Shown here in pieces: positions 1 to 64,000 of a stretch of 64,000 nucleotides of DNA (the stretch's first letter is position 1; every line of letters starts with the position of its first letter). The notes under the pieces are model-generated. The model was not told the origin of the DNA. It saw nothing but the letters and a program-made list of their open reading frames with translations, and did not search any database. The DNA comes from Alcaligenaceae bacterium (GTDB lineage: Bacteria; Pseudomonadota; Gammaproteobacteria; Burkholderiales; Burkholderiaceae_B): assembly GCA_013416395.1 (NCBI GenBank), contig JACCEP010000001.1, forward strand, positions 744,001 to 808,000. Reading direction: 5' to 3'. The position numbers were made by a program, and so were the translations under genes.

Positions 1-18
1 TAAAAAAAGAGAGTAGAC

Positions 19-1245
19 ATGAGTGGACCGCTGGAAGGCGTACGTATCATTGATATGACAACGGTGTTGATGGGGCCTTACGCATCGCAAATGCTGGGCG
101 ATATGGGCGCTGACGTCATTAAGGTAGAGTCGCCTCAAGGTGACCTGGTGCGTGATCTGGGGCCTATGCGCCACAAGCATATGGGGGCGCTGTTTTTGCA
201 TGTTAATCGCAGCAAGCGCGCCATCATGCTGGACGTCAAACAGCCTGAAGGGCGCGAAGCGCTATTGCGGCTTATTGCCGATGCCGATGTGCTGCTCTAC
301 AACATACGGCCGCAGTCCATGGATAGGCTAGGCCTTTCATACGAAACCGTGGCCGCAGTAAACCCGCGCATTCTGTACGTGGGCACATTCGGGTTTGGCC
401 AGGAAGGCCCTTACGCCGCCAAGCCCGCGTTTGATGACCTGATACAGGGCGCAATAGGCCTGCCATCGCTGATTCAACAGGCAGGCTCTGACGTGCCTCG
501 CTATGTTCCCGCAAACATCGTGGACCGAACCATGGGCGTGTTTGCGGTCTCGTCGCTGTGCGCTGCGCTGTATCACAGGGAAAAAACCGGTCGGGGCCAG
601 CGCATCGATATTCCTATGTTTGAAACCATGGTCAGTCACTTATTGGGAGACCATATTGGTGGTGCGACCTATGATCCTCCATTAGGTGCACCGGGCTATG
701 CGCGGCTTCTGACGCCTGAGCGGCGCCCTTACAAAACCAGTGATGGTTATGTCTGTGCCGTCATTTACAACAACAAGCAGTGGGCATCGTTTTACAAGGC
801 AATAGGCCGCGAGGGGGAAATCGACAATGACCCGCGGTTTAAAGACCTGGACACTCGCAATAGCCACATTGATGAATTGCAGAGAATGGTTTCCGAGATA
901 TTTCTCGAGCGCACGACCAAAGAGTGGTTGGAGCTGCTTGAAAAGGTTGATGTGCCATGCATGCCTCTGCATACGCTCACTTCGATTTTTGACGACCCGC
1001 ATCTTAAAGCCGTTGACCTGTTCCAGTGGGAAGATCACCCCACCGAAGGGCGTATACGTCGTGTAGGTGTGCCAACGAAATGGTCAGACTCTCAGCCCGA
1101 ACCCCGCAGTTCCGCCCCTGAATTTGGTCAGCACAGCATAGAGGTATTGCGCGAGGCGGGTTACAGCCTCGAGGAAATTGATGCGTTGATACAAAAAGGG
1201 GTTACCTGCGGCGTGGCTAACGATACTGCGAAGCACGCGTCATGA
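19..1245 (+). CDS. CaiB/BaiF family (class III) CoA-transferase
   Basis: This cytoplasmic enzyme of 408 aa would move CoA between carboxylic acids. The N-terminus has the family's Rossmann-like opening (GVRIIDMTTVLMGPYASQML) followed by a GADVIKVE segment. Asp169 in NIVDRTMG sits where the family's catalytic Asp (Asp169 of formyl-CoA transferase) is expected. A GAGAG-like purine-rich stretch precedes the ATG. The stop overlaps the start of the next CoA-transferase by four bases, so the two are probably co-translated and may form a heteromer. Which acid is activated is unknown. The TRAP genes, acyl-CoA dehydrogenase and MaoC proteins downstream point to a short, perhaps dicarboxylic, acid. Confidence 0.9.
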   Translation: MSGPLEGVRIIDMTTVLMGPYASQMLGDMGADVIKVESPQGDLVRDLGPMRHKHMGALFLHVNRSKRAIMLDVKQPEGREALLRLIADADVLLYNIRPQSMDRLGLSYETVAAVNPRILYVGTFGFGQEGPYAAKPAFDDLIQGAIGLPSLIQQAGSDVPRYVPANIVDRTMGVFAVSSLCAALYHREKTGRGQRIDIPMFETMVSHLLGDHIGGATYDPPLGAPGYARLLTPERRPYKTSDGYVCAVIYNNKQWASFYKAIGREGEIDNDPRFKDLDTRNSHIDELQRMVSEIFLERTTKEWLELLEKVDVPCMPLHTLTSIFDDPHLKAVDLFQWEDHPTEGRIRRVGVPTKWSDSQPEPRSSAPEFGQHSIEVLREAGYSLEEIDALIQKGVTCGVANDTAKHAS

Positions 1246-2357
1246 AAGCCCCCAACGCATGGAGGCCGCTGGCCGGCGTGAAGGTGGCAGATTTTTCGGT
1301 GTTGCTGCCCGGCCCGCTGACTACCGTCGTGTTGGCCGATTTGGGGGCTGACGTCGTAAAAATTGAGCCACCAGGCGGCGACGCAGCCCGAGCGATTCTT
1401 CCTGAACTTTTTGAATCGGTAAATCGCAACAAGCGCAGCGTGGTGCTTGATCTGAAAAGTGAAGCAGGCCGCAGCGAGGTTGAAGGCATCGCACGCTGGG
1501 CTGATGTGGTGATCGAAACGTTTCGTCCGGGCGTGGCTGATCGCATTGGCATAGGCTTTGATGCGCTGTCCGTCATAAACCCACGGCTGGTGTATTGCTC
1601 GTTATCGGGTTATGGGCAAGATGGGCCATGGCGGGACAAGCCGGGACACGACTTGAACTACCTTGCCGCAGCCGGTGCGCTTGCCTTCCCGGGCTCTTGG
1701 GGCGGGAAGCCAGCGCGATCGAGTGTGCCCATTGCAGATATTGTTGCTGGAGGGTTGGCGGCCAGTGCAATTTTAGCGGCCTTGCGCGAGTGCGAGCAAA
1801 GAAATCAGCCTGTTCATCTTGACCTCAGTCTTTTCGAGTCAGCCTTCTTCTGCACCGCAATGCGGCATGGGCTGGACGATGACACAGACCCCTCAGCCCA
1901 CTTGTTTCCAGGGAATGACGTGTATGAAACCGCCGATGGAGGCATGCTCTCTCTGGGGCTGGTAGAGGATCAGTTCTGGGCGGCCTTTTGTCGCGTGGTG
2001 GCGGTTGATGCGCCTGATCTGGCGGATGCTAGATTCGCCGCCGCTGCCGACAGGCGCAGGCAGGGCGACGAACTCACGACAATCTTTAAAAAACTGATGT
2101 TGAGCCATAGCGTGGATGAGTGGTGTAGGCGGCTGCAAGGCAGTGACGTGCCATTTGAAGTATGTGTGACGCCGGCACAGGCAGCACGCTCCGATCATGT
2201 GCAAAGCCGTGGGCGTGTCGCAGAGAATTCGGGACGACGTTATGTGCCCTTTCCCGTTACGGTCGATGGCGATAAAAGGCCAGCGGTTGAGCACTGTGCG
2301 CCGGCATTGGGATCAGATACCCAACGTTTTCTGGAATCGCTGCAGTCATTCAAATAG
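1242..2357 (+). CDS. CaiB/BaiF family CoA-transferase, second paralogue
   Basis: This is a 371-aa class III CoA-transferase and a diverged paralogue of the gene before it, with which it overlaps (ATGA). It has the same N-terminal pattern (GVKVADFSVLLPGPLTTVVLADLGADVVKIE) and a candidate catalytic Asp166 in PIADIVAGG. It is somewhat shorter than typical single-gene members (about 400 aa), with the reduction towards the C-terminal part. Paired CaiB genes occur where the active enzyme is a two-subunit complex, as in succinyl-CoA:benzylsuccinate or succinyl-CoA:L-malate CoA-transferases; that comparison is inference. The next gene starts 37 bases downstream. Confidence 0.88.
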   Translation: MKAPNAWRPLAGVKVADFSVLLPGPLTTVVLADLGADVVKIEPPGGDAARAILPELFESVNRNKRSVVLDLKSEAGRSEVEGIARWADVVIETFRPGVADRIGIGFDALSVINPRLVYCSLSGYGQDGPWRDKPGHDLNYLAAAGALAFPGSWGGKPARSSVPIADIVAGGLAASAILAALRECEQRNQPVHLDLSLFESAFFCTAMRHGLDDDTDPSAHLFPGNDVYETADGGMLSLGLVEDQFWAAFCRVVAVDAPDLADARFAAAADRRRQGDELTTIFKKLMLSHSVDEWCRRLQGSDVPFEVCVTPAQAARSDHVQSRGRVAENSGRRYVPFPVTVDGDKRPAVEHCAPALGSDTQRFLESLQSFK

Positions 2358-2394
2358 CTGAGGTTCACCGTGTTCATTCCGTCAAGGAGTCGCT

Positions 2395-3669
2395 GTGCCG
2401 AGTAAGCGTGAGCCCAAGATTATTCAACCCGAAGAGCTTGACCATTACATCAGGCCGGGTGACCACATTGTGTGGAGCCAGGGGACGGCGGAACCTCTAA
2501 CGCTGACGGAATCATTTGTTCAGCAACGGTCTGCCTTTACAGGTTCTACGGTGTTTGTCGGCATTACGCACTCAACCACGTTAGGGCCAGCCCACACCGA
2601 TCATCTGTCTTTCTCAAGTTATTGCGGGCTGGCGCAAAACCGGCGGCTGGTTGACGCTGACGTACTTAACATTATCCCGGCTCACTGCTCACAACTGCCG
2701 GCTTTCTTTAGCAGCGGTGTAATTGCGTGTGATGTGGTTTTTCTTCATATAAGCAGACCGGGGCCCAACGGAAAGCCGAGCCTGGGTATTGGCCATGACT
2801 ATCTGCTGGCAGCGGCACAGCGCGCCCGCGTTGTCATCGCCGAAATGAACGACCAAATGCCCTGGACATACGGCAGCAGCGACCTCGATGGTGTGCAGAT
2901 TGACGCCGTGGTGCACAGCTCGCGCGAGCTACTGGAAGTTGCGCCAGGCACCATTACCGATACAGAGCGTCGCATTGCGCGTTATGCGACGGAGTTTATT
3001 GGCGACGGTGCGGTGCTTGAAATGGGTATCGGTGGCATCCCTGATGCCATTCTGGCTTCCTTGGGCGACAGGCGTGACTTGGGTATTCATTCGGGCATGA
3101 TTGGTGACAGTGCCGTGGGCTTGATTGAGGCAGGGTCCGTAACCAATGCCTTGAAATCAGTCGATGCCGGCGTTACGGTTGCGGGCGTTTTGCTCGGATC
3201 TCAACGCTTGTACGACTTCGCCCGACAGAACCGGGGCATTCAGGTACGTCCGGCCAACTACACGCACAACCATAAAGTGCTCGCGAGCATAGATGGCTTT
3301 ACCGCGATCAACTCTGCCATAGAGGTAGACCTTACCGGCCAAGTCAATGCAGAGTGTATAGCGGGTCGCTATGTGGGCGCCGTCGGAGGGCAGGTCGACT
3401 TTGTGCGTGGTGCCCTGGCAGCAAAAAATGGGTGCTCCATGATTGCTTTGCCCTCAACGGCAAAACAGGGAGCCACAAGCCGGATTGTGCCGACGCTAGG
3501 TGGGCCAGTCACGACCTTGCGCACTGACGCCGATGTCTTTGTGACGGAGTGGGGGGCTGCACAGCTTAAGGGGCAATCGCTGAACGAGCGGGTGCGGCGA
3601 ATGATCGCCATCGCGCACCCTGCTCATCGCGAAGCGTTAACACAGCAAGCCAGGCATTTAAGGCAGTGA
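2395..3669 (+). CDS. Acetyl-CoA hydrolase/transferase family protein (4-hydroxybutyrate CoA-transferase-like)
   Basis: The 424-aa protein belongs to the class I acetyl-CoA hydrolase/CoA-transferase family, whose members transfer CoA through a glutamyl-CoA thioester. The start is a GTG preceded by AAGGAG. Recognisable parts are the N-terminal CoA-transferase half, the glycine-rich EMGIGGIPDAIL segment near the middle, and the SAIEVDLTGQVN segment carrying the likely nucleophilic Glu. It is a third, unrelated CoA-transferase directly behind two class III enzymes, so the locus has redundant or sequential CoA-transfer steps. Acetyl-CoA as donor is an inference from the family. It is followed by a 140-bp gap before the IclR gene. 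Confidence 0.85.
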   Translation: MPSKREPKIIQPEELDHYIRPGDHIVWSQGTAEPLTLTESFVQQRSAFTGSTVFVGITHSTTLGPAHTDHLSFSSYCGLAQNRRLVDADVLNIIPAHCSQLPAFFSSGVIACDVVFLHISRPGPNGKPSLGIGHDYLLAAAQRARVVIAEMNDQMPWTYGSSDLDGVQIDAVVHSSRELLEVAPGTITDTERRIARYATEFIGDGAVLEMGIGGIPDAILASLGDRRDLGIHSGMIGDSAVGLIEAGSVTNALKSVDAGVTVAGVLLGSQRLYDFARQNRGIQVRPANYTHNHKVLASIDGFTAINSAIEVDLTGQVNAECIAGRYVGAVGGQVDFVRGALAAKNGCSMIALPSTAKQGATSRIVPTLGGPVTTLRTDADVFVTEWGAAQLKGQSLNERVRRMIAIAHPAHREALTQQARHLRQ

Positions 3670-3676
3670 GTACAGG

Positions 3677-3788
3677 GACGCGCGCGTCGCTGCACGTATC
3701 TTAGTTGCCTGATTTAACTAGGGTTTGTCCGTAATTCACGTAACTTTTTGTTGACATGAAATTCGGTTAGGGCAAACTATATTCATGT
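3677..3788 (+). promoter_or_regulatory. Intergenic region before the IclR gene: palindromes and TTGACA element
   Basis: Three things are visible. GACGCGCGCGTC (3677-3688) is a perfect 12-bp palindrome just after the transferase stop. TTGACA at 3751-3756 matches the sigma70 -35 consensus, but only a weak -10 (AAACTAT, about 3774-3780) lies at suitable spacing. ACATGAA (3754-3760) and TTCATGT (3782-3788) form a 7-bp inverted repeat spanning this promoter-like stretch. Autoregulation by the IclR protein encoded just downstream would explain a dyad here, but this is inference. Confidence 0.3.
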
Positions 3789-3809
3789 ATGAGAAAACTG
3801 TGAGCCACG

Positions 3810-4544
3810 ATGAATGTTAAAACCGCGGGCCGCACCCTTGATGTTTTTGAGGTGTTCGCGAGTAAGCAGAAGCCTCTCAACCTGTCTGAGCTGGCCCACG
3901 AACTAGATATACCCGTGTCCAGTTGTTTTGCCTTGGTGCGTACGCTGGAAAGTCGTGGCTATTTGTACATGATGGCCACTCGCAAGGATATTTACCCGAC
4001 CAGGCGCATTCTTGATGTGGCCAACACAATTGCTGCCAGCGATGTGGTGCTTGAGAGAGTCGGGCCCATTCTGACTGAGTTGCGCGACGTAACAGGTGAA
4101 ACCGCAGTGATCAGTAAGCGCCAGGGCGATCAAATTGTTTACCTGGACGTCTGCAACTCAGAAAAAAGCATTCGTTATTACAGCACTGCTGGCGAATTCA
4201 AAATGATGCACAGCAGTTCGGTTGGCAAAGCCTTTCTTGGTGCTTTGACCAATACAGAACTGGACAAAACATTGAGCCGTCTTAAGCTCACAGGCCTGAC
4301 ACCGCATACCCTCACGACCCGCAAGGCATTAAAGACCGACTTGCGATTGTCGCGTGAGCGGGGGTGGTACACGAATATTAGTGAAAGCGTTGTTGATCTG
4401 GTCGGGGTCGCCGTCACCGCAGAGGTAGGCAACGATCGCTATGGCATTTCAATTGTGGGCCCCGAGTACCGCATTATTCCCACGCTGGATTTTCATGCGA
4501 AAGCCCTGCTGCACGCCAAGCAACGTATCGAAGAAAATGGATGA
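3810..4544 (+). CDS. IclR family transcriptional regulator
   Basis: The protein of 244 aa has an N-terminal winged helix-turn-helix (residues about 5-65, with the SELAHELDIPVSSCFALVRTLESRGYL recognition region) and a C-terminal ligand-binding domain (SSSVGKAFLGAL; the VAVTAEV and GISIVGPEYR strands). It lies between the CoA-transferases and the TRAP genes on the same strand, so it probably controls this locus in response to the transported acid or its CoA ester. No strong ribosome site is seen before the ATG. The ligand cannot be predicted. Confidence 0.88.
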   Translation: MNVKTAGRTLDVFEVFASKQKPLNLSELAHELDIPVSSCFALVRTLESRGYLYMMATRKDIYPTRRILDVANTIAASDVVLERVGPILTELRDVTGETAVISKRQGDQIVYLDVCNSEKSIRYYSTAGEFKMMHSSSVGKAFLGALTNTELDKTLSRLKLTGLTPHTLTTRKALKTDLRLSRERGWYTNISESVVDLVGVAVTAEVGNDRYGISIVGPEYRIIPTLDFHAKALLHAKQRIEENG

Positions 4545-4566
4545 GCCGCATTGAAAAATGTGCGGC
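4545..4566 (+). other. Short stem-loop after the IclR gene
   Basis: GCCGCA and TGCGGC form a 6-bp stem around a 10-base A-rich loop immediately after the IclR stop codon. There is no following U-run, so it is not a classical intrinsic terminator. It may be a processing or attenuation structure between the regulator and the transporter genes. Confidence 0.3.
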
Positions 4567-4618
4567 CTTGCACGGCGACATAAACGACTAACAATAAATT
4601 GATAAAGGAGGAGACCCG

Positions 4619-5170
4619 ATGAGCCTGCTGGAAAGATTCAGCCGTGTGTTGACTGTCTGCGAACGTTTTATGAATGGCGTTGCCGTCATCATGATGTTCC
4701 TGATCATGATAATCGTCGTCATGGACGTTATGCTGCGCTACTTTTTTAACTCACCGTTAGCGTGGTCATACGAGCTGATTTCCTTGTACCTGATGGTAGG
4801 GCTGTTCTTCTTCACGCTTTCTGATGCGCTCAGGGAGAACGTTCACGTCAGCGTGGATCTTCTTCATAAATACATGCCGCTGCGTCTACGTCATGCCGCA
4901 GACATGCTGGGCTATGGGTGTGCAAGCCTCGTCTTTGCCGCCATTGTCTACGTATCGGTTCAGCGCACCTATGTAAGCTTTATTGATCACGACGTCATTG
5001 CCGGAAGCATCCCCTGGCCGACCTGGCTTTCCAATATCGCCGTGCCAATTGGCGCCGGGCTCATGCTGTTGCGCATGTTGCATCGTTTCGTAGGGCACAC
5101 CCTTTCTTTAATCGCTGGTCGATCGGTCATCGAATTGCCGCCGGTTTCAGGTTCTGAAGGGGCTAACTGA
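4619..5170 (+). CDS. TRAP transporter small permease (DctQ-type)
   Basis: This 183-aa inner-membrane protein has four predicted hydrophobic segments (about residues 15-40, 50-70, 95-115 and 135-155), with the usual DctQ pattern including LRYFFNSPLAWSYEL. It is preceded by a near-ideal AGGAGG ribosome site. Its stop overlaps the start of the large permease (TGATG), as is usual for TRAP operons. The small subunit pairs with DctM in Na+- or H+-driven import of carboxylates delivered by the periplasmic receptor. Confidence 0.9.
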   Translation: MSLLERFSRVLTVCERFMNGVAVIMMFLIMIIVVMDVMLRYFFNSPLAWSYELISLYLMVGLFFFTLSDALRENVHVSVDLLHKYMPLRLRHAADMLGYGCASLVFAAIVYVSVQRTYVSFIDHDVIAGSIPWPTWLSNIAVPIGAGLMLLRMLHRFVGHTLSLIAGRSVIELPPVSGSEGAN

Positions 5171-6456
5171 TGCTGGTTACTTTTGTTTTGTTATTTCTGG
5201 TCGTGTTGCTTGCCAGCGGCACGCCAGTGGGCCTGGCCATGGCGGTTGCGGGTGCGGCAGGTTTATATGGCATGGGCGGGTTGCCTATGGTCTTGGGTAT
5301 TCTTGAGACCAGTCCGTTTTCTGCAGCCAGCTCGTACGAACTGATCACTGTTCCCATGTTTTTGTTGATGGCTGAGTTCGTTATTTTGAGTGGCGTGGCT
5401 GATAACCTGTTCAAAGCGGCGGCAACCTGCGTTGGTCGTATACCGGGAGGGCTGGGTATGGCCACAGCACTAGCCGGTGCAGGGTTTGGCGCTATTTCCG
5501 GTTCTAGCACGGCGTCAGCAGCAACGCTGTCGGCTACCACCATCCCCGCCATGCTCAAGCAGGGCTACGAGCCCAAGCTTGCCTGCGGTGTTGTGGCTAT
5601 CTCGGGCACGCTGGCCATGCTGATTCCGCCCAGCATTGCATTGATTCTGTACGGCATTATTGCTGATGTCAGCATAGGGCAGCTACTGGTCGGCGGCGTG
5701 ATCCCGGGGATCCTGGTCACCTTGGCAATTATGGGCACAGTTTATTTTCTGGTGATGCAAGACCGGTCGCGTGCACCGCGCGGGCGCTCATATACGCTAC
5801 GTGAAAAGCTGTCTTCGCTAAAGGTAGTGTGGGCGATGCTGTTTCTGTTCTTTGCCGTTACGGGTTTGATTTACACCGGTGTGGCAACGCCAACTGAAGC
5901 GTCGGGGCTGGGTGCATTTGGCGCGTTTTTATTGGCCTGCAATGCACGCAAGGTAACGCTGAAAACAACCTATACGTCGTTGACACGTGCTGCGCATACA
6001 AGCTGCATGATCGTGCTGATTATTCTGGGCGCCCACATATTTGGGTATTTCTTTACGCTTACTCAAAGCACGCAAGATCTGGTGCGTTGGGTGGGTGATC
6101 TGGACACCTCGCGTTGGGTGATTATGGCATTCATCCTGTTGGGGTACGTGATATTGGGGTGCGTCATGGATCAGATCGCAATACTGATTCTGACCGTGCC
6201 AGTGGTGCTGCCTCTTGTGGTGTCTATGGGCTTTGATCCGGTGTGGTTTGGTGTGGTGGTTGTTGTGACGGCGGAGGTCGGAATGGTAACCCCGCCTGTG
6301 GGTTTGAACGCCTTTGTGGTGGCGCGTTACACGGGGCGACCTTTGTCAGAAATATTCATGGGCGTCATGCCCCATGTTTTCGCGCATATTGTCGTTATCG
6401 CATTGTTCGTTGCATTTCCCCAGATTGTTTTGTGGTTGCCTTCAACCATGAGATAA
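5170..6456 (+). CDS. TRAP transporter large permease (DctM-type)
   Basis: The 428-aa polytopic membrane protein has about 12 hydrophobic helices and family motifs including the GAGFGAISGSSTASAATLS segment (residues about 98-118) and GMVTPPVGLNAFVV near the C-terminus. It is the transport-catalysing subunit. It is translationally coupled to the small permease and followed by two receptor genes. Substrate choice is made by the receptors; the surrounding CoA enzymes suggest an organic acid. Confidence 0.92.
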   Translation: MLVTFVLLFLVVLLASGTPVGLAMAVAGAAGLYGMGGLPMVLGILETSPFSAASSYELITVPMFLLMAEFVILSGVADNLFKAAATCVGRIPGGLGMATALAGAGFGAISGSSTASAATLSATTIPAMLKQGYEPKLACGVVAISGTLAMLIPPSIALILYGIIADVSIGQLLVGGVIPGILVTLAIMGTVYFLVMQDRSRAPRGRSYTLREKLSSLKVVWAMLFLFFAVTGLIYTGVATPTEASGLGAFGAFLLACNARKVTLKTTYTSLTRAAHTSCMIVLIILGAHIFGYFFTLTQSTQDLVRWVGDLDTSRWVIMAFILLGYVILGCVMDQIAILILTVPVVLPLVVSMGFDPVWFGVVVVVTAEVGMVTPPVGLNAFVVARYTGRPLSEIFMGVMPHVFAHIVVIALFVAFPQIVLWLPSTMR

Positions 6457-6527
6457 GCGTGGCTGGTCGGTCTGCCCACCCCGCCAGGGGTAAGCAGAAT
6501 TCGTTGGATTAAATGAGGAGACAAAAA

Positions 6528-7556
6528 ATGAAACACGTAAAAAAACATGCACTCTTGGCCGTCTCTATGGCGGCCCTATTGGGTGTATCGCAGTCAGGCA
6601 GCGCCGCTGATGCCGTGAAGCTGAGGGTGGCAGACTCTTTCCCTGCAGGGCATTACATACCTAAAGCATTGACCAAGCCATTTATGGATGAAGTCGCCAA
6701 GCGCACCAACAATGCCGTCAAGTTTGAATACTATCCGGCCGAGCAGCTCGGTAAGGCTAAGGATATGTTGTCGTTAACGCAGTCAGGGGTTACCGATATC
6801 GCCTATGTGGCCCCATCGTTTGTCAGTGACAAAATGCCTTTAGCGGCGGTAGCAGAGCTGCCAGGCAATTTCAGCGAGTCATGTCAGGGTACGGCGGCAT
6901 ATTGGGAGTTGGTGAAAAAGGGCGGAATTCTCGATGAAAAAGAGTTCAAGCCGCTGGGCGTTCGCGTGCTGTTTACATTGGTGTTGCCGCCGTACCAGGT
7001 TTTTCTTGGAAAGAGTGAATTCAAAGATCTGAAAAGCCTGGAGGGTTTGAAGATTCGTACCAGCGGTGGAGCCAAAGACATCGCGGCGCGCAAGCTTAAG
7101 GCAGTACCCGTTCAAATGGCTACCCCCGAGGTGCGCGAGGCATTATCCCGCGGCACCATCGATGGCATGCTTTTCCCCTATTCAAGCATCATCTCTTACG
7201 ACCTGCAGGGTTTGGTAAAGCACTCTACCGTGGGTGAAAACTTCGGAAGCTTCGTTGTCAACTACGTAATCAGCGACAAGAGCTGGAACAGCCTGTCGCC
7301 CGAGGTGCAGAACGCATTGATGGAGGTCGGCCACGAGATGACCGCGAAGGGCTGCAAGGTCTCTGAAGAGCGGGAAAAAGAAGACATGAAGACGATAGAA
7401 AAAGCAGGCGATACGCTTGTGACGCTGTCGGCTGATGACAAGAAAGAGGTTCACGACCTGATGAGTTCCGTGGGTCAAGAGTGGGCAGCGGCGCTGGACA
7501 AGCGTGGCAAGGCAGGTACAGAAGTGCTCGACGCTTACAAAGGGGCGCTTAAATGA
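6528..7556 (+). CDS. TRAP transporter substrate-binding protein DctP, copy 1
   Basis: This periplasmic receptor is 342 aa from the ATG at 6528. That start is chosen because GAGGAG lies seven bases upstream, whereas the in-frame ATG at 6513 overlaps that site. Residues 1 to about 27 form a signal peptide ending near GSAADA. The mature domain has DctP features such as FEYYPAEQLGKAKDML and the LKIRTSGG segment with the Arg that usually binds the substrate carboxylate. It overlaps the next gene, a paralogue, by four bases. Confidence 0.9.
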   Translation: MKHVKKHALLAVSMAALLGVSQSGSAADAVKLRVADSFPAGHYIPKALTKPFMDEVAKRTNNAVKFEYYPAEQLGKAKDMLSLTQSGVTDIAYVAPSFVSDKMPLAAVAELPGNFSESCQGTAAYWELVKKGGILDEKEFKPLGVRVLFTLVLPPYQVFLGKSEFKDLKSLEGLKIRTSGGAKDIAARKLKAVPVQMATPEVREALSRGTIDGMLFPYSSIISYDLQGLVKHSTVGENFGSFVVNYVISDKSWNSLSPEVQNALMEVGHEMTAKGCKVSEEREKEDMKTIEKAGDTLVTLSADDKKEVHDLMSSVGQEWAAALDKRGKAGTEVLDAYKGALK

Positions 7557-8578
7557 AAGTAAAGCACCTGGCGCGAGTGGTTCCGCTGGCTTTGATTGCC
7601 TTGGGCGCTTCAAGCGGTGTTGTTGCGAAAGAAAAGCTCAGGGTGGCCGACTCACTTCCAGCAGGCCACTATTTTTCTGAATACGCCACCAAGTACTGGA
7701 TGGAGGAGGTCACCAAGGCAACAAATGGCGAAGTGACCTTCGAGTACTACCCTGCAGAGCAACTGGGCAAAGCGAAAGACATGCTTGCCCTGACGCAGTC
7801 GGGCGTGGCGGACGTGGGGTATGTGGTGCCCTCGTACATCTCGGACAAAATGCCACTGTCATCCGTTGCGGAGCTGCCGGGCAGTTTCGCTGACGCATGT
7901 TCGGCCACGCTTGCTTATTTAAAGCTGGCTCAGGGCGATGGCATTTTGGCGCAGAAAGAGTTTGCACCCAACGGCGTGCGTTTAATGTTTGCGTTGGTGG
8001 TGCCCCCGTACCAGGCCTTTTCTGCAAAGAAGCCACTGGAAAGCATCAGCGATCTGAAGGGGCTCAAAATACGTACGGCAGGTGCCGCCATGGAGGCCAC
8101 AGTACGCAGCTTTGGAGGCGTTCCGGTGCGTATGGCGGCGCCTGAGTTGTATGAGTCACTTTCGCGCGGCACGCTTGATGGGATGTTGTTTCCGTATGCC
8201 AGCATGATCTCGTATGACTTGCCCGTCATCACGAAATACGGCACAACAGGTGAAAACTTTGGCAGCGCGGCGCTCACCTACATTATCAGTGAGGCCCGGT
8301 GGAAAAAGTTGTCACCTGACGTTCAGAAAGCCATGGCCGAGGCAGGGGTGAAGGCCACGCAGAGAGCATGCCGAATGACGGATGAAGAAACTGAATCCAA
8401 CATAGAAAAGTTGCGCAGCAAAGGCGTCAAGCTGGTTACGTTTTCTGGCGACGATCGCCAGGCCATTGATAAGAGCAGGGCGGATGTCAGTAAACAATGG
8501 GCGAAGGCGCTCGACGAGCGCGGCAAGCCTGGCACCGAAGTGCTTAAAAGCTTTGAGGCAGCCTTGGCAAACAAGTAA
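7553..8578 (+). CDS. TRAP transporter substrate-binding protein DctP, copy 2 (tandem paralogue)
   Basis: This second DctP receptor (341 aa) has its own signal peptide (about residues 1-25, ending GVVAKEK). It is clearly a duplicate of the preceding receptor: both share the ADS.PAGHY opening, FEYYPAEQLGKAKDML, SRGT.DGMLFPY and the KRGKAGTEVL/ERGKPGTEVL tail, with many differences between them. The LKIRTAGA segment keeps the carboxylate-binding Arg. One permease pair with two receptors suggests that two related acids enter by the same channel. A hairpin follows the gene. Confidence 0.9.
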   Translation: MKVKHLARVVPLALIALGASSGVVAKEKLRVADSLPAGHYFSEYATKYWMEEVTKATNGEVTFEYYPAEQLGKAKDMLALTQSGVADVGYVVPSYISDKMPLSSVAELPGSFADACSATLAYLKLAQGDGILAQKEFAPNGVRLMFALVVPPYQAFSAKKPLESISDLKGLKIRTAGAAMEATVRSFGGVPVRMAAPELYESLSRGTLDGMLFPYASMISYDLPVITKYGTTGENFGSAALTYIISEARWKKLSPDVQKAMAEAGVKATQRACRMTDEETESNIEKLRSKGVKLVTFSGDDRQAIDKSRADVSKQWAKALDERGKPGTEVLKSFEAALANK

Positions 8579-8592
8579 GTAAAGACCGCTAG

Positions 8593-8621
8593 CACGCTTG
8601 CCTTGGCCGTGGGCAAGCGTG
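8593..8621 (+). terminator. Strong stem-loop between the TRAP genes and the acyl-CoA dehydrogenase
   Basis: CACGCTTGCC (8593-8602) and GGCAAGCGTG (8612-8621) form a perfect 10-bp stem with a 9-base loop, placed 14 bases after the receptor stop. There is no U-tract, so it could be a factor-dependent terminator or an mRNA stabiliser that separates transporter from enzyme expression. Confidence 0.4.
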
Positions 8622-8686
8622 TGTTAGTGCGCCCTGGCGCGAAGACGGTTGCGTTATCAATCACAAATTACCTGGAAACGAACACC

Positions 8687-9853
8687 ATGGATTTTTCCCT
8701 CAGTTCCGAGCAAGAGACCATACGCGACGCGATTGCAAAAATATGCGAACGCTTTGATGACCAATACTGGCTCGAGAAAGACACACACGGCGACTTTCCG
8801 TATGACTTTCATCAGGCATTGGCGAAGGATGGCTGGCTGGGAATCTGCATTCCTGAAGAATATGGTGGGTCAGGCCTGGGTATTACCGAAGCGGCAATTA
8901 TGATGCAAACCATTAGCCGATCGGGGGCGGGGCTGAGCGGTGCATCGGCAGTACACATGAATATTTTTGGCTTGAACCCGGTTGTGCAGTTTGGCACTGA
9001 AGAGCAAAAGCAACGCATGTTGCCACCCCTGGTTCAGGGCATTGAGAAAGCGTGCTTTGCTGTCACAGAGCCCAACACCGGGCTCAATACAACACAACTG
9101 AAAGTCAAAGCCGAACGCCAGGGGGATCATTACGTGTTGAGCGGCGCCAAAGTGTGGATATCTACCGCTCAAGTTGCCGAGAAAATGCTGATTCTGGCGC
9201 GAACTACGCCTTTGGAAGAAGTCACAAAACACACGGAAGGCCTTAGCCTCTTCTACACCACCCTCGATCGGGATTTTGTCAGAGTTCAGGAAATCGACAA
9301 AATGGGGCGCAAATGTGTGGACTCCAACGAGCTCTTTATTGACAACCTTAAGGTGCCTGTTGAGGATCGTATTGGTGAAGAAGGCAAAGGGTTTACCTAC
9401 ATTCTGCACGGCATGAACGCCGAGCGCATTTTGATTGCCGCCGAAGCTGTTGGCCTGGGTCACGCTGCCATAGCGCGTGCAACAAACTATGCCAATGAGC
9501 GTGTGGTCTTTGGACGCCCTATTGGCAAGAATCAGGCCGTTCAACACCCGCTTGCGGCAAGCTGGATGGCGCTAGAAGCTGCAAACCTGATGATGTATAA
9601 CGCCGCCTCGCTTTATGACAAAGGGCTGCCGGCAGGCGCTCAGGCGAATGCGGCCAAATACCTGGCAGGCGAGGCGGGCTTCAAGGCCTGCGAAACAGCG
9701 GTGATGACGCATGGTGGTTTCGGCTATGCCAAGGAATATCACGTAGAGCGCTATCTGCGCGAAATACTGATTCCACGCATCGCCCCGATCAGCCCACAAC
9801 TTGTTCTGTGTTACATCGCCGAGCGTGTGCTTGGCCTGCCTAAATCGTATTGA
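8687..9853 (+). CDS. Acyl-CoA dehydrogenase (catalytic Glu in helix G position)
   Basis: This FAD-dependent acyl-CoA dehydrogenase has 388 aa from the ATG at 8687 (MDFSLSSEQ, the usual family opening). It has the N-terminal helical domain, a beta-domain (CFAVTEPNTG, VWIST) and a C-terminal four-helix domain. The residue matching Glu376 of medium-chain enzymes is not Glu: the segment reads RIAPIS instead of an EGT motif. Glu246 in GMNAERILIA aligns with the helix-G catalytic Glu of isovaleryl-CoA and long-chain dehydrogenases. A branched-chain acyl-CoA substrate is therefore likely. It sits between CoA-transferases and MaoC proteins. Confidence 0.88.
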   Translation: MDFSLSSEQETIRDAIAKICERFDDQYWLEKDTHGDFPYDFHQALAKDGWLGICIPEEYGGSGLGITEAAIMMQTISRSGAGLSGASAVHMNIFGLNPVVQFGTEEQKQRMLPPLVQGIEKACFAVTEPNTGLNTTQLKVKAERQGDHYVLSGAKVWISTAQVAEKMLILARTTPLEEVTKHTEGLSLFYTTLDRDFVRVQEIDKMGRKCVDSNELFIDNLKVPVEDRIGEEGKGFTYILHGMNAERILIAAEAVGLGHAAIARATNYANERVVFGRPIGKNQAVQHPLAASWMALEAANLMMYNAASLYDKGLPAGAQANAAKYLAGEAGFKACETAVMTHGGFGYAKEYHVERYLREILIPRIAPISPQLVLCYIAERVLGLPKSY

Positions 9854-9905
9854 TGATCACCTTTGCCGGTATGTGAGGCACAAGAGCGGGTTCAAGGAGA
9901 ATTAA

Positions 9906-10364
9906 ATGTCTGGGCTGTATTACGAACAATTTGAAGTGGGGCATGTGTTTAAGCACCCCATTACGCGCACTGTTACCGAAATGGACAACACGCTGTTCTC
10001 GACGTTGACCATGAACCCGCAACCTTTACATCTGGATGCCGAGTTCGCTGCCAAAACAGAATTTGGCCAACGTCTGGTCAACAGCCTATTTACGTTGGGT
10101 TTGGTCATTGGCCTTACCGTCAGCGACACCACCCTGGGTACTACGATTGCTAATCTGGGTATGTCAGACGTTCGGTTTCCTCATCCTGTATTTCATGGCG
10201 ATACCATCAGGGTCGAGACGAAAGTGATCTCGACGCGTACCAGCAAGTCGCGCAACGACGCAGGCATTATCGAGTTCGAGCACAAGGGCATAAATCAACG
10301 TGGTGAAATCGTTTGTCTTTGCATTCGCTCGGCGTTCATGAAGCGGCTTCCCGTCAATCCTTAA
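9906..10364 (+). CDS. MaoC-like hot-dog dehydratase/hydratase
   Basis: The 152-aa hot-dog-fold protein of the MaoC family would hydrate an enoyl-CoA. The region that normally carries the D-x4-H catalytic pair reads N-P-Q-P-L-H, with Asn at the Asp position. This N..H variant is what I recall from mesaconyl-CoA/beta-methylmalyl-CoA hydratase-like members, so a methyl-branched C5 acyl-CoA is a reasonable guess. GGAGAA precedes the ATG. Following directly behind an acyl-CoA dehydrogenase, it fits oxidation followed by hydration. Confidence 0.82.
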   Translation: MSGLYYEQFEVGHVFKHPITRTVTEMDNTLFSTLTMNPQPLHLDAEFAAKTEFGQRLVNSLFTLGLVIGLTVSDTTLGTTIANLGMSDVRFPHPVFHGDTIRVETKVISTRTSKSRNDAGIIEFEHKGINQRGEIVCLCIRSAFMKRLPVNP

Positions 10365-10372
10365 AGAACACG

Positions 10373-11650
10373 ATGACGCTCACCCCAGCAAACACCGACC
10401 ACAAACGTTCAGATGCGCGCATGGCGGGGCTGGCACTGTTGCTTGGCTTTGTCTTCAACGCCATTGGTCGTGGGGTAGGCGACACCTATATTGTGTTTAT
10501 TCTTCCGCTCTCTGCCGAGTTCGGATGGAATCGATCTGAAATATCCAGCGTGTACTCTGTTTACATGCTAGCCACGGGCTTGTCCGCACCGTTTGTGGGG
10601 ATGCTGTTTGATCGATTCGGGCCACGTGTTGTTTACTCATGCGGCTTGGGCTGTTTAGGGCTGGCTTACGTGACGGCAGGCAGTCTTAACCACCTTTGGC
10701 AGTTTTACCTTTGCGTAGGTGTTGCGGGGGGCCTGGGCGTGGCATCTTTGGGCATGGTTCCTGCGGCCAGCCTGATTAGCCGCTGGTTTCGAGGCAACAC
10801 AGGAACAGCCTTGGGCATCGCCTATGCCGGGCTGGGTTGCGGCACGCTATTAATCGTTCCGCTGGCGCAGTACATGAGCGTATCGGTTGGGTGGCGAGAT
10901 GCGTACCATGTTCTCGGTGGTGCGTTGTTGGTGCTTTTGCCGTTGATTGTGCTGATTCCCTGGAAGGCATTGTGGGCCGGGCCTCGCGTCGGGGTGCACA
11001 CCGACGACTTCTCGCAGGCGCGCAAACATGAAGCCGCCTCAGCCAAAGGTACGTTGCGTGCGGCCATCAGAAGGCCGGCCTTCTGGTCATTGGCGCAAGT
11101 GTTTGGTTTTACCGGGCTGGCCATGTACACCATTTTGGTTCAGACCATCGCCTTTCTTGTTGAAACCGGCATGGCACCGCTGCAGGCGGCCAGTGCATAC
11201 GGGGTGGCCGGGATGTTGTCGGTTGGCGGCGTGATGGCATCAGGGGCTTTGGCTGATCGCATAGGGTATCGACGTACCGTAGCGGGCAGCTTTGTGTTCA
11301 CCCTGATTGGGATTGCGTCATTGCTGGGGTTGTCGCATAACCCCTCGCCCTGGTTGCTCGTTACGTTTATTGGGTTTTTTGGTATCGCGCAAGGCGCTCG
11401 TGGCCCCGTGGTATCGGGCCTGTGCGCGAAAATTTTTCCCGGCGCCGGGTTGGCAACCATTTATGGCGTGATCTATGCGTGCATGTCGATGGGCGCAGCC
11501 ACGGGGTCGTTGGTTTCTGGGGTTTTGCACGACGTAACGGGTGGCTATCGGGCGGGTTTTATGTTTTCCATGGTGTGCGTTGTGATCGCGATTGCTCCGT
11601 TCTGGACATCCTCTTCGCTGAAGCAGGCGGCGCTGGCCATGCGTCGGTAA
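10373..11650 (+). CDS. MFS transporter
   Basis: This 425-aa major facilitator protein has about 12 hydrophobic segments. The start is taken at the ATG nine bases after the MaoC stop, because an earlier in-frame start would lie inside the MaoC gene. The VGMLFDRFGPRVV loop between helices 2 and 3 and ASGALADRIGYRRTV between helices 8 and 9 are the duplicated MFS signature loops. It resembles monocarboxylate/oxalate-formate-type carriers, but the substrate is not determinable. The locus thus has a second uptake (or efflux) route beside TRAP. Confidence 0.85.
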   Translation: MTLTPANTDHKRSDARMAGLALLLGFVFNAIGRGVGDTYIVFILPLSAEFGWNRSEISSVYSVYMLATGLSAPFVGMLFDRFGPRVVYSCGLGCLGLAYVTAGSLNHLWQFYLCVGVAGGLGVASLGMVPAASLISRWFRGNTGTALGIAYAGLGCGTLLIVPLAQYMSVSVGWRDAYHVLGGALLVLLPLIVLIPWKALWAGPRVGVHTDDFSQARKHEAASAKGTLRAAIRRPAFWSLAQVFGFTGLAMYTILVQTIAFLVETGMAPLQAASAYGVAGMLSVGGVMASGALADRIGYRRTVAGSFVFTLIGIASLLGLSHNPSPWLLVTFIGFFGIAQGARGPVVSGLCAKIFPGAGLATIYGVIYACMSMGAATGSLVSGVLHDVTGGYRAGFMFSMVCVVIAIAPFWTSSSLKQAALAMRR

Positions 11651-11692
11651 TTGGCACGCCTCAGCAGATTGCAATTAAGCATACCCTGATTG

Positions 11693-11725
<33 letters not shown>

Positions 11726-11807
11726 GGCTAACGTCTCGACCCGCACCGTTCACCGTTCACCGTATTGGTTTGACTTTACTTTGACACTGTATAAAAGGCA
11801 TAACGGC

Positions 11808-12278
11808 ATGACACAAGACATCACCACAATTGGGCACGGCTTTTATTGGGATGATTTGAAGCTGGGTTTTAAGTTCAAGACCATTGGGCGTACGATTACC
11901 CAGGCTGATCTGGTTAACTTCGTGAATATCAGCTGGCTGAACGAAGAACTGTTTGCAAACGCGCACGCGCGTGAGGGCATGGCCATACGGGGGCGCCCGG
12001 TACCGGCTGCCCTGGTGTATGCATATGCTGAGGGCTTGCTTACGCCCAGTATGCAGCATACGGGTCTGGCATTTCTTAATGCTGAAATCGATGTAAAAGG
12101 GCCTACACTGGTTGACGACACCATTCATGTTGAGTGTGAGGTCATTGAGTTGCGCAAAGCCTCCAGTGGCCATCGTGGTCACGCCAGAACACTGAACAAG
12201 GTTATTAACCAGCATGGTGAAACAGTCATCGAGTACAACCCCTTACGCATGATGAAGTTGCGCCCAGAGGCTGTCTGA
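11808..12278 (+). CDS. MaoC-like hot-dog protein lacking the catalytic D/N-x4-H pair
   Basis: The protein has 156 aa from the ATG at 11808; an in-frame TTG at 11781 is less likely because AAAAGG precedes the ATG. It shares the hot-dog layout with the MaoC gene at 9906 (GFYWDDLKLGFKFKTIGRTITQADLVNF; then FLNAEIDVKGPTLVDDTIHVECEV). Where a hydratase pair would lie it reads ISWLNEELF, with no His. It may be a non-catalytic partner of the first MaoC protein, a thioesterase-like enzyme or a binding subunit. It is separated from the MFS gene by the CAACGG repeat. Confidence 0.72.
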   Translation: MTQDITTIGHGFYWDDLKLGFKFKTIGRTITQADLVNFVNISWLNEELFANAHAREGMAIRGRPVPAALVYAYAEGLLTPSMQHTGLAFLNAEIDVKGPTLVDDTIHVECEVIELRKASSGHRGHARTLNKVINQHGETVIEYNPLRMMKLRPEAV

Positions 12279-12315
12279 GCATTTGCGTATTTACCCACTA
12301 TCAGGAGAGTCAAGC

Positions 12316-12603
12316 ATGACTGCCTATGCCATTTTTGATGTTGATGTGACCGACGCCGAGCAGTACAACGAATACAAAAAACTGGTGCCGCCTTCGATCG
12401 CTGCATACGGCGGAAAGTTTGTGGTGCGTGGGGGCGAGCCAGAAGTGCTGGAGGGGGAGTGGTCGCCGCGCCGTATTGTGATGCTGGAGTTTCCGTCCGT
12501 TGAAATAGCCAGGCAGTGGCTTGACTCGCCTGAGTATGCTCAGGCCCGTGCGCTCAGACACATTGCCGCATCGACGAATGCCATTGTGGTTCAAGGGGTT
12601 TAG
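12316..12603 (+). CDS. DUF1330 family protein
   Basis: A 95-aa protein of the DUF1330 ferredoxin-like dimeric alpha/beta-barrel family. It has the typical opening AYAIFDVDVTDAEQYNEYKK and the conserved GGKFVVRGGEPEVLEG segment, ending in the VVQGV strand. The start at 12316 is chosen for the upstream CAGGAGAG. No reaction is established for the family. It closes the first catabolic cluster, 37 bases after the MaoC-like gene, and is probably cotranscribed with it. Confidence 0.85.
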   Translation: MTAYAIFDVDVTDAEQYNEYKKLVPPSIAAYGGKFVVRGGEPEVLEGEWSPRRIVMLEFPSVEIARQWLDSPEYAQARALRHIAASTNAIVVQGV

Positions 12604-12662
12604 TGTCGTGACCCTATCGCATCCGAAAACCTAATAAACTGGCGGTTTTCTGATACGTGTTC

Positions 12663-13505
12663 ATGATGACACCCTTTGAGGCGCTTGCCTGTCCGCTGGA
12701 TGGCAATGCACTGCATTGCGACGGTAAAACGTGGCGATGCAATGCGGGCCACAGCTTTGATATTGCCAGCCAGGGTTACACCCATCTGCTGCCTGTTCAA
12801 AACAAGCGCTCGCGCGATCCGGGTGACAGCAAAGAAATGGTCGCCGCTCGCAGGCGGTTTCTGAATGCCGGTGGCTACCACGCTGTAGCCATTTCAACCG
12901 CCGCTGCTGCGTTGGAAGGCCTGCCACTCGATGCCGCCACCTCGCTTCTGGACGCAGGGTGCGGCGAGGGGTATTACCTGCGCCAACTCGCAAGCGAGTT
13001 AAACCCGCGTCAGCGCCTTACCGTCGTTGGGCTTGATATCTCCAAATGGGCTGTTCTGGCGGCAGCCAAGCAATGCGCACACGTCCGCTGGGTGGTGGGA
13101 AGTAATGCCAACCTGCCCATACTCGATGCCTCCATTGATCGCGTGCTGTGCGTGTTCGGCTTTCCTGTTTACCCGGAGTTTTCACGAGTACTAAAACCAG
13201 GTGGCGTGCTGGTGCAGGTAGATGCGGGGGCCGATCATCTGCGAGAGTTGCGTGAAATCATTTACCCCACGCTCAAGCCGGCTCGCAGCGCGGAAGCGTC
13301 TACACCCCAAGGGTTTTCGTTACAGGCGGTCGACACCATTCAGTATCCACTCACTATTGTCGGTAACGAACAGATTACTGACCTGCTTGCCATGACACCG
13401 CACCTGCACCGCGCCAGCGCCGAAGGCCGTAAGGCAGCGCAGGCACTGACCTCGTTGACGGTGACGGTAGATGTGAGGGTGGTGCGGTGGCGCCTGCTCC
13501 CATAA
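12663..13505 (+). CDS. rlmA: RlmA-like 23S rRNA (guanine-N1)-methyltransferase
   Basis: This SAM-dependent methyltransferase (about 280 aa; GTG 12657, ATG 12663 and ATG 12666 are all possible starts) is close to E. coli RlmA, which methylates G745 of 23S rRNA. The family hallmarks HSFDIASQGYTHLLPVQNKRSRDPGDS and the SAM motif LLDAGCGEGYY are present. The N-terminal zinc site normally reads C-x2-C-x12-C-x3-H. Here it is C10-x2-D13-x12-C26-x3-H30, so the second Cys is Asp, with a spare Cys19 nearby. It is probably an independent housekeeping gene. Confidence 0.85.
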   Translation: MMTPFEALACPLDGNALHCDGKTWRCNAGHSFDIASQGYTHLLPVQNKRSRDPGDSKEMVAARRRFLNAGGYHAVAISTAAAALEGLPLDAATSLLDAGCGEGYYLRQLASELNPRQRLTVVGLDISKWAVLAAAKQCAHVRWVVGSNANLPILDASIDRVLCVFGFPVYPEFSRVLKPGGVLVQVDAGADHLRELREIIYPTLKPARSAEASTPQGFSLQAVDTIQYPLTIVGNEQITDLLAMTPHLHRASAEGRKAAQALTSLTVTVDVRVVRWRLLP

Positions 13506-13588
13506 TAGCGAGACAGATCGCACACTTATTGAAGACATGTGTAACTTGTTCGCGGTAGCGGCAGCCTTAGCGCAATGCCCATGTTTGG

Positions 13589-14623
13589 TCACTGTTGCGA
13601 CATTGCAGGTAGCGTCACCGGTCCGCATGATTGACGGAAAACCAGTTGAGTCGCGATCCGGACATGCTCTGGCGGCTCTACATTGTGCTGCCGATCAATT
13701 TGCTTGAGAATCAACTGAGCGGCTACTTCGCCGACAACGCTAAGGTCCCATCTTAGTGCGGTGATTGCTGGACTGAAGAGCTGGGACAAGTCGGTATCGC
13801 CAATGCTGATCACACTTATGTCGTCGGGCACTGAGCGACCAGAATGGCGTATGGCCTGAAGTACGCCTGCAAGTATTCGTGTTCCCAGGCAGATAAATGC
13901 TGTCGGCCCATCTTCTGACGAAATCAGAGATAACGCATCGCTGAAAGCAAACTCCATAGACGATTTTTCGGCGCGAATAAGCTTTGATAGAGGCTCTAGC
14001 CCACGCCCTTGGAAAGCGGCTTCAAATCCGGCGATTCGATCCCTGCCGGGCCGCAAGTCTAACCCTGGAGTTAGCATGGCAATGCGTCGATGTCCAAGAT
14101 TTAGTAGGTACTCGGTTGCTTGTTTGGCGCCACCATAGTGGTCTACCTGTATGCCCGTCGAACCTGGTCCAACGTCTCGATCGAGCGCGACAACAGGAAG
14201 ATCCTTGGCAAGACGCTGGACCAATTCGGGCGACTCAGTTTCGCAAGGCCCCATGATAATGCCGTCCACTCGCCGGCCCCGAAAGGCGTCGATTAAAACT
14301 TTCTCGCGTGTTCGTTCGTTGTGGGTACTCGCTACAAGCAGGGCGTAACCTGCTTCCTGAAATGTAGTCTCTGCTGCTGTGATGATCGTCGCATACAGAG
14401 GGTTAGCGAGGTCGGATACCAGAAGGCCAATGACCCCTGATGAGCGGGTACGCATGCTGCGCGCAACTGCGTCGGGTTCGTATCCGAGTTGACGCGCGGC
14501 CTTGGTGACCGCTGCGATTGCCTTGTCGCTGACACGACCAGTGCGGTTTAGCGCGCGAGAGGCGGTTCCGAGTGAGACGCCCGCTTCTTTGGCTACTTCT
14601 CTGATAGTGACCCGAACCTTCAT
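13589..14623 (-). CDS. LacI family transcriptional repressor
   Basis: The 344-aa repressor has an N-terminal LacI helix-turn-helix (TIREVAKEAGVSLGTASRALN) with hinge helix (EPDAVARSMRT), followed by a two-lobed periplasmic-binding-protein-like sensor (VIGLLVSDLANPLYATII; DGIIMGPCETESPELV). GAGG lies before the ATG. It is divergent from the SnoaL-Bug-SDR operon, with two operator-like sites between them. The effector is probably the compound taken up or degraded by that operon. LacI regulators of non-sugar catabolism are common in Burkholderiales. Confidence 0.9.
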   Translation of the reverse strand: MKVRVTIREVAKEAGVSLGTASRALNRTGRVSDKAIAAVTKAARQLGYEPDAVARSMRTRSSGVIGLLVSDLANPLYATIITAAETTFQEAGYALLVASTHNERTREKVLIDAFRGRRVDGIIMGPCETESPELVQRLAKDLPVVALDRDVGPGSTGIQVDHYGGAKQATEYLLNLGHRRIAMLTPGLDLRPGRDRIAGFEAAFQGRGLEPLSKLIRAEKSSMEFAFSDALSLISSEDGPTAFICLGTRILAGVLQAIRHSGRSVPDDISVISIGDTDLSQLFSPAITALRWDLSVVGEVAAQLILKQIDRQHNVEPPEHVRIATQLVFRQSCGPVTLPAMSQQ

Positions 14624-14975
14624 TGTGTAACCTCGAACAATTGTCGCGCCATATGTCTTCTCTCTAAGCTTCTTGGGCTGATACCAGGCAGTTTGGGAGC
14701 TGGGTGTGGTTGGCTTTCTTTAACTCACTCTGTACCAAAGAACGCTGAGCGTTGCTTAGTAGCGCCAGAACCATCTGTAAGCCGCTGGTTCTGTGTTGTT
14801 GAGCGTGATAAAGCAACCAGATTTTAAATAGCGGGTAGCGCTCGAACGAGAACTTGGACAGTCTGAAAACCAGTTACTGTCTTCACGCAATGGTACTACC
14901 GATCATGGCGCGTCTGTTTAGCCTGAACTCACGATTGGAGCAAATAGTACTGTTTATATGTTAGTCACGCCATTG

Positions 14976-14993
14976 TGTGGAAACGTTCAGTTT
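14976..14993. promoter_or_regulatory. Auxiliary LacI-type operator half-site
   Basis: TGTGGAAACGTT followed by CAGTTT repeats the first 12 bases of the perfect operator at 15139 but not its right arm. Twelve identical bases in an AT-rich gap are unlikely by chance. It may be a weaker auxiliary operator used for looping or for autoregulation of the repressor. Confidence 0.55.
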
Positions 14994-15130
14994 GTGATCG
15001 GTTTGTTTCTTTTTTATTCAAAAGCTTAAATTAAGTCAATTCTATGTAAAGAAGAATTGATGCTTAGATCCCACGAATTGAACCGTATTGATAAGGGTAT
15101 ACCCCAATTTTTACTGAATTAGTTTAATCC

Positions 15131-15156
15131 CATAATATTGTGGAAACGTTTCCACA
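15131..15156 (+). promoter_or_regulatory. Main LacI-type operator overlapping the predicted transcription start
   Basis: TGTGGAAACGTTTCCACA (15139-15156) is a perfect 18-bp palindrome with the central CG typical of LacI-family operators. It begins two bases after a -10-like CATAAT (15131-15136), so bound repressor would cover the transcription start. It lies 77 bases before the ATG of the SnoaL-like gene. Confidence 0.78.
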
Positions 15157-15233
15157 TTTATTCATTTTAAAGTGTTTTTTTAAGAGCTTGGCATGCATCA
15201 ATTTTTCAATTTCAGAGTGACGAGGCTATCTTA

Positions 15234-15674
15234 ATGTTAGGCAATCTACAGGCTGCACGAATCCAGACGGTGAAAGATCATATGGCGCTTGAGTGTACGC
15301 ATGAGTGGGACAAAGTGATTGATACCTTCGAGCACCCCCGTTATGAAATGCACGCAACAGGGGCAGTTTTTGATGGTGCCAAAGAGGTACTGGGTTATTT
15401 CCATTCTTCGCGCGACGCTTTCCCCGATCTTAAGAACGAAATTATTGCTATTGGCGCTGCAGATGACACCGATGTGGTCTTGGTGGAGTTTTGGCTTGAA
15501 GGAACGCATCAGGGTGTGTTTTCGGTAAATGGAAAGATCTACGAACCTACTGGCCGAAAATTTCGTGTACGCATGGCGGCATCGTTTGAGTTCGCGCAGG
15601 GCTCGAACAAAATCATCTGTGAGCGACCCTATTCGTGTCAAGACGCCAAGCTACGCGCACTGGGGTTGCTTTGA
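15234..15674 (+). CDS. SnoaL-like (NTF2 fold) protein
   Basis: The 146-aa protein has the NTF2-like cone fold of the SnoaL family. An N-terminal helical part with HEWDKVIDTFEHPRYEMHATG is followed by the SRDAFPDLKNEIIAIGA segment characteristic of SnoaL-like cyclases/hydrolases. The strand run VVLVEFWLEGTHQG...GRKFRVRMAASFEF completes the fold. Members act as cyclases, isomerases, dehydratases or ligand binders, so the reaction is open. It is the first gene behind the LacI operator and so probably defines the operon's inducible catabolic function. Confidence 0.75.
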   Translation: MLGNLQAARIQTVKDHMALECTHEWDKVIDTFEHPRYEMHATGAVFDGAKEVLGYFHSSRDAFPDLKNEIIAIGAADDTDVVLVEFWLEGTHQGVFSVNGKIYEPTGRKFRVRMAASFEFAQGSNKIICERPYSCQDAKLRALGLL

Positions 15675-15831
15675 TGCAACGGGAAAAAGCATTCACGAAA
15701 AAGTAATCTGCAGCAGCCATCAACAGCATCCGCAGCATTCTTTACGGCGGTAACAATGCACCGGCTTTATCTGAAGGGTGCTACAGATTGTGAGCACAAC
15801 ATCTAAAAATGTAAGACAAAGGAGACTCAAA

Positions 15832-16791
15832 ATGAGAAACATATTATCGACATTGCTTTTATCCTCGCTCTTTCTTGCCTCAGCAGCGGCGGCCAACGAT
15901 TACCCAACCCACCCTATTCGCATGCTGCTTCCTTTCTCAGCAGGAGGGGGAGGAGACACATTGGGCCGCGTCTTGGCCGCCCGTTTTTCTGAAGAACTTA
16001 AACAACCCGTAGTCGTTGAAAACAAACCGGGTGCCGGCGGCACAATTGGAATTAATGCCGTCGCTAAATCTGCAGCCGATGGTTATACGATCACCATCGG
16101 GGGCATGACCACTCATGTCCTGTCTCCATCGGTGTATCGCGATCTTCCTTACGACCCCGTCAAGGACTTTACATCCATCGGAGCTATAGGTACATCTCCC
16201 ATCATCATTATCGCGGCTAATGATTTTCCAGCGAATAACCTTGCCGAGCTGAAAAAGTTGGCAGACTCGAAGGCGGAACCGATTCAATACGCCAGCTGGG
16301 GAATGGGCTCGACGGGGCATTTTTGTGGGGAAGTCTTGGTTCACAAAAGCCATTTAAAACTTCAGCACGTCCCTTATAAGGGCACCACTCAGGTTGTGAC
16401 TGATGTTATTGGCGGTCATGTCAGTGTTGGGATAGTAGACATAGCAACCGGCTTGCCATTTGTGCGTGATGGCAAAGTTAAGGCGCTGGCTGTCTGTACG
16501 CGCCGCGCTTCAAGTTTGCCAGACGTAGCCAGTTATCCGGAACAAGGTGTGGACTTTGACCGCGAGTTGAATTGGGCCATGTATGTCCCTGCAGGTACCC
16601 CCCAACCCATTGTGAACAAGCTCTCAACATTACTCGAAAAAGTGTTGCAGGAACCAGAAGTTGTGAAGAAGCTGCTGACCCTTGGCATTACTGCCAGGTA
16701 TATAGCTGGCCCTACACATGAGAAAGCCAATGTGGAGGACATCGCTGCATGGAAGGCGATTGCTGTAGAAGCGGGGATCCAGCCTCAGTAG
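15832..16791 (+). CDS. Bug family (tripartite tricarboxylate transporter) substrate-binding protein
   Basis: This 319-aa periplasmic receptor starts at the ATG behind AAAGGAGAC. It has a signal peptide (residues 1 to about 20, ending AAAAND) and the Bug signature YPTHPIRMLLPFSAGGGGDTLGRVLA, then KPGAGGTIG and a C-terminal YVPAGTPQPIVNKL segment. Bug proteins bind carboxylates or amides; many are orphans without TctAB membrane partners, as here. It is probably induced with its LacI-controlled neighbours to import or sense the operon's substrate. Confidence 0.9.
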   Translation: MRNILSTLLLSSLFLASAAAANDYPTHPIRMLLPFSAGGGGDTLGRVLAARFSEELKQPVVVENKPGAGGTIGINAVAKSAADGYTITIGGMTTHVLSPSVYRDLPYDPVKDFTSIGAIGTSPIIIIAANDFPANNLAELKKLADSKAEPIQYASWGMGSTGHFCGEVLVHKSHLKLQHVPYKGTTQVVTDVIGGHVSVGIVDIATGLPFVRDGKVKALAVCTRRASSLPDVASYPEQGVDFDRELNWAMYVPAGTPQPIVNKLSTLLEKVLQEPEVVKKLLTLGITARYIAGPTHEKANVEDIAAWKAIAVEAGIQPQ

Positions 16792-16868
16792 GTGAGCATT
16801 GCAACCGGTTCAGAAAGCAGACGTGCCGACTTTCGGCGCGCCTGCCCAGATCATTGGACGAGATATGT

Positions 16869-17633
16869 ATGAGACTGCTTGAAGATCGAGTTGTCATAAT
16901 TTCTGGCGCAGCCCATCCGAAGGGGATTGGGAAGGCTACGGCGCAGCTTTTTGTTGAGCATGGTGCTCGTGTAGCCGTTCTCGATCTGGATGAAACCAGC
17001 TTGAAAGAGTCAGCCCACGACATTAGTCCAGACCCATCGAAAGTTATAGCTTTACAGTGTGACGTCAGTAGTATGGAGCAGTGCCAGCGTGCTGTCAGTC
17101 AAGTCATGGACTGGTCAGGCGGCAGAATTGATGTGTTGGTCAACAATGCAGCCATCACGCAGAAAGCCGCCTTCCAGGAAATTACCGAAGCCGAGTTCGA
17201 CAGGATCACTAGCGTGAATCTTAGAGGGGTGTTTTTCCTCTCGAAGGCGGTAATCCCGGCCATGAAGGCACAAGCATCAGGCAGCATTGTTTGTATTTCG
17301 TCTTTGTCTGCCCAGAACGGCGGTGGGATTTTCGGTGGTGCTCACTATTGTGGTGCAAAGGCTGGTGTATTGGGGATGGCTCGCGCAATGGCCAAAGAGT
17401 TTGGGCCTCACGGGATTCGCGTCAATACCATTGCTCCCGGCTTGGTCACGACAGACTTCTCCAAGACGGGGCGCTCAGATGAAAGCAAGGATGAATCGGC
17501 ACAGGCCTGGCCTTTGCGCCGTGCAGGGAGGCCTTATGAGATCGCAAATGGCTGCTTGTTTCTGGCCAGTGATCTTAGCTCTTATGTGACGGGCACCACG
17601 TTGGACATTAATGGTGGTGCTTACATGAACTGA
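16869..17633 (+). CDS. SDR family oxidoreductase
   Basis: This 254-aa NAD(P)-dependent short-chain dehydrogenase/reductase starts at the ATG preceding RLLEDRVVIISG; an earlier in-frame start would overlap the Bug gene. The dinucleotide motif is expanded (SGAAHPKGIG) compared with the usual TGxxxGIG. Catalytic Ser lies in CISSLSA and the Tyr-Lys pair in YCGAK. Asp following the second strand (VLDLDE) favours NAD. It probably oxidises a hydroxyl intermediate in the LacI-controlled pathway. Confidence 0.87.
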   Translation: MRLLEDRVVIISGAAHPKGIGKATAQLFVEHGARVAVLDLDETSLKESAHDISPDPSKVIALQCDVSSMEQCQRAVSQVMDWSGGRIDVLVNNAAITQKAAFQEITEAEFDRITSVNLRGVFFLSKAVIPAMKAQASGSIVCISSLSAQNGGGIFGGAHYCGAKAGVLGMARAMAKEFGPHGIRVNTIAPGLVTTDFSKTGRSDESKDESAQAWPLRRAGRPYEIANGCLFLASDLSSYVTGTTLDINGGAYMN

Positions 17634-17678
17634 GTCTTGATGATTCGTTCGCATTAAGCGCCATTAAAGGAACTAAAT

Positions 17679-18209
17679 ATGAGTATTTATTTTGGGGATG
17701 TCCGCCAGATCGGATATGTAGTGTCAGATATTGAAAAGGCGATGAAGCATTGGTCTGACGTGCTCGGGGTTGGTCCATGGTTTTACAAGGAAGATGTTGG
17801 CACCACCGAATTTCGATACTACGGGAACAATTCGCAGCCACCCAAACTATCAATTGCTTTGGCGAACTCGGGGAGCCTGCAGATAGAGTTGATACAGCAG
17901 CGAGATGATGCTCCCTCCTTATATCTTGATTCGCTTAAGCGTGGCGGAGAATGTGCGCAGCATGTCGCGTACTGGACCGCAGATCGGTTTGACGAGTATG
18001 CCAAGGTTCTGCATGAAAGGGGCTATGTGGAAGGGCACGGTGGCCGTATGGGAACTCGGGGCCGCTTTGGATACTTTCTCCATCCAGACCTACCCAGTGG
18101 CGTAATCGAACTTTCGGAGATGACGGGTGGAAAGGGGGAGTATTTCGAGGAGATTAGACGCGCCAGTGTTGGTTGGGATGGACTAGAGCCCATTCAACGA
18201 AGAAAGTGA
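17679..18209 (+). CDS. VOC family protein (glyoxalase/methylmalonyl-CoA epimerase-like)
   Basis: The 176-aa vicinal-oxygen-chelate protein opens with the beta-alpha-beta unit QIGYVVSDIEKAMKHWSDVLGVGPW and has a second half with CAQHVAYWTADRFDEYAKVLHERGY and GVIELSEM. Metal ligands typical of the fold (His/Gln in the first half, His and Glu in the second) are plausible at HVAYW and IELSE. It could be an epimerase, a lyase or a dioxygenase. AAAGGAACT precedes the ATG. Its position between an SDR and a cupin suggests a ring- or side-chain-modifying step. Confidence 0.78.
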   Translation: MSIYFGDVRQIGYVVSDIEKAMKHWSDVLGVGPWFYKEDVGTTEFRYYGNNSQPPKLSIALANSGSLQIELIQQRDDAPSLYLDSLKRGGECAQHVAYWTADRFDEYAKVLHERGYVEGHGGRMGTRGRFGYFLHPDLPSGVIELSEMTGGKGEYFEEIRRASVGWDGLEPIQRRK

Positions 18210-18382
18210 GGTTGGGAAGATGCAGCGCGCGCCTGCCCCTGGAGCAAGCTGCCGAAGTATTCAAGCTGATGAGGTGGAACGAGTATTTCGGGAAAATAAT
18301 CATGACGCAATGAAAATGTATGCACCCTCTTTTGGTCGGGTACTTTGTTAATACTGAATTTACAACACGAGGAGTGTTAAAG

Positions 18383-18889
18383 ATGGCTTTACCTGAATCT
18401 ATTACGCATCAAGAGCGTCTACTTTCTGTAAACATATCAGATGGTGTGGAGGTTCCGGGCAGCGCACCCGGATCGTCAATTATTCCTCTGTTTCTGGATC
18501 GTGAAAATGGCGTTTGGGTTTTGTATGGAAAGTTCGCTCCGGGCACAAAGCTTCCAACACATTTCCATACTGGCGTAGTTCATTTTTTCACGACTAAAGG
18601 GCAGTGGAATTATCTGGAGTATCCCGACGATCCTCAGACCGCAGGTAGTTACCTATATGAGCCTGGTGGTTCAGTGCACACTTTTTCAGTCCCCGACGAT
18701 GCGACCGAACTAGCAGAGGGGTTCATGGTTGTATTCGGTGCGAACATTAATTTCATCGACGATAAATTTGCAAACATTCGTGATGCCGGAGCGATCGAGG
18801 ACTCGATAATTGAAGCTGCGCATAAGGCTGGTTTACCGTTGCCTCGTTATATACGGCCTAAAGGCGGCGCGCAGTTCAGCCGAGATTGA
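18383..18889 (+). CDS. Cupin protein, 2,4'-dihydroxyacetophenone dioxygenase-like
   Basis: The 168-aa single-domain cupin starts at the ATG 11 bases after AGGAG. The first cupin motif is KLPTHFHTGVVHFFTTKGQWNY, with His residues able to bind metal, and the second is YLYEPGGSVHTFSV. The overall layout matches the 2,4'-dihydroxyacetophenone dioxygenase/ChrR-like cupin group, whose iron enzymes cleave C-C bonds next to a carbonyl. Together with the VOC and SDR neighbours it suggests oxidative cleavage of an aryl ketone or beta-diketone, which is inference. Confidence 0.72.
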   Translation: MALPESITHQERLLSVNISDGVEVPGSAPGSSIIPLFLDRENGVWVLYGKFAPGTKLPTHFHTGVVHFFTTKGQWNYLEYPDDPQTAGSYLYEPGGSVHTFSVPDDATELAEGFMVVFGANINFIDDKFANIRDAGAIEDSIIEAAHKAGLPLPRYIRPKGGAQFSRD

Positions 18890-19030
18890 CGAAGTCGGCG
18901 GACGTGGATATCTACGTTGATTCTACGAGGCTTATGACTGCGATTGTGTGGCTAACACGATAGGCAGGTAAAGGATTACGACACTTGTCGAGTTTATAAA
19001 CTTAGTGTTTATGTTTTTGAGGAAGTAGGA

Positions 19031-19825
19031 ATGAAGCTGCGCGGTAAGGTCGCTTTGGTTACAGGAGCAGGAACCCTAAGAAAGCAATTCAGTAATGCTG
19101 ATCAAATCGGAAACGGTGCTGCCTGTGCCATGAGGTTTGCAGAAGAGGGCGCTGTGGTGATATGTACAGATAGGGTGCTCGCTGCAGCGGAGGAAACCGC
19201 CCAGCTTATAAAAAAGCATAACGGGAATGCAATAGCATATGAAGTTGACGTTACAAAGACTGAGCAGATCGAGAGGATCGTCGCCGAAGTGGCTGCCAGG
19301 TTTGGGACGATAGATATCCTGCACAATAATGTTGGTGTTGAAGTGCAGGGTGATCTGCTTGAAGTGACTGATGCTGATTGGGACAGCGTGATGACTATTA
19401 ATGTGAGAGGCGCGATGGCCGTAGCTAGGGCCGTACTGCCCCACATGCAGAAACAGAAGAATGGCTCCATTATCAATGTATCGTCGACTGCAAGCCTGAA
19501 GTGGAGCCCTATGCAGTTTCTTTCATACAGTACGTCCAAAGCTGGCTTAAATCACATGACTAAGGTCATCGCCCGGCAATATGCCGCTGATCAGATCCGG
19601 TGCAACTGCATCGTCCCTGGCATGATTCGCACCCCCCACGCCGACGCGCTGTTTAAGGATGAAGTTGAGGCGGCAGAGGAACATCGCCTAAGAGATTCGC
19701 GCTGTCCCATGGGGCGTCAAGGATCTCCTACCGATATCGCTAACGCCGCTCTGTTTTTAGCGTCAGAAGACTCTAGCTACATTACGGGTTTGCTGATGGT
19801 TGTTGACGGAGGAGCCAGTCTCTAA
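19031..19825 (+). CDS. SDR family oxidoreductase with enlarged glycine-rich loop
   Basis: This 264-aa short-chain dehydrogenase has VALVTGAG followed by an insertion of roughly ten residues (TLRKQFSNADQ) before IGNGAA, so the classical TGxxxGxG turn is split. Catalytic Ser is in NVSSTAS and Tyr-Lys in YSTSK. Asp at the end of the second strand (VVICTDRV) suggests NAD. The C-terminus IRTPHADALF...GRQGSPTDIANAALFLASEDSSYITGLLMVVDGG is standard. It is the last gene of the LacI-controlled set, about 140 bases after the cupin. Confidence 0.85.
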   Translation: MKLRGKVALVTGAGTLRKQFSNADQIGNGAACAMRFAEEGAVVICTDRVLAAAEETAQLIKKHNGNAIAYEVDVTKTEQIERIVAEVAARFGTIDILHNNVGVEVQGDLLEVTDADWDSVMTINVRGAMAVARAVLPHMQKQKNGSIINVSSTASLKWSPMQFLSYSTSKAGLNHMTKVIARQYAADQIRCNCIVPGMIRTPHADALFKDEVEAAEEHRLRDSRCPMGRQGSPTDIANAALFLASEDSSYITGLLMVVDGGASL

Positions 19826-19968
19826 TGACTGAACACTTTGCTTGATGTGTCAGAGTGCGACCTTCCTTTACGGCGCATTTACAACCAATTTGCATGGCCG
19901 CAGACAAACCGCGCCGATTTTAATTTTTTCTCGCCGCCCATCAAACGCGAAATTTCAAGCCTTTAGTT

Positions 19969-20895
19969 TTAGGCGTTTTGCTCGCCAGAACCTTTTAGCG
20001 CTTTGTTAATCATGAGCTTTGCGCGACTGACAGGTGGCGACAGGCCTTTCTCGCGTATGGCAGTGTCGATGGCAACCAACATGGCATCCTTGCAGTTTAT
20101 GCTGTCAGAAAACCGTGGTACCCAGTATTTGATGGTGTAGGTGACGCCCTCGACGGCATAAGCGGTGGCGCGTACGAGTGGCTTTTGCCAAGAGCCAAGT
20201 TCGTCTTTTGGGGTTGTGGACATGGCGGCATCAAACAGCAACTGCTTGCCTTCTGCAATAGAAATATCATGCCCCAGTATTATTTCGAGATCAGCCTGAA
20301 AATGCTTGCGAGGTGCGCTGTAGTTGGTGAGCATCTGGCGCGAGATCTGGCTGTTGGGCAAAATCATGTAGGTATCGTTAGGCGTCAAAATACGCGTGGT
20401 ACGCCACCCTATTTCGGTCACACGCCCCTGAATCGTCGAGTCAAACTCTACCCAGTCGCCAATGCGAAAGGGCGCTTCAACGCCAATGGCAATTCCCGAC
20501 AGCACGTCTGCCAGCACGTTGCGAATGGCAAAGCCCAAAATTGCAATAATCAGCCCTGAACTCGCCAGCACGCCACCGGCCGATTGCCCCAGAAAAAGCC
20601 CTATGGTCGCGACCGTAGCAATCGTGAACAGGGTGGCTGAAATCATTTCGCGCAATAGCTTGGGTGTTCGCCGCTTTTGCTTGTTCTTGGGCGCTAGGGC
20701 CAGCGCAGCGATGCGCGCCAACAGCCACGCAAATGAATAGAACGCGATGATCGTGCTAAAGCGGGCAATGGCTTCGGGGTTGGAGCTGGGTAAATAGTGC
20801 TCAAACAGATACGAATGGAATGCGTACGCCAGCACCGAGGCGATGCAGAGCAATGCCGGCCACAGCAACCATACGATTCGTGCACCTAGTACCAC
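19969..20895 (-). CDS. MscS family mechanosensitive channel
   Basis: The 308-aa inner-membrane protein starts at a GTG preceded by AGGAGGG. About four hydrophobic helices lead into the pore-lining helix and beta domain of MscS: residues about 105-165 contain LASSGLIIAILGFAIRNVLADVLSG, then EAPFRIGDWVEF and GRVTEIGWRTTRI. It is expected to release solutes on hypo-osmotic shock. It is convergent with the SDR gene and about 120 bp after the ABC permease, so it may be expressed separately. Confidence 0.9.
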   Translation of the reverse strand: MVLGARIVWLLWPALLCIASVLAYAFHSYLFEHYLPSSNPEAIARFSTIIAFYSFAWLLARIAALALAPKNKQKRRTPKLLREMISATLFTIATVATIGLFLGQSAGGVLASSGLIIAILGFAIRNVLADVLSGIAIGVEAPFRIGDWVEFDSTIQGRVTEIGWRTTRILTPNDTYMILPNSQISRQMLTNYSAPRKHFQADLEIILGHDISIAEGKQLLFDAAMSTTPKDELGSWQKPLVRATAYAVEGVTYTIKYWVPRFSDSINCKDAMLVAIDTAIREKGLSPPVSRAKLMINKALKGSGEQNA

Positions 20896-21014
20896 GTCAA
20901 CCCTCCTGTTTGCACGGATAGTACCGTCTTTTCAGGAAAGCTTCAGATATCGCACAGCTACTTCAGCCGTCGTTGCGGATGATAGAGGCTGCCATCTGGG
21001 TGACCCCGCTGCCA

Positions 21015-21860
21015 CTAACGGCTGCCGGGCTTGCGCGACCAGTGCTGGTAGATTTTTTGCGCAACGGTGTCCAGCATAAAGCCCAGTGCGCCGATGAGCA
21101 CGATGACAGCCATGAGTTCTGAATACGCCATTCTGTCGCGGGTATCAAGAATGAAATAACCCAGGCCTGAACTTACTCCCAGCATTTCGCAAGGCACCAG
21201 TACAATCCAGATAATGCCGATGGCCAGCCGCACGCCGGTCAGTATGTGGCCCAGGATGCCGGGCACGACGATACGAAACAGTATCTCCGAACGCGTTGCG
21301 CTAAGGCTGCGTGCAAGCAACAGCCACTTTGGGTCGAGCTGGCGCACCCCAGCTGCGGTGTTTAGCATGATGGGCCACACGGCCGCAAAGGTCAGCAGAA
21401 AATAGATGGGTGCATCACCAATACCGAACACCATCACAGCAATGGGCATCCACGATAGCGGCGAGATCATGCGCAGGAACTGGAAGGCGCTGCCCGTGGC
21501 GTTTTCCAGCAGGCGCGAGCCACCCACTGCCAGGCCGGTGGGCACGCCTATTACCAGCGCGAGCAGCAGCCCGGTCAGAACGCGCTGCAGGCTGACGACG
21601 GTATGCGTCGTCAGTTGATTGCTTGTAATCAGCTCGTACAGGCTGGCAAACGTTTGTTGTGGCCCCAACTGTGCGGCCAGAGGGATACTGGATTGCAGCC
21701 AGCGCGTGCCAAGACTCCATAAAACCGCCAGAACCAACAGGCCCGCAAGGCTGTAGCCCGCTTTTGCGTAGGTCTTGGATGTGTGTGCTTTGGCACCCTT
21801 AGTCTGGGTGGCCCTGCGCGGTAGTTCATGAAGAGGTTGTTGTGCAATAGATGAGCGCAT
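21015..21860 (-). CDS. ABC transporter permease (nitrate/sulfonate/taurine type)
   Basis: This 281-aa membrane protein of the BPD_transp_1 family has about six helices. The EAA-type cytoplasmic loop lies around AAGVRQLDPKWLLLARSLSATRSEILFRIVVPGILGHILTGVRLAIGIIW, which resembles SsuC/TauC. It starts four bases from the end of the substrate-binding gene on the minus strand, and with the ATPase it makes a complete importer. A flavin-fold enzyme and rubredoxin in the same operon suggest uptake of an organosulfur or similar small compound; this is inference. Confidence 0.88.
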   Translation of the reverse strand: MRSSIAQQPLHELPRRATQTKGAKAHTSKTYAKAGYSLAGLLVLAVLWSLGTRWLQSSIPLAAQLGPQQTFASLYELITSNQLTTHTVVSLQRVLTGLLLALVIGVPTGLAVGGSRLLENATGSAFQFLRMISPLSWMPIAVMVFGIGDAPIYFLLTFAAVWPIMLNTAAGVRQLDPKWLLLARSLSATRSEILFRIVVPGILGHILTGVRLAIGIIWIVLVPCEMLGVSSGLGYFILDTRDRMAYSELMAVIVLIGALGFMLDTVAQKIYQHWSRKPGSR

Positions 21861-21863
21861 GGT

Positions 21864-23066
21864 CTAAGTCGTAATGGTTTCCTGACGCACGAACGATTCG
21901 GGCAGGCCGAAGGCTGCCATGCCGCCGTTGTCGATAATTGCTTTCTTGACGAAACGGTCGTCGACCAGGTCTGTGGCAACGAATGCCGGGTCCAGATTTT
22001 GCAGAAACGTATTCTGGCCTGATACCAGGGTGGTCTTTAGCTTGCGTACCAGCTCTTCGGTATAACTGGGGAAGGGGTAGGGCTGAAAGTCTATGCGCTT
22101 TTCGTTCCAGTCTTTGTTGACGATGGCGCCGGCACCTTCATACAGTGCCAGGTCCATGCGGGCGGGGTCCAGCACGTTGACCAGCGACTCATATGTATGC
22201 GGGGTATATTTCTGAGGGTTTTCGCGTGACAGTATCTTTGCTGTTTCCTGGCGGTTTTCCTGAATCCACAGCTGTGCCTGCACAATGCTGCTCACCACTT
22301 TTTGTGTCCAGTCAGGACGTTGGTTTATGTCTTGCTCATGCATAAGCACCACGCAACAGGCGTGGTCTTTCCAGACATCACCCGTGAAACGCAGCAGTTT
22401 GCCGATTTTCAGGGCTTCTGCATTGGCGTTGAAGGGCTCGGCAACGATGTATCCTGAAATCTGCTTACTTGCCAGCGCCGGCACCATGTCGGATGGCGCC
22501 ATCACCACCAGCTTTACCTGTTTCGGCCCCGGGTCGCCGTCGCTTACAGGCTCAAGGCCCTGGCTTTTGAGCAGGTGTTGCAGCACGACGTTGTGCAGTG
22601 AATACCAAAAAGGGATGGCGACGGTTGTGCCGCCCAGGTCGGTAAGGCTGTTTATCTGAGGCTGCACGGTTAACCCTGACCCCGACATATGGTTCCATGC
22701 CACAACCTTGGCACCAGATTTGCTGCCATAGCGGGCCCATATTGTCATGGGCGAGAGCAGGTGAACCGCGTTTACTTGCCCGGCCAGAAAGGCTTCGACC
22801 AGCTGCGCCCAACTGCGGAACAGTCGTGGCTTTTCTACTTGCAGCCCCTGGTCCTGGAAAATATTGTTGTGATGTGCCACGAGCAGTGGTGTTGCGTCGG
22901 TGATAGGCAAGTAGCCTATGCGCAGTGGCGCGTTCGGTTCAGCAGCGCGCGCTGCATTATGCATTTGCAGCAGTGGCAGGGCACCCATGACGCTAAACAG
23001 GCTCGAGAGCTTGAGAAACTGGCGTCTTGCGTCAGAATGGTTGCCTGTTGAACTGGGCGTGGTCAT
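21864..23066 (-). CDS. ABC transporter substrate-binding protein (NMT1/SsuA type, Tat signal)
   Basis: The 400-aa periplasmic receptor is taken from the ATG at 23066, which has AAGGAACC upstream. The N-terminus carries a twin-arginine motif (ARRQFLKLSS) before a hydrophobic stretch ending AARA. The mature part matches the nitrate/sulfonate-binding group: LRIGYLPITDATPLLVAHHNNIFQDQGL, VNAVHLLSPM, and SDMVPALASKQISGYIVAEPF. Export by Tat implies cytoplasmic folding. It is encoded between the ATPase and permease genes. Confidence 0.88.
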   Translation of the reverse strand: MTTPSSTGNHSDARRQFLKLSSLFSVMGALPLLQMHNAARAAEPNAPLRIGYLPITDATPLLVAHHNNIFQDQGLQVEKPRLFRSWAQLVEAFLAGQVNAVHLLSPMTIWARYGSKSGAKVVAWNHMSGSGLTVQPQINSLTDLGGTTVAIPFWYSLHNVVLQHLLKSQGLEPVSDGDPGPKQVKLVVMAPSDMVPALASKQISGYIVAEPFNANAEALKIGKLLRFTGDVWKDHACCVVLMHEQDINQRPDWTQKVVSSIVQAQLWIQENRQETAKILSRENPQKYTPHTYESLVNVLDPARMDLALYEGAGAIVNKDWNEKRIDFQPYPFPSYTEELVRKLKTTLVSGQNTFLQNLDPAFVATDLVDDRFVKKAIIDNGGMAAFGLPESFVRQETITT

Positions 23067-23097
23067 TGCGGTTCCTTGCAAATATAAAGAGCGGCCC

Positions 23098-23943
23098 TCA
23101 GGCCATTGTGGCGGGCTGTTGCCCGGCATCGGTGTTGTGCACACGCAATGCGCCGCGCCGATGTGTTCTCAGTAACTTCATGATCTCGATGCGGATCTGG
23201 GTAAGCGCCGGGTCGATCAGATCACGTGGGTAAGGCTGCTCGATCTGCCATTCGCCGATCAGTCTGCCGGGGTAGTCGCCGATCAGCAGAATACGGTCGG
23301 CCAGAACCAGCGCTTCGTCAATGTCGTGGGTAACCAGGATGGCGGCGGCTTCGTGCTTGTCGATGATCTGTCTGAGCAACTGCTGCATATCACTGCGAGT
23401 AAGTTCGTCGAGTGCGCTAAAGGGTTCGTCCAGCAGCAGAATCTCGGGCCTGCGGGCCAGGCTGCGCGCCAGTGCGGTGCGCTGTGCCATACCACCTGAT
23501 AACTCAGAGGGGTAACGTGTATTTGCGCCAACCAGGCCCACTTCTTCTATGGCTGCCTGCACGCGGGCCTGCTTCTGGGTTTTTTCGATCAGCGGCTGGT
23601 GTTTGAAATCCAGGCCGAACCCTATGTTTTCTTCCAGCGTCAGCCAGGGCAGCAGGCTTGGATCCTGAAACACAAAGCTGGATCTGGGGTGAGGCCCTTG
23701 CAACACTTCGCCCTGTATACGCACAACGCCTTGATCAGGCGTTTGCAGACCTGCGAGCACCCGCAGTAACGATGACTTGCCCACACCGCTTGGCCCCAAA
23801 ATGGCAACAACCTCTCCAGCGGCCAGGTGTACGGAAAAGTCGCGCAACACGATGTTGGGTGCTTCACCCGAACGAAGATAGCTTAGCTGGATATGCCGGG
23901 CCTCGAGTACAGCGGCGGGCTGTGAAGTTGGTGGCGCAGTCAT
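23098..23943 (-). CDS. ABC transporter ATP-binding protein (SsuB/TauB type)
   Basis: The 281-aa ATPase starts at the ATG at 23943, two bases after the rubredoxin stop. Walker A is GPSGVGKSS, the signature is LSGGMAQRTALARSLA (Gln of LSGGQ replaced by Met), Walker B is ILLLDEPFSALD, and the switch His is in VTHDIDEAL. It has the SsuB/TauB-like C-terminal extension after LLIGDYPGRLIGE. It energises the permease and receptor encoded downstream. Confidence 0.92.
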   Translation of the reverse strand: MTAPPTSQPAAVLEARHIQLSYLRSGEAPNIVLRDFSVHLAAGEVVAILGPSGVGKSSLLRVLAGLQTPDQGVVRIQGEVLQGPHPRSSFVFQDPSLLPWLTLEENIGFGLDFKHQPLIEKTQKQARVQAAIEEVGLVGANTRYPSELSGGMAQRTALARSLARRPEILLLDEPFSALDELTRSDMQQLLRQIIDKHEAAAILVTHDIDEALVLADRILLIGDYPGRLIGEWQIEQPYPRDLIDPALTQIRIEIMKLLRTHRRGALRVHNTDAGQQPATMA

Positions 23944-23945
23944 GG

Positions 23946-24110
23946 TCACGCCGGTATCAAGAAAAACTCGGCCTTGCTGACCCCGCAGTCGGGGCATACC
24001 CAGTCATCGGGGATGTCTTCAAAACGGGTGCCTGGCGCAATGCCTTCTTCGGGCATGCCTGTGACCTCATCGTAGATCAGGCCGCAAGGGCTGCACATCC
24101 ATTGCTGCAT
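23946..24110 (-). CDS. Rubredoxin
   Basis: This 54-aa protein shows the two rubredoxin knuckles: C6-S-P-C9-G near the N-terminus and C39-P-D-C42-G near the C-terminus. The conserved [25 protein letters not shown] spacing is present. It binds one Fe(Cys)4 centre and carries single electrons. Its ATG overlaps the stop of the acyl-CoA-dehydrogenase-fold gene by one base (TGATG) and its stop is two bases before the ATPase start, so it is tightly built into the operon. It is a probable electron donor or acceptor for the flavoprotein. Confidence 0.93.
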
Positions 24111-25234
24111 CAGGCCGCCTCAGTCTGCAAGTGGTCTGCTTCGAGAGCGGCGATTTCTTTGCGCAGGTGCTTGAGTGCGGGCGTGACAATCGCAACAAAC
24201 ACCGCTTCGCGTAGCCTGCGTTGGGCCGGGTGGCGCATTAAAAATCCTTTGGCACCCGCATGCAGTATTGCCGAATTGGCGGCGCGCAGTGTGAGCTCAG
24301 ACGTGGCCGCCCGCAGTTTCAACACATCAAGAACAGCAGCCCGTCCGACGTCGGCCTGCGCGGCCAGTGTGTGTGCCTGTTCTTGCAATTGCTGCAGGGC
24401 GTGGGAGAGGTCTTGGCCCTGATCATCGAGATACTGGTTTACGTGTGCGGTCGCGGCATTGCTTTCACGTATGGTTTTGAGTGAAGCCTGGATTACGCCA
24501 AAGCCCATGCCTGTCTGGCTGAGTACAAAGCCTGGCTTGATGCGCGACAGGTAGTGGTCAAACTGGTCTGGGTGTGCAAGGACATCGCCGGCGTCGATGC
24601 GCGCATTCTTCAGGCGAATGTTCAGCGTTTGGGTGCCTTCCAGCCCTGCGAACTCAGGGCATGGATGCAGGCTGACACCTTCGGCATTGCCATGCACCAC
24701 GAGCATGACATACCCGCCGTCTTCCACAGCAGCAGCCACCATGGCGAGGTGTTCTTCCCCCACGTTGGAAACCCAGGGCAGCGACCCGGTAACGATGTAG
24801 TCATCGCCGTCACGCCTGGCGTTCAGGTGTATGCGTTCAATGCCTGCCAGGTGCTTTACGGCGTTGGACATGCCGGTGCCCGATAATTTTTCACCACTGG
24901 CCACTGCACGCAGATAACGTGTGCGTGCGATTGGGTTATTTGTGTGCAGCAGGTAGCCGACGCAGGCTGTTTGGCACCACACCAGAAAGGCGGTGGAACC
25001 GCACTCTTGGCCTACTTGCGTAATGATGTCATTTTGCGTGGCCAGGCCCAGACCAGAGCCGCCGAGCTCGGCAGGCGCGGTGGCGCCAAAACCGCCCAGG
25101 GCGCCCAGCTTGTGCAGAAAGTCTGCCGGGTAGACGCCTTGCTGATCAATGGCGCTAGCCAGGGGAACCAGATCGGTCTTGACCAGCGCTATAACGGAAT
25201 CAAGTAGGCCGGTGGCCTGGGCTTTATTGCTCAC
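24110..25234 (-). CDS. Acyl-CoA dehydrogenase-fold flavoprotein, probably not a dehydrogenase
   Basis: The 374-aa protein starts at a GTG (AAGGAAAA upstream) and has the acyl-CoA dehydrogenase fold: [22 protein letters not shown] and a mid beta-domain ([19 protein letters not shown]). Neither catalytic Glu position is filled: helix G reads [14 protein letters not shown] and the C-terminal site reads [10 protein letters not shown] instead of an EGT motif. Such Glu-less members include flavin-dependent (group D) monooxygenases of the DszC/SfnC kind. With the rubredoxin and the sulfonate-type ABC importer, a desulfurising or other oxygenase role is plausible. Confidence 0.8.
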
Positions 25235-25290
25235 TGCGTTTTCCTTGCGTGTATGCAGGTAAAGGGCCGTCGGGCTATGGGCAGTCGCCC

Positions 25291-25857
25291 TCAGGCGAAG
25301 GCTTTCAGATCGGCGTTGGCAAAGGGCTGCAACTCGGGGTTGATGGGTGTTTGGGCCAGGCCGTTTGCGTAATTGCACAGCGTGGCCAGGCTCACGCCCA
25401 GCACAACTTCCAGCGATTGCTGATCGTTGTAGCCAGCTGAACGGAATGCCGCCAGCTCTTCATCAGACGCCTGGCCTTTCTTTTGAATAATAGCCACGGT
25501 AAACCGGGCGAGTGCATCAAGTTTAGGGTCGCCGAGCGCTTCGGTTGAGCGCAACGCGTCCACCACATCTTCAGGCATGTGCAGTTTTTTGAGTGCCAGT
25601 TTGGTGTGGCCGGCGACGCAGAAGCCGCAATCATTTAGCGTGGCGGCGGTGATCTGAACCACCTCACGCTCTGCGGGTGTCAGGCTTGTGCTGCCATTGA
25701 TGGCGCCCACCACCTGGTAGGTTTCGAGTGCAGCGGGGGCATTGGCCAGCACGCCGATGAGGTTGGGCAAGAAGCCGTTGGCCTTGAGGGCACCGGCAAC
25801 ACGCTGCTGAGATTCTTGAGGGGCCGAGTCGGCAGTGTGAATGGTAAGACGGCTCAT
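25291..25857 (-). CDS. Carboxymuconolactone decarboxylase/AhpD-like protein
   Basis: The 188-aa helical protein of the CMD/AhpD family has the redox motif C77-GF-C80 followed by AGHT with His84 (NDCGFCVAGHTKLALK). This is the peroxidase-type CxxC...H arrangement. It would reduce hydroperoxides or handle reactive products, recharged by a thiol donor. It is the first gene of the minus-strand operon, 56 bases ahead of the flavoprotein. Pairing of such a protein with a flavin oxygenase suggests that peroxide is a by-product; that is inference. Confidence 0.88.
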   Translation of the reverse strand: MSRLTIHTADSAPQESQQRVAGALKANGFLPNLIGVLANAPAALETYQVVGAINGSTSLTPAEREVVQITAATLNDCGFCVAGHTKLALKKLHMPEDVVDALRSTEALGDPKLDALARFTVAIIQKKGQASDEELAAFRSAGYNDQQSLEVVLGVSLATLCNYANGLAQTPINPELQPFANADLKAFA

Positions 25858-26074
25858 TGAAAGACCTATAGGTTGGACGCCTCAACAAGGGAAGCATCGG
25901 TATACAGATTCTAATGAGCCAACCGGTGTTTATGGAACGAAGATAACCTTATGACGTTATGGGTGTCAGTTATTAGTGATTTCTTTTTGCTCGAATATCA
26001 ATATCAATATCGACCCGGTGCAGATTCGCCACGGCACGGACGCCAACTGCAAACAACACGAGGTCGCACGTCTT

Positions 26075-26902
26075 TTACCCGCCAATAAGCACCGTAGCAA
26101 ACTGGCGCCTGACCGCATGAATAACGCTTTGCGACACAATCCAGGATGTTTTCGGGTTGCCTGGCGAAGGGTTGTTGACCAGTGTGGTTTCCAGTGTGCC
26201 CAATGCGCTCTGTACCTTGACGCGATGCTGGTTGCCTGCTGCGCGCGGGTCAACAACCACACGCACCCGTGTTTGCGCCATGCCTACACCAGCCAGTGCG
26301 AGCGTGGCCGCAACGTTCAGGTTTTTGGGGTAGCGCAGGGCGGCCTCGTTGGCGCTGCCTGCAAATAGTTCAACTTCTTCATCCAGCGTGTCGGGGTCTA
26401 TGCCGAGTGCACGTAGCTCTTCACGCCATGCGGCCACAGGCTTGCGTGATTCATATTCCACACTGACAGACGCGATATTGCCCAGGGCGCCCAGATAATC
26501 GAGTGATGCGACAGCCCCCGCAGGAATAATCAAACGGCTTCGGCCTTTGCGGGCCGCGTCGACCATGGCCATGTAGGTTGCACCGTCGGCCAGCGCGCCG
26601 ACCGAGGTCATCAACACGTCAATACCATGCTCAAGAAGCGCAGGAACATGCTCACATGCTGCTCCCTGACTGGCCGCTTCAATGACGAGGGTTGGCTTCC
26701 AGGCTAGCAGTTCGTCCAGTGTGCCGAGCGTTGTCAGGGTTTGTGGGACTTCGCGACGGCGACTGCTTGTGGGGCGCAAAACGACCGCCCAGTCGGTGGG
26801 AAGTGGATCAAATTGCTCCAGGCCGGCCCAGACGTCTTGGGCGATGGAGCCGAAACCAATGAGGGCAATTTTTCGTGGTGTGGGTGAGTGCTCTGTATTC
26901 AT
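26075..26902 (-). CDS. Aspartate dehydrogenase-like protein (NadX family)
   Basis: The 275-aa protein from the ATG at 26902 has an N-terminal Rossmann domain (KIALIGFGSIAQDVW), the ASQGAACEHVPALLEHGIDVLMTSVGAL segment, and a C-terminal catalytic domain (RYPKNLNVAATLALAGVG) that match L-aspartate dehydrogenases. These make iminoaspartate or oxaloacetate from aspartate with NAD(P). In catabolic loci, relatives act on other amino acids. It is divergent from acuI; the gap carries two palindromes. No clear ribosome site is seen upstream of the chosen start. Confidence 0.8.
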   Translation of the reverse strand: MNTEHSPTPRKIALIGFGSIAQDVWAGLEQFDPLPTDWAVVLRPTSSRRREVPQTLTTLGTLDELLAWKPTLVIEAASQGAACEHVPALLEHGIDVLMTSVGALADGATYMAMVDAARKGRSRLIIPAGAVASLDYLGALGNIASVSVEYESRKPVAAWREELRALGIDPDTLDEEVELFAGSANEAALRYPKNLNVAATLALAGVGMAQTRVRVVVDPRAAGNQHRVKVQSALGTLETTLVNNPSPGNPKTSWIVSQSVIHAVRRQFATVLIGG

Positions 26903-27033
26903 GAGTTTGAACGCATTGATAATGTGATGGACTGCCCTATGATACCGGGTGGCCCTGCGCACGGTGCGCCAGCCAGATTTTTGTGATGGTGAATGTAGCG
27001 AAGTGATACGCTGGCCTTGCTTGACCCTACTAA

Positions 27034-27045
27034 TAGACTGGTCTA
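27034..27045. promoter_or_regulatory. TetR-type operator-like palindrome 1
   Basis: TAGAC-TG-GTCTA has perfect 5-bp arms. It resembles TAGAC/GTCTA boxes of NemR-like TetR repressors. A second, similar site lies 91 bp further on. Confidence 0.55.
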
Positions 27046-27124
27046 GGCTGCTCACAACCTATGCGCCTGTTTGCCAGCTGTTTTTTTGCCAGCCTGGCCT
27101 CATAAAAATTTTTTATTCAATACT

Positions 27125-27136
27125 CAGACTAGTCTG
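27125..27136. promoter_or_regulatory. TetR-type operator-like palindrome 2
   Basis: CAGACTAGTCTG is a perfect 12-bp palindrome with the same AGAC..GTCT core as the site at 27034. It lies 18 bases before the GTG start of acuI, overlapping its likely leader or promoter. Confidence 0.6.
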
Positions 27137-27154
27137 GTTCAGGAGATTTCGATC

Positions 27155-28141
27155 GTGTTCAAAGCAATTATGTTGCGTAAAGCAGAAGATGGATCAACCC
27201 TTGCAGGCATAGAGCAGGTCGATCCGGCTGACTTGCCCGAAGGTGAGGTGGAAATTCAGGTTGCTTATTCCACGCTCAATTACAAAGATGGTCTGGCTAT
27301 TACCGGGCGCAGCCCCGTCGTCAGAAAATGGCCCATGGTGCCTGGCATTGATCTGGCTGGCACCGTCGTGCACAGCAGCGATGCCAACTTTCCTGAAGGA
27401 AGCGAGGTCATCGTCAATGGCCATGGCATGGGCGAGCTGCATTGGGGTGGTTTAGCACAACGTGCACGCGTTCCAGCCGCCTGGCTGACGCGCAGGCCAG
27501 AGGCCTTGAGCGCAAAGAATGCCATGGGCATAGGTACTGCCGGTTATACCGCCATGTTGTCTGTGCTTGCGCTTGAGCGTCAGGCGGTAAAACCAGCAGA
27601 TGGCCCTGTATTGGTCACCGGAGCCAATGGCGGTGTGGGCAGTTTTGCTGTGGCCTTATTGGCCAAACGTGGCTACGAGGTGCATGCGTCAACAGGCCGT
27701 ATGTCAGAGGCCGAACGTCTGAAGTCGCTGGGAGCACACGCCGTCATCGACAGAGCCGAGCTGTCTGAAAAAGGCAAGCCTCTGCAAAAAGAACATTGGG
27801 CGGGTGCCATAGATTGCGTCGGCAGCCATACCCTTGCCAATGTGTGTGCACAGACGCGCTACGGCGGCACAGTGACCGCATGTGGTCTGGCGCAAGGGCT
27901 AGATTTTTCTGCTACGGTTGCGCCGTTTATTTTGCGAGGCATTGCCTTGGTCGGTATCGACAGCGTTTATGCGCCTGAAGCCTTGCGCACGCAGGCATGG
28001 AATTGCCTCGCACAGGAAGCAGACACGGCCATGCTATCGGCGATCACGCATACGCTATCGCTCGAAGAGTGCGTGGATGCCGCCCATAAGCTGCTGGAGG
28101 GCCAGATAAAGGGACGCCTCATCGTCGATCTGGCGGCCTGA
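27155..28141 (+). CDS. acuI: Acrylyl-CoA reductase AcuI-like MDR oxidoreductase
   Basis: The 328-aa zinc-free medium-chain reductase of the YhdH/AcuI group starts at a GTG with AGGAGA eight bases upstream. Hallmarks are STLNYKDGLAITGRSPVVRKWPMVPGIDLAGTV, the NADPH motif VTGANGGVGSFAVALLAKRGY and RGIALVGIDSVYAP near the C-terminus. AcuI reduces acrylyl-CoA to propionyl-CoA and also detoxifies this electrophile. Its stop is followed one base later by an acyl-CoA dehydrogenase start, so the two are an operon. Confidence 0.88.
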   Translation: MFKAIMLRKAEDGSTLAGIEQVDPADLPEGEVEIQVAYSTLNYKDGLAITGRSPVVRKWPMVPGIDLAGTVVHSSDANFPEGSEVIVNGHGMGELHWGGLAQRARVPAAWLTRRPEALSAKNAMGIGTAGYTAMLSVLALERQAVKPADGPVLVTGANGGVGSFAVALLAKRGYEVHASTGRMSEAERLKSLGAHAVIDRAELSEKGKPLQKEHWAGAIDCVGSHTLANVCAQTRYGGTVTACGLAQGLDFSATVAPFILRGIALVGIDSVYAPEALRTQAWNCLAQEADTAMLSAITHTLSLEECVDAAHKLLEGQIKGRLIVDLAA

Positions 28142-28142
28142 C

Positions 28143-29300
28143 ATGCAGACGTGCGAACGCTTCGACGCGGCACTTACATCATCCGAGCAAACGCTCATTA
28201 TCAAGGCGCGCAAGTTTGCGGCCCAGCAATTGCCTGAAGCGACAGTCGCTAACAGTGGCGAGCATCGGCAACTGCTAAGCCGGGCCTGTCATGAGGGGCT
28301 GGCCGGTATTGAGGTGCCGGTACAAATGGGGGGCGCCTCGGCGTCTTTCTCTACCAGAATGAGGGTGTGCGAAGAGTTGGCGCGCCACCATGCCGGGTTT
28401 GCGTTCTCATTGGTCAATCATCACAACATTGTTTCGCGGGTTGCGCATTCGGGGCAGCCTGCTTTGCGAGACAGTTTGGTGCCCCTGATGCTGGCGGGGG
28501 AACGCATAGGCTGCACCGCCATGACCGAGCCCCAGTCTGGCAGTGACTTTACCGCCATGCAGACTACAGCCGTGCCGCACGACAATGGCTGGCTGCTCAA
28601 TGGCGCAAAGGCTTGGATAACCAATGCCAGTCTGGCTGATGTGTTTCTTGTTTATGCACAAACTGATGTCACTGCGGGTGCCAAAGGGGTGGGCGGGTTT
28701 ATTGTCTTTGCAGACGACCCAGGGTTTAAGCGTGAGCCGGCCTACACAGTCGCCGGCACTGAGGGCATGGGGGTAGGTGAGTTCTGTCTGACTGACTGCT
28801 TTATCCCCGAAGAGCGGTTGCTGTACCCACCCGGCGACGGCTTTTATGCTGCGATGCGCGGGGTGAACCAGGCACGGGTTCATGTGGCCGCCATAAATGC
28901 CGCCATGCTCGATACCGCATTGAGCACGGCTTGCGGCTATAGTGAATCCAGGCAGGCGTTTGGCAAACCGGTGATGGCGTTTCAGGGGTTAAGCTGGTCG
29001 CTCGCCGGTGTGGCGACACATTTGGAGGCCATGCGTTTGCTTGCCTATGCTGGTGCACAGGTCATTGATGCCGGGCAAGATGCACAGGGTATCGCAGCCA
29101 TGGCAAAAAAATATGCCAACGATCATACACTTCAGGCGATATCAACCTGCATGCAGGCCATGGGTGCTCACGGTCTGACACCACAGGCTGGGTTGGACCG
29201 CATGCTTATCTGGGCCAAGGCGTTTTGTTATACCGATGGCACACCCGAAATGATGAATGAGCGCATTGTGCGCCAGTTGCGCAAGGTGCATCAGTCTTAG
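28143..29300 (+). CDS. Acyl-CoA dehydrogenase with Asp at the catalytic position
   Basis: The 385-aa acyl-CoA dehydrogenase has a flavin-binding beta-domain (CTAMTEPQSGSDF, AWITNAS) and C-terminal helices (GYSESRQAFGKPVMAFQGL). The C-terminal catalytic segment reads CYTDGTPEMMNERI, so the usual Glu of the EGT motif is Asp365; helix G (GVNQARVHVAAINAAML) offers no alternative Glu. It is either a subfamily that uses Asp as base or an enzyme with altered activity. It is coupled to acuI, so a short-chain acyl-CoA is the likely substrate. Confidence 0.85.
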   Translation: MQTCERFDAALTSSEQTLIIKARKFAAQQLPEATVANSGEHRQLLSRACHEGLAGIEVPVQMGGASASFSTRMRVCEELARHHAGFAFSLVNHHNIVSRVAHSGQPALRDSLVPLMLAGERIGCTAMTEPQSGSDFTAMQTTAVPHDNGWLLNGAKAWITNASLADVFLVYAQTDVTAGAKGVGGFIVFADDPGFKREPAYTVAGTEGMGVGEFCLTDCFIPEERLLYPPGDGFYAAMRGVNQARVHVAAINAAMLDTALSTACGYSESRQAFGKPVMAFQGLSWSLAGVATHLEAMRLLAYAGAQVIDAGQDAQGIAAMAKKYANDHTLQAISTCMQAMGAHGLTPQAGLDRMLIWAKAFCYTDGTPEMMNERIVRQLRKVHQS

Positions 29301-29322
29301 TGTTTGTCCGACTATAAGCAGC

Positions 29323-29344
29323 TTGCCGAGAGCCATCTCGGCAA
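29323..29344 (+). terminator. Perfect 9-bp stem-loop after the acuI operon
   Basis: TTGCCGAGA and TCTCGGCAA flank a GCCA loop, starting 22 bases after the acyl-CoA dehydrogenase stop. It is energetically strong but has no U-run. It probably ends or stabilises the acuI transcript before the dienelactone hydrolase gene. Confidence 0.5.
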
Positions 29345-29409
29345 TGTCATTGTGATGCCGACAGCCGTTGGCATTGCCTTACGTGCCTACAATATAAGGA
29401 GTTAAGGAT

Positions 29410-30102
29410 ATGAGTCACGTCACCCTGATTAGTAAAGAAGGCAAAGAGTTTGACGCCTACTTCGTCGAAGCGTCCACCATAAACGCACCCGGTATCGTGC
29501 TGGTGCAGGAGATATTCGGCATTAACGCCGCCATGCGCACCGCCGCTGAGCGTTGGGCCAGCCTTGGCTATAACGTCATATGCCCAGATCTGTTCTGGCG
29601 CAAAGAGGCCGGTGTCGAACTGGAACCGTCCAACCCCGAAGATTTTGCGCGTGGTGTTGAGTTCATGCAAAGCATGGACGAAGATTTAACCGTCTCCGAC
29701 CTGGAGGTGGCGCGCACCTGGCTGTCTCATAAAATCGGTAACAACCGTATTGCTGGCCTGGGTTACTGCTGGGGCGGTCGACTTGTGGTTCGCATGGCCG
29801 CCGATGCCGGCGTCAACTGTGCAGTGAGCTATTACGGTGTGGGGTTGCAGCAGCTTATTCCTGCGACGCCTGCTTCAGCGGTTCCTACGCTATTGCATAT
29901 CGCTGCGCTGGATGCCTACGTGCCGGAACCGGTGCGCGAAACGATTCTTGAGGCAATCAAAGGCAGGCCGGGCTGGGAAGCACACGTGTATGCAGATTGT
30001 GATCACGCTTTCGCCCGACCAGGCGGTGTGCATGCCGATGAAGCGGCTGCCAAGATGGCAGAAGAACGCTCACTTGCGTTTATGCAGCAACACACTGCTT
30101 AA
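29410..30102 (+). CDS. Dienelactone hydrolase family protein
   Basis: The 230-aa alpha/beta-hydrolase has the complete dienelactone hydrolase active site: Cys120 in GLGYCWGG, Asp168 in ALDAYVPEP, His199 in CDHAFARPGG and Glu34 in VQEIFGIN. The length matches the family (about 235 aa). It would hydrolyse a lactone or ester in the cytoplasm. AAGGAG precedes the ATG by ten bases. No chlorocatechol or gentisate ring-cleavage gene is adjacent, so the substrate is open. Confidence 0.9.
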   Translation: MSHVTLISKEGKEFDAYFVEASTINAPGIVLVQEIFGINAAMRTAAERWASLGYNVICPDLFWRKEAGVELEPSNPEDFARGVEFMQSMDEDLTVSDLEVARTWLSHKIGNNRIAGLGYCWGGRLVVRMAADAGVNCAVSYYGVGLQQLIPATPASAVPTLLHIAALDAYVPEPVRETILEAIKGRPGWEAHVYADCDHAFARPGGVHADEAAAKMAEERSLAFMQQHTA

Positions 30103-30238
30103 GGCTTTAAGGTTGGCGGCGCCCGCGTGATGGCTGTATGTCTTGGTGGTTCATAGGGACGGCCGGGGCGTTGTCATTCAGAGAAGCGAATGTCAGTATT
30201 TGCTATGCGACGACCCGCCGCATGGCATTGAAGCAAGG

Positions 30239-31162
30239 TCAATCCTGATCAATGTCGCCGCCAACCTGAGCGTTCTCGCCCGCCTGCCCTGACATAACAC
30301 GCCGCGAACCATGATGGTTCGCGTAAAACCACGTGAACTCGGCGCCCAATAAGAACACCTGCGCGGCGTAGTAAACCCAGATCAACACAACGACGAGTGA
30401 GCCGGCGGCGGTTAGTGATGAAATGGTGGAGCTCTTGCCCACATACAAGCCGATCAGCACCTTGCCAACCTCAAACAAAACCGCCGTGACGAGTGCGCCA
30501 ATAAAGACATCGCGCCAGGCAATTGAGGCCTGTGGCATATATTTGAAGATTAGCGCAAACAGTATGGTTGAGATAAAAAGTGAGGCGAGTGCGTTCAGGC
30601 CTTGCATCAGCACCTCCCAGCCAGGGAACAGCCCGAGCATGCTATTACCCAGAGCCGCCAAGCCTGTGCTTACGGCCAGGGACACCAGAAGCAGAAAACC
30701 AAGACCCAGCACCAGGCCCAATGAAAGCAATCTTGCGCGCAGCATGCGCCACCAGCCCCCGACCTTAGCCGACGCCGGCACTTGCCAGATGCGGTCAAGT
30801 GCGCTCTGCAATTCGGCAAAGACGCGTGTGGCCCCTACGATCAAGATGATGACGCTGATAATGGTCGCGGTAATGCCCTGGGTGGGCTTGTCTGCACTGC
30901 GAATGAGTGCCTGCACACTCTCGGCGCCGTCCTGACCGACCAGGCCTCCCAACTGCTGGATGACTTCTCCGCGCACGGCATCCTGGCCCCAGATTAAACC
31001 TGCCACGGCGATGACGATGATTAACAAAGGCGCTATGGAAAATACAGTGTAGAACGCGATGGCTGCGCCCATGCTCGAGGCATAGTCGTCGCTCCATGCC
31101 TTGTAGGAGCACTTTGCGAGATTAAAAAACTGTCTGGGGGTCAGAAACATAGGGGCCACCAT
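30239..31162 (-). CDS. YihY/BrkB family inner-membrane protein
   Basis: The 307-aa membrane protein has about six hydrophobic helices and the family motifs ASSMGAAIAFYTVFSIAPLLIIVIAVAGLIWG near the N-terminus and LIWVYYAAQVFLLGAEFTWFYA near the C-terminus. Once annotated as ribonuclease BN by mistake, the family is now regarded as a membrane protein of unknown, perhaps transport, function. Two ATG codons (31162, 31150) are possible starts; neither has a clear ribosome site. Confidence 0.87.
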   Translation of the reverse strand: MVAPMFLTPRQFFNLAKCSYKAWSDDYASSMGAAIAFYTVFSIAPLLIIVIAVAGLIWGQDAVRGEVIQQLGGLVGQDGAESVQALIRSADKPTQGITATIISVIILIVGATRVFAELQSALDRIWQVPASAKVGGWWRMLRARLLSLGLVLGLGFLLLVSLAVSTGLAALGNSMLGLFPGWEVLMQGLNALASLFISTILFALIFKYMPQASIAWRDVFIGALVTAVLFEVGKVLIGLYVGKSSTISSLTAAGSLVVVLIWVYYAAQVFLLGAEFTWFYANHHGSRRVMSGQAGENAQVGGDIDQD

Positions 31163-31247
31163 TTAAAGCAGTTAAGAGCGCAGTTACAACATATTGCCAC
31201 GATCGCGGCAAGCACATATAGTCCAGCTGTGGGTGGAGTTTAACTAA

Positions 31248-31314
31248 AGGTAACCATGCCGTGCATTGAGTACGTTCGCCAAGCACCTCCAGAGGTAACG
31301 ACGCCGTGCATTGA
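31248..31314 (+). repeat. Pair of 22-nt direct repeats upstream of the outer-membrane protein gene
   Basis: Copies at 31248-31269 and 31293-31314 share the form AGGTAAC..GCCGTGCATTGA with two mismatches, spaced 45 bp start to start. They lie between the divergent YihY and beta-barrel genes. A small hairpin (TACCGG/CCGGTA, 31354-31370) follows before the ATG at 31393. Binding sites for a regulator in tandem are one explanation. Confidence 0.7.
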
Positions 31315-31392
31315 CGCAGCAGGGTGTGCGCAACAACCACTAACAGAAGTAACTACCGGTCTTTCCGGTAAAAAAATCATAATGGAGAGACA

Positions 31393-32190
31393 ATGAATTC
31401 GAAATATTTGCAGTGTCTGCTCATCAGCGCGCTTGGCAGCGGCTCATGTTTTGCCGCAGACACGCAGGCAGATCAAGGGGCATACGTTGGGCTTTTTGGT
31501 GGTACAGGCGCAGCCATTGCGACCAGCCTGCAACAAAAGGGCGCGGTGCATCTTAACGATGTCCACTCGCTGCCCATTAATGCAAAGGGATCCACCGGAA
31601 GCAGTACCCGTGTCTCCATGGGCGGGGTTCAGGCAGGGTATGAATGGCGTCGCTGGGACCTTGGGCAATCCAGATGGGGCATGAAGCCTGCGGTAGAGCT
31701 TGAAGGTATTTTTCTTGGAAAATACTCTCCCACGGGCACTATGCCTGTCAGGCCCCGTGCCTTGGGAACGCAATATGTGACCATACCCATGAGAACTAAT
31801 CTATTGCTCGCCAATGCGGTGTTCACGATTCAAACCCCTTACTCGAACAAGATTTTTCCCTATGTTGGTGTGGGTGCAGGTGCTGCGTTCGTGTCTATCA
31901 AGGGGTCAGACTCTGCCAACCCTTCAGAGCCGGGAATAAATCATTTCAATTCAGATCCCGACGCCTCAAGCACCGCGTTCGCCATGCAGATAAAGGCGGG
32001 TGTAAAGGGAGAAATTTATAAAAATTTATATCTGTTTACCGAGTACCGATATGTTTCCATTAACGCTACAAGTTATGACTTTGGCGCCACGGATTATCCG
32101 GGCGTGCATCTGCCAACGGCACCTTGGCGCGTGAATCTGGGGCGTCAGCAATACAATTTTGTTGTCGCTGGGCTGCAGTACAAATTTTGA
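31393..32190 (+). CDS. Outer-membrane beta-barrel protein
   Basis: The 265-aa protein has a signal peptide (residues 1 to about 21, ending CFAADTQ) and an OmpA/OmpW-type barrel: alternating strands such as AYVGLFGGTGAAIA, GGVQAGYEWR, KIFPYVGVGAGAAFVSIKG, and LYLFTEYRYVSI. It ends in VAGLQYKF, the C-terminal Phe signature recognised by the BAM machinery. GGAGAG lies near the ATG. Its last 46 bases overlap the end of the convergent LysR gene. The function (pore or adhesin) is not evident. Confidence 0.82.
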   Translation: MNSKYLQCLLISALGSGSCFAADTQADQGAYVGLFGGTGAAIATSLQQKGAVHLNDVHSLPINAKGSTGSSTRVSMGGVQAGYEWRRWDLGQSRWGMKPAVELEGIFLGKYSPTGTMPVRPRALGTQYVTIPMRTNLLLANAVFTIQTPYSNKIFPYVGVGAGAAFVSIKGSDSANPSEPGINHFNSDPDASSTAFAMQIKAGVKGEIYKNLYLFTEYRYVSINATSYDFGATDYPGVHLPTAPWRVNLGRQQYNFVVAGLQYKF

Positions 32191-33170
32191 GCCTGCGCGG
32201 CAAGGCATTGCAGATTCATTGTTCGTGTTTGTTCGATAATATAGTCAATAAATACGCGGATTCTGGCGGGAAGCTGTTTGCGGCTTAAATAGCAGAGATA
32301 GTGGCCGCCAGTATCGGGTGCATACTGATCCAGGCAGGTCAGCAGCTGTTGGGTTCTGCATAAATCGCTCACCAGGTAGTCGGGCAGTTGTGCCAGACCC
32401 TGACCCTGCAGCACGGCTTGCAGCACCAGGTCGAGGTCATTGAAGACATATTGGCCTGACAACGGGTGCTTTTGTTCGATGCCACCCACCTTGAACTCCC
32501 AGTCCCTGATGCGTCCCGACGGTGTTCGGAAGTTGATGCAATGGTGCGCGTTCAAATCATCAATGTGACGCGGCAAGCCTGTGGTCTTTGCGTATAGCGG
32601 CGATGCACATACAACCTGCTGCATGGGGATCAGCTGTCGCGCTACGATGTCGCTGTCTTCCATCTGGCCATCACGAAAAGAGATATCGATGCGATCTGCC
32701 GTGAAGTCCGCCCGTCGGTCGTCCAGCAAGAGTTCCAGGGTGATGTCCGGAAATTGCGCATGAAAGCCTTGCAGAAGTGGGCCGATCACCTTGCGACCAA
32801 AGCCTGGCGTCGCATGCAGACATAGGTGGCCGTGTGGTGGCCCATCGCGCAACTCGCGCATGTCTTCCAGGGCGTGAACAATACGTTTTACGCCCGGCTG
32901 GCAGTTTTTATAAAACAGTTCGCCTTCTCGCGTCAGCGAGGTGCTTCGCGTGGTTCGGTGAAACAGGCGTGCATCCAGTTGCGTCTCCAGCTTTTGCACA
33001 CTGCGGCTGACGGCAGAGCGGCCTATGCCAAGACGATCACTCGCCCTGGAAAAGCTGCCCTCGTCGGCGACGGCCAGAAAGGCGACCACACCCGCATAGC
33101 TGGTGACAAAACTGCCGGCGAGGGCGTCAGGCGCGCCGGAGGGAATATGTTGAAGAAGATTATTAGACAT
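32145..33170 (-). CDS. LysR family transcriptional regulator
   Basis: The 341-aa regulator has its helix-turn-helix at residues about 25-85 (VVAFLAVADEGSFSRASDRLGIGRSAVSRSVQKLETQLDARLFHRTTRSTSLT) and a LysR substrate-binding domain beyond. It carries an N-terminal extension of about 25 residues and a C-terminal tail longer than usual (about 300 aa is standard). The tail, ending TTKLYC, is read through the antisense of the barrel gene. No divergent partner gene lies within 400 bp upstream. Confidence 0.85.
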   Translation of the reverse strand: MSNNLLQHIPSGAPDALAGSFVTSYAGVVAFLAVADEGSFSRASDRLGIGRSAVSRSVQKLETQLDARLFHRTTRSTSLTREGELFYKNCQPGVKRIVHALEDMRELRDGPPHGHLCLHATPGFGRKVIGPLLQGFHAQFPDITLELLLDDRRADFTADRIDISFRDGQMEDSDIVARQLIPMQQVVCASPLYAKTTGLPRHIDDLNAHHCINFRTPSGRIRDWEFKVGGIEQKHPLSGQYVFNDLDLVLQAVLQGQGLAQLPDYLVSDLCRTQQLLTCLDQYAPDTGGHYLCYLSRKQLPARIRVFIDYIIEQTRTMNLQCLAAQAQNLYCSPATTKLYC

Positions 33171-33585
33171 TGCAGTACACGCCGAGGTTTTTATACAAGA
33201 TTAGATGTATGGAAGCCTCAATGCGTGACACCGTCAGCGGATTTATTTATAGCGTTACATCTGCCGTCGAGTGTGAGTGTGGAAAAAAATCGGCCATCCC
33301 GACTACGTGTGGGTATAGCTGTTTTTTCGAGAGTCAATGCCGAGAGGCCAAAAAAAGTGACAGCGCTTCGCCGTGGGTCGACACAAGAGAAAGGCGACAC
33401 AGGCTCGCGCGGATGCTTTCAACACGCGTTTATTGGTGCCTTCAAGGCAACACGATGGCACCCTTTGCGTGTCTACCGCCCGGTTGAGTGCGTGCCTAGA
33501 ATTTGTCTTATGGGGTGTCTTGCAAACACTGACCAGATCACTGAAATTCTGAGCGCTACATGGCTCATCCCAACGGGAGTACATC
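33171..33585. other. 415-bp gap without a recognised gene
   Basis: The stretch separates the LysR gene from the divergent DUF4148 gene. Frames in it give no recognisable protein on either strand, and no clear dyad or tRNA was seen. It presumably holds the promoters of both genes. Confidence 0.4.
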
Positions 33586-33942
33586 ATGAAAGCAGTTAAA
33601 ACCATCATCTTCGCCACGGGCATTCTTCTTGCGGGCGGCGCATACGCACACGGCGTTCAGCACGAAATGCCGACGACTCAGTATCAATTTAACAATGACG
33701 TGGAACAGCCTGACTCTACCATTGTGCCGTTCCAGCATCCCAAAACCCGGGCCGAGGTGGTTCAGGCGTTTCAATCTGCCCGGGCCGCAGGTCTGATCTG
33801 GCAGGGCGAGTCGGATAATCACATTCCTGCTGCAGGCCTGACTTCAGAGGTGCCCCGTGCACAAGTGCTGAAAGAGCTGGCTGAGGCACGGGCTGCGGGC
33901 CAGTTGAGGGAAGGCGAGCTTAACTACGTTGTTGCATCGTAA
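33586..33942 (+). CDS. DUF4148 domain protein
   Basis: This small secreted or periplasmic protein of 118 aa has a signal peptide (residues 1 to about 21, cleavage after GGAYA). The mature part contains two related short repeats, KTRAEVVQAFQSARAAGLI and VPRAQVLKELAEARAAGQL, each followed by an acidic segment (WQGES, REGEL). This is the DUF4148 pattern, a family expanded in Burkholderiales and of unknown role. GGGAG precedes the ATG. Confidence 0.85.
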   Translation: MKAVKTIIFATGILLAGGAYAHGVQHEMPTTQYQFNNDVEQPDSTIVPFQHPKTRAEVVQAFQSARAAGLIWQGESDNHIPAAGLTSEVPRAQVLKELAEARAAGQLREGELNYVVAS

Positions 33943-34228
33943 TTGACCCATTTTTTGCCGTTCACATTCACTTCCTGCAATATTGGCGGCGTGGCCCCGA
34001 GGCTATGCTGCCATTTCGCTACAGGGTAAACACTGATCCTTAATGTCCTCCAGCGACATGGTGCCGTCCTCTAATGATCTGTTGCCGACGCTGCCACACC
34101 TCTACCATTTGCGTGACTCACTGATTCATCCCTATTACGCCGATAACTGGCTGTTCCCCGCTGAGCTTTCAGAGAAAAGCCGCGCCCAGAACAGCCACGG
34201 CAACAACACATACACCAGGAGACACGCA

Positions 34229-35473
34229 ATGAAACTGCGCAAAACGTTGGGCTTTTCTATCTCTTCCGGACTGCTGCTGGCGAGTACGCTTGCCGTTGCG
34301 GCCCCGGTCAAGATCGCAATTCTTGAAACCCTTTCAGGCTCTCAGGCTTCCACAGGGCTGACTTATCGTGCCGCAGCACGCTATGCCGTGGACAAAATGA
34401 ATGAAGAGGGCGGCTGGAACGGCGAAAAGGTTGAACTCGTCGAGTATGACAACCAGGGTGGGCCCGCAGGCGCTGCCGACAAGCTCAAGGCGGCGATTGC
34501 CGACGGCGTGCAGATCGTGGTTCAGGGGGCGTCTTCAGCCATAGGCGGTCAAATCACCGAAGATGTACGCAAGCACAATCTGCGCAATCCCGGCAAAGAG
34601 CTTATTTATCTGAACGTGGGTGCAGAGGCTCAGGCGCTTACCGGCAACAAATGCCAGTTCTATCATTTTCGTGTTGCCGGCAATGCCCCGGTGCGCGCCA
34701 AGGCCTTGGTTGCAGGCATGAAGCATGCCGATGCGCTGGGAACCCGGGTTTACGCCATCAACCAGAATTACTCCTGGGGCCAGGACATGGAGCAGGCCAT
34801 CGTAGATAACGAGGCCGCAGGCGGCTATAAGGTGGTTGAGAAGACGCTTCATGACGTCAACAAGATTCAGGACTTTGCGCCCTATGTGAACAAAATCGCT
34901 GCCGCCAAGGCCGATACCGTCATTACCGGGAACTGGTCCAACGACTTGCTGCTGCTGATGAAAGCAACGAAAGCCGCCGGTCTGAAGACGCGCTTTGGCA
35001 CCGTATATCTGGATCAACCCGGAAACCTTGCCAATGCAGGCGATCTGGCCTTGGGCCATTTTGTTGTGCAGGCCTTTAACGCAGAAGCCGCAGGTGATGC
35101 GGGTGCAGCCTTCGTCAAAGACTATGAGTCCAAGATGGGCCACGCACCGACTTTCATTGAGCCGCAAACCGTATTCGGCTTGATGATGGTGGCCGATGCA
35201 ATGAAGCGTGTTCAGCCTGAGGACGGCAAGCTTAATGTGCAGAAGCTGGCCAGCGAGATGGAAAAGACTTCCATCGAAACACCGATGGGTAAGATTTCCA
35301 TGCGGGCTGCGGATCACCAGGCGTTGTTGCCCTTAGTGGTTTCGGTTGCCTCGAAAGACGCGCTGTACAAAGTGGACGGCACGGATATGGGCTTCAAGCC
35401 TGTCGAGAAATTTACCGCTGAAGAAGCTGCCACCCCTGCACAATCAACGTGTGAAATGAAGCGGCCAAGCTAA
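34229..35473 (+). CDS. Branched-chain amino acid-type ABC substrate-binding protein
   Basis: The 414-aa periplasmic receptor of the Leu/Ile/Val-binding type starts at the ATG preceded by CAGGAGAC. Signal peptide residues 1 to about 24 end AVAAPVK. The mature domain begins IAILETLSGSQASTGLTYRAAARYAVDKMNEEGGWNG, a typical periplasmic-binding type I fold. It is longer than E. coli LivK (about 370 aa). Despite the family name, many Burkholderiales members bind aromatic or other acids. The reading frame is open 186 bases further upstream without a good start site. Confidence 0.88.
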   Translation: MKLRKTLGFSISSGLLLASTLAVAAPVKIAILETLSGSQASTGLTYRAAARYAVDKMNEEGGWNGEKVELVEYDNQGGPAGAADKLKAAIADGVQIVVQGASSAIGGQITEDVRKHNLRNPGKELIYLNVGAEAQALTGNKCQFYHFRVAGNAPVRAKALVAGMKHADALGTRVYAINQNYSWGQDMEQAIVDNEAAGGYKVVEKTLHDVNKIQDFAPYVNKIAAAKADTVITGNWSNDLLLLMKATKAAGLKTRFGTVYLDQPGNLANAGDLALGHFVVQAFNAEAAGDAGAAFVKDYESKMGHAPTFIEPQTVFGLMMVADAMKRVQPEDGKLNVQKLASEMEKTSIETPMGKISMRAADHQALLPLVVSVASKDALYKVDGTDMGFKPVEKFTAEEAATPAQSTCEMKRPS

Positions 35474-35592
35474 GCCTGCACGTGGCCGATGGCCACGCAT
35501 TCTTGCAGTAAACATCGACCGGACCTGCCCGCGACACAGATGTGTGGTGGGCAGGTCCGAAGAGAATTTTGTACGCCCGTACTGAGATCTTT

Positions 35593-36534
35593 ATGGACCA
35601 ACTTGTTATCGCGCTGTTGAACGGTGTCATCTATGGCCTGCTGCTATTCATGGTGTCGGCAGGCCTGACCCTCATATTCGGAATGATGGGTATTCTGAAC
35701 TTCGCGCATGCCTCCTTTTATATGCTGGGTGCGTACTTTGCCTATGTTTTGCAAGGGCCGCTGGGTTTCTGGTGGGCGCTACTCGTGTCGCCGCTGCTTG
35801 TGGGTCTGGTTGGCGCGCTGGTGGAGCGCTACATTTTGCGCAGGGTTCATCATCATGGCCATGCGCATGAACTTCTGATTACCTTTGGCCTGTCTTTCAT
35901 CATCGCCGAACTGGTAAAGCTGTTCTTTGGCAATTACCCCGTCAACTACCGGATCCCCAGCAGCCTGGATTTTTCGGCTTTTGCACTGGGCGGCCTGAAC
36001 TACCCTGCTTATCGCGTATTCATGGGTGGGGTGGCCGTCATCATGTTCATAGCCATCTATCAACTGCTTACGCGTACACGCGTAGGCATTGTGGTGAGAT
36101 CCGCGCTTTATCGTCCAAAAATGGCTGAGGCCTTGGGGCATAACGTGCCGCTGGTTTTCATGGGTGTTTTTGGCGTTGGGTCGGCGTTGGCAGGCTTGGC
36201 GGGTGCTGTGGCCGGTGCTTTCTATACAACCAACCCGAATATGGCACTGGAGCTTGGCGTACTGGTTTTCGTGGTGGTGGTGGTCGGCGGCCTGGGCTCG
36301 TTAGGCGGCGCCATGGTGGCCTCTATTTTGATCGGTGTCGTCACATCTGTCGCGGTCGGCATTGACGCCACACTGGCTGATTTCTTGTCACTGTTTGGCG
36401 CTGGGGCCTGGGCGGAGCACGTGGGTGGCGTCTTTACGCTCAAGGTATCCAGCCTGGCATCGACCATACCGTTCGCGTTAATGCTGCTGGTTCTGCTTGT
36501 GCGGCCGCACGGTCTGATGGGTAGCAAAGGGTAA
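35593..36534 (+). CDS. livH: ABC transporter permease LivH-type
   Basis: The 313-aa polytopic inner-membrane permease has about eight hydrophobic helices and LivH features: LLNGVIYGLLLFMVSAGLTLIFGMMGILNFAHASFYMLGAY at the N-terminus and GALGSLGGAMVASILIG-like VVVGGLGSLGGAMV near the C-terminus. It starts at the ATG of MDQLVIALLN. It is the first membrane gene of a complete KHMGF set; four bases separate it from livM. Confidence 0.9.
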   Translation: MDQLVIALLNGVIYGLLLFMVSAGLTLIFGMMGILNFAHASFYMLGAYFAYVLQGPLGFWWALLVSPLLVGLVGALVERYILRRVHHHGHAHELLITFGLSFIIAELVKLFFGNYPVNYRIPSSLDFSAFALGGLNYPAYRVFMGGVAVIMFIAIYQLLTRTRVGIVVRSALYRPKMAEALGHNVPLVFMGVFGVGSALAGLAGAVAGAFYTTNPNMALELGVLVFVVVVVGGLGSLGGAMVASILIGVVTSVAVGIDATLADFLSLFGAGAWAEHVGGVFTLKVSSLASTIPFALMLLVLLVRPHGLMGSKG

Positions 36535-36538
36535 AGCC

Positions 36539-37822
36539 ATGAAAACTAAAATACTGATAATCGCGGCAGGCGTCGCGTTGCTTGCGGCGGTGCCCTTTCT
36601 GCTGTCGCAAGGGCTGGTTAATGCAGCGATCCCCATGTTGATCGCTGCGCTGTTTGCCTGCGCCTATAACCTTTTGTGCGGCCAGGCTGGCATGTTGTCA
36701 TTTGGGCATTCTGCCTATTTTGGTGTGGGTGCGTTTTCAACCATACACGCCATGAACGCACTGGGCGGCGCAGGCCTGTTGCCTACGCCGCTTATGCCGC
36801 TGGCCGGTGCGGTGGGTGGCTTGTTGTTTGGCGTGATTGCAGGCTGGTTTGCCACCCAGCGCAGTGGCACCTATTTCGCCATGATCACCTTGGCGATTGC
36901 AGAACTGGTTCACGCGCTATCGCCACACCTTGTGGGCATATTTGGGGGCGAGGCGGGCGTATCGACCATGCGCATGCCCGCCTGGGGTTTCACCTTTGGC
37001 TCCACCAACGAGGTTTACTACCTCACACTCGTCTGGGTGGCGTTCTGTCTGCTGTTGCTGTACTTGATCACCTTTACACCCCTCGGCAGGCTGGCGCTGG
37101 GCCTGCGCGAGAATACGCACCGCCTGCGTTTTCTTGGCTATGAGGTGCATCGCGTCAGCGTAATTATTTTTGCCATTTCCGGTATGTTTTCGGGCATTGC
37201 GGGTGCGTTGCTGGTCGTCAGCAACGAAGCGGCCAACTACGTGATCTTTGATCCTTCATTATCGGCGGCCGTGGTGCTGAACACTTACATAGGCGGTGTG
37301 AACATGTTCCTGGGGCCTGCAATTGGTGCGGCGCTTATGACGTTCTTTGGCTATGCCGTGTCAGACCTGACGCAATCCTGGCTACTGTATCAAGGCCTGA
37401 TTTTTGTGCTGGTAATGATGTTCATGCCAACAGGCATAAGTGGGCTGGCCGTACTGGCCATATCGTGCGCCAAGCGGGTTGGCATCAGGGTTTTCGCACC
37501 CGTAGCGCTCTTGTACGTAATCGCATTTACCTGCTTCACCGCAGCCTGCGTGTTTGTCACAGAAATGTTGCGACGTATTTTTTCGCAAGATTATCAGGCT
37601 TTGGCCGAGGCAAGCGCAGACGGTGCCTATCCAGTTATCAATCTGTTTGGCCAGAGCTGGGCGCCGCTGGGTGCTGGTACGTGGATCGTGCCTGTCGCAT
37701 TGGTCGTGGTTGGCATTGCATTATGGAAGTTGGCCAAATCTCGTCTGGCTGTGCACACTGGCGAGCAGGATGGCGCCCAAGACAGCGCCCTGGGCGCCAT
37801 CACTGAGCGGAGGCCCGCATGA
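36539..37822 (+). CDS. livM: ABC transporter permease LivM-type, with extended C-terminus
   Basis: The 427-aa permease has the LivM core: LIAALFACAYNLLCGQAGMLSFGHSAYFGVGAF near the N-terminus and GVNMFLGPAIGAALMTFFGYAV in the middle. After the core it has an extra region of about 90 residues with two additional hydrophobic segments (ALLYVIAFTCFTAACVFVTEML and WIVPVALVVVGIALWKLA) around a polar loop, unlike shorter LivM proteins of about 320 aa. Its stop overlaps the livG start (ATGA). Confidence 0.88.
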   Translation: MKTKILIIAAGVALLAAVPFLLSQGLVNAAIPMLIAALFACAYNLLCGQAGMLSFGHSAYFGVGAFSTIHAMNALGGAGLLPTPLMPLAGAVGGLLFGVIAGWFATQRSGTYFAMITLAIAELVHALSPHLVGIFGGEAGVSTMRMPAWGFTFGSTNEVYYLTLVWVAFCLLLLYLITFTPLGRLALGLRENTHRLRFLGYEVHRVSVIIFAISGMFSGIAGALLVVSNEAANYVIFDPSLSAAVVLNTYIGGVNMFLGPAIGAALMTFFGYAVSDLTQSWLLYQGLIFVLVMMFMPTGISGLAVLAISCAKRVGIRVFAPVALLYVIAFTCFTAACVFVTEMLRRIFSQDYQALAEASADGAYPVINLFGQSWAPLGAGTWIVPVALVVVGIALWKLAKSRLAVHTGEQDGAQDSALGAITERRPA

Positions 37823-38574
37823 CGCACCCCATTTTGATACTTAGCGATCTGAAAAAATCATTCGGAGCGACGGAGATTATCCGCGGCGTCAATCTCTCTG
37901 TGCTGGACAATGAGCGCCATGCCATCATCGGGCCTAATGGCGCAGGCAAGTCGACGCTGTTTCATCTGATCTCGGGCAACATCCTCCCCACGTCGGGTGA
38001 CGTGTCTTTAAATGGTGAATCGATTACAGGTAAAAGCCCGCAGGCCATTAACCGCATGGGCCTGGCCCGGTCATTTCAGATTACAAACATATTTCCCCGG
38101 CTGTCCGTCTTTGAAAACATAAGGCTTGCAGTGATGCGCGCCCATGGTCTGCAGTATTGCTTCTGGCGCTTCATAAGTGCTAACCGACGCGTACAGACCC
38201 AGAGCGAGCAACTGCTGGAACAGGTTCGCCTGACCGCACGCGCCCAGACTATCGCCGGCGAAATGTCTTACTCGGAGCAGCGTTCGCTTGAAATCGCCAT
38301 GACGCTGGCTTCCGACCCCAAAGTTATTCTGCTGGACGAGCCCATGGCGGGCATGTCCAAGGAAGAGGCTGCCTACACCACCGAACTTATTAAAGAAGTC
38401 ACTACAGGTAGGGCCTTGCTGATTGTGGAGCACGATATGGAGGTGGTCTTTTCATTGAGCGATAGAGTCAGCGTGCTTGTTTACGGTGAAATTATCGCGA
38501 CCGGCACACCCGACGAAGTGCGACGCGATGCGGGTGTGAAAGAGGCCTATCTTGGCGAAGAGGTGACAGCATGA
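37819..38574 (+). CDS. livG: ABC transporter ATP-binding protein LivG-type
   Basis: The 251-aa ATPase has Walker A GPNGAGKST, a Liv-type signature MSYSEQRSLEIAM, Walker B VILLDEPMAGMS and a C-terminal Asp/Glu-rich end typical of LivG. It is translationally coupled on both sides by ATGA overlaps with livM and livF. As the canonical member of the pair it can bind and hydrolyse ATP normally. Confidence 0.92.
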   Translation: MTHPILILSDLKKSFGATEIIRGVNLSVLDNERHAIIGPNGAGKSTLFHLISGNILPTSGDVSLNGESITGKSPQAINRMGLARSFQITNIFPRLSVFENIRLAVMRAHGLQYCFWRFISANRRVQTQSEQLLEQVRLTARAQTIAGEMSYSEQRSLEIAMTLASDPKVILLDEPMAGMSKEEAAYTTELIKEVTTGRALLIVEHDMEVVFSLSDRVSVLVYGEIIATGTPDEVRRDAGVKEAYLGEEVTA

Positions 38575-39290
38575 CGCCCGGTCAGCCACTGCTGCGTGTT
38601 GAAGACGTGCACGCGCATTATGGGAAAAGCCATGTTCTGCACGGCGTGTCGTTCGAGGTTGGCGCCAATGAGGTGGTCAGCCTGATCGGGCGCAACGGTT
38701 CGGGCAGGTCGACGACGCTCAAGGCCATCATGGGTTTGCTGTCACCAACGGCCGGCCGCGTCATGCTTGATGGCAAAAATCTGGCGGGGATGCGGCCTTT
38801 TGAGATATGTCGGGCTGGCATTGCTTATGTTCCCGAAGAGCGCGATGTGTTCGCCAACCTGACCGTAGATGAAAACCTGCGGATGGGAGAACAGCCGGCA
38901 CCGAAAGATGCGTACCGATGGTCAATAGACCAGATGTTTGACTATTTTCCTCGTCTCAAAGAGCGGCGCAATACGCTGGCCGGCAGTCTTTCGGGTGGAG
39001 AGCAGCAAATGCTCACCATGTGCCGGTCACTGCTGGGCAATCCAAAAATCATATTGATCGATGAACCTACAGAAGGTCTTGCACCCAAGATTGTCGCGGC
39101 CGTCGGAGACTGCATCAGGGACATACACCAGAAGGGTGTCTCGGTGATTTTGGTCGAGCAGAAACTGGCGATCGCCCTGAAGGTGTCCACGCGCATGTGC
39201 GTGATGGGGCACGGTCGCATCGTGTACGAGGGAAGCCCGCAGGAAGTCTCTGGCAACGAGCAATTGCTGGCTGACTGGCTTGCGGTATAG
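38571..39290 (+). CDS. livF: ABC transporter ATP-binding protein LivF-type with Arg in Walker A
   Basis: The 239-aa ATPase is the LivF partner of LivG. Walker A reads GRNGSGRSTT, so the invariant Lys is Arg46 (codon AGG). The remaining motifs are intact: LSGGEQQMLTMCRSL, ILIDEPTEGLAP and the VEQKLAIAL His/Gln region. I recall similar Arg variants in other Liv-type ATPases of this lineage, so this may be a subfamily trait producing an asymmetric ATPase pair. It is followed 43 bases later by the BKACE gene. Confidence 0.9.
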   Translation: MTPGQPLLRVEDVHAHYGKSHVLHGVSFEVGANEVVSLIGRNGSGRSTTLKAIMGLLSPTAGRVMLDGKNLAGMRPFEICRAGIAYVPEERDVFANLTVDENLRMGEQPAPKDAYRWSIDQMFDYFPRLKERRNTLAGSLSGGEQQMLTMCRSLLGNPKIILIDEPTEGLAPKIVAAVGDCIRDIHQKGVSVILVEQKLAIALKVSTRMCVMGHGRIVYEGSPQEVSGNEQLLADWLAV

Positions 39291-39333
39291 GTGGCGTCGA
39301 ATGCCCCCATTATCTGAATGTTGGAATTAAGCA

Positions 39334-40299
39334 ATGAATCACGCAAACGATAAAGTAATCATTACCTGCGCAGTAACCGGCAGCGTTCATACGCCGTCAA
39401 TGTCGCCCTACCTGCCGCTGACGCCAGAGCAGATCGCGGCGGACGCTATCGCGGCCAGTGAAGCGGGCGCCGCCGTGCTGCATTTGCACGCCAGGGACCC
39501 GCAGGATGGCAGGCCTGTTTTTGACCCCAATGTATTTAATCAGTTTGTACCCAAGATCAAGGCGGCGACCAACGCTGTGATCAACATTACCACGGGCGGC
39601 AGCACCCGCATGAGCCTGGAAGAACGGCTGGCCTACCCGTTGCTTGCCGCACCGGAAATGTGCTCGCTGAACATGGGGTCAATGAACTTCTCGATTCATC
39701 CGGCCGCTGAAAAGATCTCTGACTGGAAATACGAGTGGGAGAAACCATACATCGAGGGCATGGAAGACTTGATCTTTCGCAACACCTTCAAGGACATCAA
39801 ACGCATTCTGCACATGCTGGGCGATGAGCACGGCACGCGCTTTGAGTTTGAATGCTATGACCTGGGGCATTTATATAACCTCGCCCATTTTGTCGATGCA
39901 GGTCTGATCAAGGGGCCCTTGTTCATACAGTGCATATTCGGTGTGTTGGGTGGCATGGGGCCTGACCCCGAAAACCTGGTTCATATGCGAGCCACGGCAG
40001 ACCGCCTTTTTGGCCGGCAGAACTACCGGTTCTCCGTGCTTGGGGCCGGGCGTCATCAGATGCGGCTTTCTGTGATGTCTGCACTGATGGGTGGCAATAT
40101 TCGTGTGGGCCTGGAAGACAGCCTGTTTCTCAATAAAGGCGAGCTCGCCACCTCGAGCGCCGATCAGGTCAGGAAAGTTCGCCGCATGCTTGATGAACTT
40201 TCTCTGGAAGTGGCCACGCCTGACGAGGCGCGGCGCATGCTAGGGTTAAAGGGCAGTGATGCCACGCTTATAGATACTCAACATTCCCATCAACACTAA
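39334..40299 (+). CDS. Beta-keto acid cleavage enzyme (BKACE, DUF849)
   Basis: The 321-aa TIM-barrel enzyme belongs to the BKACE family, which condenses a beta-keto acid with acetyl-CoA and splits it into acetoacetate and a new CoA ester. Family features are VIITCAVTGSVHTPSMSPYLPLTPEQIA, the zinc-binding GAAVLHLHARDP and the ITTGG segment. Following directly after the Liv transporter genes, it is probably part of the route for the imported compound. Its last 32 bases overlap the convergent SDR gene. Confidence 0.9.
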   Translation: MNHANDKVIITCAVTGSVHTPSMSPYLPLTPEQIAADAIAASEAGAAVLHLHARDPQDGRPVFDPNVFNQFVPKIKAATNAVINITTGGSTRMSLEERLAYPLLAAPEMCSLNMGSMNFSIHPAAEKISDWKYEWEKPYIEGMEDLIFRNTFKDIKRILHMLGDEHGTRFEFECYDLGHLYNLAHFVDAGLIKGPLFIQCIFGVLGGMGPDPENLVHMRATADRLFGRQNYRFSVLGAGRHQMRLSVMSALMGGNIRVGLEDSLFLNKGELATSSADQVRKVRRMLDELSLEVATPDEARRMLGLKGSDATLIDTQHSHQH

Positions 40300-41059
40300 T
40301 AGCTTGCCCGGTTATATTCGTTGCCGCCGGGGAAGACAGAAACAACGCCATGGCGGCAATGTCTTCCATGGTTACCATCCGGCGCAGCGAGATTTTTTCC
40401 AGGTATTGATTGCGCATGTCGCTTTCGCCAATGCCCAGTACCTTGGCTCTGTCCTGTATGACACGGCTCATTCGGTCGCCGTCCACCACACCGGGCAGCA
40501 CGGCGTTGATGCGCACGTTGTCCGGGCCCAGCTCATTGGCAAGTGACTTCATCAAGCCGACGATGGCCCATTTGGTGGCCGCATAGGGCGTGCGAAAGGG
40601 GTACCCTAACCTGCCGGCGACTGACGACATGAGCACGATGTTGGCGTTGTGGGATGATGCTTTCAGATAGGGCACCGCCTTCCTCAGAAAATAGAATTGG
40701 CTGTTGAGGTTGGTGCTGATGGTGTGTTCCCATGCAGCAGGGTCGAGGTCTTCGATGTTGCCGGTAGGGCCTGCGATGCCGGCGTTGTTGATCAGGACGT
40801 CAAGGCCGCCCAGTGCAGTGGCTGCGTCGTCCATAATTCGGTCGACGTCGTTTCGCACGCCAACATCTGCCACTGCGCCATGCATGCCTGCATGCTTAGC
40901 CAGCATCAGATCAACCGCGCGGGCATCGATATCGCAAATGTAAACCCTGGCACTGGCTTCATGAAAGCCTTGTGCAATCATGGCACCTATTCCTGCTGCA
41001 CCACCGGTAATCAAAACCTTAAGGCCGGAAGGCGGAATCAGTCTGTCGACTATGCTCAT
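40268..41059 (-). CDS. SDR family oxidoreductase
   Basis: The 263-aa short-chain dehydrogenase has TGGAAGIG at the dinucleotide site, Asp after the second strand (YICDID, favouring NAD), NNAGIAGP, catalytic Ser in LMSSVAG and Tyr-Lys in YAATK. The C-terminus reads TNITGQAISVDGNVEYL. It would oxidise a hydroxy acid to the keto acid that the neighbouring BKACE could cleave, an inference from position. It is followed 39 bases away (upstream on this strand) by a second SDR. Confidence 0.87.
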   Translation of the reverse strand: MSIVDRLIPPSGLKVLITGGAAGIGAMIAQGFHEASARVYICDIDARAVDLMLAKHAGMHGAVADVGVRNDVDRIMDDAATALGGLDVLINNAGIAGPTGNIEDLDPAAWEHTISTNLNSQFYFLRKAVPYLKASSHNANIVLMSSVAGRLGYPFRTPYAATKWAIVGLMKSLANELGPDNVRINAVLPGVVDGDRMSRVIQDRAKVLGIGESDMRNQYLEKISLRRMVTMEDIAAMALFLSSPAATNITGQAISVDGNVEYL

Positions 41060-41098
41060 CGTGTTCTCTTTCAGGACGGGGCATAAATGGCCCCGAGG

Positions 41099-41839
41099 TT
41101 AAAGGGTCAGGCCACCGCTGGCTTCAATGACGGCGCCGTTGACATAGCTGGCTTCGTCACTGGCAAGAAAGGCGTAGATGTTGGCGATCTCTTCAGGTTT
41201 GCCCAGCCGTCGTAGCGGGACCTGCCCGCACAGATTGGCGAGCACGTCATTAGGCACGCTGGCAAGCATGGCGGTTTCCACAAACCCAGGTGCTACGGCG
41301 TTGACCCGTATGCCCTTAGGCCCGAGCTCGCGTGCCCAGGTTTTGGTAAAACCGATCACGCCAAACTTGGCGGCGGCATAGTTGGTCTGCCCGAAATTGC
41401 CATAAATGCCGACGACCGAGCTGGCGTTCAGAATGGCCCCGCTGCCTTGCGCAATCATGGGCGGCAGAACAGCCTGGGCGGCGTTGAAGACGCCTCTCAG
41501 GTTTACATCGATGACCGAATCGAATTGATCGGCGGTCATTTTTTCAAGGCGTGCATCTCGCGTGATGCCTGCATTGTTTACCAGGATATCAACCCCTCCG
41601 AACTGCTCGACCGTTTGTGCAACCATGGCGTCCAGCGCTTCGCGGTCTGTGACATCAAGCGAAAACCCCATTGCTTTGGCACCCGCTTGTTCACATGCTG
41701 CAACAGTCTTGGTGATTGCCTCCTGGCTGATGTCGCACACCACGATGGTTGCGCCTTCCTTGGCAAACTTGATGGCTGTTGCTTCTCCTATGCCCTGGCC
41801 TGCGCCAGTAATAATGGCGATTTTGTTTTTTAGTCTCAT
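41099..41839 (-). CDS. FabG-like SDR (3-oxoacyl reductase type)
   Basis: The 246-aa SDR starts at the ATG of MRLKNKIAI, with AAAGGGAT upstream. Motifs are [40 protein letters not shown], catalytic Ser in NASSVVG and Tyr-Lys in YAAAK, giving a close match to FabG/PhaB-type reductases. It forms a minus-strand operon with the SDR at 40268. The pair may act on opposite stereoisomers or successive hydroxyl groups of one substrate. Confidence 0.88.
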
Positions 41840-41997
41840 AGATATCCCTTTCAAGAGGGGTGTTGGTTATTGAATGCGCCAGAACGTCTGCCTGCTCTTG
41901 GGGCGCATGATGTAGCGTGAGCTTAACGAAGTTTCAAATGGGTGTTAAGATCATTATCGGACGTAGGGGTATCTCTGGAGGCGCTGGGCGATCTGTC

Positions 41998-43023
41998 ATG
42001 CGAAGCAAAACACCATTGTTCAACCAGCGCATCTATGCACCGTACAAAATCGCGGCGTTAGTAGAGGTATTAAGCGAGCAGGGCATACCGCCGTCTAAAA
42101 GTCTTGAAGGCACAGATGTTCGCGAAGATCAAATTCACGACGCCACCCAACTTACTTCAGTCAGCCAATACGTAGCAGTGTGCAGCAACGCCTTAGCGCT
42201 TAACTGCAGTGCCGCCACGCCGTTTGAAACGGGCTCGCGCCTGCATCTTTCGGCCTATGGCATGTATGGCTATGCCTTGATGTCTTGTCTCACCATGCGC
42301 GATTACTTCAGGCTGGGTGTCAAATACCATTCTCTGGCCACGCCTACGTTATCCATTGAGTGGACCGAATACGACCGGACGGCAGTATGGGCGTTTCCTG
42401 ATGCCTTGCTTTTTAATGAATCCAGGGAGATCAGGCAGTTTTTGATCGAGCAACAGTTTACCCAGCACGCCACGCATTTTCAGGATGTCTTCGGCAGAAC
42501 CTGCCCACCGCTCAAAGCCTATTTTTCATACCCAGCACCCGTGCATTCGCCTTTGTACACCAAGTATCTAGGATGCCCATCGGTCTTCAATTACAAGCAA
42601 TGTGAGTTGCATTACGATTCGGTTGTGCTCGAACAAAAGCCGCTGCTGGCGCACAGACTGACGGCAACGGTCTTGCAACAGACGTGCGAACGTTTGATTG
42701 GCGAAACCAAGACATCTTCGGGGATTGCCGGCGAGGTGTATCAGCGGCTGTTAAAAAGGCCTGGCGAATTTCCAACGATGGCAACGATCGCCGAACAACT
42801 GGAAATGACCTCTCGCAATCTTCGGCGCCGCCTGGAAGCAGAAGATACCTCTTTTGCAGCAATTCTTGATGATGTGCGCAGCTCGCTGGCCATTGAGTAT
42901 CTTAAAACAACCAAAATGAGCACCGACGACATCGCGCTGCTTTTGGGGTTCTCGGAGCCGACCAATTTTCGGCGTGCTTTCAAGAGATGGACCGGGCGAA
43001 CCACCAGCGAATACCGTAGCTAG
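41998..43023 (+). CDS. AraC family transcriptional regulator
   Basis: The regulator is about 341 aa from the ATG at 41998; in-frame ATG 41938 and GTG 41917 are alternatives giving up to 368 aa. It has an N-terminal arabinose-binding-like domain (KIAALVEVLSEQGIPPSKSLEGT, SAYGMYGYALMSCLTMRD) and a C-terminal AraC HTH (EFPTMATIAEQLEMTSRNLRRRLEAEDTSFAAILDDVR, then FSEPTNFRRAFKRWTGRTTSEYR). It lies between divergent SDR genes and the molybdoenzyme operon and could control either. Confidence 0.87.
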   Translation: MRSKTPLFNQRIYAPYKIAALVEVLSEQGIPPSKSLEGTDVREDQIHDATQLTSVSQYVAVCSNALALNCSAATPFETGSRLHLSAYGMYGYALMSCLTMRDYFRLGVKYHSLATPTLSIEWTEYDRTAVWAFPDALLFNESREIRQFLIEQQFTQHATHFQDVFGRTCPPLKAYFSYPAPVHSPLYTKYLGCPSVFNYKQCELHYDSVVLEQKPLLAHRLTATVLQQTCERLIGETKTSSGIAGEVYQRLLKRPGEFPTMATIAEQLEMTSRNLRRRLEAEDTSFAAILDDVRSSLAIEYLKTTKMSTDDIALLLGFSEPTNFRRAFKRWTGRTTSEYRS

Positions 43024-43067
43024 TAGTAACAATTAAAACCACGCTTTAGCGCGAAGCCGCTGCAAGC

Positions 43068-43109
43068 TTGATGTACATCAACCCAGCCTTTTCTCGCTCA
43101 TCCTATCGT
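43068..43109 (+). promoter_or_regulatory. FNR/ANR box with class II-spaced -10 element
   Basis: TTGATGTACATCAA (43068-43081) is a perfect palindrome and an exact fit to the FNR/ANR consensus TTGAT-N4-ATCAA. A -10-like TATCGT (43104-43109) starts 29.5 bases from the box centre. This is exactly where a -10 lies when the activator is centred at -41.5, giving a predicted start near 43116. It implies activation of the molybdoenzyme operon under low oxygen. Confidence 0.8.
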
Positions 43110-43149
43110 TTCTCTGTTGTTGACTGCCTGAAAATGGCCTAGGATGAGG

Positions 43150-43201
43150 CGACGTTAGAACGCGCCTGCAGTTGGCGTTAACGTCGATGCAACCGCGTTC
43201 T
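43150..43201 (+). ncRNA. Candidate structured 5' leader (pseudoknot-like)
   Basis: Within the predicted leader of about 200 nt, CGACGTTA (43150-43157) pairs with TAACGTCG (43179-43186), and AGAACGCG (43157-43164) pairs with CGCGTTCT (43194-43201). The arms interleave 5'-1-2-1-2-3', the topology of an H-type pseudoknot, or else define two exclusive hairpins. This could be a cis-regulatory RNA. I recognise no known riboswitch here. Confidence 0.35.
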
Positions 43202-43318
43202 GGGCCAGGCTGAGTTATTTGCTTGCCTAACGTGCCAGTCAGCCTTTGGAAACAGCCATCTACTCGAGCCTGAACGGTTCGCGTTGAACTACAGGTTACC
43301 CAGTAAAGGATGCAAGAC

Positions 43319-46078
43319 ATGGTGCAACTGAATCGTCGCAGTTTTTTAAAGGGTTTGGGCGCAGCCGGGACGGGCGTTATTAGCAGCGGCAACGCGTGGG
43401 CGCTTAACCGTCTCGAGCCTATTGGAGACACCCTGCATCAGGACTACCCCTACCGCAGCTGGGAAGACCTCTATCGCAACGAATGGACATGGGACAAGGT
43501 AGGCCACGCTGCGCACTGTATTAACTGCATGGGTAACTGTGCATTTGATGTGTTCGTCAAAGACGGCATCGTGATACGTGAAGAGCAGATCGCCAAGTAC
43601 CCGGCCGTTAACGCAAAGGTGCCTGATGCCAACCCGCGAGGGTGCCAAAAGGGCGCAATCCACTCTACCTCCATGTACGAAGCAGACCGCATTCGCTATC
43701 CGCTCAAGCGCGCAGGCGAACGTGGTGCAGGAAAGTGGCAGCGCATTTCGTGGGATCAGGCAACGGAAGAGATCGCTGACAAGATCATCGACATCTTCGA
43801 AAAGTACGGCCCCGGCAAGCTCAAGACGCACCAAGGGTCTGGCAACCAGTCTATGGTGCGCCAGTCTGGTCCCAACCGCTTTGCCTCGCTGGTTGGTGGC
43901 ATCCAGCTTGACGGTTTCACCACCGTGGGCGACCTTAATACCGGCGCGCATCTGGCTTACGGTAACCCGCTTGAAAGCTTTACGTCTGATGCCTGGTTCG
44001 ACGCCGATTACATCATGCTGGGCATGATCAACCCCAACGCCACCCGAATTCCGGATGCGCATTACATATGGGAAGCACAGCATAACGGTGCGCGCATTGT
44101 TTCTACTGCACCCGACATGAACCCCAGCTCTATTCATGCCGATCTGTGGATGCCCATTAAGCAGGGCAGTGACCCCTATCTGGCGATGTCATTCGTTAAT
44201 GTCATCATCGATGAAAAGCTGTACAAGCCGGCGTTCATGAAAGAGCAGACCGACTTGCCGATTCTCGTGCGTGTTGATAATCAAAAGCTGTTGCGAGAAT
44301 CTGATCTGGAAGCCACTGGCTCAGATGAGGTTTTCTACCATTGGGACTTGAACACCGGCAAGGTGGTCAAGGTCAACGGCTCTATGGGGTCGGAAACCAA
44401 AACCTTGAAGCTGGGTGACGTTGATCCTGCACTCGAAGGCCAGTTTACGGTGAACGGCATTGCTGTCACCACGGTTTTCGAGCAGGTTAAAAAGGAAGCT
44501 GCCAAGTTCCCACCAGAAAAAACACGCGCCTTCACCGATCTCGACCCAGAGATGGTGCGCCGAGAGGTGCGCCGCATGGCCAATGCCCGCAAGGCCATTG
44601 TGATGCTGGGCTATATCATTTCGCGTTATTCCAACTGTCTGTATACAGGCTGGTCTTATGCGCTTGCCATGGCGTTAACCGGCCACGGTGGCAAGACCGG
44701 CGGCCTGGACACGTCGTGGGTGGTCTGGAACCATCCACGCTGGACTGAGCTGGCCAACTTTGGCGGCAAGAAACTGCCGCGCTACGAAGCCGGTGGTCTG
44801 GGCGAGTTTCTGCGCGGCAATATGATTGACGGCGCACGTCAGCACTTTGACCCCGTCAAGCTCAAGGAGCGCGTGGGCTTTAACATCGATGAAATGGAGG
44901 CCATGATCAAGGAATCCATCGATGAGGGCTGGATGCCTTACTACGGCGAAATCAAGGGCATGATCACGGTGGCGGACAACACGTTCCGGCGCAATAAGAT
45001 GGCCGCTACGTATCGCAAGGCGCATCTTGAACAGGCCAGCGAGCTTTATGTAAACGTTAACGTGCGCATGGATTCAACCGCCGAGTGGGCCGACTATGTA
45101 CTGCCCGCCGCCAGCCATTACGAGGCATGGGATCTTCGCACGCAGGGCTTTCACCGTTTCTGTAATGTGTTCACCCGCCCGGTGGAGCCCGTGGGCGACT
45201 CCAAGCCAGACTGGGACATCATGGCGCTGCTTACCAAAAAGATTCAGGAGCGGGCCATTGCGCGTGGGGTGTCGTCGTACCCGGATGGAGACGTTACCCG
45301 CGATCTGCACACCATTCATGATGACTACACCATGAATGGCAAGCTCATGACGGATTACGACGTTACCAAATGGATGGTGGAAAACTCGCCAGAGTTTGGT
45401 GGCGTTACGCTGGAAGAGGCTGCTGAGCGTGGTTTTATCGTGATGAACGAGCATGCAGGTACCAACCAGCCGCTGGTCAAAGATGAGCCTTATAACCCGT
45501 TTACCAACCAGACTGAAAGCAAAAACCCGTATGACACGCTTACGGGGCGGATCACGTTTTACTGTGATCACCCGCGCTTCATGAAGTTGGGGGCTACCGT
45601 GCCGACGGCGCGTCAGCATGCGGGGCCAGAAGCTTCAAAATACCCGTTGGAGTTTTACTCGCCGCATGCGCGCTGGGGCATACATTCAAACTGGCGCTCC
45701 AATAAATTTATGCTGCGATTGCAGCGTGGCGAGCCCAATATTTATATAAACCCGCAGTTGGCGCAACAACGCAATATCAAAGACGGCGATCACGTGCGCA
45801 TGTTCAACGGCACCGGTGAGTTCTTTGCGCAGGCCAAGTTCTACCCCAGCATTCCCGTCAACTCCATCATGATGGAGCACGGTTGGGAGCCGCATCAGTA
45901 CATTCAGCGCAAGCCTATGAACAATTCAATGGCTACGTTTTTGCAGCCGTTGGAGCTGGTTGGTGGATGGGGTCATCTCTCGTTCAAGTACGCCATGTGG
46001 AATGCCAATCAGGTGGCCCACGAAAGTAGCTATGACATTGAACTGGCCCGACCCGAAGATCTGGGCGATTACAGCTGA
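43319..46078 (+). CDS. Type II DMSO reductase family molybdoenzyme, catalytic alpha subunit
   Basis: The 919-aa subunit starts at the ATG nine bases after AAAGG. It has a Tat signal (NRRSFLKG), so it is exported folded. The FS0 cluster ligands are H66-x3-C70-x3-C74-x34-C109, the His-first pattern of type II enzymes (NarG, ethylbenzene dehydrogenase, DMS dehydrogenase, selenate/chlorate reductase). Asp205 in TTVGDLNTG is the probable Mo ligand. Length matches relatives (about 900-980 aa). Gene order alpha-beta-chaperone-gamma follows ser/clr/ddh operons. The periplasmic cytochrome c encoded in the operon fits electron exchange outside the membrane. The substrate is undetermined. Confidence 0.93.
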   Translation: MVQLNRRSFLKGLGAAGTGVISSGNAWALNRLEPIGDTLHQDYPYRSWEDLYRNEWTWDKVGHAAHCINCMGNCAFDVFVKDGIVIREEQIAKYPAVNAKVPDANPRGCQKGAIHSTSMYEADRIRYPLKRAGERGAGKWQRISWDQATEEIADKIIDIFEKYGPGKLKTHQGSGNQSMVRQSGPNRFASLVGGIQLDGFTTVGDLNTGAHLAYGNPLESFTSDAWFDADYIMLGMINPNATRIPDAHYIWEAQHNGARIVSTAPDMNPSSIHADLWMPIKQGSDPYLAMSFVNVIIDEKLYKPAFMKEQTDLPILVRVDNQKLLRESDLEATGSDEVFYHWDLNTGKVVKVNGSMGSETKTLKLGDVDPALEGQFTVNGIAVTTVFEQVKKEAAKFPPEKTRAFTDLDPEMVRREVRRMANARKAIVMLGYIISRYSNCLYTGWSYALAMALTGHGGKTGGLDTSWVVWNHPRWTELANFGGKKLPRYEAGGLGEFLRGNMIDGARQHFDPVKLKERVGFNIDEMEAMIKESIDEGWMPYYGEIKGMITVADNTFRRNKMAATYRKAHLEQASELYVNVNVRMDSTAEWADYVLPAASHYEAWDLRTQGFHRFCNVFTRPVEPVGDSKPDWDIMALLTKKIQERAIARGVSSYPDGDVTRDLHTIHDDYTMNGKLMTDYDVTKWMVENSPEFGGVTLEEAAERGFIVMNEHAGTNQPLVKDEPYNPFTNQTESKNPYDTLTGRITFYCDHPRFMKLGATVPTARQHAGPEASKYPLEFYSPHARWGIHSNWRSNKFMLRLQRGEPNIYINPQLAQQRNIKDGDHVRMFNGTGEFFAQAKFYPSIPVNSIMMEHGWEPHQYIQRKPMNNSMATFLQPLELVGGWGHLSFKYAMWNANQVAHESSYDIELARPEDLGDYS

Positions 46079-46111
46079 GCAGCCTGAGGGGTGCTTACAA
46101 GGGAGAACACA

Positions 46112-47092
46112 ATGGCAGTCACACGCCAAATCAGCATGGTTCTGGATCTGAACAAGTGTATCGGATGTCAGACCTGTACCTCGGCCTGCAAGTTGATGTG
46201 GACCAACCGCAATGGCCGAGAATACATGTACTGGAACAACGTCGAGACCAAGCCTGGTAAAGGCTATCCGCGCGACTACGAAAAAATGGGCGGCGGTTTC
46301 GACAAAGACGGCGCGCTCAAGCTGAGCAAGCAGCCCAGCATGGACGACTATGGCGTTCCGTGGGAGTACAACTACACCGAAGCCCTGATGACGGGTACCG
46401 ACCCCTGGCTGCGGCCCAATGTCAAACCCACGTGGGGTGCCAACTGGGATGAAGACGAGGGCGAGGGCGATTACCCTAATAGCTACTACTTTTATCTTCC
46501 ACGACTGTGCAATCACTGTGCCAACCCTGCCTGTCTGGCAGCCTGTTCGCGCAACGCCATCTACAAGCGCCAGGAAGATGGCATTGTGCTGGTGGACCAG
46601 GAAAGATGTCGTGGCTACCGGTACTGTGTAAACGCCTGTCCTTACAAGAAGGTGTACTTCAACGAAAAAATATCCAAATCGGAGAAGTGCATATTCTGTT
46701 ATCCGCGTATTGAAAAAGGGCTGGCTACGGCCTGTGCCCGTCAATGTGTGGGTCGTATCCGCTGGATAGGCTATCTCGATGACACCGAAGGGCCTATACA
46801 TACGCTGGTCAACAAATATAAAGTTGCTCTGCCGCTACACCCTGAATGGGGTACCCAGCCCAACGTCTTTTATGTTCCGCCGCTGTCCCCGCCAAAATTC
46901 GGTAAAAACGGTGAAGAACTTGATGAACCCAGGGTGCCGCTGGCCTACCTGGAAAGCCTGTTTGGTGATGGCGTCAAAGATGCGCTGGAAACTGTTAAAA
47001 ACGAACGACGGGCCAAGGCCGAAGGCAAGCAAAGCGAGCTGATGGATACCTTGATCGGCTATGTGCACTCCGAAATGTTCAAGCTCAGTTAA
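46112..47092 (+). CDS. Molybdoenzyme iron-sulfur beta subunit
   Basis: The 326-aa subunit has four cysteine groups: C16-IG-C19-QT-C22-TSA-C26; CNHCANPACLAAC; CRGYRYCVNACPYKKVYFN; and KCIFCYPRIEKGLATACARQC. The third group has Tyr where a fourth Cys would be, which is the NarH-type signature for a [3Fe-4S] cluster beside three [4Fe-4S] clusters. It relays electrons between the alpha and gamma subunits and has no signal of its own, so it is expected to travel with alpha through Tat. GGGAGAA precedes the ATG. Confidence 0.93.
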   Translation: MAVTRQISMVLDLNKCIGCQTCTSACKLMWTNRNGREYMYWNNVETKPGKGYPRDYEKMGGGFDKDGALKLSKQPSMDDYGVPWEYNYTEALMTGTDPWLRPNVKPTWGANWDEDEGEGDYPNSYYFYLPRLCNHCANPACLAACSRNAIYKRQEDGIVLVDQERCRGYRYCVNACPYKKVYFNEKISKSEKCIFCYPRIEKGLATACARQCVGRIRWIGYLDDTEGPIHTLVNKYKVALPLHPEWGTQPNVFYVPPLSPPKFGKNGEELDEPRVPLAYLESLFGDGVKDALETVKNERRAKAEGKQSELMDTLIGYVHSEMFKLS

Positions 47093-47108
47093 CGCGAGGG
47101 TGACGAAC

Positions 47109-47846
47109 ATGGTCTCTGGTATTCCTATGGCTAATACGCCCCAGCGTGCCGACGCTGCAGGCAGCATATACAGGCTGGCGGCAGTGGCCTTTGGCCATCC
47201 GCTGGCAGAACTGCAGCAGGCGCTTGTCGATGGCAGCTTTCATGCGGCTTTTAATCAACCCTGGCACCAGGTTACTGGGCGAGAATGGCCTCGCTGTGAG
47301 CCCAGCGCAGATTTTGCGGCGCTCGAAGCCGGCTATATCGATGCCTTTGTTCATGGTCGCCGTGGCAAGCCGCGTATTTCGTTGCTGGCGGGCGAGTACG
47401 AACACCTGCTTGGCGGGCAAACCCGACCCGTGTTCATGCTTAATATCCAGGCCTTTTATCGGCATTTTGGGCTGCATGCAGCGACCAAAGACGAGGGCCG
47501 GGCAGAAGAGCCTGACCATGTGATCGACATGCTCGAGTTTATGGCGGTGCTGTGCCATCTTGAGGCCCGCGCGCTGGAACGTGACGCAGACCCATCGCCC
47601 TATCGGCGCGCGCAACGTGATTTTTTGCAGCGTTACCTGGTGCCCTTGCTGAACGCCATACACCATGATCTTGCTCGCCAGAAAGCGTTAGCGCTCGATG
47701 CCACACTCATAAGAATGCTTGAAGATCTTCCAGAGTGGACGCGGCAACAGCTCGCTGAGCTCGAGGCACGGGTTGGCCCTTACGCCGACGCGTCAGCCAG
47801 TGTGTCGAATCGGCCGCGCAGCGTGGCACAGAACCTTTGGAATTGA
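47109..47846 (+). CDS. TorD-like molybdoenzyme assembly chaperone (delta)
   Basis: This all-helical protein of 245 aa belongs to the TorD/NarJ family. Family features are AGSIYRLAAVAFGHPLAELQQAL, the EYEHLLGG segment and a C-terminal DHVIDMLEFMAVLCHLEARALE that binds the Tat substrate and holds the apoenzyme until cofactor is inserted. It starts at the ATG with GAGGGTGA upstream, 16 bases after the beta subunit. It remains in the cytoplasm and is not part of the mature enzyme. Confidence 0.88.
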   Translation: MVSGIPMANTPQRADAAGSIYRLAAVAFGHPLAELQQALVDGSFHAAFNQPWHQVTGREWPRCEPSADFAALEAGYIDAFVHGRRGKPRISLLAGEYEHLLGGQTRPVFMLNIQAFYRHFGLHAATKDEGRAEEPDHVIDMLEFMAVLCHLEARALERDADPSPYRRAQRDFLQRYLVPLLNAIHHDLARQKALALDATLIRMLEDLPEWTRQQLAELEARVGPYADASASVSNRPRSVAQNLWN

Positions 47847-47856
47847 GGAGTTCTCC

Positions 47857-48762
47857 ATGATGAGATTTTGCCCGAGCAAAAAGCTGGCTGTGCTCGCCGC
47901 CACGTTGTTGTTGGCGACAAGTTCTGTTGCCTTCGCCCAGAAAATAACGACGGAGCCTGACCCCACCGTGCTGGACGTGCATGCCGGTGATACCGTGCAT
48001 GCTTCCAAATTGCCTGACGGTATTTATCTGAGAGAAGTTAACGATCCAGACGACATCATCTGGGCACGCATTCCCGCCTACCGTACGCTGGTGAGCGCCG
48101 CGCCTCCGGTACACGCATCGACCAAACTTCGCTTTGAGCCCAAAGAGGCTCAGTATCTTTACTTTCAGCTGGCGCGTACATCTGAACGTTTTTATGTACG
48201 CTTGCGCTGGCAAGACCCCACTGAAAACCGAAAGACCGACGTTGATGCATTTCGGGACGGCGCAGCGATACAGCTGGCCCTAAACGGTGTGGATACCTCG
48301 TACATGATGGGCACCGGCCCCAAAAAGCCCGTGAACATTTGGTATTGGCGTGCAGACCAGGAACAGGTCGAAGACCTGGCGGCTGGGGGCTACGGCAGCA
48401 CCACCATGCTTCCTGAGCAGCTTGTAACGGGCAAAGGGGTTTATCACGCCGAACGTAACAGCCGCGACAACGAATGGCATGTGGTCATGTCGCGCAAGCT
48501 CGATAGCGCAGGCGATTATCAGGCCGGTTTGAAGACTGGCGTAATCCCGATTGCATTTGCCGTATGGCAGGGTGCTGAGGGACAGCGTGATGGCAACAAG
48601 CGCGTCAGCCACAGCTGGATTCTGGTTAATGTGCTTCCTGCCCCTCCAGCGCCTCAACCGTCGCCTTCCACGTCACAGACGCCCTCCAACCCAGAGCAAG
48701 CAAAACCTGCGAGCCCGGGTGTTCAGTCTAAAGATGTGCCACAGGCCGGCCAGTTTTATTGA
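47857..48762 (+). CDS. Molybdoenzyme gamma subunit, periplasmic b-heme protein
   Basis: The 301-aa protein has a Sec signal (residues 1-27, AFA/Q) and the ethylbenzene dehydrogenase-like heme-b domain of type II enzymes. In relatives the heme is held by Met and Lys; here Met150 or Met151 in DTSYMMGTGPKKPVNIWYWRADQ and a Lys in the MSRKLDS segment are the candidates. It ends in a Pro/Ser-rich tail of about 45 residues that is not part of the domain. It would pass electrons between the beta subunit and a cytochrome c, probably the one encoded at the end of this operon. Confidence 0.9.
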   Translation: MMRFCPSKKLAVLAATLLLATSSVAFAQKITTEPDPTVLDVHAGDTVHASKLPDGIYLREVNDPDDIIWARIPAYRTLVSAAPPVHASTKLRFEPKEAQYLYFQLARTSERFYVRLRWQDPTENRKTDVDAFRDGAAIQLALNGVDTSYMMGTGPKKPVNIWYWRADQEQVEDLAAGGYGSTTMLPEQLVTGKGVYHAERNSRDNEWHVVMSRKLDSAGDYQAGLKTGVIPIAFAVWQGAEGQRDGNKRVSHSWILVNVLPAPPAPQPSPSTSQTPSNPEQAKPASPGVQSKDVPQAGQFY

Positions 48763-48783
48763 GCTGGTACAACGGAGCCAACA

Positions 48784-49902
48784 TTGCAAATTTCAACGAT
48801 TAAACTTAACGACATCAAGCCTCGAGCAGATCAGCCAGATTGCGGGCTGGGTCATGCCTGTCAATTCTGTCCTCGAGAGCCTGACTGTCGCCTGGACAAA
48901 CCACGTCACGAAAAACTGTTGATAGAAAGCCGTCTGGCACACATCGATCAGATTGTGCTGGTGATGGCGAACAAGGGGGGTGTGGGCAAAAGCACGGTGT
49001 CAGCCAACCTTGCCGCCGGCCTGGCTGCGCGAGGCTATCGGGTGGGCGTAGCCGATGCCGATATCCATGGCCCCAATCAGAGTCGATTTTTTGGCTTTGC
49101 GGGGGCGCATGTGCGTGTGACCGACCAAGGCTTGGGCACCTGCGACTTTACCGAAGAAACGCTGGCTCACCCGATCAAGGTCGGGTCGTTGGCGTTTCTG
49201 ATGGAGCGCGATGACATACCTATTGTCTGGCGCGACGCCTACAAGCACGACTTTGTGCATCACTTAATCGGCTCATTCGATTGGGGTGAGCTCGATTTCA
49301 TGATTGTCGATATGCCTCCGGGTACCGGCAATGAGCTGATCACCCTTGCCGACATGCTTGAAGGCGCGAACGTATCGGCGGCGCTGGTTACGACACCCCA
49401 GGAAGTCGCGTTAATGGACAGCCTAAAGGCCGTGCGCTTCTGTCAGGAACGCGGGCTTCCGGTGCTGGGCGTTATTGAAAACATGTCAGGCATTACCTGT
49501 CCGCACTGCAGTGAGGAATTTCATCTGTTCCCCAGAGAAGGGCTGGCGCGGCGGCTGCAAGAAACCGGCGTCGAGTCGCTGGCACAGATTCCACTTGACC
49601 CCGAGTTGGCACGTGGCTCGGATGAGGGCATGCCGGACGTTCTGGCGCGACCCGACGGCCCCGTCGCCCGCGCGTTCATGCCTGTTGTTGATGCCTGTCT
49701 GGAACATGCCAAACAACAGTTCGCAGAGGCCGCCGTCCATTCTTTGAACGACGCCTTTGATCAGAACCTGGACTCGTCCATGCTTGAAGAATCATTGCAG
49801 CACGTGCCTGCTGAGCAGCGCGATGCGATTCGACGGGCGCTTGAAGAGGCGCTCGCCGTTGAGCAGCAACGCCTGTCTGGCAACGAATTGGATAAAGCAT
49901 GA
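48784..49902 (+). CDS. Mrp/NBP35-like P-loop ATPase with N-terminal four-cysteine motif
   Basis: The 372-aa ATPase uses a TTG start; the next in-frame start lies inside Walker A. Walker A is NKGGVGKST (63-71), the deviant Lys P-loop of Mrp/ApbC proteins, followed by DADIHGPNQSRFFG and VDMPPGTGN. C239-PH-C242 is the bridging-cluster pair. Unlike most bacterial Mrp proteins it adds C20-x5-C26-x2-C29-x5-C35 before the ATPase, resembling the N-terminal ferredoxin-like motif of eukaryotic NBP35. It probably builds or transfers Fe-S clusters for this enzyme. It overlaps the next gene by four bases. Confidence 0.88.
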   Translation: MQISTIKLNDIKPRADQPDCGLGHACQFCPREPDCRLDKPRHEKLLIESRLAHIDQIVLVMANKGGVGKSTVSANLAAGLAARGYRVGVADADIHGPNQSRFFGFAGAHVRVTDQGLGTCDFTEETLAHPIKVGSLAFLMERDDIPIVWRDAYKHDFVHHLIGSFDWGELDFMIVDMPPGTGNELITLADMLEGANVSAALVTTPQEVALMDSLKAVRFCQERGLPVLGVIENMSGITCPHCSEEFHLFPREGLARRLQETGVESLAQIPLDPELARGSDEGMPDVLARPDGPVARAFMPVVDACLEHAKQQFAEAAVHSLNDAFDQNLDSSMLEESLQHVPAEQRDAIRRALEEALAVEQQRLSGNELDKA

Positions 49903-51821
49903 AGCCTCCTGCCTACGCGGAACCTCTCGATACGGTGAGCCCTCCCGTCAACCAAGGCCGCAGAAGCCTGTTCCGCAGGCTTGCTCAAGGTACAGACCCG
50001 AGCGCGCCGCACAAGGCACCCTGGCACAGGGTGCTCGAGGTGGCAGCGGGAGAGGGTGACGTACTCTGGTCAGGGTGGGCGACAGCGCATGAGGCGTTCG
50101 TCGTTGGCGATGAAGGCAGAGTGCTGCATTTTGACGGCTCTGCCGATGCCCAAGACAGCCTCTGGCAAACCATGCCTTCATCGACACGCCTGCCCCTGCA
50201 TGCCATCTGGGGCCGAAGCCGCAACGAACTGCATGCGGTGGGCTGGATGGGTACTGTGGTGAGCTTTGACGGCGAGCAATGGCACCATCGACGGGGCGGC
50301 ATAATTGATGAGGTATCGCAACACTATGCGTCTTGTGTTGAGAACTCACCGCTGTTTGATATTACTGGCGATGAAACCGGCCGTGCCTGGGCGGTTGGTG
50401 ACGACGGCGCGATTGTTTATTTTGATGGGCATACCTGGCAAAACCAACCCAGCCCTACGCGCATCAACTTGCGTGGTATTGCGCGTGCCCCGGGCGGTCG
50501 CCTGTTTGCAGTGGGCGGCGAAGGTACCGTTATTACCAGTGCCGGTGATGGGCATTGGGAGGCTTTAGACTGCCCCATAGGCGCAGGCTTTCATGCTGTT
50601 GTGGCACTGTCGGATGATGAGCTGCTTATGGCCGGCGGGCGATACTTCATCGATGCCAGCGGCTTTCGGGGCGAACTGGTGCGGTGGCGTGACGGCTGCT
50701 TTACAGCGGTTGAGGTAGACAAAGCCATGCCACGGCTTAGGTCACTTCGCGCTTACAAAAACGGTGTGTTGATCGCAGGCGACCACGGGCATTTGTATTA
50801 TCTGGAGGGTAATCGTCTGGATCAGTTGCGTACCGACAGCCGCCACGATTTGATGGATATTGTTCCCTTGCCCACCGGCGAAGCGCTTACCGTGGGAGAC
50901 TTCTCTACCATTCTGACCGCCGCACCCGATTTTGTGAAGGCTTTGGCCCCTGATGAGGCCGATCTCGTCAAGAAGTCTGACTGGGCTATTCTCGATTCAG
51001 GTACCAAACACAATCTTTGGGGCTTGAGGGCTGCCGCTGACGGTTCGGTCTACGCCTGTGGCGATGGCGGCACGGTGCTGCACTACTGCGACCAGCGTTG
51101 GCAGGCATTGCCGGTCATCAATGAGGCGGCGGTGCACTGTTTGTGGGATGCCGGTGACGCCGGCCTGTATGCAGGTGGCCAGATGGGCCAGATATTTTGC
51201 TATGACGGCAACGCCTGGCGGGTGGCCTTTGATCTTCATCTGGACATTACCATTCTCGATATGTGGGGTAGTGGTCCAGACTCTATTTATGCCGTAGGCG
51301 ATGAAGGCCTGGTTTTGCACTGGAACGGCGAGAAATGGAGCCGCATGATCAGTGGCACCAAGTCGGCGTTGTACAGCATCTGGGGTTACGACGACAGGCA
51401 TATTCTTGCCGTTGGCGATTTCGGCCTGGTTCTGCGCTGGAATGGTGAAAACTGGAGTGAGTTCTACGCAGGTACCGAGAACTTTCTGTTCGATGTATGG
51501 GGCGATGCCCTCAACAATATTTTTATCGTAGGGCTTTCTGGCACACTGGTTCACTTTGACGGTGAACGCTGGACGCTAACGCTCACGCGCGCGCGCGACG
51601 ACTTAATGGCGGTCGACGGCATGCCGGGCGGTCATCCTTATGCTGTGGGTACCCAGGGCAATATTTTGCATTTTGATGGTTTGCAGTGGCAGCCTGAAGA
51701 GTCGCCTACATCAATAGGCCTGCGTGCAATCTGTGTATGCCCCGATGGCGCTGTTTATGCTGCGGGCAATCAGGGCATTATCTTGAAAAGACATTCATCT
51801 TCAAACAAGGATCAAAAATGA
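49899..51821 (+). CDS. Beta-propeller protein in a molybdoenzyme operon
   Basis: The 640-aa protein has no signal peptide or membrane segment and is built almost wholly of repeats of about 40-45 residues with the pattern LxxIWGxxxxxIxAVGDxGxVLHWNGExW. Clear examples are [49 protein letters not shown] and [16 protein letters not shown]. About 10-12 repeats are visible, enough for one or two beta-propellers. It overlaps the Mrp gene and the cytochrome gene (both ATGA). A cytoplasmic scaffold for assembly is one idea; no function is established by the sequence. Confidence 0.8.
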
Positions 51822-52156
51822 GAATTTTGCCACTGGCAGTAATCCTTCTGGCGATGTCGACGACTGCGGGTGCGGCCGATATAAAGGCGGATGCAGCGGC
51901 CGGAGCGACCAAAGCGGCCGTATGCCTGGCCTGTCATGGTGGAAACGGCGCCAAACCCCTCGCGCCGATTTACCCCAGCCTGGCCGGGCAATCAAACGAA
52001 TATCTGGTCAGTTCCTTGCATGCCTATCGCGATGGGCTCCGGCAAGGCGGGATGGCCGCCATGATGACACCCCAGGCCGCCTTGCTTTCCGATCAGGATA
52101 TCGCTGACCTTGCGGCGTACTACAGCGAGCAGGATCCGGGTACTACGCCTAAGTAG
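51818..52156 (+). CDS. Periplasmic cytochrome c (class I, c4/c5-like)
   Basis: The 112-aa protein starts at the ATG with AAGGATC upstream. A signal peptide of about 20 residues ends TTAGAA. One heme site is present, C36-LA-C39-H40; the axial Met is likely in [14 protein letters not shown], as in cytochromes c553/c4. The small size and single heme fit a soluble electron carrier between the b-heme gamma subunit and a terminal oxidase or reductase. Its presence favours a dehydrogenase role, although selenate reductase also uses a cytochrome. Confidence 0.9.
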
Positions 52157-52227
52157 TGTTTCTGTGCCGCCATACGGCAGCCTCATCGTAGTAGTATGCA
52201 CGCATTCGAAGCGCCATGATGTACCCG

Positions 52228-55200
52228 TTAATCCGCGAAAACGTTACAACGCACATGCTGTACGGGCGGATACATAAACGTACCGTCCAGGTGCGCTTGT
52301 TGAGGCTGGTACAGCCGCAGTGTCAGGTAAAACTCACCATCTGTGGGTGTGGGGAGCCAGTTTTTACCGTCGCCCGGATCATCGGCCTGAATGCTTAGCG
52401 TCAGCCCGCCGTCTGCATCACGCTTCAGGCCTGGGGTCCTGTCTCCAATAGAGTGTCGACCAATTGGGTTTGCGACCAACAGGCAATCACTGCGACGGTA
52501 CAACGTGATCGACCAGAAAGCACCGACTTGAGGCGCATGTTCGGGCGGAAAACGCAGCACGTAAGAACGTGTGCCAATCAATGAGTCGCCTTTTTCGTCC
52601 ACCTCGGCCATGATGTACATGGCCTCATCAATGCCAAGTGTGCCGATCCAGTTTCGGGCGACTCGTGCCCTGGTGAAGATGTCGTTGCCAAATGAAGTAC
52701 GCACGTGCACAGCCTGCGTCCAGCCGCCCCCCAACTCGGAAGGCGCGGCAACTTCCCGAAGATCAGAATAAACCTGATCCAGAGCCAATTGAAGGTTTGC
52801 TGAAGACGTGGGCGTTACTGTCAGGTTAACTGCAGAAGGGTTTCTGACGAGCATGATGTTGAGCACCCGCAAATACTCGTCGACACATGGCACACCTGCG
52901 TCTTGCTTTGAAAATAATGCGTCAATGCGAGAAACTGCAGGAGATCCATCAAGTCGGCTGATTGAAAACTGATTTTGCAGTGCATGGACGCGGGCAAGGT
53001 CTTCTTCGTATGGATCAACCAGAATGCGTCCAATAAGCCATACATCATCTCCAGGTGCCTTGATGGGGTGCATGCCTGCAGGGACATCTCCACGCCAGCC
53101 TGGACCATAAACAAACAACTGCTGCCGGGCACCTCCAGTGGTTCGCCGCCCAGCATAAGCCCATGGGTTGGTCCATGCATCCAGAAAGCCAAGCACCCAG
53201 TAACGCTCTCCCATCTCGGGCACGTCGATCACCAACGGATGCTCAGACAGATCAAGCCAGGCGTTTGTGAACAAGGTGTCATTGTTCGGGGTCACTACTT
53301 CTTTATCATCTGGCCCTCGCAATCTTCGCGTGTGGGTAAACTGATTTACCCAGCGCATGCTTGAGGTTGGGGAGTCACCGGCAAACCCCAGACTTTTGTG
53401 TTTTCGAGCAGTATTTGCAGCGCGCATGCGTGCCATTTCAAAAAGCGGCAGGGTTTGCACGACCCAGTCTGCATATTCTCTGGGCTCATCCTCTTCGGTA
53501 GTCAGCAAAACAGCATCCAAACCCATTGCGCCCTGACCTTCGGGCATTACCAGAAAGGGGTTTATTTCCGCAGACGAAAGCGCCTTGCCCGAGCTCATGG
53601 CAAATTCAGACAGTGCGACGATTGACCTCGCCAATTCGGCCGTGTCGGCCTTTGGGGCTCCGCGAAATCCGTTAAGCAAAGGTGCAGTCTTGAGTTCTGT
53701 AATCATCTCGCGAGCCTGATCGAGGCTAACAGGAGCAAGACGAAGGGCAATGTCACCCATAAGTTCGACGTCTACACCCCCCGATCCCAGCATGATTACA
53801 GCGCCGAAATTGGGGTCTTGCTTGACGCCCAGAATGCACTCTACGCCACCCTGAACCATTGGTGCAATCAAAATGCCCTCTGATAAGTGGGTGAGATTGA
53901 AGCGGCCCAGCGATTCCGTGATGCGGTCAAACGCCGCATCGGCTTGTGTTGCGTCTTGAATGTTTACTACCACTCCTCCAATGTCGCTTTTGTGAGTGAT
54001 ATGGGCAGACAGAACCTTCATTACTACGGGAAAGCCCATTGTCACGGCACAGTCAATGGTTTCTTTTTTGTTCTTTGTTATACGAGCACCAACAAATGGA
54101 AGCCCTGCCGAACGCATCACTTCTATAGCGTCGAATTCGTTATATACCTTGCGACAAAGTTGCGAGCGCAATGGCGCGTTCTGCTCTACGTGTGCAACGA
54201 TCGTGCCGCTCGCCTGGAAGAAACTCATGGCTGCCAAAACCCGAACGGCACGCGCGGGGTCGTCAAAACACAAGCATCCGAGTTCTGCCAAGGCGCGCTG
54301 TTGCTCGCGATCTGCCAATGTGCTGAATATGATTACGCGATGGGGAAACTCTCGACGAAGATCTTGAGCAAGTTGGCGCTGCTTTAGCTGCATATCTTGA
54401 TTAATTCCGAATGCAGATAGAAATATAAGCAGACTTCCGTAACCAGCCTCTTTGAGCATTATGCGCGCGACGAAATCCAGCAGATCGGGCTCTGCTGTGA
54501 CTTTTCCGGTCAGGTCAACCGGATTATGCGTCGCTGCCAGTGGAACACGTGACTTGATCAGTTGCTGTGCCGAGGCAGGCAGTTCGGAAACGTCCAGGCC
54601 CGCATCCGCAGCGTCATCCGCCATCATGACGCCTACGCCACCGGACACGGTCAGTATGCCTACACGGCTATTCTCTGGTACCCCGGAAACGGCCAGGCAG
54701 TGCGCAACATCGAAAAATTCTTCGATGGTCCGGGCACGCCAGGCGCCATGCTGTCGAAAGAGTGTTTCATATACAGCATCATCCCCGGCGAGTGCGGCTG
54801 TGTGAGATGCCGCCGTCAGCGCGCCCAGTTCTGTGCGCCCGACCTTAACCACAATAACTGGCTTCCCCGCCAGGCGTGCCAGTTCCAGCGCGCGCCTCAG
54901 TTGCAGTCCATCACTACAGCCTTCCATATAAGCCATAATAATTTCTGTTTGCGGGTCTGTTGCCATCCAGGTAATGCAGTCTGCTACGCTGATATCCCCC
55001 TCGTTTCCGGTGGTTATCCATACAGAAAGGCCGACACCCCGCTCACGTGCCAATGCGTACGCATAAGCCCCGAATGCGCCGCTTTGGCAAACAACGCCAA
55101 TTTTTCCAGGTTTTACCAGACCAGTTGCCACCACCGGTGAGAACGTTGCGTAAATTGACTGGGAAAAATTCATGAAACCCAGGCAATTTGGGCCAAGTAC

Positions 55201-55584
55201 GCGGATACCGGCAGTTCGTGCCTTTTCCAGAAAAAATAATTGTGCTTGTTCACCTGGTTCGCCAGTCTCTGCAAACCCACCCGAAAACATCACAATATTC
55301 TTTACGCCTGCCGCGATCGCGTCATCAAGCGCAGTCTCTGCATGGTGAGCTGGGATAGCAAAAATAGCGAGGTCTATGGGGCGACCCACTGCGGTGAGTG
55401 TTTTATATGCCGGTAAACCAAGAATCTCGTCGGCATGGTGGTTTATGGGGTATATACGACCCGAATAGCCATTTTCCGTCAGATAACGGACAGGGACTGC
55501 GCCGATTTTTTGTGGTGTGGCTGAAGCGCCCACGACCGCGATGGATCTGGGCGCGAGGAAGGAATTCAGATTCAGCAGAGTCAT
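52228..55584 (-). CDS. Fusion of NDP-forming acyl-CoA ligase and DUF1254/DUF1214 protein
   Basis: The single 1118-aa frame encodes two complete families. Residues 1 to about 695 are an ADP-forming acyl-CoA synthetase: CoA-binding domain (PRSIAVVGASATPQKIG), succinyl-CoA-ligase-like domain with the phospho-His261 in ASHTAALAG, and an ATP-grasp domain (VVMKVLSAHITHKSDIGGV; SAEINPFLVMP). From about 702 to the end, DUF1254 (YADWVVQTLPLFEMARMR, TPNNDTLFTNAWLDLSEHPLVIDVPEMGERYWVLGFLDAWTN) and DUF1214 (WSITLYRRSDCLLVANPIGRHSIGDRTPGL, GEFYLTLRLYQP) follow. DUF1254 proteins normally carry their own signal peptide; here there is none. It converges with the molybdoenzyme operon. Confidence 0.88.
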   Translation of the reverse strand: MTLLNLNSFLAPRSIAVVGASATPQKIGAVPVRYLTENGYSGRIYPINHHADEILGLPAYKTLTAVGRPIDLAIFAIPAHHAETALDDAIAAGVKNIVMFSGGFAETGEPGEQAQLFFLEKARTAGIRVLGPNCLGFMNFSQSIYATFSPVVATGLVKPGKIGVVCQSGAFGAYAYALARERGVGLSVWITTGNEGDISVADCITWMATDPQTEIIMAYMEGCSDGLQLRRALELARLAGKPVIVVKVGRTELGALTAASHTAALAGDDAVYETLFRQHGAWRARTIEEFFDVAHCLAVSGVPENSRVGILTVSGGVGVMMADDAADAGLDVSELPASAQQLIKSRVPLAATHNPVDLTGKVTAEPDLLDFVARIMLKEAGYGSLLIFLSAFGINQDMQLKQRQLAQDLRREFPHRVIIFSTLADREQQRALAELGCLCFDDPARAVRVLAAMSFFQASGTIVAHVEQNAPLRSQLCRKVYNEFDAIEVMRSAGLPFVGARITKNKKETIDCAVTMGFPVVMKVLSAHITHKSDIGGVVVNIQDATQADAAFDRITESLGRFNLTHLSEGILIAPMVQGGVECILGVKQDPNFGAVIMLGSGGVDVELMGDIALRLAPVSLDQAREMITELKTAPLLNGFRGAPKADTAELARSIVALSEFAMSSGKALSSAEINPFLVMPEGQGAMGLDAVLLTTEEDEPREYADWVVQTLPLFEMARMRAANTARKHKSLGFAGDSPTSSMRWVNQFTHTRRLRGPDDKEVVTPNNDTLFTNAWLDLSEHPLVIDVPEMGERYWVLGFLDAWTNPWAYAGRRTTGGARQQLFVYGPGWRGDVPAGMHPIKAPGDDVWLIGRILVDPYEEDLARVHALQNQFSISRLDGSPAVSRIDALFSKQDAGVPCVDEYLRVLNIMLVRNPSAVNLTVTPTSSANLQLALDQVYSDLREVAAPSELGGGWTQAVHVRTSFGNDIFTRARVARNWIGTLGIDEAMYIMAEVDEKGDSLIGTRSYVLRFPPEHAPQVGAFWSITLYRRSDCLLVANPIGRHSIGDRTPGLKRDADGGLTLSIQADDPGDGKNWLPTPTDGEFYLTLRLYQPQQAHLDGTFMYPPVQHVRCNVFAD

Positions 55585-55782
55585 TAGGGCAACTTTAAAA
55601 ACGTGGGCTACACAACCCGTATCAACATTCTGTGAACGGAGACTCAGAAGGGACGCCGCACAGCGCTGCGAATCAATATAGCTGCCGAAATGTCATCGAA
55701 CAAACTGATATTTTCGATAGATTTATAGCCTGTGATTATTACTTAATGTGGGTTCCGTTTGCCCTTTGTTCTCAGATCACCA

Positions 55783-56691
55783 TTAAAGACCATCACTCGG
55801 CGATTCTTTCATTGATTGGATAGTGAATTCGAGAAAGCTCTCTACGGCTGGAGATAAAGACTTTCTTGCTCTTGAAAATATGGCTATGCGCCAATTGACG
55901 ACTGGGCGGACGATAGGACGGAAGGCGAGATCAAATCCCTCGACAAGAGGTCGGGTAGTAGATGGACAGAGTGCATAACCGCGTTTTACTTTCAGCATGG
56001 AAAGCGCTGTATTAATTCGGTGCACCGGTATGATTTCTTCTGGGTGGCAGCGAACCGGAACCTGGCTCAAAACACTTGTCCTAAGATTGGGCATGTAATT
56101 AAATAGCGGCCGTGCCCGCAACGCTCTCCAACTAAGCGAGTCGGTTTCAGCGAGCGGATCATCTGATCGAAGTGCGGCCCAAAGTGGATCAAGCCGCAAG
56201 ATCTGCACTTCCAGGCTGTCATCGAGTGGAACCCCTGCCGGGCCAAAGCCGACGTCTGCGCTTTCGTTGGCGAGTGCCTTTAGTACTTCTTCGATGGGCA
56301 CATCATTAAAACGAACATCGACGCCGGGGTAGCGCTCACCGTAGTTCGCCATTAACTCGGGTAACAGCGTACAAGACAGCGGTTCAGGTGCCACGACGCG
56401 AACAAGGCCTTGCCGCAGATCTTTGAGGTTGATAACACTTTCAATGGCGTGATCCAGGCCACCTAATACCTGCCTTACCAAAGGCTCAAACGCAGCGCCG
56501 ACTGCCGATACCTCTACGCTTCGTGTGCTTCTGTCCAGCAAGCGCACACCAAGTCGGCTCTCCAGCTCTTTTATCAAACCGCTGAGCGCAGCTTGAGACA
56601 AACACATAGTATCGGCGGCTTCCGAAAAACTCTTGCGATCAACAACCGTAATAAAGGCGCGCAGCTGTCTCACAGTAACTTCTATAGCCAT
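55783..56691 (-). CDS. LysR family transcriptional regulator
   Basis: The 302-aa regulator of standard length has its helix-turn-helix in residues about 5-65 (RQLRAFITVVDRKSFSEAADTMCLSQAALSGLIKELESRLGVRLLDRSTRSVEV) and the co-inducer domain behind. It is divergent from a Bug receptor gene with 189 bp between starts, containing dyads suited to a LysR tetramer. The Bug gene, and perhaps the ligase fusion 198 bp behind it, are likely targets. Confidence 0.9.
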   Translation of the reverse strand: MAIEVTVRQLRAFITVVDRKSFSEAADTMCLSQAALSGLIKELESRLGVRLLDRSTRSVEVSAVGAAFEPLVRQVLGGLDHAIESVINLKDLRQGLVRVVAPEPLSCTLLPELMANYGERYPGVDVRFNDVPIEEVLKALANESADVGFGPAGVPLDDSLEVQILRLDPLWAALRSDDPLAETDSLSWRALRARPLFNYMPNLRTSVLSQVPVRCHPEEIIPVHRINTALSMLKVKRGYALCPSTTRPLVEGFDLAFRPIVRPVVNWRIAIFSRARKSLSPAVESFLEFTIQSMKESPSDGL

Positions 56692-56725
56692 GATTTCTCC
56701 TACGATGGCGACATTTTTGATTTAT

Positions 56726-56742
56726 AGGTAAATGCGATACCT
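56726..56742. promoter_or_regulatory. LysR-type box
   Basis: AGGTA-N7-TACCT (17 bp) lies 35 bp upstream of the LysR start, between it and the Bug gene. The spacing of perfect 5-bp arms fits a LysR regulatory binding site. Confidence 0.5.
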
Positions 56743-56774
56743 TTACAGGAAAAATAAGATTGTCCGATCGCTGC

Positions 56775-56790
56775 TTAGACTTTAGTCTAA
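56775..56790. promoter_or_regulatory. Perfect 16-bp dyad upstream of the Bug gene
   Basis: TTAGACT-TT-AGTCTAA has perfect 7-bp arms. It lies 32 bp after the AGGTA/TACCT box, as a LysR activation site would, but the TAGAC/GTCTA core also resembles the TetR-type palindromes before acuI at 27034. Confidence 0.5.
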
Positions 56791-56880
56791 CAAACAGAAT
56801 GAGCCGCAGCGACGGGGTATTAGCGCTTTATGGTCATTCAGGTGGAATCGTTATTCCTCATAAATAAAACTGGAGACACT

Positions 56881-57861
56881 ATGAAAATTGATCGACGAAC
56901 AGTCCTGTTTGCTGCAGCCGCGACCTTATGCGTGAACATTGCGCCTTTCGCCTATGCAGCAGAAGAATGGCCATCGCGTCCGGTAAAGATTATTTCACCG
57001 TACGGTGCCGGTGGCCCGAGCGACTTGTCAGCACGCCTTATTGCCGAGGCTTTAGGTAAAAGGTTGGGTCAAACCTTTATCGTGGAAAATAAAACCGGCG
57101 CGGGTACGCTGGTGGCCAATCAATTTGTCGCGACGTCTCCCGGCGATGGCTACACCATTTTGTACGCTGCAGCGCCATACTCCACGCTTGAGGCGTTGAA
57201 CGGAAAGTTAAGCTACGACCCGCGCAAGGATCTGAAAGCGGTAGCAATGGCCATTACCGTGCCTCTTTTTCTTATTGTTAATGCCGACTCACCTTTTCAT
57301 ACGGTTCAAGACCTTATCAAGTATGGAAAGTCTCATGAAGGAGGTCTAACCTTCGGTTCGCCGGGCAGCGGATCGTTGCCGCATCTGGCCGTAGAGTTGC
57401 TGTTGCGAGATGCTGACGTTAATGGGATTGCCGTTCATTACCGGGGTGATGTGGCTGCATATACCGATCTGCTGGCAGGGCGGCTTGACGCGACACTTAC
57501 CGCTATTACCGCCGCGCGCCCTCACATTGAAGCAGGTAAGCTACGCGTTTTAGGTGTAGCTTCGTCCTCGCGCAGTGAAATCTACCCCCAGGCCCCGACG
57601 CTTAAAGAACAAGGGCTCCCCAATGTTGTCGCGTCAGGCTGGTATGGTTTCATGGTGCCAGCAACGACTCCCGCGAACATCATCGGCCGGCTTTCCACGG
57701 AGATAATTGATGTTTTGAATGACCCCGCCATCAAAAGCAAGCTGTTGTCGCAAGGGATGGAAACAAGGCCTGAAAATTCTGCAGGGTTTTCAACGTTTAT
57801 CGATTCTGAGATGAAAAAATGGGGGTCTGTCATTCAAGAGGCTAAGATTAAGACTGAATAG
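56881..57861 (+). CDS. Bug family substrate-binding protein
   Basis: This 326-aa periplasmic receptor starts at the ATG with GGAGAC upstream. Residues 1 to about 24 form a signal peptide ending AYAAEE. Bug features are WPSRPVKIISPYGAGGPSDLSARLIAEALGKRLGQTFIVENKTGAGTL and GFMVPATTPANIIGRLS. No TctA/TctB membrane genes are adjacent. It is divergent from a LysR gene that probably regulates it. It is the second Bug gene in the window and clearly diverged from the one at 15832. Confidence 0.9.
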   Translation: MKIDRRTVLFAAAATLCVNIAPFAYAAEEWPSRPVKIISPYGAGGPSDLSARLIAEALGKRLGQTFIVENKTGAGTLVANQFVATSPGDGYTILYAAAPYSTLEALNGKLSYDPRKDLKAVAMAITVPLFLIVNADSPFHTVQDLIKYGKSHEGGLTFGSPGSGSLPHLAVELLLRDADVNGIAVHYRGDVAAYTDLLAGRLDATLTAITAARPHIEAGKLRVLGVASSSRSEIYPQAPTLKEQGLPNVVASGWYGFMVPATTPANIIGRLSTEIIDVLNDPAIKSKLLSQGMETRPENSAGFSTFIDSEMKKWGSVIQEAKIKTE

Positions 57862-57938
57862 CGCTTCTGGCTATTCGCAGAGATCGGATGTGTAGGCGAT
57901 GCGCACGGCGATTGGTGCAGAACCCCGCAGAAACAACT

Positions 57939-58847
57939 TCAAAAAGAATACAAACGCTCAGGGTTGTCTACCAGTATCCGCTTTGCCATCGCCTGATCGC
58001 CGCCGCACCAGCGGTAGAGTTCGTCCACCAGTACGCCATCATCGGGCATTGACGTAGACAACTGAACGTGCGGCCAGTCGGTTCCAAACACCAGACGATC
58101 GGGCACATGTGAGATAAGGTCTTCGGCCAGCCGTTGAGCGTCTGTAAACGGTGCTGCATCGTGTCCCGAAATTCGGTTTGGCCCGCTTAGTTTCACCCAG
58201 CTTCTGCCCTCACGCATCAAGGCTTTCAGATCGGCAAACTGAGGGAGGTCCGGCCCGTTTATGGCCGGGAAATGCCCGATATGGTCGATAACGCTTTCTA
58301 CCGGCAAGCGTGACAGGCGCCCTGCGAAGTCTTCGAACGAAGCAATGTTAATCAAAAACTGAAGATGCCAGCCCAGGGGAGCGATGCGATCCGCAAGCCG
58401 CGCCCCTTCGTCAAAGCCCACCTCTGCGCCTTGAAACAGAAGATTCAGTCGCAGGCCACGGACGCCCAAGTCATGCAGCCTTTCCAGTTCGCTGTCGGTC
58501 ACGCTATCGTCCAGCACGGCAATGCCGCGCCACGCTATGCCCAGAGAATCTTCACGAGTTCGGGCCAACGCATCAGTCATCAGTCGATTGTCGGTGCCAT
58601 ACACGCTGGGTTGCACCAATACTGCCCGGTCGAACCCAAGATGGTGCAGCAGGCCCGCATAGTCATCGAGCGAAGCATTGTGCGGGGTATAGCCTCGCGG
58701 CGATACGTATGGATAGCGGTCTGCGGGGCCGAAGATGTGGGCGTGCGAATCACAGCTTCCGGACGGAAGACGGTTTTTGGGTACTGTGGGATGCGCCACC
58801 GGAGGTGCGATGTCGGGTTGTGGAATGGAGCGATTCTTGTCAGTCAT
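57939..58847 (-). CDS. Amidohydrolase family (2-pyrone-4,6-dicarboxylate lactonase-like)
   Basis: The 302-aa TIM-barrel hydrolase starts at the ATG with AAAGGTG upstream. The N-terminal metal motif is GSCDSHAHIFGP, followed by YTPHNASLDDYAGLLHHLGFDRAVLVQPSVYGTDN and the C-terminal LVFGTDWPHVQLS. These match the LigI-like amidohydrolase_2 group, which opens lactone rings of dicarboxylates, often without a bound metal. It ends the minus-strand operon behind the TRAP genes, so it probably acts on the imported compound. Confidence 0.85.
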   Translation of the reverse strand: MTDKNRSIPQPDIAPPVAHPTVPKNRLPSGSCDSHAHIFGPADRYPYVSPRGYTPHNASLDDYAGLLHHLGFDRAVLVQPSVYGTDNRLMTDALARTREDSLGIAWRGIAVLDDSVTDSELERLHDLGVRGLRLNLLFQGAEVGFDEGARLADRIAPLGWHLQFLINIASFEDFAGRLSRLPVESVIDHIGHFPAINGPDLPQFADLKALMREGRSWVKLSGPNRISGHDAAPFTDAQRLAEDLISHVPDRLVFGTDWPHVQLSTSMPDDGVLVDELYRWCGGDQAMAKRILVDNPERLYSF

Positions 58848-58857
58848 TAATACACCT

Positions 58858-60138
58858 TTATCCAACCAAAGCCGGTAACCAAAGCGTCATTGCCGGCACG
58901 AAAGCAACGAGAAGAATCAGTGCAATGAAGACGACCATAAAGGGCAGCAGCCTGACTGCAATGGCTTCAATTTTTAGCCCACTGATTGCCGAAGCGACGA
59001 ACAGCGAATATCCAAGAGGGGGTGTCACCATGCCAACGGCAAAGTTGATAACCACCATGGCACCCAGTTGAATTGGGTCCATACCGATGTGTACCCCAAT
59101 CGCTGTAAGCACGGAGCTCAAAATGACCATGGCAGATACGGTATCCATGACGGCGCCCAGAATGAGCAGCAGCACGTTGATCATTAACAGAATCAGAATC
59201 TTGTTGTCGGTGATCGACAACATGAGGTCAGCAAGCTGTTGCGGGATCCGTTCGTTCGCCATAAGGAAAGCGTAGCCATAGGCCATCGCAATAATGAACA
59301 TAATCATTCCGCTCATCTTGATACTGCGCAGCATGGTTTCCATGAATTTGCGCAAAGTCAGCTCGCGGTAGATGAATACACCTACGATGGTGCCATACAG
59401 CACGCCAACCATTGATGCTTCGGTTGGCGTGAAAATCCCGCCATAGATTCCCCCCAGAATGACCACGGGTGCAATTAACGCCCAGATGCCATCGCGTAGG
59501 GCAAAACGTAGCTCGGCACCGGTCATCCGGCGTTCGGCAGCGATGTTGCGCCGTTTGGCATACCAGACGCTCACAGCAATGAAGCCTGCAGCAGAGAAAA
59601 GCCCAGGCAATACACCCGCCAAAAACAGTTTGGCAATGGATTGCTCAGCAAGCACGCCCCAGATAACCATGGGAATCGAAGGCGGGATCATCTGGCCCAG
59701 CGGCCCCACGGCGGTGGCTAGCGCAGCGCTGTAATCCCGCTGGTAGCCGTGCTTTTCCATTTCGTCAATCATGACGCCACCCACGGCGGCGGTCGTGGCG
59801 GGCGCCGACCCTGATATGGCACCAAAAAAGGTTCCTGCCATGACGGTCGCAATGCTTAAGCCGCCTGTGAAATGACCAAACAACGCGGAGGCGAAACGAA
59901 CCAATCGCCTGGACAAGCCCCCAGCCCCCATGAGGTCGCCGGCAAGGATAAACCCGGGAATCGCCAGCAAACTATTGACGTTGGTGCCCGCCAGTACGCG
60001 TTGTGCAAAGATGATGGGATTGATGTCAGCGATATACAGGCCGCCAATGGTGAGCGTTGCCAGCACGAATGCAATAGGAATGCCCAGCAGCAGAAGAACA
60101 ATAAGCCCAATGCTAAGGAATAGCGCAAGTTCGCTCAT
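58858..60138 (-). CDS. TRAP transporter large permease (DctM-type), second system
   Basis: The 426-aa membrane protein has about 12 helices and DctM motifs: FILAGDLMGAGGLSRRLVRFASALFGHFTGGLSIATVMAGTFFGAISGSAPATTAAVG, PPSIPMVIWGVLAEQSIAKLFLAGVLPG and MVTPPLGYSLFVAS. It overlaps the small permease by four bases. It belongs to a different branch from the TRAP system at 4.6-8.6 kb. Confidence 0.92.
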   Translation of the reverse strand: MSELALFLSIGLIVLLLLGIPIAFVLATLTIGGLYIADINPIIFAQRVLAGTNVNSLLAIPGFILAGDLMGAGGLSRRLVRFASALFGHFTGGLSIATVMAGTFFGAISGSAPATTAAVGGVMIDEMEKHGYQRDYSAALATAVGPLGQMIPPSIPMVIWGVLAEQSIAKLFLAGVLPGLFSAAGFIAVSVWYAKRRNIAAERRMTGAELRFALRDGIWALIAPVVILGGIYGGIFTPTEASMVGVLYGTIVGVFIYRELTLRKFMETMLRSIKMSGMIMFIIAMAYGYAFLMANERIPQQLADLMLSITDNKILILLMINVLLLILGAVMDTVSAMVILSSVLTAIGVHIGMDPIQLGAMVVINFAVGMVTPPLGYSLFVASAISGLKIEAIAVRLLPFMVVFIALILLVAFVPAMTLWLPALVG

Positions 60139-60659
60139 GATTCGGGTGTCACGCTCGAGTGCGCAGACTCGGATGTTTGAACATCAGGCTTCGCGCACAG
60201 GTTCAGCAAGGCATAAAAGGTGATCAGGATACCGCCAATAGGCAGGGAGATATCACGCATCCAGATAGGGTAGCGAATGGCCGGAGAGCTCTGGCCCATG
60301 GTGAGCTGAATAAATTGAAAACCCGTCCAGGCCATATAGCCGCCAATCAACGCGATAAGGATCCAGATAGATTGGTTAAGCAGGCCGTAGGATCTTGCAG
60401 GCAGGACCTTCTCGATCAACTCCATGCGTACATGACCATTTTCGCGAACCATGAGTGCTGCAGCCAGAAAGATAAGCCAGGAAAAGCACAGCATGGCCAC
60501 TTCCTCCGACCATGTCAGAGAATCTTGCATGACATATCGGAAGAAGACGCCGACGAGCAGGCTCAAAATCATGACAACAGCGGACAGAACAGTAAGGGTC
60601 TGAACCACCGTTGTCAGAACGCTTTCAAGTCGGCGCAACCAAAAATTGGATGAGGGCAT
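60135..60659 (-). CDS. TRAP transporter small permease (DctQ-type), second system
   Basis: The 174-aa inner-membrane protein has four predicted helices and the DctQ hallmark FFRYVMQDSLTWSEEVAMLCFSWLIFLAAALMVRENGHVRMEL. It begins 19 bases after the receptor stop and overlaps the large permease start, so the order receptor-small-large is preserved on the minus strand. Confidence 0.9.
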   Translation of the reverse strand: MPSSNFWLRRLESVLTTVVQTLTVLSAVVMILSLLVGVFFRYVMQDSLTWSEEVAMLCFSWLIFLAAALMVRENGHVRMELIEKVLPARSYGLLNQSIWILIALIGGYMAWTGFQFIQLTMGQSSPAIRYPIWMRDISLPIGGILITFYALLNLCAKPDVQTSESAHSSVTPES

Positions 60660-60678
60660 TGGACGGGAATCTACCCTG

Positions 60679-61689
60679 TCAGTTTTTCACTTGGGCAAGC
60701 GCGGCATCCATTACTTCGCTTCCAATCGTCTTGCGATACTTATCGTAGATAGTGGATACGCGATCGCGGAACAAAGACAGGTCGGCAACCTCGTTAACCT
60801 GCATGCCGGTGTCTTTGATTTTCTGCAAAATCTGCGCCTCGTTCTCGGAGGTGGTTTTGCGTTGACGCGTGATGGCTGCGCGCGCCGCATTGCGAACAGC
60901 TTGCTGCTCATCGCTGCTCAAACGGTTAAAACTTTGTTTGGAAACGACCACTGCCAGGGCGTTGTACGTATGGTTGGTCAGTGACAGGTACTTGTTGACC
61001 TCAGTCATTTTCGACGAATAGATCACGGGGATTGGAATTTCGAGCCCATCAATGGTGCCTTGCTGTACCGCCGTGAAAACCTCACTCCATGCCATGGGCA
61101 CCGGGTTGGCACCAAGTGCACGAAAGCTGTCCAGGAAAATATCGCTGGGTTGAACGCGAAGTTTGATGCCTTTCAAATCTTCAGGCGTGTTGATGGGGCG
61201 GATGTTGTTGATGACATGCCGAAAGCCCGCCTGGGCGAACCCCAGGCCAACAATACCTTTATCGGTGAGCTGTTTGAACATGATGTCACCAGCCTTGCCG
61301 TCGAGAACCTTGTGTGCTTGCTCGTAGGATCCATAAAGAAAGGGAAGGTCATTCAACTGGAAGGAAGGCACTATATTGCCAATGAAAGTACCTGTAATGA
61401 CGGCGGCGTCCAGTGTGCCCAACTGCAATCCCTGCAGCATTTCGGTTTCGTCACCCAATTGATGGTTGCTGAAGTTCTGAAGTTTGAACTTGCCAGGCGC
61501 AGCATTTTCAAGTTCCTCGGCCAAATAGTGCGCAGTCATCGCATAGGGATCTGATGGGGCGTCTGGGGTGGTCCAGCCGATTTTCCAGGTGGTTTCCGCC
61601 ATGGCGGCACCACTGATGGCGGTAGCGACCGTCAGAGCGCCCCCCACTAAAGCCAGCTTGCGAATCAACGAAATGCGCGACTTGAACAT
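60679..61689 (-). CDS. TRAP transporter substrate-binding protein DctP, second system
   Basis: The 336-aa periplasmic receptor has a signal peptide (residues 1 to about 31, ending SGAAMAE). DctP features are KLQNFSNHQLGDETEMLQGLQLGTLDAAVITG and LKGIKLRVQPSDIFLDSFRALGANPVPMAWSEVFTAVQQGTIDGLEIP, where the Arg of KLRVQ should bind the carboxylate. It lies 48 bases after the class II aldolase stop. Confidence 0.92.
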   Translation of the reverse strand: MFKSRISLIRKLALVGGALTVATAISGAAMAETTWKIGWTTPDAPSDPYAMTAHYLAEELENAAPGKFKLQNFSNHQLGDETEMLQGLQLGTLDAAVITGTFIGNIVPSFQLNDLPFLYGSYEQAHKVLDGKAGDIMFKQLTDKGIVGLGFAQAGFRHVINNIRPINTPEDLKGIKLRVQPSDIFLDSFRALGANPVPMAWSEVFTAVQQGTIDGLEIPIPVIYSSKMTEVNKYLSLTNHTYNALAVVVSKQSFNRLSSDEQQAVRNAARAAITRQRKTTSENEAQILQKIKDTGMQVNEVADLSLFRDRVSTIYDKYRKTIGSEVMDAALAQVKN

Positions 61690-61737
61690 GTTTGTCTCCG
61701 ATGGTGTTTATTTTTTGTAGCCCGGGTTATGACCCGA

Positions 61738-62484
61738 TTAATTTTCGTAGCCTGGATTGCGACGATCCAGATAACGCAGCATGGCTGGCCACTCCAGAAT
61801 GCCGAAGGGGCGTCGAACCTGTGGTTGATAGCGATGGTAGGTTTTATCGATAACTTCTTGTGAAGGCAATACAAGCTCTGCGCCAGAGCCCAAGGCATCA
61901 ACCTGTACGCGGCACGCCATCTCCAGCCAGTACATGGCATTGAATGCTTCAGCGACACTCGGCGAGGCCACGAGTAGCCCGTGGTTGCGCAGTATCATCG
62001 CATCCTGATTACCCAGGTCTGCGACCAGCCTTTGCTGCTCATCCAGATCAATGGCGACGCTTTCGTAATCATGGTAGGCCACATCTCTGAAACGCATGGA
62101 CGTTTGTGCAAGTGGCATCAGGCCCTGCTTCATGGCTGATACGGCCATACCGGCTCTGGAATGTGTGTGGATCACGCACCCTACGTCATGGCGGGCGCCG
62201 TGCACTGCACTATGGATCACATAACCGGCCTCGTTGATACCGAACTCTTCAGTGGGATTGTCGAGAATCTCGCCCTTGAGGTTGATCTTTACAAGGCTTG
62301 AAGCCGTGATCTCTTCATACATGAGGCCATAGGGGTTGATGAGGATTTCGTCATCAGACCCCGGGACGCGTGCCGTAATGTGGTTGTATATGAGATCGCT
62401 CATGCCAAACAAAGGCATAAGCCGATAACAGGCTGCCAAGTCGACACGGGTTTGTTGTTCCTGGTCGCTGTATTTTTTCAACAC
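61738..62484 (-). CDS. Class II aldolase/adducin domain protein
   Basis: The 248-aa cytoplasmic protein has the class II aldolase zinc site: His106 and His108 in CVIHTHSRAG and His168 in LRNHGLL, with NHITARVPGSDDEILINPYG and LVKINLKGEI before it. The usual catalytic acidic residue could be Glu85 in INEAGY. It heads the operon with the second TRAP system and the LigI-like hydrolase, so it probably performs an aldol cleavage or decarboxylation of the imported hydroxy acid. Confidence 0.88.
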   Translation of the reverse strand: MLKKYSDQEQQTRVDLAACYRLMPLFGMSDLIYNHITARVPGSDDEILINPYGLMYEEITASSLVKINLKGEILDNPTEEFGINEAGYVIHSAVHGARHDVGCVIHTHSRAGMAVSAMKQGLMPLAQTSMRFRDVAYHDYESVAIDLDEQQRLVADLGNQDAMILRNHGLLVASPSVAEAFNAMYWLEMACRVQVDALGSGAELVLPSQEVIDKTYHRYQPQVRRPFGILEWPAMLRYLDRRNPGYEN

Positions 62485-62923
62485 TTCTATCGCTCCAAGT
62501 AATTGGGTAAAGCCACCCGAATTTCCAAGATATAGCTGCAGCGCTCACCGGCTTTATTCTTTCATGCGACAAACCCAGGGGCAACAAATGAATACACAAG
62601 CAAGGGTATTTGCTATGTGGGGTCGCTTGTTTTGATACATAACGCCCGTGGGTAACGATAGAGCGGAAACGTTTGATATTGCGGTTTGAACACTCAGCGG
62701 TTAAAGACATTTGTCAGCCCCGCGCCTACGTGTGAAACATGATTTCGAGACTGATATTAACTATATGGCCGTGGCGGGGATATCGGCAGTAGATGATTTC
62801 AATGTAAGCGAAAGCATCTGAGCGGGCTATATCCCTTTGTTCAAAAATGACGGCCATCAAGGTTCACCAGGCGTGCTTTGCCTACCATGAAATTGTTCTA
62901 AACAACTTCATCTGGAGAATCAA
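62485..62923. other. 439-bp divergent gap, one dyad near its right end
   Basis: This gap between the class II aldolase operon and the metal-resistance genes has no recognisable gene on either strand. Apart from the dyad at 62889-62909 I see no clear operator, terminator or RNA gene. It must hold the promoters of both divergent units. Confidence 0.4.
62889..62909. promoter_or_regulatory. 21-bp dyad just upstream of the HMA chaperone gene
   Basis: GAAATTGTT and AACAACTTC flank a CTA centre and pair at eight of nine positions. The dyad ends 14 bp before the ATG, close to the ribosome site GGAGA. It could be an operator for a metal-sensing repressor or a leader hairpin. Confidence 0.45.
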
Positions 62924-63169
62924 ATGAAAAAAGCCGTCCTCACCATGGAACCCTTCACCTGTCCTTCATGCATCAAAAAAATCGAGGGCACGCTGCTCAA
63001 GGTTGATGGTGTAAAGCACGCTAAGGTGCTCTTTAACGCGGGCAAGGTTCGTATCGAGTTCGATAGTTCGGTTACGAACGTCGACGCACTGGCAGATGTG
63101 GCCACTCGGTTGGGGTATCCCGTTCTCTCGACGAAAACGTCAAAAGACGTTGCGGTCGACACTGCTTAA
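62924..63169 (+). CDS. Heavy-metal-associated (HMA) domain metallochaperone
   Basis: The 81-aa protein is a single HMA ferredoxin-like domain with metal-binding C13-PS-C16 (MEPFTCPSCIKKIEGTLLKVDGV). The usual GMTCxxC has Phe-Thr in place of Met-Thr. It binds a soft metal such as Cu(I) or Zn(II)/Cd(II) and delivers it to the ATPase encoded next. CTGGAGAA precedes the ATG. Confidence 0.9.
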   Translation: MKKAVLTMEPFTCPSCIKKIEGTLLKVDGVKHAKVLFNAGKVRIEFDSSVTNVDALADVATRLGYPVLSTKTSKDVAVDTA

Positions 63170-63181
63170 CAACATGGAACA

Positions 63182-63200
63182 GGCCGGCCGGTGGCCGGCC
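63182..63200 (+). other. GGCCGGCC inverted repeat between HMA and ATPase genes
   Basis: GGCCGGCC occurs twice (63182-63189 and 63193-63200) around a GGT loop, giving a perfect 8-bp stem 12 bases after the HMA stop. No U-run follows. It could slow ribosomes or RNase and so set the ratio of chaperone to ATPase. Confidence 0.5.
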
Positions 63201-63224
63201 CATCCATAGTTTGGAGGAATGGAA

Positions 63225-64000
63225 ATGATTCAGCTAAAAAACGCTCAAATTGCCGGTGCAACCGGGCTTCTGTTGCTGACCGCCCTTGCGCTGCATTGGT
63301 TGGGTCTGGCAGATCTAAAAAATTATGTCTTGATCGCATCGTCCATCTTCGCAGGCTACTTTATCGCCATCAAGGCGTTCAAGTCTTTGCGAATGAAGGC
63401 ATTTAGCATCGATCTTCTCGTCACGATTGCAGTGATCGGTGCATTGATCATTGGCGAGTATTTTGAAGCGGCTGCGGTCACGTTTTTGTTTGTTTTCGGT
63501 GCCTATCTCGAAACGCGCACCTTGGAGCAGACGCGTTCTTCGCTTAAAAGTCTGATCGATATGACGCCCACGGAGGCCACGGTTATCCGGCCTGAAGGGC
63601 ATGTCAGGATTCCAGCCGAAGATCTTGAAAAAGGCGACCGTGTATTGATCCGCTCAGGCGAGAAGGTAGCCATAGACGGTTCTGTACTTGCTGGGCAGGC
63701 GTTAATTACCGAAGCCGCTATCACCGGAGAATCTGTACCTGCTGACAAGCGTGTGGGTGACCATGTTTATAGTGGCACTGTCGTCACCAACGGCTACATC
63801 GAGGTTCTGGCCGAAAAAGTGGGAGATGACACCACGTTCTCCAAAATTGTGGAGCTTATTGAAGACGCTCAAGAGTCCAAGACCAAAACCCAGAAATTTC
63901 TGGATCGGTTCGCAAATATTTACACGCCTTCAATTGTGGTGCTGGCTGTGTTGGTCTATGCGATTTCGCAAGATGTCGAACTGGCCCTGACCTTTCTCGT
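63225..64000 (+). CDS. P1B-type metal-translocating ATPase (partial, runs off the window)
   Basis: The first 258 codons of a heavy-metal P-type ATPase are present, starting at the ATG seven bases after GGAGG. Visible parts are two to four membrane helices (AGATGLLLLTALALHWLGL; NYVLIASSIFAGYFIAIKAF; FSIDLLVTIAVIGALIIGEYFEAAAVTFLFVFGAYLE), then the actuator domain with ITGESVP and a following SKTKTQKFLDRFANIYTPSIVVL helix. There is no N-terminal HMA domain; that role falls to the separate upstream protein. The CPC/SPC motif, phosphorylation site and metal preference lie beyond the edge. Confidence 0.9.
   Translation, partial: MIQLKNAQIAGATGLLLLTALALHWLGLADLKNYVLIASSIFAGYFIAIKAFKSLRMKAFSIDLLVTIAVIGALIIGEYFEAAAVTFLFVFGAYLETRTLEQTRSSLKSLIDMTPTEATVIRPEGHVRIPAEDLEKGDRVLIRSGEKVAIDGSVLAGQALITEAAITGESVPADKRVGDHVYSGTVVTNGYIEVLAEKVGDDTTFSKIVELIEDAQESKTKTQKFLDRFANIYTPSIVVLAVLVYAISQDVELALTFL

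Follow-up and report, generated by a model that had tools for sequence, protein, structure and literature searches.

Protein acetyltransferases of the PatZ/Pka kind (PDB 9isq and 9it0) hold a ligase-like module within a longer chain, the further domain of which we take to be an acetyltransferase. DddX, an ATP-dependent DMSP lyase of the same ligase superfamily (PDB 7cm9), performs a ligation and then a second step on the acyl-CoA, and the second step was proposed to take place inside the ligase fold via Glu432 (PMC8163506). Nmar_0206 has been described as having the subdomain order 1-2-5-4-3 (PMC11494057). DUF1254/DUF1214 is a common protein family with solved structures, and its activity has not been demonstrated in the literature searched, as far as the partial texts extend: material found under DUF1254, DUF1214, PF06863, PF06742, VPA0735, and VPA0106 contained no activity test and no mention of a fusion, and the portions of PMC2744874, PMC10734457, and PMC6710368 at hand likewise contained no tested activity and no mention of a fusion to a ligase. 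Labels found in parts of other papers include a secreted glycosyl hydrolase in Malassezia, guessed from a homology model (PMC4634964), a phosphatidylserine decarboxylase label for one family member (PMC3751524), and a mention of putative nucleases with DUF1254 (PMC6299218).

Here, we analyzed a 64,000-nucleotide stretch of DNA, referred to as the window, in which a complete ADP-forming acyl-CoA ligase and a complete DUF1254 plus DUF1214 protein are encoded by one gene on the minus strand (positions 52228 to 55584). The gene is a single open reading frame of 1118 codons (1118 amino acids), with its ATG at 55584, its stop at 52228, and no internal stops. The sequence-only reading had claimed such an uninterrupted frame, and the claim holds in the window and beyond it: an uninterrupted ligase-DUF frame is present at 21 further loci in 21 different genomes, including Noviherbaspirillum and Caenimonas, which brings the total to 22 genomes with the window. 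Another fusion locus, in Variovorax WDL1, is interrupted by masked bases. Within this bacterial family, 18 of 200 genomes (own genome included) gave a one-piece match over nearly the full fusion length among the matches listed, and two genomes (G030 and G063) have one open frame each, of 1211 and 1188 amino acids. The linker differs in length among the fusions, with DUF1254 starting at residue 755, 783, or 742 in three others, and both halves are in frame throughout. The ligase-DUF1254/DUF1214 fusion is a real, conserved, and new domain architecture.

That chance read-through, a sequencing error, or an assembly join produced the fusion in the window is barely conceivable. Such an origin would fit the adjacent but separate genes of two relatives (L045 and L056), yet the fusion is not an assembly error because 21 other genomes have it uninterrupted, and the halves stay in frame despite the variable linker; at the level of the family, this explanation is already refuted. 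The sequence-only reading had held that separate genes in many genomes would speak for a false join. Separate genes do exist, but they are arranged as conserved operons and are not a sign of one.

The ligase half (residues 1 to 697; positions 53494 to 55584, minus strand) has the CoA-binding, Succ_CoA_lig, ligase-CoA, and ATP-grasp domains of the ACD superfamily in the order 1-2-5-4-3. Pfam places CoA_binding_2 at residues 13 to 138, Succ_CoA_lig at 159 to 297, and ATP-grasp_5 at 478 to 692, all above the gathering score, and Ligase_CoA_2 at residues 309 to 380 with 25.0 bits against a cutoff of 23.7; solved relatives from sequence and Foldseek comparison include 8wzu, 7cm9, and 4xyl. Nmar_0206 aligns with the whole ligase half (residues 8 to 691), has an equal subdomain order and both relay histidines, and differs in being without a DUF1254/DUF1214 part (PMC11494057). 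In the alignment, His261 (codon at 54802 to 54804, minus strand) is the counterpart of its His256, the phosphorylated histidine of the swinging loop according to the same paper, and His531 (codon at 53992 to 53994, minus strand) is the counterpart of its ATP-grasp His535; both positions are histidine in 34 of 34 ligase rows. Because the relay residues are intact and the family membership is clear, this half is predicted to form a CoA ester in an ATP-dependent manner with release of ADP.

The nearest solved ligases by E value use the hydroxy acids 4-hydroxybutyrate and 3-hydroxypropionate. Assignment of a substrate through NCBIfam was ruled out, as the equivalogs for acetate-, 4-hydroxybutyrate-, and 3-hydroxypropionate-CoA ligase all scored far under their cutoffs (400.8 against 1200, 387.8 against 1300, and 351 against 1300, respectively); with 387.8 against a cutoff of 1300, the substrate of NF045493 is therefore not transferable to the ligase half. 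TIGR02717 also fell below its cutoff (358.2 against 567.15). DddX is the top Foldseek match to the full-length model, but the match is confined to the ligase half, and Glu432 and the sulfonium-binding Trp391 of DddX are replaced by Gln399 and Thr359 in the window protein, which rules out a DddX-type lyase inside this half.

The DUF1254/DUF1214 half (residues 702 to 1118; positions 52231 to 53481, minus strand) opens with a helix at about residues 700 to 702 in the structure models and is modeled by AlphaFold2 with a pLDDT of 94.8 over residues 698 to 1118. DUF1254 (PF06863) spans residues 746 to 875 (positions 52960 to 53349, minus strand; 155 bits against a cutoff of 22.2), and DUF1214 (PF06742) spans residues 987 to 1096 (positions 52297 to 52626, minus strand; 113.6 bits against a cutoff of 25). 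The fold is that of VPA0106 (3u07; Z 33.4, root mean square deviation 3.6 over 365 residues) and VPA0735 (2p3y and 3vb9; Z 31.0 to 3vb9, deviation 4.0 over 377 residues), both of which differ in being stand-alone proteins without a ligase and were deposited as uncharacterized. Above Z 5.3, the fold search (Foldseek and VIA-align) returned solely DUF1254/DUF1214 entries without an assigned activity and the uncharacterized 6ans (Z 16.9); beyond the family, the closest structural resemblance is to portions of glycosidases, with a Z of 5.3 or less, which is too weak to be informative, and an absent fold match carries no evidential weight.

Ten positions of the DUF half were compared across 142 exported and cytoplasmic DUF sequences, and six are identical in all of them, including Asp769, Trp1024, Arg1090, and Tyr1092; the remainder are near-invariant (Tyr1029 in 141, Arg794 and Asn1075 in 139 each, and Gly812 in 138). 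The DUF half is probably catalytic. The lack of a signal peptide, asserted from the sequence alone, is borne out, since the half sits inside the chain and its unfused relatives are without signal-like N termini too: by a crude hydrophobicity test whose threshold was reached by 70 of 84 control open reading frames, none of 15 unfused single or tandem-downstream DUF rows has a signal-like N terminus.

The fusion gene is preceded on the same strand by a gene for a LysR-type regulator (positions 55783 to 56691, minus strand), assigned by Pfam, and divergent from the latter is a gene for a Bug-type (TctC) solute receptor (positions 56830 to 57861, plus strand); each is a conserved neighbor, present at all 24 loci in which the two parts are fused or adjacent. 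PF03401 (TctC) matches positions 56881 to 57861 with 227.7 bits against a cutoff of 27, and the receptor gene probably begins at an inner ATG, at position 56881, to judge from the signal peptide. At the same 24 loci, a downstream SDR gene is found at 13, a thiolase gene at 3 (one of them, which was scanned, is BktB-like), a crotonase-type gene at 2, and a MaoC hydratase gene at none.

On the other side, the fusion gene is convergent with a molybdoenzyme operon, and the cytochrome c gene stops at 52156, in agreement with the facing orientation and 71-bp spacing given earlier. The relevance that had been attached to this operon was not upheld. Molybdoenzyme subunit genes were found in none of the fetched flanks of the 24 related loci, one of which has a cytochrome c match, and a search with the first 400 residues of the catalytic subunit found it in one of five genomes of the genus. 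In a relative that is 92% identical (L031), an SDR gene occupies the operon's place. A link to the molybdoenzyme is rejected on these counts, and the neighboring operon is incidental.

The DUF half belongs to a clade of 37 rows (SH-aLRT 99) whose unfused members stand in several arrangements. In Bordetella ansorpii (L045), the gene order Bug, LysR, ligase, DUF, thiolase, SDR is as with the window fusion, and the separate ligase and DUF genes are 64% and 72% identical to the fusion halves; they differ from it in forming two open reading frames that lie in different frames 13 bp apart. These separate genes are perhaps a later split because they are nested among fusions in the DUF tree. A same-clade DUF gene also adjoins a ligase in L056, tandem DUF pairs accompany a ligase in L059, L060, L072, and L189 to L193, and a family III CoA-transferase takes the place of the ligase in L046 to L048, L187, and L188. 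A carboxylesterase-like gene (PF00135) lies near 8 of 15 CoA-transferase loci, and an alkyl-sulfatase-like gene occurs in 6 of 18 tandem loci.

All 10 of the discovery loci that were found through the DUF part (L046 to L048 and L187 to L193) have a CoA-ester-forming gene. A held-out set of loci with unfused DUF genes, found by the DUF half alone (25 matches listed, with 5 omitted as loci already in hand), has a ligase or family III CoA-transferase at 19 of 20 and a Bug gene at 20 of 20. Loci of one arrangement descend from common ancestors and so do not represent independent events. Loci fetched via the ligase (L045, L056, L059, and L060) or via both halves (L072) are not counted in this test. 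The lone exception (L222) lies at a contig end, the locus starting about 200 bases before the first gene, and its genome has a ligase at the end of another contig. These sequence comparisons support the pairing of the DUF clade with a ligase or CoA-transferase as a functional clue. Of the earlier interpretation, the pairing as a clue that DUF1254/DUF1214 may act on a carboxylate or CoA ester is supported, and the weight given to the molybdoenzyme operon is not. In L058, a like ligase occupies the Bug/LysR setting without a DUF neighbor, and four further DUF-less ligases fall among the DUF-linked ones in the ligase tree (the positions of L003 and L005, both from the own genome, were left unused because these rows had been read on the wrong strand and contain stops); ligases of the L058 type count against the reading as a two-part enzyme.

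DUF1254/DUF1214 proteins occur in 60 of 200 genomes of this bacterial family among the matches listed, and most sampled members look exported and share little context. At 80 other, mostly exported DUF1254 loci (non-fused matches taken best first among those listed, excluding clade rows and missing four matches within this range, one each in G075, G180, G193, and G191), an ADP-forming ligase was found at none, a CoA-transferase at one, an AMP-forming ligase at one, and a Bug gene at six, so that no general link of DUF1254 to genes for CoA ester formation was found at these 80. An enoyl-CoA hydratase-like gene lies near 39 of the 80, directly upstream of the DUF gene in 35 (the layout was inspected in three of these) and elsewhere in 4. 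Exported DUF1254 genes have metabolic neighbors too, which counts against the reading as a two-part enzyme. Thirteen weaker matches at the order or phylum level (L194 to L206) have no ADP-forming ligase nearby; at one (L195), a CoA-transferase gene lies some 7 kb off, and AMP-forming ligase-like genes lie near L197, L198, and L202, all three among the rows nearest the clade in the tree.

We consider it probable that the fusion product is a cytoplasmic enzyme in two parts that belongs to a pathway of carboxylate catabolism, with the DUF half acting on the same acyl group as the ligase half. The Bug receptor would capture an organic acid, and the N-terminal half would convert the acid, CoA, and ATP to the CoA ester through a phosphohistidine relay (His531 and then His261), releasing ADP. 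The C-terminal half would catalyze the adjoining reaction of that acyl group, immediately preceding or following CoA ester formation; the substrate and the order of steps are what we infer. One guess, much more apt to be wrong than right, is that the DUF half works on the free acid in a hydratase- or hydrolase-like manner to yield a hydroxy acid, which the ligase would activate and the SDR and BktB-like thiolase would finish. A free acid is favored because the near-invariant residues also occur in exported-looking members, which would not be expected to encounter CoA. Since several loci contain hydrolase genes of their own, the DUF half need not be hydrolytic, and the weight on this guess is therefore reduced.

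The same residues argue against a DUF half that acts after ligation on the acyl-CoA, for example by hydration, isomerization, or a lyase reaction, with the fusion channeling the CoA ester. We regard this as possible though doubtful. In its favor, the ligase and CoA-transferase, both makers of CoA esters, are swappable partners, and certain residues are conserved in this clade in particular, such as Met720, Arg744, and Trp745, along with Glu716 and Arg719, which are common to the tandem-upstream rows too. The presence of SDR and thiolase genes in some loci, with MaoC and crotonase-type genes rare or absent, could make a hydratase the missing step, but hydratase genes can sit elsewhere in the genome, and downstream SDR and thiolase are compatible with either order. 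Less probable, and in our view unlikely, is a nonenzymatic jelly-roll module for binding or assembly, which would bind the substrate or give the ligase oligomer its shape. The weak glycosidase look-alikes and the L058 ligase without a DUF neighbor would suit such a module, but polar conservation across the 142 sequences exceeds what a scaffold would lead one to expect, and the partner of unfused DUF genes can be a CoA-transferase, which belongs to a different family. PatZ protein acetyltransferases, which are ligase-like and 877 to 886 amino acids long, turn up in both the sequence and the fold comparisons and raise the idea that the ligase half has degenerated into an acyl-CoA sensor controlling the second half as the working domain. 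PatZ is not known to have the phosphorylated histidine, however, whereas both relay histidines are retained in every ligase row, and the replacement of the ligase by CoA-transferases in sister loci suits activation rather than sensing; the further domain of the window protein is DUF1254/DUF1214, and its ligase looks active. A PatZ-like arrangement is thus very improbable.

The cytoplasmic DUF1254/DUF1214 branch may be a new enzyme class that commits an imported carboxylate to catabolism in a step coupled to CoA activation. The branch is wired to CoA ester formation in three ways: by fusion to a ligase, by placement beside a ligase (in many cases with two DUF genes in tandem), and by placement beside an unrelated family III CoA-transferase. 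We put this proposal, taken as a whole, at slightly short of an even chance. With one branch fused to or next to CoA-ester-forming enzymes of two unrelated kinds, the question of what the family does is reduced to one acyl group and one pathway, and the adjoining Bug receptor and LysR regulator offer routes to the substrate. The pairing recurs in many related bacteria, there as neighboring genes, and so points to a testable role of the family in the breakdown of an imported acid.

The fusion gene is a single minus-strand frame (52228-55584) of 1118 codons with no stop inside, in which Pfam matches place ADP-forming acyl-CoA ligase domains at residues 1-697 and a full DUF1254+DUF1214 module at residues 702-1118. 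The coordinates and domain boundaries assigned to it by the sequence-only reading were thus correct, as was the distance of 71 bp to the cytochrome c gene that converges with it. The fusion is real beyond this assembly: genome searches found it uninterrupted in 21 further loci (family genomes plus a separate GTDB r220 scan), from the window's family, Noviherbaspirillum, and Caenimonas. A near-full-length match in one piece was present in 18 of 200 same-family genomes, the window's own included, and two more of the 200 match in a single open frame whose linker is longer; a Variovorax copy is interrupted by masked bases. At the cut-offs used, 399 order-wide and 398 phylum-wide genomes gave fusion-length frames only for the window's own gene and that of one congener, and among 200 genomes of another family none matched over the full length.

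The two halves also occur apart. Two loci (L045, from Bordetella ansorpii, and L056) keep the same gene order with ligase and DUF as two ORFs 13 bp apart, and eight (L059, L060, L072, and L189-L193) combine a ligase, a tandem pair of DUF1254/1214 genes, and Bug (TctC-type solute receptor) genes. In five others (L046-L048, L187, and L188), a family III CoA-transferase (PF02515) takes the ligase's place, followed by a DUF gene and a Bug gene; none of the five fetched stretches contains an ADP-forming ligase. Ligase and CoA-transferase are unrelated families whose common product is a CoA ester. At locus L058, the same Bug and LysR surroundings hold a ligase that shares 58% identity with that of the fusion but has no DUF neighbor, and its contig bears the tandem locus L059 ∼74 kb away.

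In a held-out search, the DUF half alone was compared with 200 plus 150 genomes of two other families, and 20 new loci were among the matches listed. A ligase (9 loci) or CoA-transferase (11 loci, one having both) was found in 19 of them and a Bug gene in all 20; the locus without either partner sits at a contig end. The controls were 80 other DUF1254 genes of the window's family, taken best-scoring first among the matches listed, with four passed over; an ADP-forming ligase lies near none of them and a CoA-transferase near one. This difference bears out the proposal that the fusion is a functional clue, since unfused DUF relatives too stand beside a CoA-ester-forming gene. Those CoA-transferases that immediately adjoin the DUF gene are 69 to 75% identical to the query, so these loci are orthologous and the counts stand for a few ancient events rather than dozens.

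A quick phylogeny of 142 DUF modules (LG+G4, with SH-aLRT support and no bootstrap) placed fused, adjacent, CoA-transferase-linked, and tandem-downstream modules in one group of 37 rows (SH-aLRT, 99) and tandem-upstream modules in a separate group of 8 (SH-aLRT, 100), with the remaining rows elsewhere. Because two unfused, adjacent-gene rows nest among the fusions, the adjacent form is possibly a later split of the fusion. Judged crudely by hydrophobicity, 70 of 84 control ORFs looked exported, none of the 15 unfused rows of the single or tandem-downstream kind reached the export threshold, and 3 of 8 tandem-upstream rows did, a signal that we read as stemming from the domain's first helix.

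Asp769, Pro789, Trp1024, Gly1059, Arg1090, and Tyr1092 of the DUF half are identical in 142/142 rows, and Tyr1029 (141/142), Arg794 and Asn1075 (139/142 each), and Gly812 (138/142) are nearly so. The CoA-linked group is set apart by Met720, Arg744, and Trp745 (at least 97% within it, 0/48 outside rows of that alignment) and shares Glu716 and Arg719 with tandem-upstream rows. The modeled DUF half (pLDDT, 94.8) has the fold of the solved proteins VPA0106 and VPA0735, neither of which had a known activity at deposition; the whole-chain model (pLDDT, 86.5; pTM, 0.64) leaves the relative placement of the halves uncertain. In the ligase half, His261 and His531, kept in 34/34 ligase rows, are counterparts of the relay histidines described for Nmar_0206 (PMC11494057). 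A DddX-like identity was rejected, as neither of two key DddX residues is kept. A paralogous ADP-forming ligase match in the window's own genome (L004, G000:C11:276491-278602) has an internal TAA.

In all 24 fused or adjacent-halves loci (L031-L045, L056, and L064-L071), a Bug gene (window 56830-57861, plus strand) diverges from a LysR gene (55783-56691, minus strand), and ligase and DUF, fused or as adjacent genes, come next. An SDR of ∼290 amino acids lies downstream in 13 of the 24 and a thiolase in 3, the one scanned being BktB-like. The molybdoenzyme operon that the fusion gene faces is not shared by these loci: no molybdoenzyme subunit gene occurs within the fetched flanks of the 24, an SDR occupies its position in the close relative L031 (92% identical), and the catalytic subunit is present in just one of five genus genomes, that of the window, so this neighborhood is most likely recent and outside the fusion system. 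The operon (43310-52156) is of the type II DMSO-reductase family, its alpha, beta, chaperone, and heme b subunits scoring above NCBIfam subfamily cut-offs, and also holds a NUBPL/Mrp-like ATPase, a repetitive-looking 640-amino-acid protein, and cytochrome c. At 39334-43023 lie two SDRs, an AraC regulator, and what we take to be a BKACE-like protein beside a branched-chain-type ABC transporter, a gene set that L031 and L041 likewise have close to the fusion.

A carboxylesterase-like gene (PF00135 in the three scanned), with what reads as a lipoprotein-like start, lies near 8 of 15 CoA-transferase loci (L048, L187, L188, L212, L217, L218, L220, and L221), 2 of the 24 loci with fused or adjacent halves (L040 and L042), and none of the 80 controls. 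A metallo-beta-lactamase-fold protein with an alkyl sulfatase dimerization domain (L060 and L192 scanned) is encoded near 6 of 18 tandem loci (L059, L060, L192, L193, L222, and L230) versus 0 of 80 controls, and also near L074. Together, these neighbors hint that, before uptake, the acid is freed from an ester or a compound of similar kind. A Cupriavidus necator plasmid has two genes named as that alkyl-sulfatase-like protein near a ligase.

DUF1254 genes outside the CoA-linked clade also have links to acyl-CoA metabolism, since enoyl-CoA hydratase-like genes lie near 39 of 80 control loci and AMP-forming ligase-like genes near L197, L198, and L202, three of the rows nearest the clade. The latter are DUF1254 genes from other orders; two begin with a twin-arginine-like or hydrophobic stretch, and L197 also lies near thiolase- and acyl-CoA dehydrogenase-like genes. 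Exported-looking DUF1254 genes (L096, L108, L140, and others) directly follow the hydratase-like gene in 35 of 80 controls, with apparent atp operon genes next in three layouts viewed. Relatives of two window genes, the BKACE-like one and the SDR of 263 amino acids, are neighbors of an exported, lipoprotein-like DUF1254 gene in L076, L078, and L079. A molybdoenzyme-type iron-sulfur subunit gene accompanies an exported-looking DUF1254 gene in 10 of 80 controls (L111, L113, L130-L132, L134-L136, L138, and L154), perhaps a formate dehydrogenase locus.

A ligase-like module in a longer chain is already known from PatZ, and a ligase that also performs a second step from DddX. The literature searched, mostly without subscription papers, yielded no DUF1254/1214-ligase pairing, recurrence of the operon, or ligase/CoA-transferase swap. 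As to its substrate, the DUF half could well act on the free acid, which is somewhat likelier than the CoA ester because the conserved core is common to exported-looking relatives; action on the CoA ester appears rather unlikely, and a noncatalytic or other role takes the remainder. The nearest solved ligases and the downstream SDR and thiolase would all be compatible with a hydroxy acid as product, but separate hydrolases seen in the loci leave this an improbable guess. Joint working of ligase and DUF is indicated by the co-inheritance of the halves and the replacement of the partner by an enzyme yielding a product of the same kind, a pattern that holds in the held-out data. Most likely, the ligase half would convert an imported acid into its CoA ester, and the DUF half would carry out a neighboring chemical step on the same acyl group.
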